Shown: positions 1 to 64,000 of the stretch, one piece after another
How positions within the stretch are numbered: the first letter of the stretch is position 1
Layout of the letters: the number at the start of each line of letters is the position of its first letter
Source of the DNA: Owenia fusiformis
Taxonomy: Eukaryota; Annelida; Polychaeta; Sabellida; Oweniidae
NCBI GenBank assembly: GCA_903813345.2
Contig: CAIIXF020000012.1
Coordinates: forward strand, 6,843,615-6,907,614
Reading direction: 5' to 3'
Length of the DNA stretch: 64,000 nt
The notes under the pieces: model-generated
Told to the model about the DNA's origin: nothing
What the model saw: only the letters and a program-made list of their open reading frames with translations
Databases searched by the model: none
Position numbers and translations under genes: made by a program

Positions 1-68
1 GGTATATTCCTGAACAATGCCCCTGGTAATACGTGTAATGTGTGACATCACAACGGCGGACAGTAGTA

Positions 69-102
69 ATGGCGGACCAAAATGAATATTCGAAACATTT
101 TG
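69..102 (+). CDS. possible short first exon (MADQNEYSKHF)
   Basis: ATG at 69 opens an 11-codon frame that ends one base into a codon at a good donor (G|gtgagt). The local sequence is CpG-richer than the surroundings (acggcggacag). It lies antisense to HIRA. No second exon was found. It may equally be chance or a captured fragment. Confidence 0.2.
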
Positions 103-1280
103 GTGAGTTTTTCATGTTCGAATCGTAATATAGACCTCAGAACAGGTGAAATATCGTTGAATACACCCCTTAGGACTAGGCACAAAAGCTTTCGAACCCC
201 TTACTCCCTTTGATTGTTCGGGATACAGAAAACGTTCGTGCCTAACCCTGCTGGGTGTATTCAGAAAATTTACATGACTAGTTTCTATTTATATTTTATC
301 TATTGCTTTCTATTGTTAATATTGAATATTCTCTCAGTGCTCATACATATAAATAGTAGATTGTTATATACAATGTGAGACCTTACATTTAGACATTTCA
401 GTGAGTATGATGTACAGTGTAACCAAATGTTTTTTTGAAGTCATTTTTTTGTGTCATGTTGAGCCAACTATCTTTAAATATTTAATGATTTTATGCTCTC
501 TCTTGTATATTAAAATGTAAATAAACTCATATTGCTAAATTTAAAGTGGCAATAAGGACTGTAGAATAAATAAGAAAGTTTTTTCATTTTTTCTGAGCTA
601 TCAAGGCAACATTTGGTTTAACATCTTCTTTGACATACCTATTTTCTTAAAATGTATGTATATTATCAATTTCAGCTTTAAGAAGTGTAAATTCAGTTCA
701 AAGCTTCAAAAAGGGGACTTCCACTTTCATATTTTTAAGATCCACCATGTTTCAAGAGGAATATCAGCTAAAATAATGTTTATCTAGGGGGTTTCTTTGT
801 AGATAATAAAAATAGATGTTAGTCTTGATGAAATATCCAAACTTAAACATATTTTAACACTGGTCCATGGTCGTTGAATGACCCCTCTGCACTAATTATT
901 GCACCTTTAATCTCATGGTCTTATTATTCAGCATTTTTGTTTGCTCCAGAGTACACGGGGAGATATGCGGAGTAATAAAATAGGACTCATGGCAGTACTC
1001 ATTTCAGTAATTTTTTTATTCATTGAAAAAAACATTTGAAAGCAGTTACATTAACATATACAATATACATAATATCATTGGAGTCACACAATTTTCCATC
1101 ATATTCAGTAAATATTAGTAATAAGCAGTGATGACATGAGAAGTGATTTATTGCATGTTTTAGTACTAGATGAGTACTCAAATGATGAGTAATAAAATAC
1201 CGATAATCTTATTGATTTTTCATTACTCAATGAGCACTCATAAACATGCCGAGTACTCAGTTACTAAACTGTGCAAAATA

Positions 1281-1348
1281 AGTACTAAATTAGCACTCGT
1301 GGCATGAGTGCTCATGAGCGCGCTTTCGCCAAGTGCTAATTTAGTACT
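1281..1348. repeat. short perfect inverted repeat (17-bp arms)
   Basis: AGTACTAAATTAGCACT at 1281-1297 is the exact reverse complement of 1332-1348. Several gagtactca-like words occur in the preceding 150 bp. It looks like the core of a small foldback element. Confidence 0.6.
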
Positions 1349-1489
1349 GATTTTGTACTTATTGAGGGATCCCTGTGTATGGAACACCTGTTAATAACGA
1401 ACAGTGTTGTCCAATTCGACAAGCTTATCCACTTAAAATAAATTTGATTACAGTTGGCTAGAGAATATATAAGGGTTATGCACTGGCAG

Positions 1490-1780
1490 GTTTTGGATAC
1501 AGGGAATATCCCAAGGGATACACAATTTATATACAAGATGTATTGTATATCCCAAGGGATATTCCATGTATCCAAACCGACTGTGCATAACTGGTGTATC
1601 TCATACTTTTTTAAACTTTTTCAAACTTTTGAAGTTTCCGGGAGCGGGATGGATATATTATATCTGCCCGCATTTGGCCTGGAGCGGGACATATACAATA
1701 TATCCTGCCCGCTCCTCAGATATGATATATATTCCCGAGTAATATCTACCCCAAACCCACTTAAGTATGAGATACACTCA
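1490..1780. repeat. nested inverted repeats
   Basis: TTGGATACAGGGAATATCCC near 1494 pairs with GGGATATTCCATGTATCCAA near 1557. A second pair (gtatctcatactt near 1597 and aagtatgagatac near 1763) flanks a partly palindromic gagcgggayatat stretch. Open frames on both strands here arise from the symmetry. Confidence 0.55.
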
Positions 1781-2878
1781 GAATAACCTCCAAATGCATT
1801 GTCTATATGTACCACATTTGGATGTTAGCACTTTGTAGAGGTGCCATTAGACAATGATTTTAATATCTTCTTGCAAATTAGGGAGAAAATAGTGGGATCA
1901 ATAAAGACAATTCTTTAAATAAAAAAAATAAAAATAAAAACATGTATTTAAACAGACATAATGCATCTTCAAATATTATGTCTCACAATTTCGCCCAGAG
2001 ATAGGAAAACATGAATGGGGGGGGGGGGGGGGGGGGGGGGGGCAGTAGGCTATTCCTGCAAAAAAAATCCTCTAGGATTTTTTGAACCTATAAACTTCTA
2101 AGATATGTGATCTAGTAAAAAAGGCACATCATCACCAACGTGCAAAAGTCAATGTTTTTGCCATGGCTCGCTTTCAAAGTTAGTTTCCATACGTTATGTA
2201 AAAAAAAAATCGAAAAAATTAAAATTGAACAGATTGGGCGAGTGAATGGAGGAGGAGGGTAATATGGCTTTAAGATGGAACAAATTTACACAAGGCATTG
2301 ACATGACAAAATGTCACCACCTAGTTGCTCACAATTTTACGAGTTTTGAACTTCTCAGAACTATGGGATGATTTTGAGAAGGTCATTAAAGGTCAAATCT
2401 CAAATCTAAAGGTAGATTTGAACTTCTGAGAACTTAAAGATGATTTTGAAGAAAATTGAAGCCAGTCTAAACAGTATTTGTTAAGGTATTGAAAGTTTTA
2501 TCATATTAGATAAAACTTCAGTATCACCTCAGCTCAATTGTATTTTTAAATACTACCTGAACAAGGCACTAAAATCTAAAATGTCACCACCTGCTATTTG
2601 TTACACCAACCACCCAACACCCATGCCGAACACTGTCCACAAAAGAAGTTGGAGCAATATGTCACCACTTGAATATGTTATTGTATGTTCCTGACTAATC
2701 CCCAAAGATGAGGGTGACAGTTTAATCACAAAATAAACTAAAAATAGTTGAACATTTGAATATCTGAGAAATGACAACTAGCTTTTTCCAAAAATCATGA
2801 CAAGCAGTAAGTAAATGAAAAAACATGTTTTCAAACTTTACATGGGGACTTTAAGTAATATTTAACTTGGAAAATTAC

Positions 2879-3489
2879 CTATTTCCAGTGATTGCTATTA
2901 TTCTACTGCTGTTAACTGCCTCCCATGTCAGCTGTCCACTTTTGATGCACCTGAGTCGATGTAAACTAACACCAGATGATGTCACAACATTATTCTCTAC
3001 TTCAATTATGATGTCATTTTCAGGACTGCCCTCTACTGGTGAAATCTGAAATGTGGACTTTATAATTAGAAAGCAAGACATTGACAACAATTTGCTTAAA
3101 GATTAATGGCCAAGTACCCTCAATCATAAAAATGTAAATTATTCAAAATCTTAATGTGAGATGTGCAGATTTTAAAGTTGAGCATACATTGTGATGTTAA
3201 TATCTTTGAATAGCTATTTACAGGAACTTTTGTTAGCCTTGACACTTATTAAAGGCTCTATGCAAAATTCTTTATCATTCAATTATGATTCTTCAAAGGC
3301 CCTTTAATCTAGATTTAACAGTATATTTTGCACAAAGTTTAATATCCTCTTTTAGCTTTTAACTTCATAGAAATTAAATCTGAAAACACAGCTTACATTC
3401 ATTGAGTACTGTTTATCTATGGTGAGAGCTTGCAAGTTGAGTCCTGTGGGTTGAACATGTATAGAGTGAGTGGTGGTAGAGGGCACAGT
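2879..3489 (-). CDS. HIRA: HIRA exons 18-19: start of the Hira domain
   Basis: Exon 18 is 3397-3489 and exon 19 is 2879-3045. They join in phase 0 and encode the start of the C-terminal Hira domain, which binds CABIN1 and trimerises HIRA in characterised orthologues. The stretch around IEVENNVVTSSGVSLHRL, followed by WEAVNSSRI, is the diagnostic match. The exons are separated from exon 17 by 9.5 kb, which is why they look orphaned at first. Exon 19 ends two bases into a codon (AG|gtaatt), so at least one more exon must follow to the left. Confidence 0.85.
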
Positions 3490-6400
3490 CTGAAACATAA
3501 TACATTGACTTAATAAAACATTGACATTGAAAATTTTAAATCACATCAAATACTCCACTAAAAAGTGCAAAACACTTGTTTTTAACACCATTGTGAAGAT
3601 TGAATAAAGGACACACTATTTCAATACCTAGAAAAAGCAACTCTATGGAGTAGCAATCCCATCAAACAAAACATATTTTGATAATTAGTGGTCATCTTGA
3701 AAATTTCTTCTTGAACGTAGCATATCAGCTGCCAATTTCTTCTTGAGAAGAGCTCCTTTGTCCCTTAAAATTTGTTCCATATCCGTCCACTGGTATTCGC
3801 GTTATTAAAGATTTTGTTCTTTTACAAAAAAATGATGGGCATTTTGAAATTCAACCGCCATCTTGAAAATGTCTTCTTTAGAAGGGCTCCTTTAGGCATC
3901 TGCTGGTATTTGAATTATAAAAGATTATGATTTTTAGGAAAAATGGCAGCCATTTTTAAATTCCACTGCCATCTTGAAAATTCTTTCTGGAACTGAACTG
4001 CTGTGTCCCTAGGCATCAGTATATAAAGTTTGAACCAAATCATTTCACTGGTATATGAGTTATCAAAGATTATGTTTTTTACAAAAAATCCAGGCTATTT
4101 GAAACTCAGTGGCCATCTTGAAAATCTCTTTATGGGCAAAGCTCCTTCTTTGTCGCTAGGCATCAGCATATAAAATTTGAACCAATTACATTTTCTACGA
4201 AAAATGGTGGCCATTGTGAATTGAGTGGCCATATTGAAAATTCTTTCTCGAGCAGAGGTCCTATTCTCACACGGTATCTTTCTGTAAAATTTGAACTAAA
4301 TCTGTCAATCGGTATTTGAGTTATCATCCAGACCTACGTACAGACAAATTGACTGACAGACAGGTTTTCTATATCCCTCAAACTTTATTCAACCTCTCGA
4401 ACTTCATTCGATGGGATCAATATAACCATGCCATACACTGCTATGTCTACCAAACTAAATTGTCAATAATATTTATCTATAATGTATTGTTTAATGTATT
4501 GTTGTTTGAATCACAATTTTAGATAAACATGAACAAAGTTCACCATGCATTTTTCAGTTTAGGAATATAGTACAATCACAATAACTTTTTAATTTTCATT
4601 TTTTAGCGTTTACAAGTCGTTCAATAGGTGCAAGTAACAAGTTGGTACTGATCCAGATTTAAACAATTAAAAATTGTTTCCAAATTTAGGTAATAATCTT
4701 CCTTGAGGGCTGTATCATAAATCTCTGATTCAGGAATTGGTTTACAATATAGGTGTATAGTTCATGTAGATGGTATTATTAAAGGAACTGATTGGCTCTT
4801 TTTCATGATCTAAACCTTAAAACACTTATGATATCACATGACATTCAAGGTATACTGCAAAGTACGTAAGTAGGTTAAGACAAGTAGTGAACAAAGACGT
4901 GAAAATAAATATGGCAATGTCTAAAATGGATCTAGGTCCTCTGAAGGACACAGTGAACTGTTCGATCTGTATGGAGACATTAGATGATCCCAGATCTCTG
5001 CCGTGCATGCATATCTTTTGCAGAAAATGTATTCAGGGTATAATGGACAGATATAGGAGGAACTTCCCATGTCCTATCTGCCGGGAAAGATGCCCGATAT
5101 CCAATCAAGGGGCTGCTGGGTTGAAGGTGAACTGTTTTGTAAATTCAGTTTTGGATGCAATGAAGGGGCTCAAAGTAGCAGACACAACTTGGAACTGTGA
5201 TATCTGCTATCAAGATGGGAAATCCATTCGTGCTGTGTCGCAATGTATAGAGTGTAATGAGAAGCTGTGCCAACTTTGTGGACATGTGCATAAACGGTCT
5301 CGTTTATCAAAGTCTCACCTCATACTTGACCTTACAGGTGACAGGTCCCTCGATGCAAAAGCTGCTATCAGTATGCTATCACAACGCACTCTCTACTGCC
5401 AAGAGCATTATAATGAGCCATTAAAATATTTCTGTAAGGATGACCAGCATCTTATCTGTCAAGACTGCTTTGCTTTCAACCACCAAGGCCATGAATTAGA
5501 AAACATTGAGAAAACAGCCAGAGTGAGCAAAGAGAATCTCAGCTCTGTCATTGACTTAGGAAAACAGAGGTTATACAAGTACATGGAAGGCATAAAAACT
5601 GGTTATACAGAGAAGGACAGCATTCAGAAAAATATTGATAATTCAATGACGAAGTTGGATGATGAGCAAAAAGAGCTGCATGCTGAAGTTGATGCCCATA
5701 TTAATGCAATGAAGGCCAAAGTAAATAACATTGGTGGTGATGCAATGAACAATATCAAGGCTCAAATCACTGAACTTGAGAATGAGAAAAAAGCAATTGA
5801 TGACACTGTACTACAGCTAGAAATACTGAGTCAGCATGGTCACACTGGTGATATTGTCTTCATGGTGCCAGAAATCAACAGCAAGAAAGATGCATGGTCT
5901 ACTGAACCTCATGTCAAAATAAACCATCAGGACAGAGTTAGGGTTGAACCAAGTCAAATAAAACATCAAAATCAAATCACATTTGGTTCAGTTAATGCTG
6001 CCTCGGATCAAGTCAAAATGAGTGCATTTGAATCATTTCTTTTAACTCCAATAGCAGCTGGTTTTGCAGCAGCAGCAGTTGGTTCTGCATTATTTGGCAA
6101 GCCCAAAGCAGATGAGGAAGATTAGCTTAATATTCTACTATTCTTCATATAAAGTATTGAAAAGCAACACTGTTGCTTTAAAACATCGGAATAGTTCACT
6201 TTTCTAGCATTTTATTAGGGATAACCCCTTTTGAATATGGTCAATAATTATTGGGATACTATTCATGCCTATATTATGAATTGGCTATCAGAGAGGTTTC
6301 GAATAACTTTTTATACCTAAAACGTATCCACAACCACATCTTGTTTTAATTGAACTGCTACCTATAAATCTGGTGAATGTGTTAGGGATTTTAGATATGT

Positions 6401-9400
6401 TGAGCTATAAACATTGTGTGAAACCTCTCTATTATTTTATTGTTTCTGCTTAGCGCTTATCATTGAATATTTTAAATGTGGTGTAGAATTTAAACCAGAA
6501 ATGAGTTAATTACATGATATCATAATATCTACTCGTACATATCACTTCATAATATATGAAAAGATGTCTCTGATACAATGCAGCAATTTTATGAAATAAA
6601 TAATATAAATGTTGATTGTTTATTTTGTTTGTTTGTTTGATACCAAAATGAATTGCATTGCTATAGCTCTGACAAGCTTGTCTCCACATACCCACAGCAC
6701 AATACAGTAAAATAATAATTAGAAAAATATCTTCTTGAGCAAGCCTCCTTTGTCCCTAGGTTACAGCATATAAAATTCAAACCAAATCTGTCCACCGCTA
6801 TCTAAATTATCAAATATTACGTTTTTGCCCAAAAATGGTGGCCATTTTGAATTGAGGGGCCTTATTGAAAATTCCTTCTTGAGCAGAGGTTCTACACACA
6901 TAAGGTATTAGCCTATTAAATTTAAATCAAATCAGTTAACCAGTATTTGAGTCTGGAGAAACAGACAAACAAACACACTAACAGACAGCTTCTCTATATC
7001 CCTCTCGAACTTTGCTCGGTGGGATAATTATATAAAATGTAACATGCCACTTAAATCTTATAGCATATTGAATAAATTTTGCACCATAAGAGACATCATC
7101 GTGACATCACTTAGGGTGCAAATTTTTGGGGAAAATTAAAATAAAAATTTCTGTGCCAACCTTTTCTAAATATGCTAAACTTTCAAAATAAACCAATGTT
7201 CATTGTCTAACTAGGTTGAAAGAAGAATGGAACTGGAATGGAATAGGTTTGTATTGTATTAGTAGAAAATGATGAAATTGACAGAATAAACATCTTGATG
7301 GTTAGCCTTTTTGTGTTAAGTATACTGTAGGTTGTTGGATCCACAATTGTTGGTCTAAAACCATACAATTAGGATGTTCTAGAGATTAATGGTATCTTCA
7401 GTTGGCAAGGATATCCATCTGTTGAAAATGGTGACAGTATAAATAGTATACAGTGTTGCATTACAAAAAGTTACTATACAGTTGCTCGTAAGATCCACAT
7501 GATTCCTGACCAAGACCAACCTATCAGTTGCTCTAACCAAGTTTGCAGTTGACAGACTAGTGGTCTATTAAACTGATTAGAAAAATACATAGCGAAGAAA
7601 AACAACAAAATGGAACAACATGAGACACCATGGAATATCTGTAGCAGACTCTTGCGTTAATATCATCAATTTATACAAAGTGAAAAAAATCATCAATCTT
7701 CCTTTCTCTCTCTCTCTCTCTCCTTCTACAGTAAACAACATTAATAACCTGCAAAAAATAATATGTGAAAATAAAGATTGATTTATAAAAAAAAGAAAAA
7801 AAAGAAAGGAGTCATAGGGGAGTTTTCTGTATTGATGTTGAACAGAAATAACTTAAAACCAGAATCCTATCGACAGAGGTTTTAAAACGTGCCACTATTG
7901 TTGATGGATGGACGCATGCACGCATGGACAGACAGACGGACAAGTGAGTGATTGCAAAAGCTCACCATGTGAGCATGACTAAAGTTAACATGACTAAAAA
8001 ACTTTGACTTACTAAAATATACATTTTGCACTTATTTTCAAAGTATTTACATACTGTATGGATTCCTGAGAAACTATACATGAGAAATGGGATCTTCTAT
8101 GCTTGATCCCCGGGTGCTTGATGTAGACTTAGTCTTTGAATAGACACTGACTTAGTATCATTCTTGTCATTTTTACACTTTGACTTTAATTAGCTCTAGA
8201 ACTTACAATTCTAGGCTCAGTTTCAATTCTAAAAAAAAACTGGGAAAGGGGGTGGGGGGGGGGGGGCGGTCCCTTCAGACGCCAATGAAATAAAACACTT
8301 TTTTATGGTTTCTTGTTTTTGAAATATCAAAATAACCCTGAAAACTGAATTTTTATTCACTTCCATTTTGTTATTGTCTCGTATACCATTATTCTGCCCA
8401 TCTAATTATAAAAAATATGACTCATGTTCCATTTTGACTGATAAGGTACTGGATGAGCTTGGTCCATGTTTTTGCTTACAGCATTGCATTTTTCTAATGC
8501 AAGTCAATTATGTGAAGTATATCATTTCTCACTGATTTTGAAAATAATAAGTTTTTCAGCATCAGCGAATTATTGCCATTTATACCCCCCCCCCCTGGCT
8601 ACTTTTATGAGGGGGTACTATGATAATCATCCATAATTTCTGTTATATACCTTCAATCACATTGTTGTTATGACAAGTTTGATCATGACTGGTCAAGTGG
8701 TTGCCATAACAACACAACATAAGTGCGAAAATTGTAAATATTTTGGATAAATCCACCAGATCTTTAAAAGGTACATGACAAAGGTAAAAAGGCTATAACA
8801 GGGTCAGTAATTGATTAAGTTCACTGGATGAACTTTTTTGGTTACAAATAATGTCAAATCTGCATTTTTTGTTTGTACTACATGTATGGTGTCATGATTT
8901 ATGATCTCCTTTGTAAATTACCTGCAAAGTATACTAGATATAGTAAGAGATCGATCGTCTATATATACCAATACATCGTCCCATTATTTCCACATTGTTA
9001 TAAATTATTAGTCACATGATCTTCAGTTGGCAAGGATATCCATCTGTTGAAAATGGTGACAGTAAAAATAGTATACAGTGTTGCATTACAAAAAGTTACT
9101 ATACAGTTGCTCGTAAGATCCACATGATTCCTGACCAAGACCAACCTATCAGTTGCTCTAACCAAGTTTGCAGTTGACAGACTAGTGGTCTATTAAACTG
9201 ATTAGAAAAATACATAGCGAAGAAAAACAACAAAATGGAACAACATGAGACACCATGGAATATCTGTAGCAGACTCTTGCGTTAATATCATCAATTTATA
9301 CAAAGTGAAAAAAATCATCAATCTTCCTTTCTCTCTCTCTCTCTCTCCTTCTACAGTAAACAACATTAATAACCTGCAAAAAATAATATGTGAAAATAAA

Positions 9401-12400
9401 GATTGATTTATAAAAAAAAGAAAAAAAAGAAAGGAGTCATAGGGGAGTTTTCTGTATTGATGTTGAACAGAAATAACTTAAAACAAGAATCCTATCGACA
9501 GAGGTTTTAAAACGTGCCACTATTGTTGATGGATGGACGCATGCACGCACGGACAGACAGACGGACAAGTGAGTGATTGCAAAAGCTCACCATGTGAGCA
9601 TGACTAAAGTTAACATGACTAAAAAACTTTGACTTACTAAAATATACATTTTGCACTTATTTTCAAAGTATTTACATACTGTATGGATTCCTGAGAAACT
9701 ATACATGAGAAATGGGATCTTCTATGCTTGATCCCCGGGTGCTTGATGTAGACTTAGTCTTTGAATAGACACTGACATAGTATCATTCTTGTCATTTTTA
9801 CACTTTGACTTTAATTAGCTCTAGAACTTACAATTCTAGGCTCAGTTTCAATTCTAAAAAAAAACTGGGAAAGGGGGTGGGGGGGGGGCGGTCCCTTCAG
9901 ACGCCAATGAAATAAAACACTTTTTTATGGTTTCTTGTTTTTGAAATATCAAAATAACCCTGAAAACTGAATTTTTATTCACTTCCATTTTGTTATTGTC
10001 TCGTATACCATTATTCTGCCCATCTAATTATAAAAAATATGACTCATGTTCCATTTTGACTGATAAGGTACTGGATGAGCTTGGTCCATGTTTTTGCTTA
10101 CAGCATTGCATTTTTCTAATGCAAGTCAATTATGTGAAGTATATCATTTCTCACTGATTTTGAAAATAATAAGTTTTTCAGCATCAGCGAATTATTGCCA
10201 TTTATACCCCCCCTGGCTACTTTTATGAGGGGGTACTATGATAATCATCCATAATTTCTGTTATATACCTTCAATCACATTGTTGTTATGACAAGTTTGA
10301 TCATGACTGGTCAAGTGGTTGCCATAACAACACAACATAAGTGCGAAAATTGTAAATATTTTGGATAAATCCACCAGATCTTTAAAAGGTACATGACAAA
10401 GGTAAAAAGGCTATAACAGGGTCAGTAATTGATTAAGTTCACTGGATGAACTTTTTTGGTTACAAATAATGTCAAATCTGCATTTTTTGTTTGTACTACA
10501 TGTATGGTGTCATGATTTATGATCTCCTTTGTAAATTACCTGCAAAGTATACTAGATATAGTAAGAGATCGATCGTCTATATATACCAATACATCGTCCC
10601 ATTATTTCCACATTGTTATAAATTATTAGTCACATGATCAAAATTATGTATCTGATTGGCTCTGCTGCCTACCCAAACAGATATGACAATGTGGGCCTAA
10701 ACTTTTTTTCTTCAATTTGCACTTATAACAACGTGGCACTGGATATCTCCAAAAGGAGATGAGATCCATTGAAACTGACCTCAGAAAAATCCTCGTAAAA
10801 ATTGAGAAAGATAGTATACTTATCTCAAAACCTGTAAAAAGTGAGTTATAACAATGTGGAAATAATGGGACGATGTATTGGTATATATAGGGGTGTAAGG
10901 TCTTGTATTTTGATATTTTTAGACTCGTCCATTTTTCCAAATTAGGGGTATAAGCATTAGTCATGGAATAGGTTGGATTGTATGTAATCACTACTGTATA
11001 ATTGGTTCCTATGCAAACTACAATTTTCCCACCGGAATAGCCTGACTACGGTAAAGTCAGATACCATTGTCACAAATGGCAGACATTACCGTCACTTCAA
11101 CTGTTTAATCACTTGGTCCTCATTTCATGGGATTTTATCGTCGCTAATTCTGTGCATGCATTAAGCTCTTGTGATAATATATCATATGAAATCCCATTTT
11201 TGATCAAATTGGGTCGTGAATCGCCACAATATAGTATCTTCGATATCGTCAATGACAACGAAATCTGAATTTGAGTCATTTAGAAAGACAACGGCATATG
11301 GTAATTAGTGTCCGTTGTCCCGTGTCTCATTTTGATCGGTTAAATTAAAGACTTTATTTCGTAGAAGAACATTATTAACTGAACAATGAGTATTGAGTAG
11401 AGGTGTAACTCGCCAGAAAAATCGAGCTCGAGTTCAACTTGCCAAATATTTCCAAAACTCGAGTAAAACTCGAGTTAATTCATTTTGTCCGGTACGTATT
11501 GTAAACCCGGGTATACAAAACTACTGTCACTTCTAGCGGCAAGTTTCTCTGGTTTAGTCACATCTAAAAGCTGTTTAACACGTTGGGGCCATAAGAAAGT
11601 GTGGTATTTATTGCAGTCATCTCATATTTCAATCAAAAACGATCTGGTATAGACGTCCCCGCATACGGTAAGTACTAGAGATCGCTAGAATCTAACCAAA
11701 CAATATTTTAGAAAACCCAGAAGGGCCCCTCAAATTAATGAATGGTTTTCCCGAATTATCTTCATTATTTACATATTTATACTAAAGACTGCTGGTTATC
11801 GATCTAAAAAGTTAAGACTTTTGATCTTAATTTAATGATAGATCATCTTTTTTGTAAAAGTCGTGTAAACGAAGTGAGAATAAGGGGACCATTTTTATTC
11901 AATTTTAGTGACTACTCCATTATCGCCCGCTTGAGTTCCTTCGATAGTCAATCTGTTTCTGATTTTTCTGGTGTAAATCGTCATTCCACGATATTTGTTG
12001 GACTTTGTGAAGCTTTGAGAGTGTTTTTTAGGTGACGGGCTCTAAATATGGCGATCATTGGTATATTTATTCCCCTAATAAAGTAATGTTGCACGATCTC
12101 CGGGACCCGAATTCGTTTTACATGCTTGAAAGATAGGCAAAACTCGCAAGTTGACTCGAGTTATAGCTAGCTCGCGAGTTGAAATAGATTGCGAGTTTCT
12201 AGAGGACAACTCGAGGCAATGTATAGGCAGCTCTGACAAGCTGTACTCGAGTTACGGACTCGGGAGTTACACCTCTAGTATTGAGACACTTTGATTGTTG
12301 TTCCAAAGGAATTTAGTCTAGGTGCTCTATTAAACATACAGTTCATGAAAATCTAATTGAAGCGACGGTTATGTCCGCCATTTGTGACAATGGTATTTGA

Positions 12401-15400
12401 TTTTATCGTTGTCAGGCTATTCCGGGGTGAATTTTAAAATGCATTTTTCTCTGAACCACTTTCATGCATGGATGAGTTCATATCTCGCTTATTTATTAAC
12501 CAATTCTCTGAATTGTTTGACAAAAAATGGGAAGATGAATGCTATGCATTGGTGTGAATTATCGCTCATCAAAAGATATGTGTGACTTCTAAAGTTAGAT
12601 TTAAATCAATTCAAGATTTTTCGAGCAAAAAGTCCTTTAAAACCCACTTTTTGAAAAAAAAAAAAAAAAAGTTTCACATCCCACCTATTTTTCAATCCTA
12701 ACTACATCGTTGATGATATACATATATTTGGTTGGCTTCAGGACATGTATACATGATGCTGCACATAACTGATGGTTTTCAACTTCAGGTTACATTAAAT
12801 AAAATGGAAATAAAAAGATATTACTCTAATAAGCTTATAAATAAGATGAATTTCTTTTAAGTGTTGATCATTATATTTTAGGCAAAACGTCAATAAGTTG
12901 ATTTTATGATGTTACCAAATCATTTTACTGAAAGGACAGAATACATACTGTGACAGCCGCAGCAGGGGGTGGAGGGGGTGCTAATCTCATTGAAACATCG
13001 TCTTTGCGTTTCCTTTTATGAGACGGGCCACCCCCCAGATCTAGCCTCTTTTTCACTTTTTCATTTGACGAAGCAGATTTTGATTTGTGAATATCTTTTT
13101 CCTTTGTTTTATCATTTTCAGTACTGTCTTTGGCTTTTTCTTTGTGTATTCTGTAAAAATAAAAATAGTTCATTCAATTCTCGTAAACAAATAAGAATTT
13201 CAAAATTCTTTCAAAATGCATGATTATACCATAATTGTTAAATTAACAGGTGATTGCACCTTTCCCCATGAATCTAAAGGGTATCTGGAGTCTGTATATG
13301 ACGCATGTGTACAACTCATATTATATACTGTAACTAAACAATTACTGTAAGTAAATACATATCCTAATGATTAGACATGTGGTATAGCACACAAATACTC
13401 ACTTTGGTTTGTCACTCGCTGTTGAATCGAGTGCAGATATTGGCTGAAAAATACAGAGAACTTTTATGAAATTTGTAATTAACAATTTATCATCATTTAG
13501 ACCTCTTCACATAAAGTAAGTTTATTGGTATATTAAGATGATTGACAAATTAGATTTCATGAAAAAGAAATTACAAAAATGTTCTATTTACATATTTAAT
13601 AGTCAAAATCAAATATATCGCAAGCAATGGTCAAATAAGAAGAGTATTTCAAAAATACTACATTTAGTTACCTGTATTTGAGAGAGAGGGCGCTTGTCTT
13701 TTTCCTTACTACTCAGCTGTTTTTCATCACTTGAGACTTTCGATACATCGGGACTAAAATTGGAATCTGACTTCTCTACGATGATTGAACTTCTTTCTGT
13801 GCTGGTGGAGAAAGCCAGATTACCAGCACCAAATGGTAAAGGTGCCTCTCTGAAAAAAACGTGATAAACTTTATTTTTCATGATGTATAATTACAAACAA
13901 TCAGGGATATGTAATGCCAAGAGGCGATTTGCACAAATACTGATTTACAAGACAAAATGTCACCAACTTGTAACTCATAGAAAATAGTATAAACAAAGTA
14001 TTTTGTTTTGAACAATGTGTGCACAATTATGTGAGTTCAATGTTTGATAAAGTATAGATGACCAGTCACTCATTTAAAAAATGTTTACCTTGGACTTGAT
14101 AAACCTCCAATAGCACTTACCCCATCACTTTTGAACAAATCATAGGAATAATTAAGTATAAAAATTATAAAGAAGTTTTAAAAGCCAGGAGGGCAATACA
14201 AATTTTTAATAGAGACAAAACTGGCAGTATACATGCATATTTTGAAAAAGAAAAACTGTATAGAGAGTAAACAATGTAACTAGACCTATGTATAATTGTA
14301 TATATGTTTTATTCTTGAAATATAGTTTAAAAAAACAAAAAAAACTTACCCCATCTCAGGTTGAGGTGCCAGGAATATTGGAGTGATCCTACGTCTACCA
14401 TCAGGTGTTCGTGTTTCTATTTGTTTATTTGTTGGCTGAAGAAAAATAAACAATGTCAGATTATTTCTGCATAAGGACTAACATGTTAACAATTTTATGA
14501 AAAAATCTCCACATTGACATGCAAACAATTCTGCACTGCCACTGACTTTTCAAAAATATCTTAAATATTTTGTATCATATCGTATTCTTTTGGCAAAACC
14601 TACATCCATAAAGTGATGTGACGGCATATCACAAATTCTCCTCTAGTAGAGATCCTATGACCATGAGGGAATAACCTCTTAAATTTTTTTTTGATTGGAT
14701 AAGTATTTGGTCCAAAATTAAATGAATACAGGGCATCATCTGTTAAGAAATTTCTTTTGACTAATACCTTTATTGGAGTTTGTGTCGAATTCGAGTTTCC
14801 TCCTATTCCATTCAGAGTTTTGCTTGGCGTTTCATGTTGAAGTAACGATTTTTTGGCATTTTCTTTCTGTTGTTGAAGTCTCAAGATGGCGGCTGACTCA
14901 ATGATTTGATTGGTTTCGTTAGTGCTGCTTGTTAGAGACTTGGCCGACTTCCCATAGAATTTTTTAAATACGCCATTCTTAAATGGAAGTAAATTGTTAA
15001 ATTTATGATAGTCAGAGAAAAATGTATACAGTAAAACGTACAATAATCATAAAGAGAGCAATGTCAGACATAGGATTATAAAAGCAGTTTGAATAGACTT
15101 TCTCTAACAGAATGTTGATATAAATAACTATTAATATTACTGAAAGATTAACATAGAAAGTATTGAAAGATTTCGGTTCAGTTATCATTCTCCTGTTACT
15201 GTTCGAGAACCCCTATAATGGTTTTATAATTTTGACAAGATTTACACAACTGCATTTACTTTTATTCTTGGCCAGAGTTCAAAGACTTCATTAAAATTTC
15301 TTTTGACTGATGTCAGACGTCTTTGGTGATAGAATGAAAAAATAAGGGCCTAGATCTCTATAAAACTAAATCAAAATAACCATGGGAGCTGTTGGATACA

Positions 15401-18400
15401 TGTATGTTACTAATTCATTTATTCCAACTTACTTTTTCCTCATCTGTGATTGGTTGTCCAATTTCCTCATGCGTAAATGTTGTGTATGCCACTGTGCCAT
15501 CCCATGAGCAGCAGAGCATCCCTGTTCCACTGGGGGTCCTGGAAAAACAAATAGAATTTACCCATAATGCAATATACAATATTAGAGGTTACAGAGGTAT
15601 ACAAGAAGTGACATCCTATGATCTGCTCCGGTTACGTTCCCAGCTCCGGTTACGTTCCTAAGTAATATTTTTAAAACTTTTTTTTTAATTAAACAAATCA
15701 GAGTCGTGTGAATCAGAAATAACAGAATTATTCAATAGTATAAGGACTATTCTGTACTTTTTTCAAAAGTCTATACTTAAATGTTGTAAAAAGTTATAAT
15801 CGAAAAACCATCTTTCGGAGTAAAGTCCGACTGCGCCGATTTCAATAACTTCGTACTTGATCAGAACTGGGTTCCAACAGAATTCCTACAAACTCATGAA
15901 TGAAATAGCCATTGCATGGAATACTTACTTTTGTCAAAATCAAAGTAGAACTCTAGTTAAAAAATATATTGTGCTAAATTATTGCCATTTCTTAGTAAAA
16001 TGTCGTTCTCCGGTACGTTGCCAAAATTATTCGATGGTACCCCGTGAATATCTCAAGAGAAAACAGCACCTGCTTGCTTCAATTCTGGTGAGAACTGGTT
16101 TGAATCTGATCTAAAAAGGTTGTTTCTTACCAGCTTATGTCCATCACTGAGTTCTTAAATAAATCATGTAACACCACTAGAGGGCGCTTCAATGCTGTCA
16201 ACTGAAATTAAAGATTAAAGAATTCGGAATAATTATCATGTTAACATTTTGATCATTCCATGGTGGTATGCATAATTCATACAATCTTTAATTAGAGCAA
16301 TTACTACTCAATAATACTAGGATATTTTGTCATTTAAAAGGAATAAAGAAGGTACTGAGACTGGATTCTACAGCTTTTTTTAACTCTTACGAATCTGGGC
16401 ATTTCTGCATCTAAATCTTCATTCTTCAATAACTAGACTAATTTCTACATATGAAGGCAATGTACCTCAAATGAGTGACAATACCTAAATTGAGGCTATG
16501 AAACTATTAAACTAACCCATATTGAAAGCGACCTGTCTCTGCTACCTATGGCACAACAAGAATATTGCTGAGGACTGCTCGAACCTTTCTTAATCTTCTT
16601 AGCAAAAATCTTGGGATTAAACCGCTGTAATAAAATATATTGATAAAAATATAAAATTGATATAGAACAATCTTTATATGATCTCTAACAATTTACAGTT
16701 AAATGGTCCAATTTCCCCAAAACTCTTAAAAGAGTTGCATCGGATCTATAATCTATAATCGGATCTATAAATTGTATATTAAGCAGGTTGTCGGTGTTAA
16801 ACTGACAAACTGAAGGTGGAAAATATAATTTTGACATTATTTTTTACAAACACAATTTTGAACTTGTATTCAATCATTGAATCTCTAAATATCTACATAA
16901 AGTTTTGAAATCATGAAGTGATGAAAAATACATGAAAATATTAATTGTTTTATGTCTAGAATTAAAATTTGATTTATAATGAACATACTGCGACAGTAAC
17001 AGCTTTTCTATGTCCTACAAAATCCATATTTGTTGCCCAGCCATCTCTTTCTATGATCTGAGCAGTGGGCCCGGAGTTGTTCATTGCATGCGCTGACACT
17101 ACGTAAAAGCCATCAGGGGACCAATCAAGCCTTAACACATGGGTGGTACCTCCTGCCTGAAATATCAAATTCATTTGCCGTTATCTCCCTAGCATTTAAA
17201 CAAGTGAGATCTGCTACACCAAATTCTAAATTTTGAAAAGAGACTTGCATGGGATAATATCAATCATCAATGAAGGAAATTCCAGACATTTACTTACATG
17301 GATGACATTACTTCCTTGTTCTCTAAACTGGGTGTATTTGAACATTTACATTGAAAAGACTAGTCTCTGTTTGGAGAATGAAGTTCATCAGTCTACTGCA
17401 CATTACACCTGCTTTGGACAATTTTGATATTTTTACATATTGTAGATTTAAATATCCTCTTTTGAATATCCAAAACTTAATTTGGGTGATATTTCTATAT
17501 TTTTCATAAAAAAGTATAAGCGCAGTACACTGATGAACTTCTTTCTCCAAATTGAGATTTTTCTTTTATTATATCAGTCTACTGCACATTACACCTGCTT
17601 CAGGCAATTTCGATATTTTTACATCTTGTTGATTTAAATCTCCTCCTTTTGATATTCATTATTTACTTTGGGTGATATTTCTTTATTCTTCATGAAAATA
17701 ATTATAAGCCCAGAAGAGTGTTCTCCAAACCAAGACTCGTACTTTGTAATACGGAAGGACTTTTGAAACTTCTGAATAGCATACCTCTACGAAAGGCTCT
17801 TTAACTACAGTTTCTGACTGCCAGTCCAACGTACGCCAAATACGCAAAGTTCTGTCATCCGACTGAAAGAAAACATCAAGTCAAATTATTTTAAGAATAC
17901 ATGTACATATATGAAGGTCAGGTTTTATATACAAAATAGAGTGACAATGAGTCAAATCAGCAAGTAATAGAGTTAACAAGTTTGTAGTTAGTACTCTAAA
18001 TTGTTTAGAAATACTAGGTTACATTTTTGTAGTTCTATTCAATGAGATGAACTCCATAGAGATCGACTAATTGAATAAGTTTTTTTGTGTTCTCCTTTTC
18101 TGACGTCATATTTTGATTGGATATAGGCTAAATCAAAATTATTTCTAATTTCCAAATTACACTAAAACCTGTATATCCAAACATCTCTCTAATCCAAACA
18201 TCTCTCAACCTGAACACTTTTTCTTGGTCCCAATTTTGTGATCTCCTATTGATTCACATATTAAGAAACACTTTGAAATGTGAACACCTGCTAATACGAA
18301 CACTTTTGACTGGTACCTGTAGTGTTCAAATAAGACAGGGCTTACTTTATTTATAAAAAGGCAAGCGGTTGTAGAGTTAAATTATCTGTCCCCAGTCAGT

Positions 18401-21400
18401 AATCTCCCATTGGCTCACATATTAAGAAACCTTGAAATATGAAAACCTGCTGTTCTGAACACTTTTGACTGGTCCCTGTGGTGTTCAGATAAGACAGTGC
18501 TTACTTTATATATAGAAAGACAAACTCTCGGAAAAAGAGTTCAATTATTATCACCTGTGATGCAATATATTTTCCTACAGGGTCCCATGTCACTCCTTTC
18601 ACCAGTTTTACTGTATTATATAGAAAGACAAGCTTTTGCATAGAGTTCAATTATTATTACCTGTGATGCAATGTATTTTCCTACAGGGTCCCATGTTACT
18701 CCTTTCACCAGTTTTACTGTATTATATACAAAGACAAGCTTTTGCATAGAGTTAAATTATTATCACCTGTGATGCAATGTATTTTCCAACAGGGTCCCAT
18801 GTCACTCCTTTCACCAGTTTTACTGTATTATATATAAAGACAAGCTTTTGCATAGAGTTAGATTATTATTACCTGTGATGCAATGTATTTCCCAACAGGG
18901 TCCCATGTCACTCCTTTCACCAGTTTTACTGTATAATATAGAAAGACAAGCAGTTGCAGAGTTAAATTATTATTACCTGTGATGCAATGTATTTCCCAAC
19001 AGGGTCCCATGTCACTCCTTTCACCAGTTTTACTGTATTATATAGAAAGACAAGCTTTTGCATAGAGTTCAATTATTATTACCTGTGATGCAATGTATTT
19101 TCCTACAGGGTCCCATGTCACTCCTTTCACCAGTTTTACTGTATTATATATAAAGACAAGCTTTTGCATAGAGTTAAATTATTATCACCTGTGATGCAAT
19201 GTATTTCCCAACAGGGTCCCATGTCACTCCTTTCACCAGTTTTACTGTATTATATACAAAGACAAGCTTTTGCATAGAGTTCAATTATTTTTACCTGTGA
19301 TGCAATATATTTTCCTACAGGGTCCCATGTCACTCCTTTCACCAGTTTTACTGTATTATATATAAAGACAAGCTTTTGCATATAGTTCAATTATTATTAC
19401 CTGCGATGCAATGTATTTTCCTACAGGGTCCCATGTCACTCCTTTCACCAGTTTTACTGTATTATATACAAAGACAAGCTTTTGCATAGAGTTCAATTAT
19501 TTTTACCTGTGATGCAATATATTTTCCTACAGGGTCCCATGTCACTCCTTTCACCAGTTTTACTGTATTATATATAAAGACAAGCTTTTGCATATAGTTC
19601 AATTATTATTACCTGCGATGCAATGTATTTTCCTACAGGGTCCCATGTCACTCCTTTCACCAGTTTTACTGTATTATATACAAAGACAAGCTTTTGCATA
19701 GAGTTCAATTATTTTTACCTGTGATGCAATATATTTTCCTACAGGGTCCCATGTTACTCCTTTCACCAGTCCAGTGTGACCCTTCAGAACTGCAACCTGC
19801 TCTATAGCTGCAAATAACATAGTCTTAATAAATATATAACATTTTCTTACAACAAACGTGCAACTTCACAACTTTCGTTGGTGTTCATTTTACAAGGAGA
19901 ATAAATCGGTAATAAATGGCAAAATGGTTAATTGTAAGTAACAAAAGTAGGAATAGGCACAAAGTCAAATAACATGTTTTTAAATAATTGGAGTTTTGGT
20001 TGTTTCAGTTTGAACATGAACCATTTCAAAAAGGTTATACTGTACATGTTAGAAAGGCACGCAATTTAGAAATGTAGGGTTCCCCAACCCCAATGAAAGA
20101 CTAAAAGGCAATTACATAATGGGCCATTTAATTTACATTAACATTTTGGTTCAGTCTCATAGCAAAGGTGGGTTCTTTTAATTTCCTTGTAAAACAAGAT
20201 TACCTTAGGCGAAAAATTGATGATTTTATGCAAACCTTTCCCAATGTCTGCTCATTAAAATGCAATTCAGTCTTTCCGAAATAATGATGCATTTTGCAAT
20301 ACTACTTTAATTCAGACATACCTGGGAACTTTAAGGCATTCCATATGATAATTGAGTTATCAATACTGCATGAAGCTAACCAATTATCTGTTGGGGACCA
20401 TGCTAAGCCAAGAACATCTGAAATAAATCACTGCCCATTTAAATATCAGACTTCTTTTTGTACACTAAGAGTTCACTTAGGAGAGGTATTCACTAACACA
20501 GGTTTTACTGCATGTCCAAGGATAATTCATAATTCATCAAAGACTTTTTAAATACCTCCTGAGTGACCACGTAAAGTTGCAGCGCAGCGCCACTGCTCAG
20601 CATTGACTGTGCTGCCCCCTGTCCCGAATGTAGTTGAAGGTCCAGCATATCTGGAATTGTAAAATAATATCAAAATATGAAATATATTGAATGCAGCTTT
20701 GTATAGATCTTTTATATCTAATGTATCATTGTATCAACATAACTGAAGGATTCTGCTTCGATAACACAACCCCAGCCCTTCTCTCAGAATTTTTAATAGT
20801 TGTTTATGTAAAAAAGCAAAACAGAATCTAAAAAGATATTAATAAACTTGCATCAGTACTTTGTGCATCTCCATTCCCCCCAACCCTCCCAAATAACACA
20901 GTTTTCAACACAAGTATACAGGAACTGATATTGGGAATTGGGGATGTACCATTGACTTAATGAACCCCTTAATCTCCAGTGGTTTAACTTAAATTCCAAC
21001 ACTGTCTTACCTACTGGTCTGCCAGATCATAATAAGTTTATCATCGCCAGCTGAAGCCAGGTATTTGCCATTGTTAGACCATCGTACACAATTCACACAC
21101 GCTGGAATGAAAACATCCTTAGTCAGTCATTGTGAACATGGCATCATACATGTTCGATTTCCTTTCTCAACTAGAGTTTACAAATCAGTGATCTCCCCAT
21201 ATCTTTGTCAACAGGGACCTAAATCCTCATTTTGCCTGTTTTGGTAAAAGTATTTGAGTATTTCATCACTTTTACATTTTGGTAAGGTGGCAAATGATTA
21301 ACCAAGTGGCTATAATGCTGTAAATTGATATTGAACTAATCGCTAATGCTGCAATGGTAATGTTCTGGGGAAATTAGTTCTTTGAACAATCAATTTAATA

Positions 21401-22889
21401 AATTATTTGCATATATCAATTAATTCATTGTAAAAATCATGAATATAAATGATTCATTAGATCACAGAAATGCAGTAAAATGAAGTCAAAAATGACTTAT
21501 ATTTACCTATGTGATTATCCATTGTGCAAAGCATCCTGGGTACATTCTCATTTGTTTCTGACTCTTCATGCTCCACTGGAGCCATATTCCAGATGACAAC
21601 TTTCCCAGAATCCTCTCCTTGACCCCCTGTTGCAAATCTTGATCCATCAGGATGGATATCAATAGAAAAGATGGGTTTACCTACAAATAAATAACTTTGT
21701 AAAATTCTCATGTGAATTGCTCAATTCAAAAAAACTAAATCAAATGAAAAACAAACCTGTTTGTAATGACAAAGGAATTTCAAATATTTTGTGTATAGTT
21801 TTGTTTATCATTATGGTCATTGTTTTTTCAATAAGTGAAAGTGTGAAAAAGTTCTGTAAGCCCTCATTTTTATATTTTTATATACACTTACATTTTTACA
21901 CGAAGTAGAATGCCAGAAAAGGATTCAACAAGCCAATCAAAATGAAATATAATATGCACCTTAATTATCAAATAGCTAGTATAAATGTAAGATTCACTGT
22001 TCAGGCAAAAATAGACATTTTTCTGATAGTAGGGTTCGTTCCCGGCTTGGACTATCAAAAAGGGGGTTGTTCCCATCTGAGGGTTCATTTTATAATGAAA
22101 GGGTGTTCGAGGCAAAGGAGGGGAGATTCGCACAAGCCCAATGAACCTTCTCTCCGGGCCCCTCTCATTTTGCCCATGCTACATTGGGTTATTTCGACCA
22201 TGGCCGATATTTCAAATTTCCACGTTCGGTCATCTTGGAGATCTCGCCTATTGGATTCATATTCAAAATCTTCAATCAACAAACATGGCGAACTGCGTAG
22301 ATTGAAACTATCAAAATTATAATTATATAAAATAAATGCTTTATGCATGATATGAATAGATGTCTCTGCATACAGTGTCTTTGGGCTTTGATGGGCCTGG
22401 TGGGTCACTTAGTACAGTAAGTTGATAGAACAAGTTGACATGGGCAGCTTGAAGTTCATTTCGTTTTCACTGCAGAAAAACAGCACATTTAAACACTGCT
22501 TAATTTTAAGTGATTCGACCACTAACTATGGAGCTCTTCATGGGGGAGGAGATGAAATCACAAGAAAAAATCAATGTACCGATTTTAATTATTTTTCAGT
22601 GTGCTTTGAAGTAAGGGTGATAATTGAGCATAAATTCGATCTGTTTTTTCTTGAGGACATTGTAAGTTAACATTTCGGTCTATGGCAAAATATTTGTGGT
22701 GTGCATTCTCTCTGAAGTGCACTGCACACACAGCACGTCAATGCTTGACTTTTCAGTGTCATTGCACTGGATTTTTCATGTAATCTTTCAGCTTTATTTC
22801 GAAACATATTTTCATATCATCAGAATTTATAGGATCTTTATGAGTTGCTTACCATCATGTGTCACCCAGGCAGGCTTTAGCAACTTCAT
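2879..22889 (-). CDS. HIRA: HIRA histone chaperone subunit (19 exons, 3' end outside window)
   Basis: HIRA is the scaffold of the HIRA-UBN-CABIN1 complex that deposits histone H3.3 independently of replication. Exons in transcript order: 22853-22889, 21507-21680, 21011-21101, 20556-20650, 20322-20417, 19719-19807, 17785-17862, 16989-17156, 16517-16624, 16131-16201, 15433-15538, 14768-14977, 14350-14435, 14089-14127, 13672-13849, 13403-13443, 12949-13150, 3397-3489, 2879-3045. All have GT-AG borders and join in phase, giving 709 codons plus two bases. The start reads MKLLKPAWVTHDG, as in HIRA. Exons 1-11 (residues 1-371) form the WD40 propeller, with typical stretches such as HAMNNSGPTAQIIERDGW. 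Exons 12-17 are the linker with the ASF1-binding B motif and a Lys-rich segment. Exons 18-19 begin the C-terminal Hira domain (DIIIEVENNVVTSSGVSL). The remaining C-terminus was not found in 1-2878 and must lie further left. The 39-bp exon at 14089 is the least certain. Confidence 0.95.
3634..4414 (+). mobile_element. dispersed element, GTTCGATGGGAT-end family, copy 1
   Basis: It begins near GAGTAGCAATCCCATCAAAC and ends with CGAACTTCATTCGATGGGAT. Inside are degenerate tandem units of about 90-130 bp built on ggccatcttgaaaat and tttgagttatcaaagatta. The same ends recur in several other copies in this window. There is no coding capacity. The inverted TCCCATCGAAC termini and tandem core resemble Helentron-associated pearl-like elements of marine invertebrates; that assignment is inference. 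Confidence 0.6.
4911..6125 (+). CDS. TRIM-type RING/B-box/coiled-coil protein, intronless, inside a HIRA intron
   Basis: One uninterrupted frame of 404 codons. The N-terminus is a C3HC4 RING (residues about 17-60, CSIC...CMHIFCRKC...CPIC), so an E3 ubiquitin ligase role is expected. Two B-box zinc fingers follow (about 95-140 and 165-205, the second with CKDDQHLICQDC and a His pair), then a coiled coil (about 206-315). There is no SPRY, NHL or filamin domain. Instead the C-terminus has an Ala/Gly-rich hydrophobic stretch (about 370-392) that could be a membrane segment, then an acidic end. The open frame extends upstream to a GTG at 4887, but ATG at 4911 is the first eukaryotic start. A polyadenylation signal lies at 6595-6600. 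The gene lies antisense within the HIRA intron 3490-12948. Lack of introns suggests retroposition or lineage-specific TRIM expansion. The RING and B-box assignment is secure; the substrate is unknown. Confidence 0.9.
   Translation: MAMSKMDLGPLKDTVNCSICMETLDDPRSLPCMHIFCRKCIQGIMDRYRRNFPCPICRERCPISNQGAAGLKVNCFVNSVLDAMKGLKVADTTWNCDICYQDGKSIRAVSQCIECNEKLCQLCGHVHKRSRLSKSHLILDLTGDRSLDAKAAISMLSQRTLYCQEHYNEPLKYFCKDDQHLICQDCFAFNHQGHELENIEKTARVSKENLSSVIDLGKQRLYKYMEGIKTGYTEKDSIQKNIDNSMTKLDDEQKELHAEVDAHINAMKAKVNNIGGDAMNNIKAQITELENEKKAIDDTVLQLEILSQHGHTGDIVFMVPEINSKKDAWSTEPHVKINHQDRVRVEPSQIKHQNQITFGSVNAASDQVKMSAFESFLLTPIAAGFAAAAVGSALFGKPKADEED
6715..7027 (+). mobile_element. dispersed element, GTTCGATGGGAT-end family, 3' fragment
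   Basis: Similar to 3970-4414, including the aacagacaaacaaacac stretch and the end CCCTCTCGAACTTTGCTCGG followed by tgggataa. The 5' half is missing. It lies downstream of the TRIM gene in the HIRA intron. Confidence 0.55.
7394..10636. repeat. tandem duplication, two 1.62-kb copies
   Basis: Copy 1 (7394-9018) and copy 2 (9019-10636) are collinear. Only about four substitutions were noticed (for example near 7443, 7850, 7926 and 8154), plus length differences in G and C runs. There is no gene inside. A (CT)n run and purine-rich stretches occur in both. It sits inside the HIRA intron 3490-12948. Confidence 0.9.
10573..10890. repeat. inverted repeat at the end of the tandem duplication
   Basis: About 45 bp around 10573-10620 (ccaatacatcgtcccattat) reappear as the reverse complement at about 10846-10890 (ataatgggacgatgtattgg). 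The intervening 225 bp are unique. Copy 1 of the duplication has the left arm only. Confidence 0.7.
11034..12425. mobile_element. inverted-repeat DNA element interrupted by a hAT-like element
   Basis: The ends CCGGAATAGCCTGAC and GTCAGGCTATTCCGG are inverted. Homology continues for about 80 bp, including ACCATTGTCACAAATGGC. Without the 888-bp insertion the element would be about 0.5 kb. No target duplication was recognised and no transposase is encoded. Confidence 0.75.
11398..12277. mobile_element. non-autonomous hAT-like element with 8-bp target duplication
   Basis: Terminal inverted repeats TAGAGGTGTAACTC and GAGTTACACCTCTA are flanked by identical 8-bp direct repeats GTATTGAG at 11390-11397 and 12278-12285. 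An 8-bp duplication and this type of end are hAT hallmarks. The interior is rich in ctcgagtt motifs and has no transposase frame. Confidence 0.85.
14350..14435 (-). CDS. HIRA: HIRA exon 13: ASF1-binding B motif
   Basis: This exon encodes ETRTPDGRRRITPIFLAPQ, predicted residues about 448-466. It matches the B domain of HIRA, where an Arg-Arg-Arg-Ile-Thr-Pro core docks on the histone chaperone ASF1. The triple Arg and the Ile are intact, so this subunit should still bind ASF1. The exon starts in phase 0 after the acceptor and ends two bases into a codon (donor GGG|gtaag). Confidence 0.9.
17310..17745. repeat. dimeric dispersed repeat in a HIRA intron
   Basis: Two direct copies of about 200 bp share cagtctactgcacattacac, then cctgctt-gg-caatttt, and later gggtgatatttct. 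The same dimer forms the core of the element at 36685-37911. It lies in the intron between HIRA exons 7 and 8. Confidence 0.65.
18190..18550. repeat. two tandem copies of a dispersed repeat
   Basis: Units near 18190-18370 and 18371-18550 share cacatattaagaaac and gaacacttttgactgg-cc. The reverse complement is related to the flank of the 17-bp minisatellite at 55440-55690 (gtgttcatatttcaaggttt). It abuts the exon-6 fragment array. Confidence 0.55.
18553..19774 (-). repeat. 106-bp tandem array of HIRA exon-6 fragments with splice donors
   Basis: Eleven units precede the real exon 6 on the plus-strand map. They start at 18553, 18659, 18765, 18871, 18975, 19081, 19187, 19293, 19399, 19505 and 19611, and the twelfth unit (19717) belongs to the true exon. 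Each unit contains, on the minus strand, an AG (ataatacag), a 56-bp exon-like piece ending GCATCACAG or GCATCGCAG, and a gt donor. The pieces encode LVKGVTWDPVGKYIASQ in the HIRA frame. The true exon 6 spans 89 bp (19719-19807). Confidence 0.9.
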
Positions 22890-23119
22890 TGTCGCTAGAA
22901 AACGAATATAAAAAACAAAAACAAACTGCAAAAACTTGCCGCTCCGGATTTGACATGGAGGTGAATGTGTAACGAAATGTGATTGGTTCGATAAAAATTA
23001 GGTCATGAATCGCCACAAACAATCGATGTAATCTTACAATTTTTTTAACATTTACAGTAGATTTTCCACATTAGCTGCTGGTTTTGGTCCAGTAAATAAT
23101 GAAAATGGAAGCATGAAGT
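22890..23119. promoter_or_regulatory. divergent promoter interval between HIRA and GUCD1
   Basis: About 230 bp separate the HIRA start codon (minus strand, 22889) from the proposed first GUCD1 start codon (plus strand, 23120). The two genes point away from each other, so a bidirectional promoter is inferred. No TATA box was seen. Short upstream ATGs in front of the GUCD1 start (from about 23097) run into an early stop. Confidence 0.4.
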
Positions 23120-26100
23120 ATGTCTGCAAATGGTAAGATTACTTTTCAGATACCACACCGTCTCTAAAATGGTAAAATAGATGATTAAAATGAATTCACT
23201 TTATTATCGCTCATTTTTTAATTTATTCATCGCGCCTGCGCATATTATTTTGTTATATTCTTTTCTCTTTTGGAGGATTGGCTCCCAGACAGGGACTTGA
23301 CTCAATATTTTCCATCAATGAAAATGTCTGAATGTCTTTATTTTCTGAAATTATAACTGAGTATGAATTCGTAATCGACAGTCAAAAAGATTCAAACCAA
23401 GATCTCGATCACTTCTTGCATAGGTCCAAGATCATGTAAAATAAAAATTGAGTCAAAAAGTAAAGTCGGAGACATTAAGGTGACTGTTAACTTAATCGAT
23501 TTTCAGAAAAAATTGAAAATTTCACAATCTTGAAATTTCTCTTCCTGAGAAGTCGTTTTTATTATTTCACATATGCTTGTGCACTGTAATCATTACAAAG
23601 ACATCAAAGAACAACAAAAAACTTCAGCTTGAGAAAAAAAGTGCCGTTTAAAGAATTTGAGAAGATTTTTTTCTAGGAGTAGCCCGTGAAAAACCGCTGA
23701 TTCAAAATATCTGAACATTTCAGAAAATATACTTCAAACCATGGGCTCTACCAAAAACGAAGGAGCAACGGAAATTTGAAAAATTACCCGATAAAAAAAT
23801 TGGGATCAAAATAAGGAAAAAAGTACACTTCTCAAATTGTTTTTTTTCTATTTTTTTTAATTTGTATGAGAGATTTCAAAATTCTAAAGCTCCTTCCATT
23901 TTGGGCTACATTAAAGGGATGTTTCAAAGAAATTAGAAAAAAAATGTTCAGGGACCTTTGCCGTGCTACTCTTTTTGTCACATTTTCAGAGGACTCAAAT
24001 TCCCATTCCAAAATGTTTACTGTTTCTATTTGCATTACCACAGTGAGCCTGGTTATATAAATGATAAGTTGAACTAAAAAATTGAGAGAAAATCCAATCA
24101 AAAGACAGTTAATTTTGATGGTCAGATTATACTCAAATGCCATGTGCTTCCTGGTTTCGGCCATCTTGGATTTTTTGATTAAGTTATAAGTTACCTTAAT
24201 AAACCTCAACCATCAAAAGTTGTCACAATGAGCTAAATTCTAAGTTTCGTGTGTCAAACTCTCCCAAGCGGTAGAAAAATAATTCGCGTTCACTTTAGTA
24301 GCACAATAAATGAATCCAAAGCTTCATATCTGCAAATGATGGATAAATTCCTACCAAAGCGAACGAATGTTTTCATGAATCGCCATGTTTGTGATCCAAG
24401 GAGGATTGACTCCCAGAATGCAACATCAAAGCTGGCACGTGTCATGTTGGATCATGGGCCATGGTTGGATTCTGGGAGCCAATCCTCCTTGCGACGTAAT
24501 CGGGCTCGAAAATCACCTCAACATTTGAAAAATCGCATTAATATGTGAATATCAACTTCAAATTTTTAAGTTCCTATTTGTCATTACGGACACAAATTCC
24601 ACAATATTTTGACTTTCTAGGATAGAGATAATAGAGCACTGAATACACTGAGGTAAGAATTTATTACATGTGTGACAGCATGTATTTTTCATAGCTATGG
24701 TAATTCTTTATGTTCCCCACTCTAAAGAGATTCTGCCATATATGGAGATGTCATGAATGCAAAATTCGAATAGACTAGATGCGACTAGAAATAATCTTCA
24801 TTTATGTCATTAAATAGCCAAACTTCAGTCAAAGTGATGTCACATTTGAAATCTACAAGTAAAAGTATGTCTAGAAATATGGTTTCGAAAATAGTTTATT
24901 AACTTTGAAAATTAAATTTTTGGGGAAAATGTTACTTCCAGTTCAGGGAGATTCCCCATAGACCCTATGTTATAAAATCACAAAAAGTGAATATCTTTTG
25001 TTGTATTGGACATGTAACAATTTCTTTTACTGAACATATATTAATTTGCATAACTATTAGATACATATGGGTGATATGAAAATTGAACAACTAAAACAGA
25101 TGAATATTAAGTTAAATGGAACTTTCTTCTATACCGCCATGCTATCTGACCCGAATGAGTCACCTGGTAAAGAAACTGGTAACTACATACATGTACTCGC
25201 AACTAAATTATTTTAACAGCCATGATTTTAAAGTCAAAATGAAGTCAAGTTCAGAAATAAGACCTGGGAAAACTCAAATGCTGAAGTGAACAAAATGGCG
25301 GCTGCTTGAGTTTGAATTTTGTCATCATGTCATCTGCATATATTAAGCAGAATATCCAGTTGGAACCCTTGGAGCCAATCCTCATTGTCTCTTTTTGAAA
25401 AAAGATGACTGCATACTGCATAGCCCGTCGATTGCTTATTTTGGTAATATCAAAATTGCATACTTTGCACTTTTCAAACAATCTACAGGTAACTGCTGAC
25501 GTTGGTGCCATGTCCATATTTAGCTTCAAAATAGGAAGTCACAAAAACATGCTGGATTTTTGAATTTTTTTAACGAAGATAACTATATTCTCTTTGACCT
25601 TCAGTCAGTTGTACTAGTTTCACATATCCCTCTGAAAATGTGATTGAAAACTAGTTAAAAGTTGTAATTTTAATTAGGTAAGTTTTGTAACCTCATATAA
25701 CTACCATGAGACCTTAAATAAGACCTTAAAAGTTTAAAAATTGTTTTACTTTTTTCTTACCCAATCGACTATATCTCCGATAAAGGGAATATCGTCTGAG
25801 AATTTATTATCCCATCGAACGAAGTCCGGAGGGATATAGGGAACGCCTCCGTCCGTCCGTCCGTCCGTCCGATTTTGTTCATATTTTGTACACATATACC
25901 CTATGGGGGTAGAAGTTCTGCTCGAAAGCCGATTTTTTTTTGTTCATATTTGGTATGTGAATACTATAAACATTGTACACTGTCTAAAGACACTTTTGGT
26001 AACAAAACATATTTTAGTATAACTCGAAAAGTAGTGGAGCGATTTTGTTCATATTTGGTATGTGAATACTATGAGCATGGCACACTGTCCTATGACACTT

Positions 26101-29100
26101 TTGGTAGAAGGCGGCCATTTTGAAAATAATTTTGAAAAATGGCCGCCATTTTAACATATTTTACTATAACTCAAAAAGTAGTGAAGCGATTTTGTTCATA
26201 TTTGGTATGTGAATACTTTAAGCATGGCACACTGTCAAATGACACTTCTGGTAGAAGGCGGCCATTTTGAAAATAATTTTGAAAAATGGCCGCCATTTTA
26301 ACATATTTTACTATAACTCAAAAAGTAGTGGAGCGATTTTGTTCATATTTGGTATGTTTCATATTTTATATGTGAATACTAAAAGCATGGCACACTGTCT
26401 AATGACACTTTGGGTAGTTGGTGTCCATTTTGAAAAATGGCCATCATTTTTACGTTTTTTACTATACCTTGAAAAGTAGTGAAGCGATTTTGTACATATT
26501 TGATAATGTGAATACTCATGAGCTTTGCACACTTAGTCTAACTGTCTCATGACACTTCGGATAGTAGGCGGCCATTTTAGAAAATGGCTGTCATTTTTAC
26601 ATTTTTTACTGTAACTCGAAAAGTAGTGGAGCGATTTTGTTCATATTTGATATGTGAATACTATAAGCATGGCACACTGTCGAATGACACTTTTGGTAGA
26701 AGGCGGCCATTTTGAAAATAATTTTGAAAAATGGCCGCCATTTTAACATATTTTACTATAACTCAAAAAGTAGTGGAGCGATTTTGTTCATATTTGGTAT
26801 GTTTCATATTTTATATGTGAATACTATAAGCATGGCACACTGTCTAATGACACTTTGGGTAGTTGGTGTCCATTTTGAAAAATGGCCATCATTTTTACGT
26901 TTTTTACTATACCTTGAAAAGTAGTGAAGCGATTTTGTACATATTTGATAATGTGAATACTCATGAGCCTTGCACACTTAGTCTAACTGTCTCATGACAC
27001 TTCGGATAGTAGGCGGCCATTTTAGAAAATGACTGTAATTTTTACATTTTTTACTGTAACTCGAAAAGTAGTGGAGCGATTTTGTTCATATTTGATATGT
27101 GAATACTCTAAGCATGGCACATTGTCTTTACAAGTACATGTGTGCGATTTTTCAAAAATTTTATAGGTGGCTACTTAAAAGCATATTATTTCTTCTGATG
27201 ACAACTTGGCTAGTGAGCAACCATTTTGAAAATGGTGGCCTTTCTGGTGTGTTGTTTTATGATATTTTCGTTTGTAAAAATGCCAACCGTTTCTGTTCGA
27301 TGGGATTCGCTACGCTTTGGCGTTGCCGTTGTTCTGGTTTATTTTGGTTTAGTGAAATATTGTATATATTTTTTAGAATGATGATTAGTATTCCCTGGGA
27401 TTATCAATATGTCAATCCTCCGATTCCTACATACCATTTACCATTGGCATTTGTACCTTATTATTTCTTTCAATATCAATTTGGTACAGTAGAACAATCG
27501 AAATTCAATTTGCTGTGAACAACTAGAAATGCATATGAATATCTTCATCAACAGATAACTTAGGGTTTCACTTACAGAATTGACGGTTACAGTTACGTTA
27601 TGTATCATATAGAAATACTATTTACATCTACTTTCTTAGCATGGCCAATGATAGAATTATACTTGTGAATACATATGTATGTGTGGTTTGTCCTACTTAT
27701 AACTCTTACTGTCCATCTATGGTCACCATTACTCCTGTCAGCCTGTTTCACATTGCCCTCTATTACATAACATTTCTGAAAATATCAATTTATAGAATAG
27801 AATAAAAATAAAATATTATCTTGACAGCTTGTAATGAAAGAACATTTCAAAGGTAAATGTTCTTGTCTCATGAGTTAAAACATAAAACATATTTTTCAGT
27901 ACCATCTAATAGAGTTATAGGTGAACCAAATCAGTTGCTGATAGAAGTTCCACATGTAGCTCAAGAACAAAGCTGGGACTGTGGACTAGCCTGTATGCAA
28001 ATGGTCTGCAGGTATGAGTTACATTTTTTCTTTATTCATTTTGACACTATACTTTTGAAGCAGCAGCATACATATTGGCTTTGTAGCCGTTTCTCCAATA
28101 ATCCATTTCAACTGCTGTCGGGGAGGGCTTTTAAAAGTATATATCAGCAACATCAATTCTAACATTAATAAATTAAATCTAGAGAGATTACTTATAACAA
28201 TATTGTTATCATCCAGTTTTTCTTTAATTTTTTTGAAATGCTACTTATATTTTAAAAGAAGAAGGAACAAGCTTGAATTCTGGGTTTATTGCAAAAATAA
28301 ATGTAGATAAACAGACAATCAAATTGAACATTTCTATCAATGGCTTAGCAAAACCAATATGAGCTACATGTAAAAACTTTGTATTTTATTGATTTAAAGG
28401 ACAGTTGCTTTTCATTTTAGATTCTTGGGTAAAGACGATTCAAAGATCACAGAAGACTGCAAGAAGTTGAATATCCCGACAAGGTAAGTGAATATTGATA
28501 TAGAAATTAGAAATATTTCTCTCTAAGTCTAGTAGAACCTGTGTTAGTGAACATCAAATCTCTGAACTGTGAACTTATTCTATTGCAAACACCTCCCTGC
28601 AGTTAACATATTCTATTAATGTAGACTTCCTAAAGGTACATATTCTGTTTTGGCTGGGGTAAGTGAATAAGTTCTCTTAGTGTGTCTGTGGTAAGGGGCA
28701 AACTACTGTAGATACACTTAACAGTTTTAATTTGATGGATTGGCGGATTCAGAAAATCTGCCAAATTAAAAATCGTGTCAAATTTCAGTTTGGAATTTTT
28801 GTCCAATGTACAGAAAGTAAACTTCTGGGGCCCCTTTTCGTGTTTAAATGTCACCAATTCTACATTATTCCAAAAGAAATACAGAAAATATCTTAGTAAA
28901 TACCTGTCCTAATGACATAAACAAAAATTAAACTTCAGTACTGAATCTGCCAAATCTAATAGCTGACAATATTTGAAATTGAGCAAATCTGTTAAATTAA
29001 GTAGCATCAAAATAAGTGTATCTACAGTACATCTTTGGCTAGGCTTTGGTTTAGTGCATCTGTGCTAAGGGGCAAACTAATTCTTTGGTTATGGTAAGCT

Positions 29101-32100
29101 TTCCAGAATGTGTCAGTGGTAAGGGGCAAACCAATACTTTGGTTAGGGTAAGGTTTCCATAGTTTATTTTTGCCATGGGGCAAAGCAATCTTTTGGTAAG
29201 GTTAAGCTTTCCATATTGGTCTAAGGTAAGCTTTCTCTTAGTGTGTCTGTGGTATGGTTTTCAAGTTTTCATCGCAATGTCTTAAATGGTGGAGGGAGAT
29301 ATGTTTGAAAACATGAAATAGAGTAAAAGAGTGAAATCAGCAAGGAATAAAGTTTATAAATTAAATAGAAAAGACTTAAAATACTTTACCACCAAAGCTG
29401 TCTTTAAATACATTGAAGCCTTTTTGGTTTATCATATATATTTTTAGACAACAGTGAGGTATTGACATTGTATGGTAATACATGTACTCTTACAATTCTT
29501 TGCAGTATTTGGACCATAGACTTGGCTCTCCTAGCTCAGTACTACGGCATACAACATAAATTCACCACAGTCACCCTAGGGGTTGATAAAAGCTACGCAA
29601 CTGAGGCAAGTGTGGTCTGCAATTGTACATGTTTTGTCCAACCTGGGGGGGAATTTTTTGGCTTGTGTTCAAATAGAAATAATATTGGCTGAGGTCTTAA
29701 CTTATGCACATATCTATTTTATGGGCCCAACGTTAAATTTGGTGTAAAATGTTTTCCTTGAGTTTAAACTTCTACTTATGTATCAATGATTTATTTATAT
29801 TGAATCACCATTGGAGGTCACCTTACCATCATTTCTCTTTGAATCCCATAAATAGGCTGAATTAAGGCTTTTGAAAATGGCACTAGTAGACATCAGTAGT
29901 ACCCATATTGTGACAAAACTATCCCTTGATTATGATTTTATGTCACCACCAAAAGTAATGATATATTGTCAATATCATGGACTCCATTTTTGTGACTGCA
30001 GTTGGTATCTGTAACAAATGGCAGGTTGTGACATTCCGCGTGTTAATGCCTTATATATTATAAGAGTTGTAATTGTTTTTATTTCTTTACAGTCTTTCTA
30101 TCAGTCTAAACTAGACACAGATGAAAAAAGAGTTAATGCCTTGTTCACAGGGGCAGAAGACAAAGGACTTATTATAGAGAAAAGGTAATTCTGTGGGGAA
30201 AATATATGAACACATATTTGTTTTCGCAATCTTAGGTTGCTGTCCTATTATTATGGATCAAACCCTTGTATAAATACATATACAATATACATGTAATACA
30301 AAATTGATACAATATCTAATGACAGTTATTTAGTTTAATCCTTTCAAAATGCTTTGTAAAAATTTACGTAGTTTAATTGTATACCTTTTGTCTGTAAATA
30401 GTTCAGTTAATTTATACATTTACCAGTTTACCTGTTATGAAAAACCTCATAAATGAATTGTGGTTTGGACAACTATCGAGGAAAACCAAATATATCCTTG
30501 ACTTTCTATTTCTAGATCCGTTGAGACAGATGATATCTTGAAACACATTGCCAGCGGCAACATTTTAATCATCCTTGTAGACTGGTGCCATCTATATTGC
30601 AACTGGTGCGACAGGCAGGTCAGTAAATTAATTGATTTTTGTTAGATAAGTGGAAGAATGTCACATTGTTCATGTTTCACATTGTTCAAGATATAGTATG
30701 TTGAGAAATGTCACATTGTTCATGTTTCACATTGTTCATGGTACAGTATGTGGAGAAATGTCACATTGTTCAAGATACATTGCGTGGAGAAATGTCACTT
30801 TGTTCATGTTTCACATTGTTCAAGATACATTGCATGGAGAAATGTCACATTGTTCATGTTTCACATTGTTCATGTTTCACATTGTTCATGGTACAGTATG
30901 TGGAGAAATGTCACATTGTTCAAGATACATTGCGTGGAGAAATGTCACTTTGTTCGTGTTTCACATTGTTCATGGTACAGTATGTGGAGAAATGTCACAT
31001 TGTTCAAGATACATTGCGTGGAGAAATGTCACTTTGTTCATGTTTCACATTGTTCAAGATACAGTATGTTGAAAAATGTCACATTGTTCATGTTTCACAT
31101 TGTTCAAATGTGCAATAGAGAAGAATCAAATCAGCAAAATATGAAATAAGAAAATGTTTAGAAACCTGTAGCATCAAAATTGTATTCAATTTTAAGGTAT
31201 CTGTTTTTCCCATTCTTTTAATATTAAACTGATTGAACCTTATATTCAATGTAGTTAGCCTACCAGTTTCTGTTAAATGCAAAAATTTCAAGATATCAAT
31301 GATGGAGTAATAAATTATTCTTTGGTGTTACTTGTAATTCGCAAAGGATTGTATACTGAGTTAAGTGCTCTGAGTACTGATAGAAGTTCATCTCTCATAT
31401 CTGCTGAATTAAAAACTTGACAATTCTGAAGTTGGCATTTCTGCCAAAATTAAATATCACCAAATAGACAGTTTTTAGTATTTTCCTTTAAATTGATATA
31501 TATTCTTATTTCAGTGTGTGTCTATGTGTGGTAACATTGGAAAGTGCTTCAAGTCGTATCACGGTGAGGGATTTTTCTTTTAAATTATCGTGATCGTACA
31601 CTAAGTATTTATAATATCTTAGTATCACCTTATATCAGGCCAGATTTGCAGTCATCTCAAATGTACAAAATGATCTTTGTGTTACTGACTAACTTTTTGA
31701 GTTTGAGGAATTATACCAGCACTTGATAAATGCTGTGATGTACTTACGAGTGACAACAAGATATACAGGAATACAGATCAGTTTGGGAATAGCTTCCTAA
31801 TATGTATTATTTACCTTTTGCAAATCTTTAAAAATGTTGTGTTTTTCATTTTTAGGTCACTATATAGTAGTTTGTGGATACAACAAAGATCAGAGAACAG
31901 TGCAATACAAAAATCCATCATACAACGAAGGTAAATACTAAAGTGAGATATAGGTATATCTGCATGATCAAAGATTTCAATTGTTTCAAAATGAGAGCAT
32001 ATATGCATCATTATAACTCATAGAAAATAATTATACCTTCCATTCATCAAGGTACATTAATGTGAAAGATGTAAAACATGTATGGAATGAGTTATGTGTA

Positions 32101-33417
32101 CCATTAATATTTCTGGACATATAGAACTACCTTTATTATTTAACACTTGAAGAAACTTGGATGCATCTTTATTTTTGAATTCAGCTCAGACACTTCTCAA
32201 GTACAAGAATTCACACAACTTTATTCAATGTTTTGAGCATATTACTCCCCCACTTACTCCCCCACTCCACTCACTCAGTCTGTTATTTTAATTGTTTATA
32301 ATGTCTTGTTACTCATTTTAAAAAACAGCAATGACATACAATTTGTGATAATAACGTCACATATAAGAATTCATTACAGGTCATGTAGACCTTTTTATCA
32401 CACCATCGGTGGGATATAGTCGTCATACTGGTCGTGGTCGTGATCGTAGTCGTGGTCGTGATCGTGGTCGTGATCATCCCACTTTTTGTCATCGCCGTTT
32501 AAGGAAAACTGCTCATCAGATTTTCTCCAAATTTGCAGAGATGATAGAGCATATGAAGTACTAGAGCTGATTAACTTTTGGGTGGCCATCTTGTTTTCTG
32601 GCGGCCATTTTGAAGGTTTTTCGAAAAATCTTGTCATCGCCGTTTCAGGAAAACCGCTCATTGGATTTCCTTCAAATTTACACTAATAGTGATAGAGGAT
32701 ATCAAGTACTAGAGCTGATTAACTTTTGGGCGGATATCTTGTTTTCTTGTTCTTGAAATTTGTAAACATAATAGGAGAACAGTTTTCCTGGTTCATAGTG
32801 TCTGCCTATTTGATGGTGTGATCTCGTTCACGTCCTGTGCCTTGTTTGCTTAATTTATAGCAAAGATTGACACTGGTGACATTGCACCTTTTACTAAATA
32901 GTTCTCATACATAAAAGCATATCACTTTAAAAAATCATACAAGACCTAACAGATTTTACAATACTGTGTGCTTATTCAATAAGCGATTTATGTGTAAACT
33001 TCCCCATGAAACAATAAATTTTGCATATTTATCGAATTTCGTTTATAACCCACTCCACTCATTTTGTCCAATTTACAGCCATGAAATAACTCCCATGAGC
33101 TGAATCAATATTTGAGCTTGAGATCACATTTCGGGCTGTTGGGATTTGTTTTTCTATGAAATGGGTCTTCCATTTTTGCACGTTCATACAGCTTAGGGAC
33201 AACTCATCCCCTAGACAACTCAGTTGTATGTTTACCGTTCATACTTAATGTATTTATATTTTGTTTTATAACTGAAATTATTTTTAAAAATTCTTATGTA
33301 TTTCCAGAGTTGTGTTGCTGTAGTTTATCAGCCTTTGACACTGCAAGAAAAAGCTTTGGAACTGATGAAGACATTCTCTTTATCTATAAATCTGCATCAG
33401 GCAGTGACACATGGTAA
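23120..33417 (+). CDS. GUCD1: GUCD1 (guanylyl cyclase domain-containing protein 1) orthologue, 9 exons
   Basis: Exons: 23120-23132 (tentative, MSAN), 27900-28011, 28421-28483, 29506-29605, 30093-30184, 30516-30618, 31515-31563, 31856-31930, 33308-33417. They join in phase to 238 codons plus stop, close to the roughly 240 residues of vertebrate GUCD1. Diagnostic motifs are SWDCGLACMQMVCRFLG, SIWTIDLALLAQYYG, TLGVDKSY, GHYIVVCGYN, QYKNPSY and the end SFGTDEDILFIYKSASG. The Cys of WDCG, the His of GHYIV and the Asn-Pro after it resemble the order of a C39-like papain fold; that is inference. The family is widely conserved and its biochemistry is not settled despite the name. Intron 4 uses a GC donor (GAG|gcaagt at 29605). 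The first exon is the weakest part: it was chosen for phase, donor quality and closeness to HIRA. Confidence 0.88.
25803..27345 (-). mobile_element. dispersed element, GTTCGATGGGAT-end family, with satellite core
   Basis: On the plus strand it starts TTATCCCATCGAACGAAG followed by a (gtcc)n run, and ends near ttcgatgggattcgctacgc and ttggcgttgc. The core is a tandem array of about 140-bp units containing gtagtggagcgattttgttc and catggcacactgtc. These are arranged in a larger repeat of 445 bp (26267 and 26712 start identical frames). No transposase is encoded. Confidence 0.7.
28704..29029. mobile_element. small inverted-repeat element in a GUCD1 intron
   Basis: TACTGTAGATACACTTA at 28704-28720 is the exact reverse complement of 29013-29029. 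The interior is AT-rich and contains ggcggatt and aatctgccaaat words. It is MITE-like in size. Confidence 0.6.
29035..29260. repeat. degenerate 60-65-bp tandem repeat in a GUCD1 intron
   Basis: Units share gtaaggggcaaac-aat, ctttggtta and ggtaagctttcc. An isolated unit lies at about 28660-28700, on the other side of the inverted-repeat element, which therefore appears to have inserted into the array. Confidence 0.55.
30650..31110. repeat. minisatellite in a GUCD1 intron
   Basis: Repeats of ggagaaatgtcacattgttc, catgtttcacattgttca and aagatacattgcgt alternate irregularly, with a larger period of about 150 bp. All three forward frames stay open across the array, producing repetitive Cys/His-rich pseudo-proteins. 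The array lies between GUCD1 exons 6 and 7. Confidence 0.85.
32397..32822. mobile_element. inverted-repeat element with ATCACACCATC ends
   Basis: ATCACACCATC at 32397-32407 is inverted as GATGGTGTGAT at 32812-32822. Inside are a short 12-bp minisatellite (cgtggtcgtgat) and nearly two copies of a 165-bp unit containing gagctgattaacttttggg. It lies in the last GUCD1 intron. Confidence 0.65.
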
Positions 33418-33940
33418 GATTCATTTGCTTATTAAGTGTCTGGAAAGTAAGAACATGTAAACTGGTTTAGTGCTGTGTCAATCAATAGTCCACCTTATTC
33501 CTGATTTTAGATTTGGTCACACTTTAATTTATAAATTTGCTTTAAGTTTTAGGGGTAAAGATATAAAATTTTGGCGGATTTGCTGTTTTGAACATTTGTC
33601 GGCTACTTAATTTAGCAGACTTGCAATATTACAATGTACGGGTACTAATTTACAAGGTACTAAAATTACTTGGGATTTGCCAGCTACTTAATTTGGCGGT
33701 CTAACAATTTGGCGGATCCACTAAATTAAAATGGCCACCAAATTAAGATATTCTGTCCCATATATGGAGATGTGATTCAAAATTTCGATTTCGAACAGCT
33801 GGCATTTTGATTACTTTAACATTTGAATTGTGAATTTTGGCCTTGTTCCTAAACAAAAAATTCCTTAACTCACAAGAAATGATCGAGGTTAGAATCTTTT
33901 GGACTGTTAATTTTGAATTTATAGTTATAAATAAGCCTAT

Positions 33941-34662
33941 AAAAGGAGGAGGGAAAGTATCGCAACAGATTTTGGACAGTCATATGTTGGATTTTTGCTA
34001 TTTCCTGAGGATTTAAACCAGTGCAAATGTTAGACCAATGCATAATCTCCAGGAGAAGCACTCATAGAAATGATTAAATAATTTCGACTTAGAGACAGGG
34101 GAGATGCAAACAACCCACCCACATGTTTTTCCTGAAATGTTGTCCTCATTTTCAACTCCTTTCACCCCTGGTTTTTCAATTTTTGTTGCATCGATAGGTT
34201 GTGTTTTGACACACAGTTAACCCCTTTAGAGGAATAAGTTATTCCTCTCAGATTAAGTGGAAAACAATATTTCCCATGTTATTTTCCCATAGGGAAAACT
34301 CATTTCGATCCAATGCTTTCAGCATTTTGGTCACCCACAATAGACATCTTTAAAACCTCGAAGGAATTACTTATTCCTCTAAAGGGGTTAAATGTGCATC
34401 AAAACGCAACATATTTATGCAACAAAAAATGAAAAAGCAAGGAAGGGGTTGAAAATGAGGACAACATTTCAGAAAAAACATGTGGGTGGATTATTTGCTT
34501 CTTCCTTGTGTCAGAGTCAAAATTATTTTATCATCTCTATGAGTGCTTTTCCTGGAGGTATTGCATTAGCCTAACATATGCACCTGTTTAAATCTTCAGA
34601 AAATAGCCCAAATCCAACATATAACTGTCCAAAATCCGTTGCAATTCTTTCCCTCCTCTTTT
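33941..34662. repeat. large imperfect palindrome between GUCD1 and zinc-finger paralogue 1
   Basis: Arms of about 300 bp (33941-34240 and 34367-34662) are inverted copies. Examples are aacccctttagaggaataag with cttattcctctaaaggggtt, and cccacatgttttt with aaaaacatgtggg. The loop is about 125 bp. It looks like an old foldback element. A remnant of the GTTCGATGGGAT-end family follows at 34680-34757. Confidence 0.75.
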
Positions 34663-34828
34663 AAATCAAATTCATCAACCAGAATTTGAGATATCACCTG
34701 GACAGATAGATTTATGGCTTCTCTATATCGCCCTCGAACTTTGTTTTGAGGGATAATGACTTCATAACCAATATGTAAACAAAATGTTGAATATGGACAT
34801 TCAAGTAGGTGTGTTTATGTATTTACAG

Positions 34829-35010
34829 AGTTATGGTTATGAGTCGTCACTGATTACTCAGATATTCTCTCTACATACGAATGGTATAACGAATCTGGAT
34901 GTTGAATTATTAACATCAAATAGTGCAACAATTCAAAAATCTGCTACAACTAAGAAAGTTTTGACTAGTTAGCATCAAAGAGCAAAAATTGTGGTGGATG
35001 AGACAAGACT
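34829..35010 (+). other. probable 5' UTR exon of zinc-finger paralogue 1
   Basis: The sequence follows a good acceptor (tatgtatttacag) and runs directly into the start codon at 35011. It aligns with the same region in front of paralogue 2 (shared AATCTG-ATG and GACT-GT-AG-ATCAAAG stretches). Its acceptor also resembles that of the GUCD1 terminal exon. Stops in all useful frames make it non-coding. No upstream partner exon was identified. Confidence 0.5.
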
Positions 35011-36627
35011 ATGGCAAATATGAAAAAAGATGAGGCTGACATTGCTTTAGCATCAACTGTAAAACATAAAAAATTATGTAGCATATGCTTTACAATAATT
35101 CAAAAGACAGCTCGTTCTCATAAAAAATCATCTAAATGTGAGACTTGTCGCAAAGGTTGTTCTAACAATTCAACACTGAGTAAAATTGAAAAAGTTCCTA
35201 CTGAAAAAAAAACTTTTGTATGTAAGTTTTGTGAAAAAACCTTTTCTTCTAAGGCATCATTGGTTGGTCATGAAAAAACTCATGATCATGTTGAAGAAGA
35301 TTTTGTTTGTCCAATCTGCGGCAAATGTTGTGATAGTGCTGGTGGATTGAACAGACATGAGGGAATTCACAAAGAAGAAAAAGTCCCAAGGAGTATCTCA
35401 TGTCAATTTTGTGTCAAAAAATTCGATTCATTTATGGTATTTCAAAGTCATTTAAAAAGTCATCCAACAGTAACATTAAAGACAAAATGTAAGTTTTGCG
35501 ATAAATATTTTCAAAACAATTCAGCGTTAATTATTCATGAAAAAACTCATACTGGTGAAAAACCTTCCATATGCAGATTCTGTTACAAGGCTTTCAGTGA
35601 TGCTCCAACATTGCTAGAGCATGAGAAAAGTCATACTGAAAAATTAAAATGCCTTCATTGTGACATTTCCTTTGACACTCGTGAGCTTTTTATGAAACAC
35701 AACACTTCAAAAATACACGCAACATTAGATCTAAGTGATTTGAAATCAATCAGGCGAAAACCAAAAATAAAATCATTTGGCCAACCAGATCATACTAGGC
35801 CTACTGCATGTACTAACAAATTGTTAATGCAAAGGTTTGAAGATAAAGATTCTATATCTAAATCATCATTTAGTGAATATCCTTTCTTGTGCCATCTTTG
35901 TGGTCAACGATTTATAAACATTTTACTGCTGCAGAATCATCATAAAACTCATAAATTTGTTAAAAAGTTTGAATGTCTCCAATGTAATATTTCATTTGAG
36001 AGTTTATCACTTTTGATGAAACACAATACATCAAAATTACATGCAACTATGGACCTACATAGTATAATTGGGTCTACGTCTCCTGTGGAGAATATGAATG
36101 TTGTTGAAAGGAAAGCTATGAATCAAAACAGAGATGATATTCAAGGACACACCAGTGTCGAATATAATAAGGATGTTGTGAACCAAGAAGAATCCATTGT
36201 AAAGATGGAGCAAACATATGCTACTGAAGTTGAACATGTGGAATGTGATAGAAATGAAGAGCTTGTCGATAGTGGTCATGTTAAAACAAGTAAACAAGAA
36301 GAATCTGGTGTGAAGATGGAGCAAACATATGCTACTGAAGTTGAACATGTGGAGTGTGATAAAAATGAAGAGAATGTCAATAATCGTCATATTAAAACAA
36401 GTGAACAATCTATTGATAGGCAAGTTAAGAGCAATGAGGGTGAACGATACACTGACAGTATCAAAGTTGAGAATGACAATTTTATCAATTCCTATTTACA
36501 GCAAGAAAATAGTGAGAGTGAACAAATGGTTGTTGTCAAACAAGAAAATTTGGACAATAATAGCTTGAATATTGATATAAAAACTGAACTGGATGATCCT
36601 GAATATTTAAATTTTGATGTGAAATGA
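35011..36627 (+). CDS. C2H2 zinc-finger protein with acidic SUMO-motif tail (paralogue 1)
   Basis: A 538-codon single coding exon. An N-terminal Cys-rich segment (CSIC...CETC) precedes eight C2H2 fingers in two blocks. Fingers 1-6 lie at residues about 70-235 (from FVCKFCEKTF to LKCLHCDISF), with one TGEKP linker. Two more lie at about 295-350 and are separated by a basic spacer (FLCHLCGQRF and FECLQCNISF). Fingers ending HNTSKIH or HNTSKLH have longer His spacing. The last 190 residues are acidic and repeated: a block of about 39 residues containing VKMEQTYATEVEHVECD occurs twice. Five psi-K-x-E sites (VKME twice, IKVE, VKQE, IKTE) are SUMO consensus motifs. A DNA-binding transcription factor is likely; the target is unknown. 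A possible 5' non-coding exon starts after the acceptor at 34828. The 3' UTR is interrupted by an inverted-repeat element. Confidence 0.9.
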   Translation: MANMKKDEADIALASTVKHKKLCSICFTIIQKTARSHKKSSKCETCRKGCSNNSTLSKIEKVPTEKKTFVCKFCEKTFSSKASLVGHEKTHDHVEEDFVCPICGKCCDSAGGLNRHEGIHKEEKVPRSISCQFCVKKFDSFMVFQSHLKSHPTVTLKTKCKFCDKYFQNNSALIIHEKTHTGEKPSICRFCYKAFSDAPTLLEHEKSHTEKLKCLHCDISFDTRELFMKHNTSKIHATLDLSDLKSIRRKPKIKSFGQPDHTRPTACTNKLLMQRFEDKDSISKSSFSEYPFLCHLCGQRFINILLLQNHHKTHKFVKKFECLQCNISFESLSLLMKHNTSKLHATMDLHSIIGSTSPVENMNVVERKAMNQNRDDIQGHTSVEYNKDVVNQEESIVKMEQTYATEVEHVECDRNEELVDSGHVKTSKQEESGVKMEQTYATEVEHVECDKNEENVNNRHIKTSEQSIDRQVKSNEGERYTDSIKVENDNFINSYLQQENSESEQMVVVKQENLDNNSLNIDIKTELDDPEYLNFDVK

Positions 36628-36684
36628 AAGTTCATTCCTAGGTGACTGAATTCAGGAGTGTGAATTTTGATAGAAACATATATA

Positions 36685-37911
36685 CTCCTCAAAAAAAGTT
36701 AAGGACCAGTGGTTTTCCTCATAGGTTTACATGTTAACCCCCATATTTGTTTGAACGACTATTTTTTAAGCGGGGAACAAAAGAAATACCAATAAAGTAA
36801 ATAAATCTGTATCTTGATTCTATTCCCTATAGAGTCCGCAACGTTTCAATGTTATATCTCCATTACATTGGGTCAAAAGTTGATGTCAAAATTGAAGAAT
36901 TTCATAAAATTTAACATAACAAATGGGGAATGGTGGCTTAGGGGCAACTCAGATTTTGGAATATCTATTCAGTTAAACATTTATTAAAAATACTTTCTCA
37001 GTAGAAAATTGAATGATTTTACATGCTAAATGTCTCGCTTATGTTGTTAAAATTAGCGATACGGAGCGTTAAAGTAATTTTGACCACCTCACTGAACCAC
37101 CTGTGTTATTTCAATAAGAGGTTAAAGCCTGCACAATTAAATCATATTTTTGTCGAGTGGACAATTTAGCAAATTTAATTATCTCTTCCAATTTCAACTT
37201 TGAGAGCAATCGGATGGATGGATCGTTCCTCATATGACTTATGGCAACACAACCATTCCCCATTTGTTTAACATAGGATCTGCCATTTTTGTTAAAGGAC
37301 GATTCTCGGTTTGGAGAACGAATTTCATCAATCTAAATGAGCATTATCCCTGCTTCGGACAAATTTGATTTTTTTTACATAATATAGATTTGAATGTCTT
37401 CTTTTGAATAGTCATAATTTAATTTGGGTAATATTTCTAGATTTTTCACAAAAACATATTAGCGCACTACACTGATGAACTTTTTTTCCCCAAATCGAGA
37501 CTTGTATTTTATTGAATCGGTCAAATTGAGCATTATCCCTGCTTCAGACCAATTTGTAATTTCTACATATTGTAGATTTAAATGTCCTCTTTTGAATATT
37601 CATCGTTTAATTTGGGCAATATTTCTATATTTTTCATGAAAAAAATTATTAGCCCAGGAGACTGTTCTCCAAACCGAGAATTGTCCTTTCATGAAATTCA
37701 TCAATTTTGACATCAAATTTTGACCCAATGTAATGGAGATATAACATTAAAATGTTGCGGACTTTATAGGGAATAGAATCAAGATACAGATTTATTTTCT
37801 TTATTGGGATTTCTTTTGTTCCATGCTTAGAAAATAGTCGTTCAAACAAATATGGGGGTTTACATGTAAACCTATGGGGAAAACCACTGGTCCTTAACTT
37901 TTTTTGAGGAG
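36685..37911. mobile_element. long-TIR, TA-flanked element in the 3' UTR of zinc-finger paralogue 1
   Basis: The ends CTCCTCAAAAAAAGTTAAGG and CCTTAACTTTTTTTGAGGAG are inverted and the arms extend for about 215 bp. The element is flanked by TA on both sides (36683-36684 and 37912-37913), as expected for Tc1/mariner-type insertion. The core carries the same dimeric repeat seen at 17310-17745. The homologous site after paralogue 2 (near 41880) lacks it. Confidence 0.85.
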
Positions 37912-38016
37912 TATACTTTGAAGTCTGTTAATTGTAAATGAGACTTGTGTTTACATATAGAATTATAAACATATTTCATTTAAACCGATTGTGTATTGCT
38001 TCGGTAGAATCATTGC

Positions 38017-38022
38017 AATAAA
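38017..38022 (+). promoter_or_regulatory. poly(A) signal of zinc-finger paralogue 1
   Basis: AATAAA in a context (ttgcaataaa) that aligns with 42478-42483 downstream of paralogue 2. Using it places the inverted-repeat element inside the 3' UTR. Confidence 0.5.
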
Positions 38023-38109
38023 TTAGTAAAATTAGATTTTTTGTGTTATTCAATGTTCTGTATTATATTGAACTGAGTCCAAGTCAATAAATAATTGGAG
38101 GTGTTTTTA

Positions 38110-38290
38110 TGAGACCCTGTACATGAATGTTTAATCTCATGCCCCCAAGGAATTGCAAGGGACTTTTTTCTTTTTTCTGATTCACCTTAAATCGATGAGG
38201 CAAGTAGATCCAATGCAAGGTGAACTAGTCTGGAGAAGACCATGATTCTGCATATTCACATACAAGTTCTATATAAATATTTTTTTGTTT
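38110..38290. repeat. dispersed repeat related to 45080-45215
   Basis: Both places share caagggac, gattctgcat-ttcac/t-a-acaagttct and nearby atgcaaggt/tttgcaagg words. It is unannotated repeat sequence. Confidence 0.45.
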
Positions 38291-38599
38291 ATGCGTCAAC
38301 TCCAGTAAAAAATGTTCATTGTTTTGTGCCAGTTTGTGAAATTTGCAAATGACACCTGATTTTTTGAAATTGCATTGCCATTGCAGAAACACAAATCTCT
38401 GTGGGGACAGTTATTCTTTGGTCCTTTTGTGTAACAGTATATTAAAAAGAGGACAGGATTTCTTAGATAGGTCTTTATTTTTTATTTATTTGGATTCTAC
38501 GCTTTTTATCAGTGGCACAACAATTGTGTGCGTCCATTTGAACATTTACATATTGGCATTCATTACACAAAAACATATTTGAAACCCGTTTTATGTACT

Positions 38600-39420
38600 A
38601 AAAAATTGGTATAGTGACTTTAAATTTAGCATTTACTGATCTTATCAAAAGTACGACTCATATCATGTCCACCAAGGCTATAAGTCTTATCCTCAATTAT
38701 CCATTTCAACTGCTTTAAGTGAGGGCTCTTAGAGAATATATCAGAACATTTTTTAGGTATCGTTTTGCTTAAAGAATCATAAAAAATAAATTGTCTGCTT
38801 GAAAATGTGGGCATATGATAAGTTTATGCTCCAAATTTTCTTTTGTGTCTGGGCACCATTCACACATGGAAGATATGGGGTATTATATTCTTCCATTTAC
38901 TCTTCATCACGCAAGTTCAACTTCCCTGCACATGCTAGAAACTTTTGAAGTCAAAGTCATTTTGGAGGTAAGGCGCTAAACCATTTTCTGGTTTTAAATT
39001 TAGGGAATTGTAACGTTTAAAACTGTTTTTTTTCTTTGGTACCCCCTCTGATATGTAATCGTTTGACAACTTATGAATTCTTTCAAAGAAGAATCTTTAA
39101 TATTTTCCTCTGGCTCTTCCATCCCACCAGAAAACCCTGACATGATCAGTACACTATGAATAAAATGAACATGATTCCAAGGGTTTCTAGCTCCACTTTG
39201 CAACTGCCTTTCCATTTGTGATAAGAGAGTGTGTTATGGTGTTTTACATACGAAAAGTATTTTATTTGCCTTTTAAGGATGACAAATTGATGACCAACCA
39301 AGGTCTGCTATAATAGCTTCATAGGCTGAGGTTCCCTTTAGGCTAAGATTTGCTCTCCCAGTATTGTAATACATAAAGTTCAACCATTGGTTTTTGTTTC
39401 GGATGCTTAGATTGTGCATT
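38600..39420 (-). pseudogene. degenerate non-LTR retrotransposon 3' end
   Basis: Broken minus-strand frames encode WNHVHFIHSVLIMSGFSGG, NQWLNFMYYNTGRANLSLKG and, lower down, a C-x2-C-x-H-type end (CEWCPDTKENLEHKLIICPH). Such a Cys/His end is typical after a LINE reverse transcriptase. Stops and frameshifts separate the pieces, so no active protein is expected. Confidence 0.45.
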
Positions 39421-39504
39421 AGTGAGGTATACTTTTATAAATCTGTGCACCAAAGTCGAGACGTTTTACATTTAGGTGTTTATTGAGTGTGAGATTAGAA
39501 AATA

Positions 39505-39945
39505 TTGTGAAATCCCACATTAGGTGGCCATTTTGAATTTTATGTTTCCTGAATTAGAAAAATGATACAATATTTGAAATCTACTCTAAGGCCTTCATTT
39601 GAGTACAATAAAGCTATACTTCAAAGACATCTCAAAATTAATGCAAATTAATTTTTCCCAACCCCCCTTTCACGACCCCTTGGAGTCAGGGTGAAACACA
39701 CTGAATATATGTGAAATAGAAATATGTTGTGAATATACTTCCAAAATTTCAAATAATAATATTTATTACTTTGGTTTTAAAATGAAAAACATAAGATTTC
39801 TGCAAAAAGTTTCTGCCATTTTTAAAGCAGTGGCCATCTTGAACAAACTAGTTTTAAAAATGTCAACTAGTATTCAAGTTATCTTCCGGATGAATGGGCG
39901 GAGGGTTTCACTATATTCCTACTGAATCCGTTCATTGGGAAAATG
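39505..39945 (+). mobile_element. dispersed element, 5'-truncated copy related to 60480-60986
   Basis: Shared words with the copy at 60275 include ggccattttgaattttat, aatctactctaaggcctt and tggggtcaggrtgaaa. The end is altered (ctactgaatccgttcattgg) but recognisable. Confidence 0.55.
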
Positions 39946-39994
39946 ATAGGATGAGTGATATTCAAATAGCCTAAGGTGTATTATGTATTTACAG

Positions 39995-40207
39995 TTATGG
40001 TGCTGCAACTTGATGTTGTTGATCTAGCAAGACAAAGCTTCAGAACTGATGAGGATCTTCAGTCTCCACAACAAATCTGAATGCTGGATTATCAATATCA
40101 AGAACTGCAATAATTAACAAAGGTCCAGCGACAATCACAAATACATTTTAGACTTGTAAGTATCAAAGGACAAATACTGTGGCAGATGTAAAACTACATG
40201 ACAGGCA
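39995..40207 (+). pseudogene. degenerate copy of GUCD1 terminal exon, now 5' UTR of zinc-finger paralogue 2
   Basis: After the acceptor tatgtatttacag the sequence aligns with the GUCD1 last exon (33308-33417). Both read GCAAGA-AAAGCTT--GAACTGATGA-GA, which in GUCD1 encodes ARKSFGTDED. Here the frame would give ARQSFRTDED and then breaks. A stop follows at ACAAATCTGA. The piece runs on into the leader of the zinc-finger ORF. This indicates a segmental duplication of the GUCD1 3' end that was reused as a leader exon. Confidence 0.6.
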
Positions 40208-41665
40208 ATGGCAAATAAAGCAATGGAAGAAACTGTTTCAGCATCAACTGTGGTACACAAATTTTGTCACAAATGCAAATGTTTAACACCGATTCAAATG
40301 TCAAACTATCATGGAAGCTTTCTGTTTGATGATGATCAATTTGAATGTAAAATCTGTAGTTTTCAACTTCCTACTGAAAAAAAAACTTTTACATGTAAGG
40401 TTTGTGAAGAAGCTTTTCCTAATAAAGCAAGATTGGATTTTCATGAAAAAACTCATGTACGTGCGGTAAATTTGAAATGTTCAATTTGTGGCAAACGTTG
40501 TATTAGTACTGGTGGATTGAAAAGGCATGAGCAAATTCACAGAAAAAAACAAATTCCAAAGAGTTTCACATGTGAGTTTTGTGATAAAAGTTTTAAGAGT
40601 GATTCAGCGTTAATAATTCATGAAAAAACTCATGTACGTGCGGAAGATTTGAAATGTTCAATTTGTGGCAAACGTTGTATTAGTACTGGTGGATTGAAAA
40701 TGCATGAGAAAATTCACAGAAAAAAACAAATTCCAAAGAGTTTCACATGTGAGTTTTGTGGAAAAGTTTGCACTTCAGTTATTGCATTGCAATATCATTT
40801 AAAAAGTCATAGAGAATCATTAATAACTAAATGTAAATTCTGTGATAAATGTTTCACTAGTGATTCAGCGTTAATTATTCATGAAAAAACTCATACTGGT
40901 GAAAGGCCTTCCATATGCAAGTTCTGTTTCAAAGCTTTCAGTAATACTTCCACGTTGCTAGAGCATGAGACAAGTCATACTGCAATATTGAAATGCTTTC
41001 ATTGTAATATTTCCTTTGACAGTCTTGAGCTTTTTATGAAACATAATACTTCAAAAGTACATGCAACATTAAATCTAAGTGATTTGACAACCATCAAGCC
41101 AAAAGCAAAGATAAAGAGAATTACCAACCAAGATCAAGCTAATGACAAATGTTTAATGCAAAAGTTTGAAGGAAACATAAATCAAAACAGAGATGAAATT
41201 CAAGAACACACTAGTGTCGAATATAATAATGATGTTGTGAAACAAGAAGAATCTATTGTTAAGATGGAGCAAACATATGAAGTTGAACATGTGGAATGTG
41301 ATAGAAATGAAGAGCTTGTCGATAGTGGTCATATTAAAACAAATAAACAAGAAGAATCTGGTGTGAAGATGGAGCAAACATATGCCACTGAAGTTGAACA
41401 TGTGGAATGTGATAAAAATGAAGAGCTTGTCAATAATGGGCATATTAAAACAAGTGAACAATCTATTGATAGGCAAGTTAAGAGCAATGAGAGTGAACAA
41501 TACACTGAGGGTATCAAAGTTGAGAATGACAATTTTATCAATTCCTATTCACAGCAAGAAAATAGTAGGAGTGAACAAATGGTTGTTGTCAAACAAGAAA
41601 ATTTGGACAATCATAGCTTGAATATTGATATCAAAACTGAACTAGATGATCCTGATTATTTTTAA
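40208..41665 (+). CDS. C2H2 zinc-finger protein with acidic SUMO-motif tail (paralogue 2)
   Basis: A 485-codon single coding exon, clearly a tandem paralogue of the gene at 35011. The acidic tail is almost identical, including the repeated VKMEQTY block and the end VKQENLD...DIKTELDDP. Eight fingers run from FTCKVCEEAF (residue about 58) to LKCFHCNISF; the spaced finger pair of paralogue 1 is missing. Fingers 2-3 and 4-5 are a recent internal duplication: LKCSICGKRCISTGGLK occurs twice, each followed by RKKQIPKSFTCEFC. Another finger keeps a TGERP linker. The start ATG at 40208 follows a putative 5' exon that begins after the acceptor at 39994 and contains multiple stops. A polyadenylation signal is at 42478-42483. 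A nuclear DNA-binding regulator is inferred. Confidence 0.9.
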   Translation: MANKAMEETVSASTVVHKFCHKCKCLTPIQMSNYHGSFLFDDDQFECKICSFQLPTEKKTFTCKVCEEAFPNKARLDFHEKTHVRAVNLKCSICGKRCISTGGLKRHEQIHRKKQIPKSFTCEFCDKSFKSDSALIIHEKTHVRAEDLKCSICGKRCISTGGLKMHEKIHRKKQIPKSFTCEFCGKVCTSVIALQYHLKSHRESLITKCKFCDKCFTSDSALIIHEKTHTGERPSICKFCFKAFSNTSTLLEHETSHTAILKCFHCNISFDSLELFMKHNTSKVHATLNLSDLTTIKPKAKIKRITNQDQANDKCLMQKFEGNINQNRDEIQEHTSVEYNNDVVKQEESIVKMEQTYEVEHVECDRNEELVDSGHIKTNKQEESGVKMEQTYATEVEHVECDKNEELVNNGHIKTSEQSIDRQVKSNESEQYTEGIKVENDNFINSYSQQENSRSEQMVVVKQENLDNHSLNIDIKTELDDPDYF

Positions 41666-42569
41666 ATGTTGATGTGAAATAGCAAATGAAAGTGAATTGC
41701 TAAGTCAATTACAATGTTTATATAAATTGATTTTATGTGCAAGAAACCTATGACCTGTTGTAATTTGGGAAGCTTTGGAAAATGTCAGTGAATGAAGCTT
41801 CAAAATACAAGAGTTTAATACATTGAAAAGGACTATAGGTGATACAGAATAGTATTCAGGAGAGTGTTTTTTGATAGAAACAGTACGAATTTTGTGTCTA
41901 CATGGTGTTCCAGTGTTTTAGTATGCTAGTGTTTTGTTAACTCTGCACCAAATGTATTCAAATTCTCACAAAATGTACAATGATGTATTGATACTACTCT
42001 TATGTTTCAAAACAATTATAAAATGCAGGCAGAGTTATGGTAACTATTGTAACAAGACATCACAATACGCAAGGCAACTTTTCCAAAAAACGTGATCACA
42101 TTTTTTCTTTTTATATTTTTTGTTGCTTTTTTAAACATACAAATGTAGGGATATCAAATTAAGTACGAAACACGTGTCATTCTAGCAAGTCATTGCATTT
42201 CAACTCGCACATTTTAGTTGTTCAAAATACTAGAAGTCTCATAACTTTCTGCACAGAATAATGTAATGCCAGTGTCACCATAGTAACTGTAACACTACCT
42301 AAGTTTCATAACTTCTTAGAAACTGAACCGTTTTAAAATTACATTATGTAAAATTTTGGGGCAAATTGAACAAAATGCCAGTCCTGTTACTTTTGGAACA
42401 CTTTGTACATATACAATTAAAACACATATTTTGTTTAAATTTAAAACTGATTTTGTACTGCCTCTGTAAATATTTGCAATAAAAAAATACTTAAAAATGA
42501 GATTTTGTGTGTTTAAAGTTCCAAATGCATATGTTGGGGTATATTTTGGGCTCCATTATACATTTAACT

Positions 42570-43770
42570 AGACAACAGCAACGCCAACGCGTAGCAAATC
42601 CCATCAAACAGCCATGGCTGGCATATTTACAAAGTATTATTATTATTTATTTATTTAAGTGCCACGCACCTTAATCGGCACCCAGCCTTATCAGGCTTAT
42701 GAGGCACTATACAAATACATATACATGTAATTACAGTGTGCTTATTAATTTATACAATTTTTTTGTCGTTTTTCCTGACATTATAAATTTTGCTGTAAGT
42801 TTTACACAATTTTTATTTGAAAGAAGATGTTTCAGTAAATCTTGATTATCATGAACCATAGGATTATAGTTTTCCTTAAATCTTTGTAACAAGAGCATTC
42901 TAGAACAAAATGTTTCTCAGTTTCTATATGTCCAGATTTACATGCCTCACAGAGCCTTTGTTCAACAGCAAGGCCTTTATATCGACCAGTTTCTATGTTC
43001 AGGTGAAGAGTACCTGACCGAATATAGCAAAAATGGCAGCCATTTTTCAAAATAGCCACCTTCTACCAAAAGTGTCATTAGACAGTGTGTCATGATTATA
43101 GTATTTACATACCAAATATGAACAAAATTGCTCCACTACTTTTCGAGTTATAGTAAAATAGTTAAAATGGTGGCCATTTTCAAAATGGCCGCATTTTACC
43201 AAAAGTGTCATTAGACAGTGTTCCATGCTTATAGTATTCATATACCAAATATGAACAAAATAGCTTACTTTTCGAGTTATAGTAAAATACATTAAAATGG
43301 TGGCAATTGATTTTTCAAAATGGTCGCCTTCTACCAAAAGTTTCATTAGACAGTGTGCCATGCTTATAGTATTCACATACCAAATTTGAACAAATTCGTT
43401 CTACTACTTATCGAGTTACAGCAAAAATCGTAAAATAATGAGTAAAGGTCGCCATATTTCAAGATGGCTGCCATGTGCTTCTTTAATATCTACATTTCTA
43501 GCTTTATTAATGTCCTTTTCATAATTTTTTTTAAATTTAAAACATATTGCTATTACATATTGCACCTAAATTACTGTAAAATTGGCACTAAAATGGCCAC
43601 CATTTGTAAATGAGCAGCCATTTTCAAAATCGGCTTTTAAGCAGAACTTCTACCCCCATAGAAAATATATGTACAAAATATGAACAAAATCGGGCCAACG
43701 GTATTTGAGTTATTGCAAGGACGAACGGGGGCGTTCCCTATATCCCTTCGAACTTCGTTCGATGGGATAA
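42570..43770 (+). mobile_element. dispersed element, GTTCGATGGGAT-end family, interrupted by a LINE fragment
   Basis: It starts gcaacgccaacgcgtagcaa then atcccatcaaac, and ends CGAACTTCGTTCGATGGGAT. Core units of about 140 bp carry acaaaatcgctccactactt-like and aagtgtcattagacagtgtg words. They are the reverse-complement family of 25803-27345. Confidence 0.65.
42630..43022 (-). pseudogene. LINE 3' fragment nested in the dispersed element
   Basis: A minus-strand frame reads RSGTLHLNIETGRYKGLAVE, followed by a Cys/His cluster (CEACKSGHIETEKHFVLEC). That is the usual end of a LINE reverse-transcriptase ORF. A non-coding stretch and an (aata)n-like tail at 42630-42660 follow. 5' truncation is typical of LINE insertion. 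Confidence 0.55.
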
Positions 43771-43853
43771 TAATAAAGTTCAATAAAATACAGACAATCA
43801 TATCAGTCTCAAAGTCAAGGAATAATAGGAAAGTTAAATTACAAATTTTGAGA

Positions 43854-45071
43854 GACCTCGAACTAGCCTTGCCCAAGTCGGTATTTTTTACTTATCTGAT
43901 CTTGAATTATTACCGCCTTGTACAATCCAATACACCTGCGCTGATATTATGCAGAGTTATTCAACGGTTTCGAGATTTCCATAATACCTACGCTATCAGG
44001 GGTATCGCGAAACCTTATTGATTAACAGATATACGCGTGGACACGACGTGTGACTTCAGGCTGATTGACTAATCAAAACGTTATCAGGTTGACCTGCATA
44101 AGCAAAGCAATCTTCCCGATTTGAAATTCAATGATCTGATCGATCGTTTCTTTAGAGTTACAATATATTATGTAATAAAATGTACATAGTGAATGTAAGA
44201 GTCATTAATATAAATTAAATCATGCAATAGATTTAAAACTGATTTGGCGATGAAAATGCAAGACCGAGTCCAATGTAGCGGGTCATGTAGTCGATCAGTG
44301 ATTGAATCTCAGCCTAGAGTCCATTTCACTGCTTCATTTCGTCAGTAGAACGGCAAAAATAAGAAATTGGGAGACCATTGTGCAATAATATATGGAAAAG
44401 TATATTCATAATGTACATGAATGACATTTGTATATCTTGGATTGCTTCTAGTTTGGCTTATAAAGTGTGTGGCCTCTTATATTTGGATGTTTCTCTGCCT
44501 TGTTATTTTCAATAAGATTAACATGGCTGAAATTCTTCAAATTACAAGACGGCACGGGCTTATTGCACAAAAACTAAAAAATCTGAAATATACAAATGTC
44601 ATTCATGTACATTATGAATATACATTTCCATATATCATTGCACAATGGTCTCCCAATTTCTTATTTTTGCCGTTCTACTGACAAAATGAAGCATTGAAAT
44701 GGACTCTACATGTTCATTTGAATTCAGCGATCGTTTCAACGTTTATTGTTGAAATCTTCTCACCTCCGGTTACCGATCGATGCTCCGGCATCCACTAAAC
44801 TCTGATTGATATTTATCTGATAAAATATTTGTATTTTCATGATGAATTCATGCAAGATTTGTTCGTGAAAAGTCCCGGCGAAAAGTAAAAAGTGTACTTG
44901 TTTTTGACAGGCATAATAATGAGCTAACGCTGCAGGGCCGTCGTTGATTGGTCAAATTTTACCGACATAAACATTGAGTCGGTAAAGCACGTGGCTTTCT
45001 CTTTGGTACAAGGCGGTCATAATAGAAATCAAGATAGTATAAGAGACTGACTTGGGCAAGGCTAACCTCGA
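43854..45071. mobile_element. inverted-repeat element enclosing a foldback
   Basis: About 70 bp at 43854-43922 (agccttgcccaagtc, accgccttgtac) are inverted at 45003-45071 (gtacaaggcggtc, gacttgggcaaggct). The 1.2-kb interior contains the separate palindrome at 44316-44707. No transposase was found. Confidence 0.65.
44316..44707. repeat. foldback with 120-bp arms
   Basis: AGAGTCCATTTCA at 44316 pairs with TGAAATGGACTCT ending at 44707. The arms 44316-44435 and 44588-44707 differ at only a few positions and have no indels. The loop is about 150 bp. Confidence 0.85.
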
Positions 45072-45482
45072 ACATGCATGTTCAATATTATGACCTCCAG
45101 GGATTGCCATTGCTTTTTCAAGGGACCTAATTTCCATTGGGTGAATAAATACTTTGCAAGGGATGGAGAGGACCGGATTCTGCATGTTCATAAACAAGTT
45201 CTCTTTAAAACTATAGGTTCAATATCCAAATGAGGGAAGCTATTATGATACACTTTTCACAAGGTATTTGAAGTGAAGGTTCTTTTACCATTGCCTTAAA
45301 GAAATACTTTCTGTATATTTTGAGACACAATAGACAGAATAGAAAATTCATTCATGGATATATTTATTTGAACTTGTAGCATTGACATTATGTAGTTCAT
45401 CCTTGTATTTTGTAGTCATTTTTGACAATAATTGATTACATGGTCCATAAAGTCCACTGGTACATTCTGCATTGTAGAAACC

Positions 45483-48400
45483 TCAGACATCTCCAAGGAC
45501 ACATGTCGAGCATACAGGCTCATCAGCATTTTCTGTTAATTGACATTTTCTCTCAATTTCACCTAAACACAATTTTTTTGTCATAGTTACATCTGTATAC
45601 ATCACACAATATACATACATCACACACAATAAATCACACAATATAAACACATCACACACAATAAATCACACAATATAAATACATCACACACAATAAATCA
45701 CACATGAGCGGTATATTCTTACGTATTTATAAGAATATCACACTTATGGGCATATAGAGCTGCGCAATGAATGATGATATAATCAAACGCTTCATACGTT
45801 ATACTTTATACAGGAATAATAAACATGCAATAATAAGTTGCAAAATCTCTGTTTATCTACGTTAAAATGTTTCTTTACCTTGTTGACCACACAATGCAGG
45901 AATATGGAAACCACTAAGCATGTTGGTTCCCAGGAATTTCAGACCAACTTCCTCTTGTACAAATATAGTACTGCAAGCAATATCATTTGATGCAACACTT
46001 TCCAACTCATAAGCCAATGGGGATTTTCCACCATCTCTTCCTTTACCGGAGTGCTCAAGACCTATACAAGTGATAAAATATATGTTAAGGTTGGGCCAAA
46101 ATGTTGATCTGAACTAAGGTTACTCAGTCATTTAGCATGATTGTAAAGTCATATTTAATAAAATTAAATCTTTTCAATGTTCATTCATTCTCAATGTTTC
46201 CATGATCCATTCCAAATGGTCATCATTTTTGTATATTATTACAAAACAAGTCTAAAATACCAGCCTCATTGCAGCATTTTAAGCATGTTTTGTAAAATGG
46301 CCATTGGGAATAGACCAATAAAACTTGGTAGATTGAAAAAACACCCTGTAAAAATATGTATTATACTACACGTAGATGTTTATTTTAAAAACAAATATTA
46401 GTACAAAAGCATGGCTATGTGCAAAACATGTCGAAGTATCTTTAAATGCATGGTTATATGTAAAATAAATGTATATTTAATATTATAAACGGCATTGTTG
46501 TGTAAATAGTAATTTATATTTAATTTGCATGACAATGTCCAAATATTTCAAGGATTTATAAATCCATAAATTTTCTATGAATGAAATGTCCCTTAGTCCT
46601 GGATTGTGATAGTTGAACTTGATGATGGGGAGGGGGCTTTGGAAATTGTTTCTTTTCACATTGAATTATGGTTTGGGATAGTCGGGTTTTGATTTCCATA
46701 TGACTGGTATACACTTTAAGATTTTCTTGCTGTGTTCTGTCCAATTTTGATCCTTTCCTTTTGCTTATATATTCATCTTAATTTACATTCGCAGATAAAA
46801 ATGATTGTGTAATAGAGTATTTCCTTACCAAAGGTAAACCATAGCATCCCATTCAACCATATGTTAATCCCTTTAATATGTTGGGGGATTGTCACAAATA
46901 TTTGACAATTTTCATAAATTGGAATGCTGTGCAATGGGCAGTGGCGTTGAAGTTGCAAAACTGGAGGGTAATGTATCTTTTCATAGACTAAGAGGATATA
47001 AGAATATTACAAAAACTCCTTGTCACCTTTTTCAACCAATGCAATATTTCTATTTGCATTCATCGTGTAAAGTAGATTAGAAATTTCAGATTATTATGTT
47101 TATTAGAATATTGTGACACTCACCGATGGTAATAATTTTTGTTCCCGCCATCTTTATCTCATTGGCTATCTGTATTGTAGGTTCACTGTTTGGATATGTT
47201 TTACCAGGTAGCCACGTTTCTCCATCAGTCATCAATATAATTGCTTTGACAGCATCAGTTCTCCCTTTGAGTAATTGTTGTTGAGCTTTTTGCAAAGCCA
47301 ATGGTGTGTTTGTATACTCTCCTGTTTCAGTGGATATTTTATTCATAGCATCTATGACTGAAGACTTTGACAGGCGTTCAGTCAATTTAACATGAATGAC
47401 CACTTTACGTGTGTATGTCATAACAGTGAATTGGAGACCACAATCATAGTTGATATAGCTGTCATCTAGAAGATCACTGAGGAATTCAGTTATCATTACC
47501 AGGGTATCTGTAGTTAAACTAGTTGATTTATCAAGAACTAGTGCGATGTCCACCTTGCAGCATTCTAAAAACAAAACAAATCATTTTTAAGACATTGTTG
47601 AGAAATAGTAGAAGTGGAATGATCAGCTTAGTTACAGAATTCTAAATTTATTAACTTTGATAAAATGTCAAAAGGCTTTTTTAGGTTGAAAATCACTTCT
47701 AAAAGATTGCAATGATCAGAATGTCACAATGAGATTAAATTCTATTATCATGTTTGCAAAGAGGTCAGACACTTTCAAATATTTTGCCATTCGTGTGAAT
47801 TGATTAAAACTTACTTGAGCATCGTTTGCACATTTCTCTCTCAGTATGTGTGTGTTTCTTACACATTGCATGAAGCTCACCTAAATAATATAAATGATTA
47901 AAATAAGTGTCAATAATGATAAATAAATGCTTAAAACGATTTATTATACCATTTAATGAATTAAGCACAGATCTTCTAAAATATCAAATCTCAAAAACTG
48001 CAATTTAATTTCAATTATTTTGGTGCGACTAATTCATTTTCTTAACAACCAATATTTCAAGGCTTGGATTTTAGGTGCTTTTTTATTTTATAACGATTTA
48101 TTACCATTTAACGAATTTAAGCACAGATCTTCTAAAAATATCAAATCTCAAAAAGTGCAATTTAATTATTTTTGGTGCGACTCATTCATTTTCTTAACAA
48201 GCAATTTTTCAAATTTTGATACTTACAGAAACCAATGTTTAATGAATATATTGAAGTCAATTGATATTTTTAGTTGCACATTATAATATGGATTAAAAGT
48301 GGTATTTGAAGATAAGATTACAGACAAATCGTTGAATAAGAATATAAAACTGTACTTGATTTTCCACAGTGATCATTGATATGGTGATGGAAAAGAACTC

Positions 48401-51400
48401 CGTCCATATCCATATCATCATGCGTTGCTTCTTCAATAACATTACATTCTGTTGGCTCGGTTGCTAAAGAGCCCCATTCTTTTAAAGTTTCCTGGTATGA
48501 TGTTGCATTAGATTGTGGGAGGCCTGTGTGTAATAATAACATTGTTACACTTCACTTTGGTACAAATAGAATTTATATTGAAGATGATTAAATGTTCAAT
48601 ATTACACCAAATATATAGGAATATGAACCGCTGCTCTTCAAGAATGAAAATGTTCAAAAATGACTTGAGGTTTCTCCATTCAAAGGAATATGATTATATA
48701 TTGGTTCAATGGATACAAATTAAAATAAAAATGTCATTTCAAACTAAGTTATTAGAATTTATAATACATATCAATGAGCATAATTATACCTAGCCTAATA
48801 CTATTTGAACTACATACCATAAACAAATATGTGTGTTCCTTCAAGCTTGATTTTATCAGTTTCCCGAATTGTAGTTGGATCATCTGAGTGACCATTGGTT
48901 ACTAGGAGGATCATTTTCCAAACCTCTTCTCTACCCATTTTCAGCTGATTCTGAGCTGTTTTAATTCCTAAGTTGGTGTATCTATATGGTTCCACAGATA
49001 TATTTAGGTTATCAATCACTTCATTTAAATGAACCTTTGACGACTTGTCCTTTAATGCAACTTTGACTTTAGTATTCTCATCACTGTTGTAAGTTAATAT
49101 AGAAAACTGAATACCGCAGGTGTAGTTAATGTTACTTTCTTCAATTATGTGCTTAACAAATTTCCTTCCATGTTCAAAGGATTTCTCAGTCATTCCTTTT
49201 GATGTGTCTATAACAACAGCTATGTCAACATTACAGCATGCTGAAAGGTATAAATGATATGCATTCTAATTATTCTATAATAGATACCACTATACCAAGA
49301 TACCATTATAATTGGTACAGCCTTATAAAGCCACAATAGTCATTGCAATAAAAGTTAAAAAGGTTCGCTACAAAAAAGACACAAAAAGCAAAAATTATTT
49401 GAGATGTCTGTACAAATGAACAAATTGACATTTGGTAAATAATCCATATTTTTTATGTGCTGTAACCAAGCTACAAAATATACAAATAAGAAAACATGAA
49501 TTTCTATCCCATACAATATGTTAAAGTTAATATTCTAACCATTGCAGAAACATGGTTCTACTTCTACTACACTACAATTTGTCTTAAAACTCTGATAAAG
49601 CTCCTGATGGTTGTCAAAGGTATGTTCCCTAAACCTGCATGCTCTTGATCTTTGTTTTCTACCAACTCCACATTCAGAAGTGCACTTTTTACATTTTAGG
49701 GAACACTTTCCCCAGTCTCCCCATGAACTCCAACCTAACAATAATAAAATAAAAGTTTACTTTCAGTACTTTAAACTGGAAGTGTCTGTAATTGAGGTCA
49801 TAAATGACCAAAATTCATTTTTATTCATGATCTGTCACTTACAATTTCAATATTAATTGAAACATAGCTTTTGTATTCTTGAGTATTCAAGAGAATATGT
49901 GAATTTCAAAAAATAGAATGACTCAATTTATTTGCATTGTGCCTTTATTTTTTGGGTTTAACATAACGGAAAATCACCATTGTGTAAACCTCATAAAAAC
50001 AGAATTATTTACTAACTCTTTTGCTAAAAATCCAAATCATGTAACTTGGTACTACAGTGTGGGTAGTAACACTTTCATAGGCATTTTTCACAACACATCT
50101 TTATAATTTATATGAACAGAATTATTTACCAACTGTTTTACTTGCTATCCAATTCATGTAGCTTGGTACTACAGTATGGGTAGTGACAATTTCATTGGCA
50201 TTTTTCACAACACGTTTCACACATTCATCCAAATCTACAGAACTCATGATTCCAAATACAACGAAAAAATCTTTATTTCTAGGTTTGCACATTAGAGGCC
50301 CTCCGCTGTCTCCCTAATATAAAAAATGAGTATTAAAAATAGGATCGTTGGAAATCTTGCATTTTGTTATTAACACTTAAACCCTCAACTAAATAGAAGC
50401 AGCAGCTTTGCCACTGTCCTGCAAGAGGGAGTAAATATTTAATATGTGAGTATAGCCTATTGTCAATGGTATAGGTAGAAGGGTAATTTGATAGCGATAC
50501 TAGAACAGCCAAATTTTATTTAAAATGAATAAATTCTCCGTTGTGTGTAAGTGTTAACGTGTAGAGTATTTCCCATTAAGTCATTCATGCAAAAAGACAA
50601 TGAACTTTCTGAAATAATTATATGTCAAATTATTCTTAATATATAAAATGTTTGCCTATTTCACCTATTTTAAGATCCAGAAATAGTGTGCAAAATGAGG
50701 ACATGTCACTCAATATGAATGTCACATGAAAGATCTGGGAAATAGTCAATCATAAATTCTCCATCTTTAAGTTGACACATAAGTTCTTCACTCTCTTCGA
50801 AAAAAGTCTTGAAATTGACACTTTAGGTATACTTAGCCCAATTGATACCAGTAGTCATATGGGAAAAATTGCTACCAGACAGTCATTAAATAGCCTTTAT
50901 ATAGTTAGTTTTAGTTTAGTTTATTTATTTATTTATAGTGGTCAGTCTTACAATTCATTTAATTACGATTTAATTTAATATCCCAGAAATACATACCTGG
51001 CATGGTGTTCCACCTGCACCACCTGTTGTGTCAACTGTGAATGATGTGCCCCTACTAGGTTTCATAAATACCCTCAACCAGTTAAGATCATCTGACGGCT
51101 TGCCACGACTTTCTAAAATACAAATGACAGTCGTTAATCATAGATACCATGTGATGAAGTGATTTGAGAATGTAAAAACTTTCTAAATTAACAAATATTA
51201 TTATAGATAAAAAAAGTGAATCAAGATGCAAAAACAAATTGCAATACAATTTGAAATACAATGATAATCATACTTGGTGTGGCTCCCCATCCAGCTACCA
51301 TACAGTCTTGATGGATGGCTTCCTCCAGGTGTCTTGCACAGGTGGCTCTACATTGTGCTGCTGCATCACCAGACTTATCAATGGCACAACTGTCATTACA

Positions 51401-54400
51401 TGCATATAAACTCTTGGGTAAAACACAAGGCTGTATATTTGATTCAAAAATAAGTGGAGATGCAAGTTTCAATAGAGCGATATCATTCATTCTTGACCCA
51501 TCTTCTTTAACCATATAGTCTTGGTGGACAATTACTTGTTTGATTTCAATTCCTGTTTCCAGATGAACAACCTTCGGAATTTTTAAAATCCCAGGAAGAA
51601 CAAACCAATGTTTCAAGTCACACTTTTCATACCTGAAATACAACATTGAAAGTAGTTTATTTAAAAAAAAATGCAAATTATTGCAAGTAAATCAAATATT
51701 ATTCTTAAATCAGAGTAAATTACACTCGTAGAAGATGATCAAAAATCTATGCTTCAGTGATTCTTGCCAAATTGATGGCTATTATGTAAAAGAATCAATG
51801 ATGATGTAACAGATCAAAAGAACATTTTCTGATTTTTGAAGTTGAGCCATGATAAATGGTCAGGCGAATTTTTAAATAATTTGAATTCTTGTATCTTTAC
51901 TCGGAACATTGTTTGCAATGTTAGCAATTTGTTTCTTTATTAGGGGTCTGTATTTTTACTTCCAGAATGGGTAAGATATAAATAAGAATTGTCGGTTACT
52001 CAAATGTCAAAACATCCTCCAGATGCTGTACATGTTGTTTACCATGGCTAATTCTAAATAAATAAATTAAGTATTCTCAGTATGAATAAAAATGCAAATA
52101 TTCCAAAGACACTGCTACCCACCTAACTACACAGACGTATCGTCGGTGTATCATGGCGGAACTTCCTCCGGGACTAGGTTTCGGTAAGATTTTTTTATTT
52201 CCCGATTTACACCTACTTATAAGTCACGTTGTGGATAATAATTTGGCTCGAAGTTAAGGAAGATAGTCTAGTTTGAGAATGTGTCGATGGTTTTAGGTTT
52301 TATATGTTAACAAAGACACAATTCACGTATTTAGTCCCTCGCTTTTCTTACACTGACATCGGCATTAATTTTGCCAATATTACACTGATATTGGTCGTTC
52401 GTCAGTGTAAGAAAAGCGAGGGACTAAATACGTGAATTGTGTCTTGTTAACATATAAAACCTAAAACCATCGACACATTCTCAAACTAGACTATCTTCCT
52501 TAACTTCGAGCCAAATTATTATCCACAACGTGACTTATAAGTAGGTGTAAATCGGGAAATAAAAAAATCTTACCGAAACCTAGTCCCGGAGGAAGTTCCG
52601 CCATGATACACCGACGATATGTCTGTGTAATTAGGTGGGTAACAGTGAAAGATATTTTCTTTTTTTATCCCCTCACAAAAAGTTTGGTGAGATAATATAA
52701 AATAATAATGATTTTCACTGACAAAAAAGTATTAGTATTGATGCTGCAGCAATGACGTCCAATGCAAGCACAGTGTGCTGCTGTCATAATCCAGGTATCA
52801 CTGAGAATTATTCCTCCACAAAAATGTCCAATGGGCTCTCCATCGTAACTTATGTCTTTATAAAGAGACACAATCCAGGAGAATTCTGTTTCATTTTGTA
52901 CTGTTCCACCAAACTCAAGTAAAAACCCAACTCTTCCTCCAAATTGAAAATAGTTTCCAGAATCTGCATGAGAAAAAATTAAAGGTTATTGACTTTTGTC
53001 TACATAGTTTGCCTGTGATATCACACACATATTTATAAATTATTCTACTGACTTAAACAAGAAATAACACATTTCATAAAGATTTTGTACTGTGAGTCAA
53101 TTCAAAAAGGTATTTTGGAATTTTATTTTTGGTGCACTTTTAGGTGTTCAAACTTACAAGAACATTGTTTGATTTCAGTGGCATCTCCTTCACAATTTTC
53201 ACTTGACAGTTGATGTCCCATAGTATCCACACATATCCTAGACCGTGTTTTATAGTCTAAAGGAGTAGATCCCAAGGGACAATGAGTCCATGGCCCCCAC
53301 CCTGTCCATGCCATTTTTTGGACTAATTCAAAATACACATAATTAGTTTTCTATGCTTTTTGTCAGGATTTAAGACTGATGTTTGCATGTTTAACATTGA
53401 TAAGTTTGCTTTTTTGGATGGTTGTTTGCTGCTTTTACCTTGATGGGGTTAATGGTTGGAATGTTAATGCCTGTTTGATGTTGAAGTTTGCTTGTTGGGT
53501 TTTGATTATTGTTTTTTGCGTTTTGATGTTTTCTTGTTGGGTTTGGTTGTTTTCTGTTTTTGGGTTTAAATGCTTGATTGTTGGTTTAATGTTTGCTGGT
53601 TTTCATAATTACTTGTTTATTTTTGTCCCAGGATTGATGTGTACTTGTGTAAATCTGAATGTTGGACGTTGCAATTTGGTTCTTGGGGTGTTAATGTTTG
53701 CCTGTTAGGTGTTAATGTTTATGTGATGGGTCACAATATTTGCTTATTGGGTTTGGATGTCTTCTTTTAGGTGTAAATGCTTGATTTTATTGCACATATT
53801 GTTGTTGATTAAACAGAAATTCTTTTTTTTAAATTGTTTAAAAAGAAATGTTATAATTACTTTTACAGCAGATGGAAACATTGTGGATGTGATCCTGTTT
53901 ACAAATATGCTTTTTCGAACATTTGTTCTTTACGTTGTCACAAGTTGAAATCGAGCCATCTGTGTTCCTTTTTGGCCCACCAACAGGGCACAGACCATTT
54001 ATTTGACAACATTTCTTATTTCTGCACTCATATGCATTAGTGCAATCTGATGATGAATTACATTCCTCAACATTGACTCTGGACTGTTTGCACTTCACAG
54101 CTTTCAATGACAAAAATGATATTAGTATGATATTTGTATTATGCCTCAGTCACATTTGATCTACAGCAACAATACAGCAGCTGTAGCTTACCAAAATTGA
54201 GAGAAATATTCAGCATAAAATAAATAATAAAAAAGATAATCAGTACAGTGTAGATTTTCTCTATCCATTTTGTGAAGCTACGCCCATCGCACAACCGCCG
54301 TAGAGCAAATGAGATTGAGGTTCTACCTTAAAGGGTCTAATAAGCTTCCCATATAAAAACAATATGGCGGCTCCATGCGAGTCAACTGAATCAGTCCATT

Positions 54401-55828
54401 TTTAAGAAATAAGGGGAGTTTTGTAAAATCCAGTTCATTGATATTGTCTTGGAGATAAAGTAATCCATTTATAATGACTCTGAAAACATTATTGAGAAAG
54501 TGATTGTTCAAAGAATGCATGTACAACAGCCAATATAAATCCTTGTATTAGAAATCCTTTGTTTTAATGTATTTGGAGGATATTTCATATGCCAAGCTGT
54601 GAACATGGGGAAACTTAGATGTAATTTTTTCCTTATTATACACAAATAGAGGATGTCGAAACACCCATGAATGTGAAATTGATGTCAAAATTAAAATCTC
54701 TCTTTTATAAATGTGTGATGATCTATAAAATACTAACACTACATAACAGTCAGAGGTGTTGACACAATGACCTTGAGCCTGTAAACCCATGAAGTATTAT
54801 TCCGGGATCTGGCCTTAATTACTAAACGGTGAGAAACGGTGAGAAACGCCAGAAACGAGCATTCAATTTACTAAACGATATGCGCCACCCCTTAATAGCT
54901 GTAATACATTGTATAAGCACATTAAGTACATGTACACTAATAATTCCACATGGGTAAAAATGATACCTTCAAAAACTATTTTTGGTCTTATGGCATCGTT
55001 TTGAACCACAGTAAAACCTGACCAATCAGAACCTCATTGGGACCGACTAGAAGGGCTTAGATTAGGTCATATTTTCAAGTTTTTGCATTTGCTAGATCCT
55101 GGATTTTGAAGAAATGTGAACACATTCTCAATAAAGATTTATAGTTCCTTTGACCACATAGCTTTATGGCATTCAGATAGTTTGATGAGTCATGCTGAAA
55201 AGTCTAATTATGACTGAAACCATTCAAATCAGCGTTTCAACTTTAAGATATTTGAGCAATTTTGTATGAAAAATGTGAAATTTTATGAAAAGTGTTAGAT
55301 AATACAGGTTTATTTTTCAAATATGACTCTTCACTGTTCAAATTGGGAGGTGTTCATATTTCAAGGTTTTTTAACATGGGAGTCAATGGGAGGAAAATAT
55401 GGGACCAAAAAAGTGTATATACAGATTTGGAGGTGTTTGGATTAGCAAGTTGTTTGGATTAGCAAATTGTTTGGATTAGCCAACTGTTTGGATTAGCCAA
55501 TTGTTCGGATAAGCCAAATGTTCGGATTAGCAAATGTTTGGATAAGCCAAATGTTCGGATTAGCCAAATGTTCGGATTAGACAAATGTTCGGATTAGCCA
55601 AATGTTTGGATTAGCCAAATGTTCGGATTAGCTAAATGTTCGGATTAGTCAAATGTTCGGATTAGCCAAATGTACAGATAAGCCAAATGTTCGGATATCC
55701 AGGTTTTACTGTAACTCAATTTGTGGTGCTTCAATAATGAAATCAGTAACTTAAGATAATTGATTTCAATTTAAGAACTCACCCTCTATAACAGGGAAAC
55801 TAACCAACATCAATATTATCTTTATCAT
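45483..55828 (-). CDS. secreted mosaic protein: Cys-rich module, TSP1, chymotrypsin-fold protease, TSP1, two VWA domains (14 exons)
   Basis: Exons in transcript order: 55783-55828, 53861-54100, 53158-53322, 52723-52963, 51274-51632, 50997-51112, 50130-50313, 49540-49734, 48818-49240, 48356-48523, 47815-47880, 47124-47564, 45879-46061, 45483-45562. They join in phase to 968 codons and stop. Residues 1-16 (MIKIILMLVSFPVIEG) are a signal peptide. Residues 17-95 are Cys-rich, lustrin- or EB-like. TSP1 is at about 103-150 (WTGWGPWTHC). The peptidase spans about 155-447 with His214 (TAAHC), Asp281 (NDIALL) and Ser392 (GDSGGP). A second TSP1 is at 452-515 (WSSWGDWGKC). VWA1 is about 516-712, VWA2 about 735-900, then a Cys-rich C-terminus. 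A poly(A) signal lies at 45363-45368 on this strand. TSP1, VWA and protease together suggest an extracellular matrix or complement-like role; no named orthologue is recognised. Confidence 0.88.
47124..49240 (-). CDS. paired VWA-domain exons of the mosaic gene
   Basis: Two large exons each encode most of a VWA domain: 48818-49240 (VWA1) and 47124-47564 (VWA2). Two small linker exons (48356-48523 and 47815-47880) lie between them. VWA2 has an intact MIDAS: DKSTS, a Thr in NTPLAL and MTDGE. VWA1 has DTSKG, a Thr in YTNLGI and VTNGH, so it lacks one MIDAS Ser and the second Asp. VWA2 is expected to bind a divalent cation and ligand; VWA1 may be structural. Confidence 0.85.
50130..52963 (-). CDS. 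protease domain exons of the mosaic gene
   Basis: Four exons (52723-52963, 51274-51632, 50997-51112, 50130-50313) encode a full S1-family domain. The His exon carries FCGGIILSDTWIMTAAHC, the Asp exon NDIALLKLASPL and the Ser exon GDSGGPLMC. Six residues before the Ser, the S1-pocket position that is Asp in trypsin is Thr (TPCQGDS), so cleavage after Arg or Lys is not predicted. No canonical R-IVGG activation site was found; the equivalent region reads GGRVGFLLEFGG. The insertion between the Asp and Ser regions is Cys-rich (CNDSCAIDKSGDAAAQC). The donor of the His exon is the weaker gtcagt, chosen because it restores phase. Confidence 0.85.
52118..52639. mobile_element. near-perfect foldback element with mirrored first-exon-like sequence
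   Basis: Two arms of about 240 bp (52118-52357 and 52401-52639) differ by about two substitutions and one indel around a 43-bp loop. TA flanks both ends (52116-52117 and 52640-52641). Each arm contains ATGGCGGAACTTCCTCCGGG continuing to a gtaag donor (52153-52183 plus strand, 52574-52604 minus strand), encoding MAELPPGLGF. It lies in an intron of the mosaic protease gene. Confidence 0.85.
53340..53860. other. G/T-biased degenerate repeat in an intron of the mosaic protease gene
   Basis: The plus strand is strongly G+T rich with recurring gttaatgtttgc, tgttgggttt and gatgttt words. The long plus-strand open frame across it is a by-product of low A and C content. Confidence 0.6.
54230..55780. 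other. first intron of the mosaic protease gene
   Basis: No exon was recognised. Two minus-strand open frames (54323-54526 and 54548-54790) have a repetitive-element look but no identifiable motif. The 3' part holds the 17-bp minisatellite at 55440-55690. Confidence 0.4.
55430..55700. repeat. 17-bp minisatellite
   Basis: About 15 copies of a unit close to tgttcggattagccaaa run from 55440 to 55690, ending ttcggatatccaggttttac. The flanking gtgttcatatttcaaggttt links it to the repeats at 18190-18550. Confidence 0.85.
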
Positions 55829-57560
55829 TGTTGTAAGGTTAACCCAAAGCAATATATACTACCACAAATCTCATTGATGCCAACTGTAAGCATTCTGCAA
55901 TGAATCAACTACATTATTAAAATCATCAAGAATACAGTAACCACAAAACATGTAATAAATAATAAATATATTTCATGTACTTACCATCCCGATTTAATCA
56001 GGTAATGATATATTTTGATGATACATGAATTGTTAACTGTTAATTTAACTATTAACCTTATGTATATTATCGTTTCATAGATTAATATCAAGCTGAACAA
56101 AGCAATCATAATTCATAATTAAACAAAATGTAATACCATGGATGCATTGCTTTAACACATACTGAACTAAATACAAATCATACATTAGTATCTACTTACA
56201 TACAACAAAATGATCACTTTTTCAGTTTTTACAATTCTAAAATCTTTATACAATCTTTATCTTGTACAATTGTTGTTTTTTGCTTTAACAAAGTAATATT
56301 TCTAATAATTATTTTTATTAAATATTTATTGAAAGGGCCATATGCCAAAGTATTAGGTTTTATTCATGTGTGTGTGGTCATTCCAACATGGGACCATGAA
56401 GAACTCTTTAAATGGGCCAGATAGTACATTGTTTGAAACAATTTTTGTTAAAAGAGTATACCAAGATTTTAAAAATACAGATCAATGTTTCAAAATGAAA
56501 AGGGAAAGTTCAAATGATAGATATCTAACACATATGGCCAATGGAATCCAATATTAGTAATTGGTGATACAGATCCTAGCCCAGACAGCATTGATGGTGT
56601 GATGTCACAATATCGAGGATGATGGAATGGAGCCCCTTGTATCTTTCATGTCTTGTACATTGTACAATGGAATCCAGTGAGAAAAGATTATATCAAGATC
56701 AAAAAGGAAGCCATTGTTTGGAGTGTTAAGAAATTAGATATATACAGGAATTCATTCATTTCCGTGCAGACCATTACCTGCTTTAATGCTAATATTTAAC
56801 CAAAGAGATGTCACCCATGACAGCAGCAAGAGTGGAGCATTGAACCTCTCTCATCTTGATATCATTACAGCATTGAATATCATAAGGCATGGACAATTCA
56901 AATGCTGATGTACATGTACTAAGACAGTTACTCCTTCCAACACTACCTTAGAACAAGACCGACACATCTAAAGCAGATAAATGCAGTCCAGTATATGAAA
57001 ATACTGGCATTGAAAGATTCCCTTCTTTCCAAATAACTGAATAATAAACTTAATAGGAATGGCCCAATCTGGAGGACACTGACAGCCTCACTGAATTGAT
57101 ACCTTTATATCAAAAATTTTAGTATAAATGATTTCCATAGCTTTTTGTGGTGTGTATGTGTAGTGTTTAAATCATACTGGCTTTTGGCACCTAAAATTAA
57201 ACTACTCCAGGCTAAGATGTCACTACGACAACATGGACAATAAAACCATGCTAGAAAACTTTTCCAAGGTGAAATCTGAACAATTTACAATGTTCAAAAA
57301 GACAACAATAGCATAAACTCCTTAAGAAACTAGACTGATGTCAATTTCACGTTTAGAAAGAAGGGCCATAAAGTACAACACAATCTCAATGATAGAAAGT
57401 TCCCAGAATCATTTCGAGAGAGCATCCACAAAACAAAATACAACAATCTAACAAAATACAACATCAATCTCAGATTGCTGTGGACAGCGAAGCTCAACTT
57501 GACCTTCTATAACAGGCAGATGACAGTCTACAAGAGGGAAATAATTTAATAAGTTAATGT
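55829..57560. other. intergenic region without recognised genes
   Basis: AT-rich sequence upstream of the mosaic protease gene. Frames are short and broken. The promoter of that gene should lie at its left edge, but no clear TATA box was found. Confidence 0.4.
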
Positions 57561-58029
57561 TATTGTGACGGACTTGGGTCCTTATATCAGTATATATAGC
57601 AAATTCTATGTCTTTAATTTATTTTGGTCAAATATCAGATTATTGTAATACTGTCAACCAATCACATATCTTCATTAATCTCAGATTTTGTTCTCACAGA
57701 CACCGATGGCCTTTAGTTATGGAATTTTTTCTGCATCTTTATTCGATTTTCACACTTTTGTATTTACTTACAACCATTCGATATTCCACTCTATTAAAAT
57801 GATTCGAAACACGTAATAAATTTGTTTGTTTTTACACATTTATATTTGATTTATGTACTGCGGTAAATGCACTTGTATATGCGGTTTATGTTATTCAGTG
57901 TTTGGTAAAATATCACATATTTAAGTCCATGTACACACACGAACAAAGACAGTTGACACATATATTTAGAACACACATCAAATACAAATACACTTTAGAA
58001 CCAAACAATGTTCATTTACCGAACAATCA

Positions 58030-58500
58030 TAGAGTACAAAATAGCACGGACATATAGTGACTTACCCCACATAATTAATGACATGTTTCGCATAAAATTA
58101 TGTAGGGTAAGTCACGTGACTTACCCCACATAAATGACACATGCATGTAGCATAAAACCATTCGGTAAATCAGGTGACCAGTGACGTAGAAATTTCAAAA
58201 TGGATGAAACAAGCGAGGAAAAAGAATTTGAATACGATTCATATTCACAATTCAGAGAGGAAATTGAGAAGTTATTAGATCATTACAACAGGCATGAGGC
58301 TACATAAGCGATCCTTTGTTAATAGAAGATACGTTTCGCGATTGGAGAATCACACCAGAGCTCTTTGAATATATAGATGGCGCAAGTCACATGGTCGAAG
58401 TCACGTGACTTACCCCACATCAAAACAGTGAACAATGGTTTATATAAAATCATTCGGTAAGTCACGTGACTTACCCCACAAATGAATATGTTTAGCACAA
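58030..58500. repeat. cluster of GTAAGTCACGTGACTTAC palindromes
   Basis: The 18-bp palindrome or its half is followed by cccaca near 58040, 58105, 58405 and 58458. Between them is a 35-codon frame (58200-58307, MDETSEEKEFEYDSYSQFRE and on) ending in TAA. The arrangement suggests a small mobile element; the frame is unrecognised. Confidence 0.5.
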
Positions 58501-58865
58501 ATGAATATGTTTACCCAATACGAATGGTACTTGGCATCGCACATATTTAAAATACTTATCAAATTTATATTTGATCGGGTCGAATACACTTTTGAAGCAT
58601 CTTACATATTTGTTGTGTAAGACAGTCAATTATATGTGGGATAGTAGGTACCATTTGTTGTAACTGGTTTTGTTTATGTTCGGTTTAACTTACTCAGTGG
58701 GGTAAAAACCGAAGATATTAATGTTACGAATATTGATGCAATAAATACACTATATTTAGTCAGTGGCACACGTTTGCTGTCATTGTACACCCAATCATGT
58801 ATGTTCAATTTGTAATGCTCAATTGCAATGGGCACCACCGTCAGTCCTTTAGTTGTTAATAATAT

Positions 58866-59514
58866 TGTGACAGTGCGTTAACCAATGGACAAGTCTGATG
58901 TTTCTGTTTTTGGGATAATTCCTGCCCCTTACTTTGTCTCTGGGGGAGTATATAAGTGCCCCAACCCTCAGAAACATCAGGTTTTTGCGCCCGCTGGTTT
59001 TCGCATTCGGTCTCCTCTAGCTTCAACAGTAGGGTAGGATTCAAGCAATAAGTCTGGATATATAAACACCTCGTGACATGGAAGCTTGGGTGAGTTGTTA
59101 GTTACAATCAACATTACTGACCAGGTTCGCCTATTTCATTTATTCTTATATACCTTTTTAAAGCTTGACACGTGACTTTAGATTTAAACTTCCAAATTAT
59201 TATATATTTTCTGGATAAGGCGTTTCCTGATTGAGTATTTTGTTGTTGTATTGATTGATTGTTTAGTTGCTTGACTTATTTGATTGATTGTTCTTTAATT
59301 GTATTGACTCACTGTTATATTCTCACACTGCATCGGACGGTCATAAATAGCGTATTTGATTTATAGAAACATATATATTTATTTTGTCCTTTTATTCATT
59401 ATATTAAATTCAAACTCCCTTAATTACTTTCCAAATTCATTTCCCGACAATTACCTTTCTCAGACGCACTTTAATATATCCAACCCCTTACGCTTGCCTA
59501 CGGCGGGTCGTTAT
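58866..59514 (+). mobile_element. possible LTR with TATA box
   Basis: It starts TGTGACAGTGCG and contains TATATAAG at 58949-58956. A 12-bp perfect inverted repeat (CTGATGTTTCTG 58895-58906, CAGAAACATCAG 58969-58980) flanks the TATA box. The end cggcgggtcgttata is plausible but no target duplication was confirmed. Confidence 0.3.
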
Positions 59515-59599
59515 ATTATAAACTCATTAAAATGGCTGACAACGGTTGGAAAACGGAAGAGGAATATGATAAATAAACAACCTCTTGCTAATGCTTTAT

Positions 59600-59990
59600 A
59601 GATGATTATCATATAAGGTCAGCCATAAAAGACACAATGAGAAAAATGCATTCCAAATCAAAAAAACTTGCATAGGAGGCACAGAAGGCAGACCACCATA
59701 TGGTTGGCACACTCAGGGTACAGGACAGCATTACAAACTAGGGGGATGCTGGACCTGCGGGGACCTGGGTCACTGAACTGACACATGTACAGCAGATCCC
59801 ATCAACTGAATACACATGCTATGCTACACTGTATAAACAACTGATCAAGACAATATTTGGACTTCATGCACTAAAGACATCTATTGATCAACATGAATGT
59901 TTTTCTGTTTAAAGTCTGACTTGTATCTCAGTTCAGTTTTATAACGGCCATTCATTTTATGAAGGAGGATTGTTATGTATTTGTCATAGC
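59600..59990 (+). pseudogene. degenerate retroelement gag zinc knuckle and 3' end
   Basis: One frame reads GGTEGRPPYGWHTQG and later CWTCGDLGH, a stop, then TDTC. This keeps the C-x2-C-x4-H-x4-C spacing of a gag zinc knuckle apart from the stop. Further on, gaaggaggattgttatg at 59961-59977 looks like a polypurine tract followed by an LTR start. It is a decayed element with no complete protein. Confidence 0.4.
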
Positions 59991-60274
59991 TGTAATGCAG
60001 TCTCTGTACCACGTATCACACAATAATGACTGTTCTGCTTCACCTGAACAATTTCAATATGTAACAGTAAATTACCAGTTCAAAAATTGAAAATCTACCT
60101 ACAAGTACAATTTTTAGTTTTAAAAAGCAATTATTTCTTACATGAAAAACATGTTAGCTTTCAATTAATTTGAGAAAAGAGGGTTTATGTCCAAGTTTAT
60201 TGATTGAGGAAATAACATACATGTATCATTATGCATTGATAATATTTATTAAGAAACAAAACTAGATAATGGCA

Positions 60275-60986
60275 ACTCCGCGGAGTAGCAAATCCCAACG
60301 AACAAAATATCAATTACCGAATTCCAATCAATTATACTTATTACTTAGAATTGCGAATTCCTGCAAAGCAGCCATTTTGAATTTCCTGAGGTACAAATCT
60401 GAAAAATAACACCATAATTGTTATCTACTCCAAAATTCCTTCAATTTGAGTATTATATAGCCATACTTTGAAGGGATTGAAAAATTATTGCGAAATCGTA
60501 CATAAGACGGCCATTTTGAATTTTACGGGGCTCGAATCAGAAAAAAGATACAATATTTGCAATCTACTCTTAATTGCCTTTCATTTGAGTATACTAAAGC
60601 TATACTTCAGAAAGATCTAAAAATAAGCGAAAATTTCTGTTTTCCTGACCCCCCATACACGGCCCCTGGGGGTCAGGATGAAAAACACGGAACCTATGTG
60701 AAAAAGATAGATGCTGCGAATATACTACCAAAATTTCAAACAATAATATTAAATACTTTGGTTTAGAATGAAAAATTTATGATTTTTGCGAAAAAGTCCC
60801 GTCATTTTTAAAGCGGCAGCCATCTTGAAAAAATTTTTTGTTGCGTAAAACTATTCATCAATATACATCTTTCTACCAAATATGAAGAAAATCCATCAAC
60901 TAATATTTGAGTTATCTTCCGGACGGACGGACGGACGGACAGAGGGCTTCACTATATCCCTACCGAACTTCGTTCGTTGGGATAAC
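60275..60986 (+). mobile_element. dispersed element, GTTCGATGGGAT-end family
   Basis: It starts gcggagtagcaaatcccaac and ends CGAACTTCGTTCGTTGGGAT, with a (ggac)n run at 60922-60941. The interior has two units built on ggccattttgaattt. It resembles 39505-39945 closely. Confidence 0.7.
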
Positions 60987-60999
60987 TACAGCTACTTGG

Positions 61000-62190
61000 C
61001 CCTCACCAGATTGATATTTTGGGTTCCTGGAAGAAGGATAGTGTATTATATTTAATACAATTGACTTTAAACCTGCATAACATCATACATTGTAACATAT
61101 GATAAACAGGTTTATTTAGTTGATTATATCCCCATGTTAAGTCACTAAACCCTTGCTGAAATCCTCATTTTCTCAGAAGTTGATTGAGTCTCTACAAGTA
61201 GATTCATGTGGAAGAGTAAGTAGAATCCAATTTCAATAGTTAGAATAGGGGTTCTTTAACGGGACATTAAAGCTTAACTAAAAAGCCTTTATAGCTTTAT
61301 ATTGTGATGTCATATTTGACGCTGCTCCAGCCATGAGCCTACATGTCCATGATAGGCCAGTCAAACTAATGAAAAAATAAGCTTAAGCCAAAACAAATTA
61401 TTATAGTTTTCAAATAAGGTTAGTTGTTTACATTTAATAACCTTGAAATTGATACTAAAAATCTACCAATATCGAGGTAGTGGAACAATGTTAAAAATTA
61501 AATCAAAGATACCCTTACACCATCCCCTTTAATTTGTGAGCGTAACTAAAAAATTATTTCTTAAACTTGAGGTCCTATTTTTACAAACTGTAGCTTGAAC
61601 ACTATTGGATATTGTTTTTGCTAAATAATAAAATTGTTTTTACAAAGAAAAAGTTCATTTGTCTAAATGTTTTTAACCCTTGTGAGTCTCAAATATGCGA
61701 TTAGTTCATATGCAAATTAGCTCATTTGCTTATTTTTTATGACATCATATGATGTGTATTTTATGAAATCATTATTAAAGAATGACAGGCATTTGAAAAA
61801 AAGTTTTCCCTAGGGGGGTCTATTTTTCAAGAGGAGGGGTACCAAAAAATGTTACTTTGACTGAACTACGAGTCAAATCTAATTTTGTTTTGTATTAAGT
61901 TCACATTTGCAATGCCAATATTGTTCCCAAGTGTTGGTGAAAAGAGGACAGTCTAATCCTTTTGAGAGAGGACTTTAAACAACACTTGCCACATAAAAAT
62001 CCTCGAAGTGAAATATTTTTGAGTTTGCTGTTGTTTATCCAGGTGTATTGCATTTACGAATTACAAGATATTCTAATAAGTCAATAACAAATCATTAACT
62101 TATACATTATAAGTTTATTCTTCATTCAACATTGACATTTTACTTTCCTAAATGTGGTTTTAATGAAGCATGTCCCACCACTATGATAAC
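61000..62190. other. intergenic AT-rich sequence
   Basis: No coding frame with splice support and no clear repeat structure was seen. Confidence 0.4.
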
Positions 62191-62325
62191 TCATGGCAAT
62201 AAATCCAAATGTACCAGGTACCTCACAAAATGGCTGATACCAGCTGTCACCTCATTAACGAGAAACGCTCTGTTGAAGATATTAAAATCAACTGTTTCTG
62301 GATCGAAAACACGCATTATCATTTC
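62191..62325 (-). CDS. possible terminal coding exon of an unknown minus-strand gene
   Basis: After a fair acceptor (tttcattctag) a 44-codon frame runs to a TGA. It reads EMIMRVFDPETVDFNIFNRA and continues with a hydrophobic/basic end. The composition looks protein-like and unlike the surrounding AT-rich DNA. Alternative internal donors (GAG|gtgaca, GAG|gtacc) exist, so the end is uncertain. No family is recognised and no partner exon was found before the window edge at 64000. Confidence 0.3.
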   Translation of the reverse strand, partial: EMIMRVFDPETVDFNIFNRAFLVNEVTAGISHFVRYLVHLDLLP

Positions 62326-63366
62326 CTAGAATGAAAACATTTAGAATCAATTAAAAGCATTTTGTTAATCTCATATAATAATCTCATTTTATGAAAAGAA
62401 TGTGGCTATCGATTTGCAAAATATAAGCAATATGCATTAGGTTGTCATGATGAAATGGTTACTTTAGGCATGCAACTTTGTATTATAGGCTAGGCAAATG
62501 GAAGTTTAACATCCCAAAAATTGCAACAGTTTTTAAATTAGGCTTATATTGTATATTGATACCAGTTGAAAAACATATCAAAAATATAGAAAAATATATG
62601 CAGTGGACAAATATGAAATGTCACATTCTAGGTACCCCCCTCCAAATTTGAGTATGGGATTGTAAATATTTTTTAATTTCAAAATGAAATGCTCTTGTCA
62701 ACCAAATGAGTAATATTATGATAGTTTACTGACATAAGAGCAACTAAAAATAGTTAACCAACTATTTGAGTGCAATAATTGGCATTTCTAGCCCCAAATA
62801 TCTGAAAATAGGCCATCAAATAGCCCGAATTTAATATAACAATGTATTTATTTCTGTATCAATTCATTAGAATTGCATGAAAAAAATCAAGGGGGTTAAT
62901 GTATACCTGAAAATTGTATTTGATCAGTATCAGGGTCATTAGTTGAATATTGAGGGTGATAATAATATTTGAAATTTCAATATTTTACCACACCAACTTT
63001 TTGGGTGACCTTACTTTTGTTTAATTACTTCCAAGATATGTCATATTTGAACTCAATAGCACAACTAAATAATTTGTAAAGGCTTATTTTGTCCTTAAAA
63101 CAGTTATTTGATGTTTTCAGGGAAGGATTATGTAAAAAAGTAGAAAAAACTGCAAATGCCGGGTGAAATATAGGGGAAGCCCTACTTTTAGTTGATAACT
63201 GCTAAATTATCAAATGTTTTGCCCTTATTATATTCAATTTGATACATTTTTCTGTTAAAACAGAGAACGATTTGTTAGAAATTAAGTACAATCAGTGTTC
63301 TAAAAATATCCTTGAAAAGGCAACAAAATGTTAAATATCCCTGTCCCTGACATCAGGTTATTAATA

Positions 63367-63920
63367 TGAGCCAAAAAAGGTAACCCAACCAAATTTTTGT
63401 TAATAACCCAGTCATTCAGCATGGGTTTGACATCATATTTTGCACAATTACCTAATTGTTCAATGTTCTTTCATTCTACTAAGTGTCATTGATCTATCCT
63501 TAATAGTCACGATTTTATAGCCATTTACAAAATGTGCTCAAAATATCGAAATGTGTCTAAATGACTGGACATCAATACCACCAGCTTTTTATCTGTGGAC
63601 CTATTTTCTATACTAACAACCCTTGAAACATTAAAACAAGAGATAAGAATGAAGATGAGAGCCATAACACACGATTTTTATGCTCCTGATTTGAAAAACT
63701 ACGCCCGATACGTTCAAGTTGACCTCCAGGCATGACGCCCATATTTCATGGCATGGTATAAAATGGCCATAAAATCGTGACCACTAGAGATAGACCACTG
63801 AGACTAGATTAATAATACATTGACCAAGGCTCAATTCTGCAAAAATGACACTAAATCCATGCAGGATGACTGGACTGGGTTATTAAGATTTGTTTGGGCT
63901 ACCTTTTTAGCTCACCCTGT
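63367..63920. repeat. inverted-repeat element with arms of about 170 bp
   Basis: Left arm words ttaataacccagtc, agcatgggttt and gtcacgattttatagcc reappear inverted at 63745-63920 (gactgggttattaag, aaatccatgcagg, ggccataaaatcgtgac). The arms are imperfect. The loop is about 210 bp. Confidence 0.6.
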
Positions 63921-64000
63921 ATTAAGGAAAATTGTTGCTTTTGACGAAGATGTTCTTAACCACACTGTGATATTGAATTGAAATGAAAAAGTTCAACTGT

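Follow-up and report, generated by a model that had tools for sequence, protein, structure and literature searches.

Do the exon-like units that follow exon 6 of the HIRA gene in the annelid Owenia fusiformis serve as alternative exons, or can repeats that are spliced out come to look like exons in use? We addressed this question in a window of 64,000 nucleotides (contig CAIIXF020000012.1), for which a reading of the letters had proposed 11 interchangeable mini-exons behind exon 6, with a non-functional expansion of exon plus intron sequence as the simplest alternative.

Structure of the array

The 5′ part of HIRA lies on the minus strand of the window. A tblastn search with a human HIRA protein sequence as the query placed its exons between about 22.89 kb, where the start methionine lies, and a segment at about 2.9 kb, and the exon boundaries were set by eye at splice dinucleotides. 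Introns 5 and 6 measure 514 and 1856 nt, and no N occurs anywhere in the window sequence. The exons that frame the array are

20322..20417, minus strand, HIRA exon 5; donor CCAG/GTATGT, end phase 1
19719..19807, minus strand, HIRA exon 6; 89 nt, phase 1 to 0, first codon split
17785..17862, minus strand, HIRA exon 7; start phase 0, SDDRTLRIWRTLDWQ

The last 52 nt of exon 6, together with about 54 nt of intron, are repeated 11 extra times directly after the exon, the end of exon 6 itself being copy 0. TRF calls the array at 18536-19770 with a period of 106, 11.7 copies and 94% matches. The exon piece occurs 12 times, always on the minus strand, while 100 shuffles gave a mean expectation of 0.00. 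The copies of the one unit lie head to tail, as in minisatellites and VNTRs, and ten of the 11 spacings between exon pieces equal 106 and one 104. The array and its units are as follows.

18555..19770, minus strand, tandem array of 12 exon pieces (exon 6 and 11 copies) with the intron pieces between them
19613..19668, minus strand, unit 1; AG-bounded 56-nt open piece followed by GT
19507..19562, minus strand, unit 2; AG-bounded open piece and GT
19401..19456, minus strand, unit 3; identical to unit 1 over its full length
19295..19350, minus strand, unit 4; identical to unit 2 over its full length
19189..19244, minus strand, unit 5; AG-bounded open piece and GT
19083..19138, minus strand, unit 6; AG-bounded open piece and GT
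18977..19032, minus strand, unit 7; a 2-bp deletion not shared by the others shortens the next intron piece (104-bp period)
18873..18928, minus strand, unit 8; AG-bounded open piece and GT
18767..18822, minus strand, unit 9; AG-bounded open piece and GT
18661..18716, minus strand, unit 10; AG-bounded open piece and GT
18555..18610, minus strand, unit 11, the last; its donor GTGATA is followed by the unduplicated remainder of intron 6

Each of the 11 extra pieces is 56 nt long, preceded by TACAG and followed by GT. Every unit retains an intact acceptor AG and the four bases TAAA behind it, and CAG/GT is present in all 12 pieces. Placed between exons 5 and 7, each unit gives an open phase 1-to-0 frame with no stop. 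Successive mini-exons are separated by 50 nt, once by 48 nt. Neither the first 37 nt nor the acceptor of exon 6 is represented in the units (56 nt against 89), and in place of exon 6 a unit would supply 2 residues for 13, a net loss of 11. The original prediction thus described the anatomy correctly: its coordinates for the 11 tandem copies with AG, frame and GT are right, but it did not place the gene on the minus strand; the 106-bp unit with a 56-bp piece, the phases shared with the 89-bp exon 6 (11 of 11), the spacing of about 50 bp and the cost of about 11 residues in a WD40 blade were all borne out.

Variation among the copies

All 12 exon pieces encode the same 17 residues. Five exonic columns vary among them, every one at a third codon position and synonymous, an outcome with P = 0.0025 when four transitions and one transversion are placed at random; the original prediction had overlooked this. 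Over units 0-10, the 54 sites of the intron piece include nine substitution columns, besides a 2-bp indel. Nonsynonymous sites differ from the intron (0/38 vs. 9/54; Fisher p = 0.009), with about 6.4 nonsynonymous columns expected if all copies had drifted at the intron pace (38.3 x 9/54), while the synonymous rate of 5/13 is not significantly above that of the intron (p = 0.12).

The synonymous-only variation fits the reading that the 11 units are real alternative mini-exons that replace exon 6 one at a time. That reading also gains from the AG, the open frame and the GT in all 11 units and from the 50-nt gaps, which would hinder splicing from unit to unit. On the other hand, 11 units would yield one identical product, and there is no gain from 11 choices. 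In the unit product, a WD40 repeat would be deprived of its opening GH and outer strand, and the Pfam WD40 score drops from 38.9 bits in the normal protein to 26.5 bits, just below the cut-off of 27, with profile positions 14-38 left. The open frame itself is readily obtained: when random 54-nt stretches of HIRA intron were put before the exon piece, 37.5% supplied an AG in the correct phase with the frame open, giving an in-frame mini-exon, and the matching frame of the units is thus no sign of design.

A pairing search over 17750-20450 returned six inverted pairs, four of which join an 11-nt AU-only site at 18504-18514 with four units. A partner common to several units resembles a docking site, but this one is short, consists of A and U only and is situated in a stretch of intron that is itself homologous to the units; it is the sole shared complement and matches 4 of 11 units. 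Together with the weak acceptors described below, which are unrelated to that of exon 6, the single product, the WD40 loss and the easily obtained frame make alternative mini-exons highly improbable. The proposal of interchangeable mini-exons as in mutually exclusive arrays is accordingly not supported, the copies being 3′ fragments that specify one peptide, and we rejected mutually exclusive exons as the leading reading because of the identical peptides, truncated copies, weak acceptor and WD40 loss.

The array, the identical peptides and the exclusively synonymous variation can be read directly off the sequence, as can a 212-bp dimer pattern that takes in the true exon 6 and points to exchange between it and the copies. 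The unit that holds exon 6 is separated from units 2 and 4 by 1 of 106 columns; units 2 and 4 are identical, and so are units 1 and 3. Across the array, units differ by up to 12 of 106 columns. The four-gamete test is failed by 3 of 36 informative column pairs. Block duplication and exchange of this kind represent the internal turnover found in minisatellites and VNTRs, and the near-identity of exon 6's unit to units 2 and 4, the two identical pairs and the four-gamete failures together indicate that the exchange includes the true exon.

The identical pairs would also fit an assembly or haplotype artefact, in which the real array is shorter or the copies of two haplotypes were placed in series, and a 1.6 kb head-to-tail duplication at 99.3% elsewhere in the window can be cited in its favor. 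However, the joint ATACAG-TAAA-ACTGG occurs 11 times, in units whose differences reach the 12 columns given above, which means that at least a true tandem repeat is present, and the window is free of N. An artefact is very unlikely on this evidence.

Splice signals and their predicted outcome

Splice sites were scored with acceptor and donor matrices built from only 12 HIRA sites each. Unit acceptors score -1.8 to 1.2, as against 2.8 to 12.9 for the 12 real HIRA acceptors (each left out in turn), and of the 483 other AGs across the HIRA span, 95 equal or exceed the best unit acceptor. The acceptor of exon 6, at 2.8, ties for the lowest among the real ones. The extra donors are comparable with the real one: the exon 6 donor scores 6.4 and the 12 other HIRA donors 4.6 to 11.0, and among the extra donors six of 11 score 7.2, two 6.4 and three 3.7.

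Where introns flanking an exon are large, the sites closest across the exon are reported to be preferred (PMC9225289). With long flanking introns, the acceptor of exon 6 and the first donor would thus be favored, and in normal mRNA exon 6's own acceptor would pair with the first of 12 donors, all downstream copies being removed as part of intron 6. The same proximity rule could favor a 56-nt unit, were its acceptor strong. Given the weak exon 6 acceptor and the six extra donors that score above the true one, aberrant splicing is plausible, and low-level aberrant products are to be expected. A unit spliced after exon 6 starts with the codon TAA, as originally noted, and a stop also follows if exon 6 is extended to the next donor or skipped altogether.

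The units could in that case reduce the output of HIRA, either as poison exons or as decoy donors, with the copy number tuning the dose. Inclusion of a unit after exon 6 brings in a premature stop, as a poison exon does, and the TAA after exon 6, like the stop in an extended exon 6, would lead to mRNA decay; the six of 11 extra donors scoring above the true one fit this as well, and the TERT intronic VNTR is described as shifting splicing and decay (PMC11830802). Yet selection for a poison exon would not preserve the coding sense of the piece, and nonsynonymous change is absent; the unit acceptors are also weak. We regard this as unlikely. A related reading would make the array a copy-number-tunable HIRA splicing device, in which identical mini-exons serve as poison exons or decoys, or give a form with an altered WD40 blade, and have kept their coding sense because they are spliced in; this we find quite unlikely. 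If it were true, the dosage of HIRA, a histone chaperone, would depend on repeat copy number.

Simulated arrays without use of the copies

To see whether the lack of amino acid changes proves use of the units, we simulated arrays in which only exon 6 is selected, recording the share of samples with zero nonsynonymous columns at matched intron diversity. With turnover in a single lineage, this share was 0 in 17 of 18 settings and 0.3% in one, several of them having few matching samples; the other 18 single-lineage settings, where all copies are selected, give 100% by construction. At 0-0.3%, a neutral array refreshed by simple turnover alone was rejected as the cause of the synonymous-only pattern. 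A population model with N = 400 and 18 settings gave 0-7.4% without overwriting of exon 6 and 0-7.9% with it, one of the six settings with overwriting having no matching sample. A further population run with 12 settings had no samples in range in nine, and the rest gave 0 (one sample), 96.7% and 96.9%.

The main population model, with 24 settings, let copies and haplotypes exchange sequence at rate c. The share of samples with zero nonsynonymous columns was 0-8.6% at c = 0.02 and 3-60% at c = 0.1; with no use of the copies it reached 35-89% at c = 0.5 and 75-100% at c = 2, the value of 100% resting on five samples. The exchange rates were chosen freely and are not fitted to the exchange rate or population size of the animal, and the agreement is qualitative, as mean synonymous counts at c = 0.5 and 2 range from 0.2 to 2.9 against 5 observed. 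Within the model, frequent exchange with a selected exon is enough to keep copies clean, and translation of the copies is not needed. Combined with exchange that includes the true exon, the simulations imply that the synonymous-only variation is no proof that the units are used.

Overall, the evidence favors the alternative that had been offered as the simplest, in which exon and intron sequence expanded together without function, and we consider it likely that the array is an exon-anchored minisatellite, probably silent, that exchanges sequence with exon 6 and is not a set of alternative exons. The copies would be untranslated, and sequence would move between them and the true exon often enough to keep them coding-clean. 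Amino acid changes would be weeded out in the true exon 6, and copies that would spoil exon 6 by exchange may be weeded out with their haplotypes. Some findings speak against the minisatellite reading: few clean samples arise at low exchange (c = 0.02, 0-8.6%), in the smaller population (N = 400, 0-7.9%) and under single-lineage turnover (0-0.3%), the mean synonymous counts in the high-c simulations (0.2 to 2.9) stay below the five seen, the AG and TAAA are intact in all 11 units, and the exon 6 acceptor is weak (2.8), with six of 11 extra donors at 7.2 vs. 6.4 for the true one.

Origin and neighboring repeats

The array would have arisen by one tandem duplication across the end of exon 6 and the start of intron 6, perhaps via a shared ACTG, and slippage or unequal exchange would then have multiplied the duplicate to 12 copies. 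Read by eye, ACTG appears to be common to the intron (..GTAAGCACTG) and the exon (..ACTGGTGAAAGG) at the junction. The intron piece of the units resembles two segments in the rest of intron 6, 18501-18554 and 18342-18385, to about 80-84%. These segments fall within a repeat that is present twice in that part of the intron:

18227-18364 and 18388-18523, minus strand, the two copies of this repeat; 82.6% alike over 138 bp

Parts of this 138-bp repeat recur near 55.3 kb, where a 17-bp tandem repeat of TGTTCGGATTAGCCAAA (55434-55696, 15.5 copies by TRF) lies beside and within the sequence shared with intron 6.

Several other features were recorded in the window. The regions 7394-9018 and 9019-10639 form the head-to-tail duplication of about 1.6 kb (99.3% identity), a very recent tandem or assembly duplication. 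On the plus strand, 4842-6122 holds a 427-codon ORF with RING and B-box domains, inside the HIRA span on the opposite strand, that looks like a nested intronless TRIM-like gene. The regions 35268-36625 and 40202-41680 are paralogous (81-93% alike), and the latter encodes a C2H2 zinc-finger protein with internal repeats (TRF). At 46000-54000 on the minus strand, two VWA domains and a trypsin-like segment are encoded by exons that apparently belong to one secreted protease-like gene. A tRNA scan found none.

Comparison with known systems

Tandem duplication across an exon-intron boundary is known as a route of intron gain (PMC4974935). The duplication described there and the HIRA array both cross the boundary and carry splice signals, with AGGT in the repeat; the piece duplicated in HIRA spans the boundary and holds AGGT. 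In the case described there, however, one duplication over the start of an exon led to a new spliced intron, whereas in HIRA the end of the exon is present 11 extra times and a new intron is not indicated.

Tandem exon copies are also known as mutually exclusive exons, e.g., in Dscam (PMC6071210, PMC3236188, PMC9013439). Dscam-type clusters share with the HIRA array tandem exon-like units in one gene with matching phases, and the same phase and open frame are found in 11 of 11 units (chance 37.5%). The exons of such clusters are complete, similar in length and each equipped with an acceptor, and their variants encode different foldable versions of a segment; neither applies to the units. Unlike Dscam-type exons, the HIRA copies are truncated, give one identical peptide, have an unrelated acceptor and exchange sequence, and the Dscam study reports no sign of conversion between paralogous exons.

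The TERT VNTR6-1 (PMC11830802) is, like the HIRA array, an intronic tandem repeat able to alter splicing or decay, the effect in HIRA being putative. It is a 38-bp G-quadruplex repeat without exon pieces, whereas the HIRA unit contains half an exon and a donor. In HIRA, a coding exon serves as the anchor of a VNTR-like array. For the terms used, none of the titles and abstract openings listed from an open-licence library describes such an array in HIRA, and related loci were absent from collections of prokaryote and virus contigs, which contain no animals. A PDB search with the exon 5-7 peptide matched 576 WD40 sequences, with no HIRA among the best 60 of the 576.

Implications

If the minisatellite reading is true, HIRA of O. 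fusiformis offers a clean example from nature of a coding exon to which a minisatellite is anchored, where repeats that are probably never translated mimic purifying selection by trading sequence with the true exon. Its twelve near-identical donors behind one acceptor would also let nature's choice of donor be tested for an effect of proximity. The case would then be a warning against inferring, as is usual, that a duplicated exon must be in use when its variation is synonymous only.
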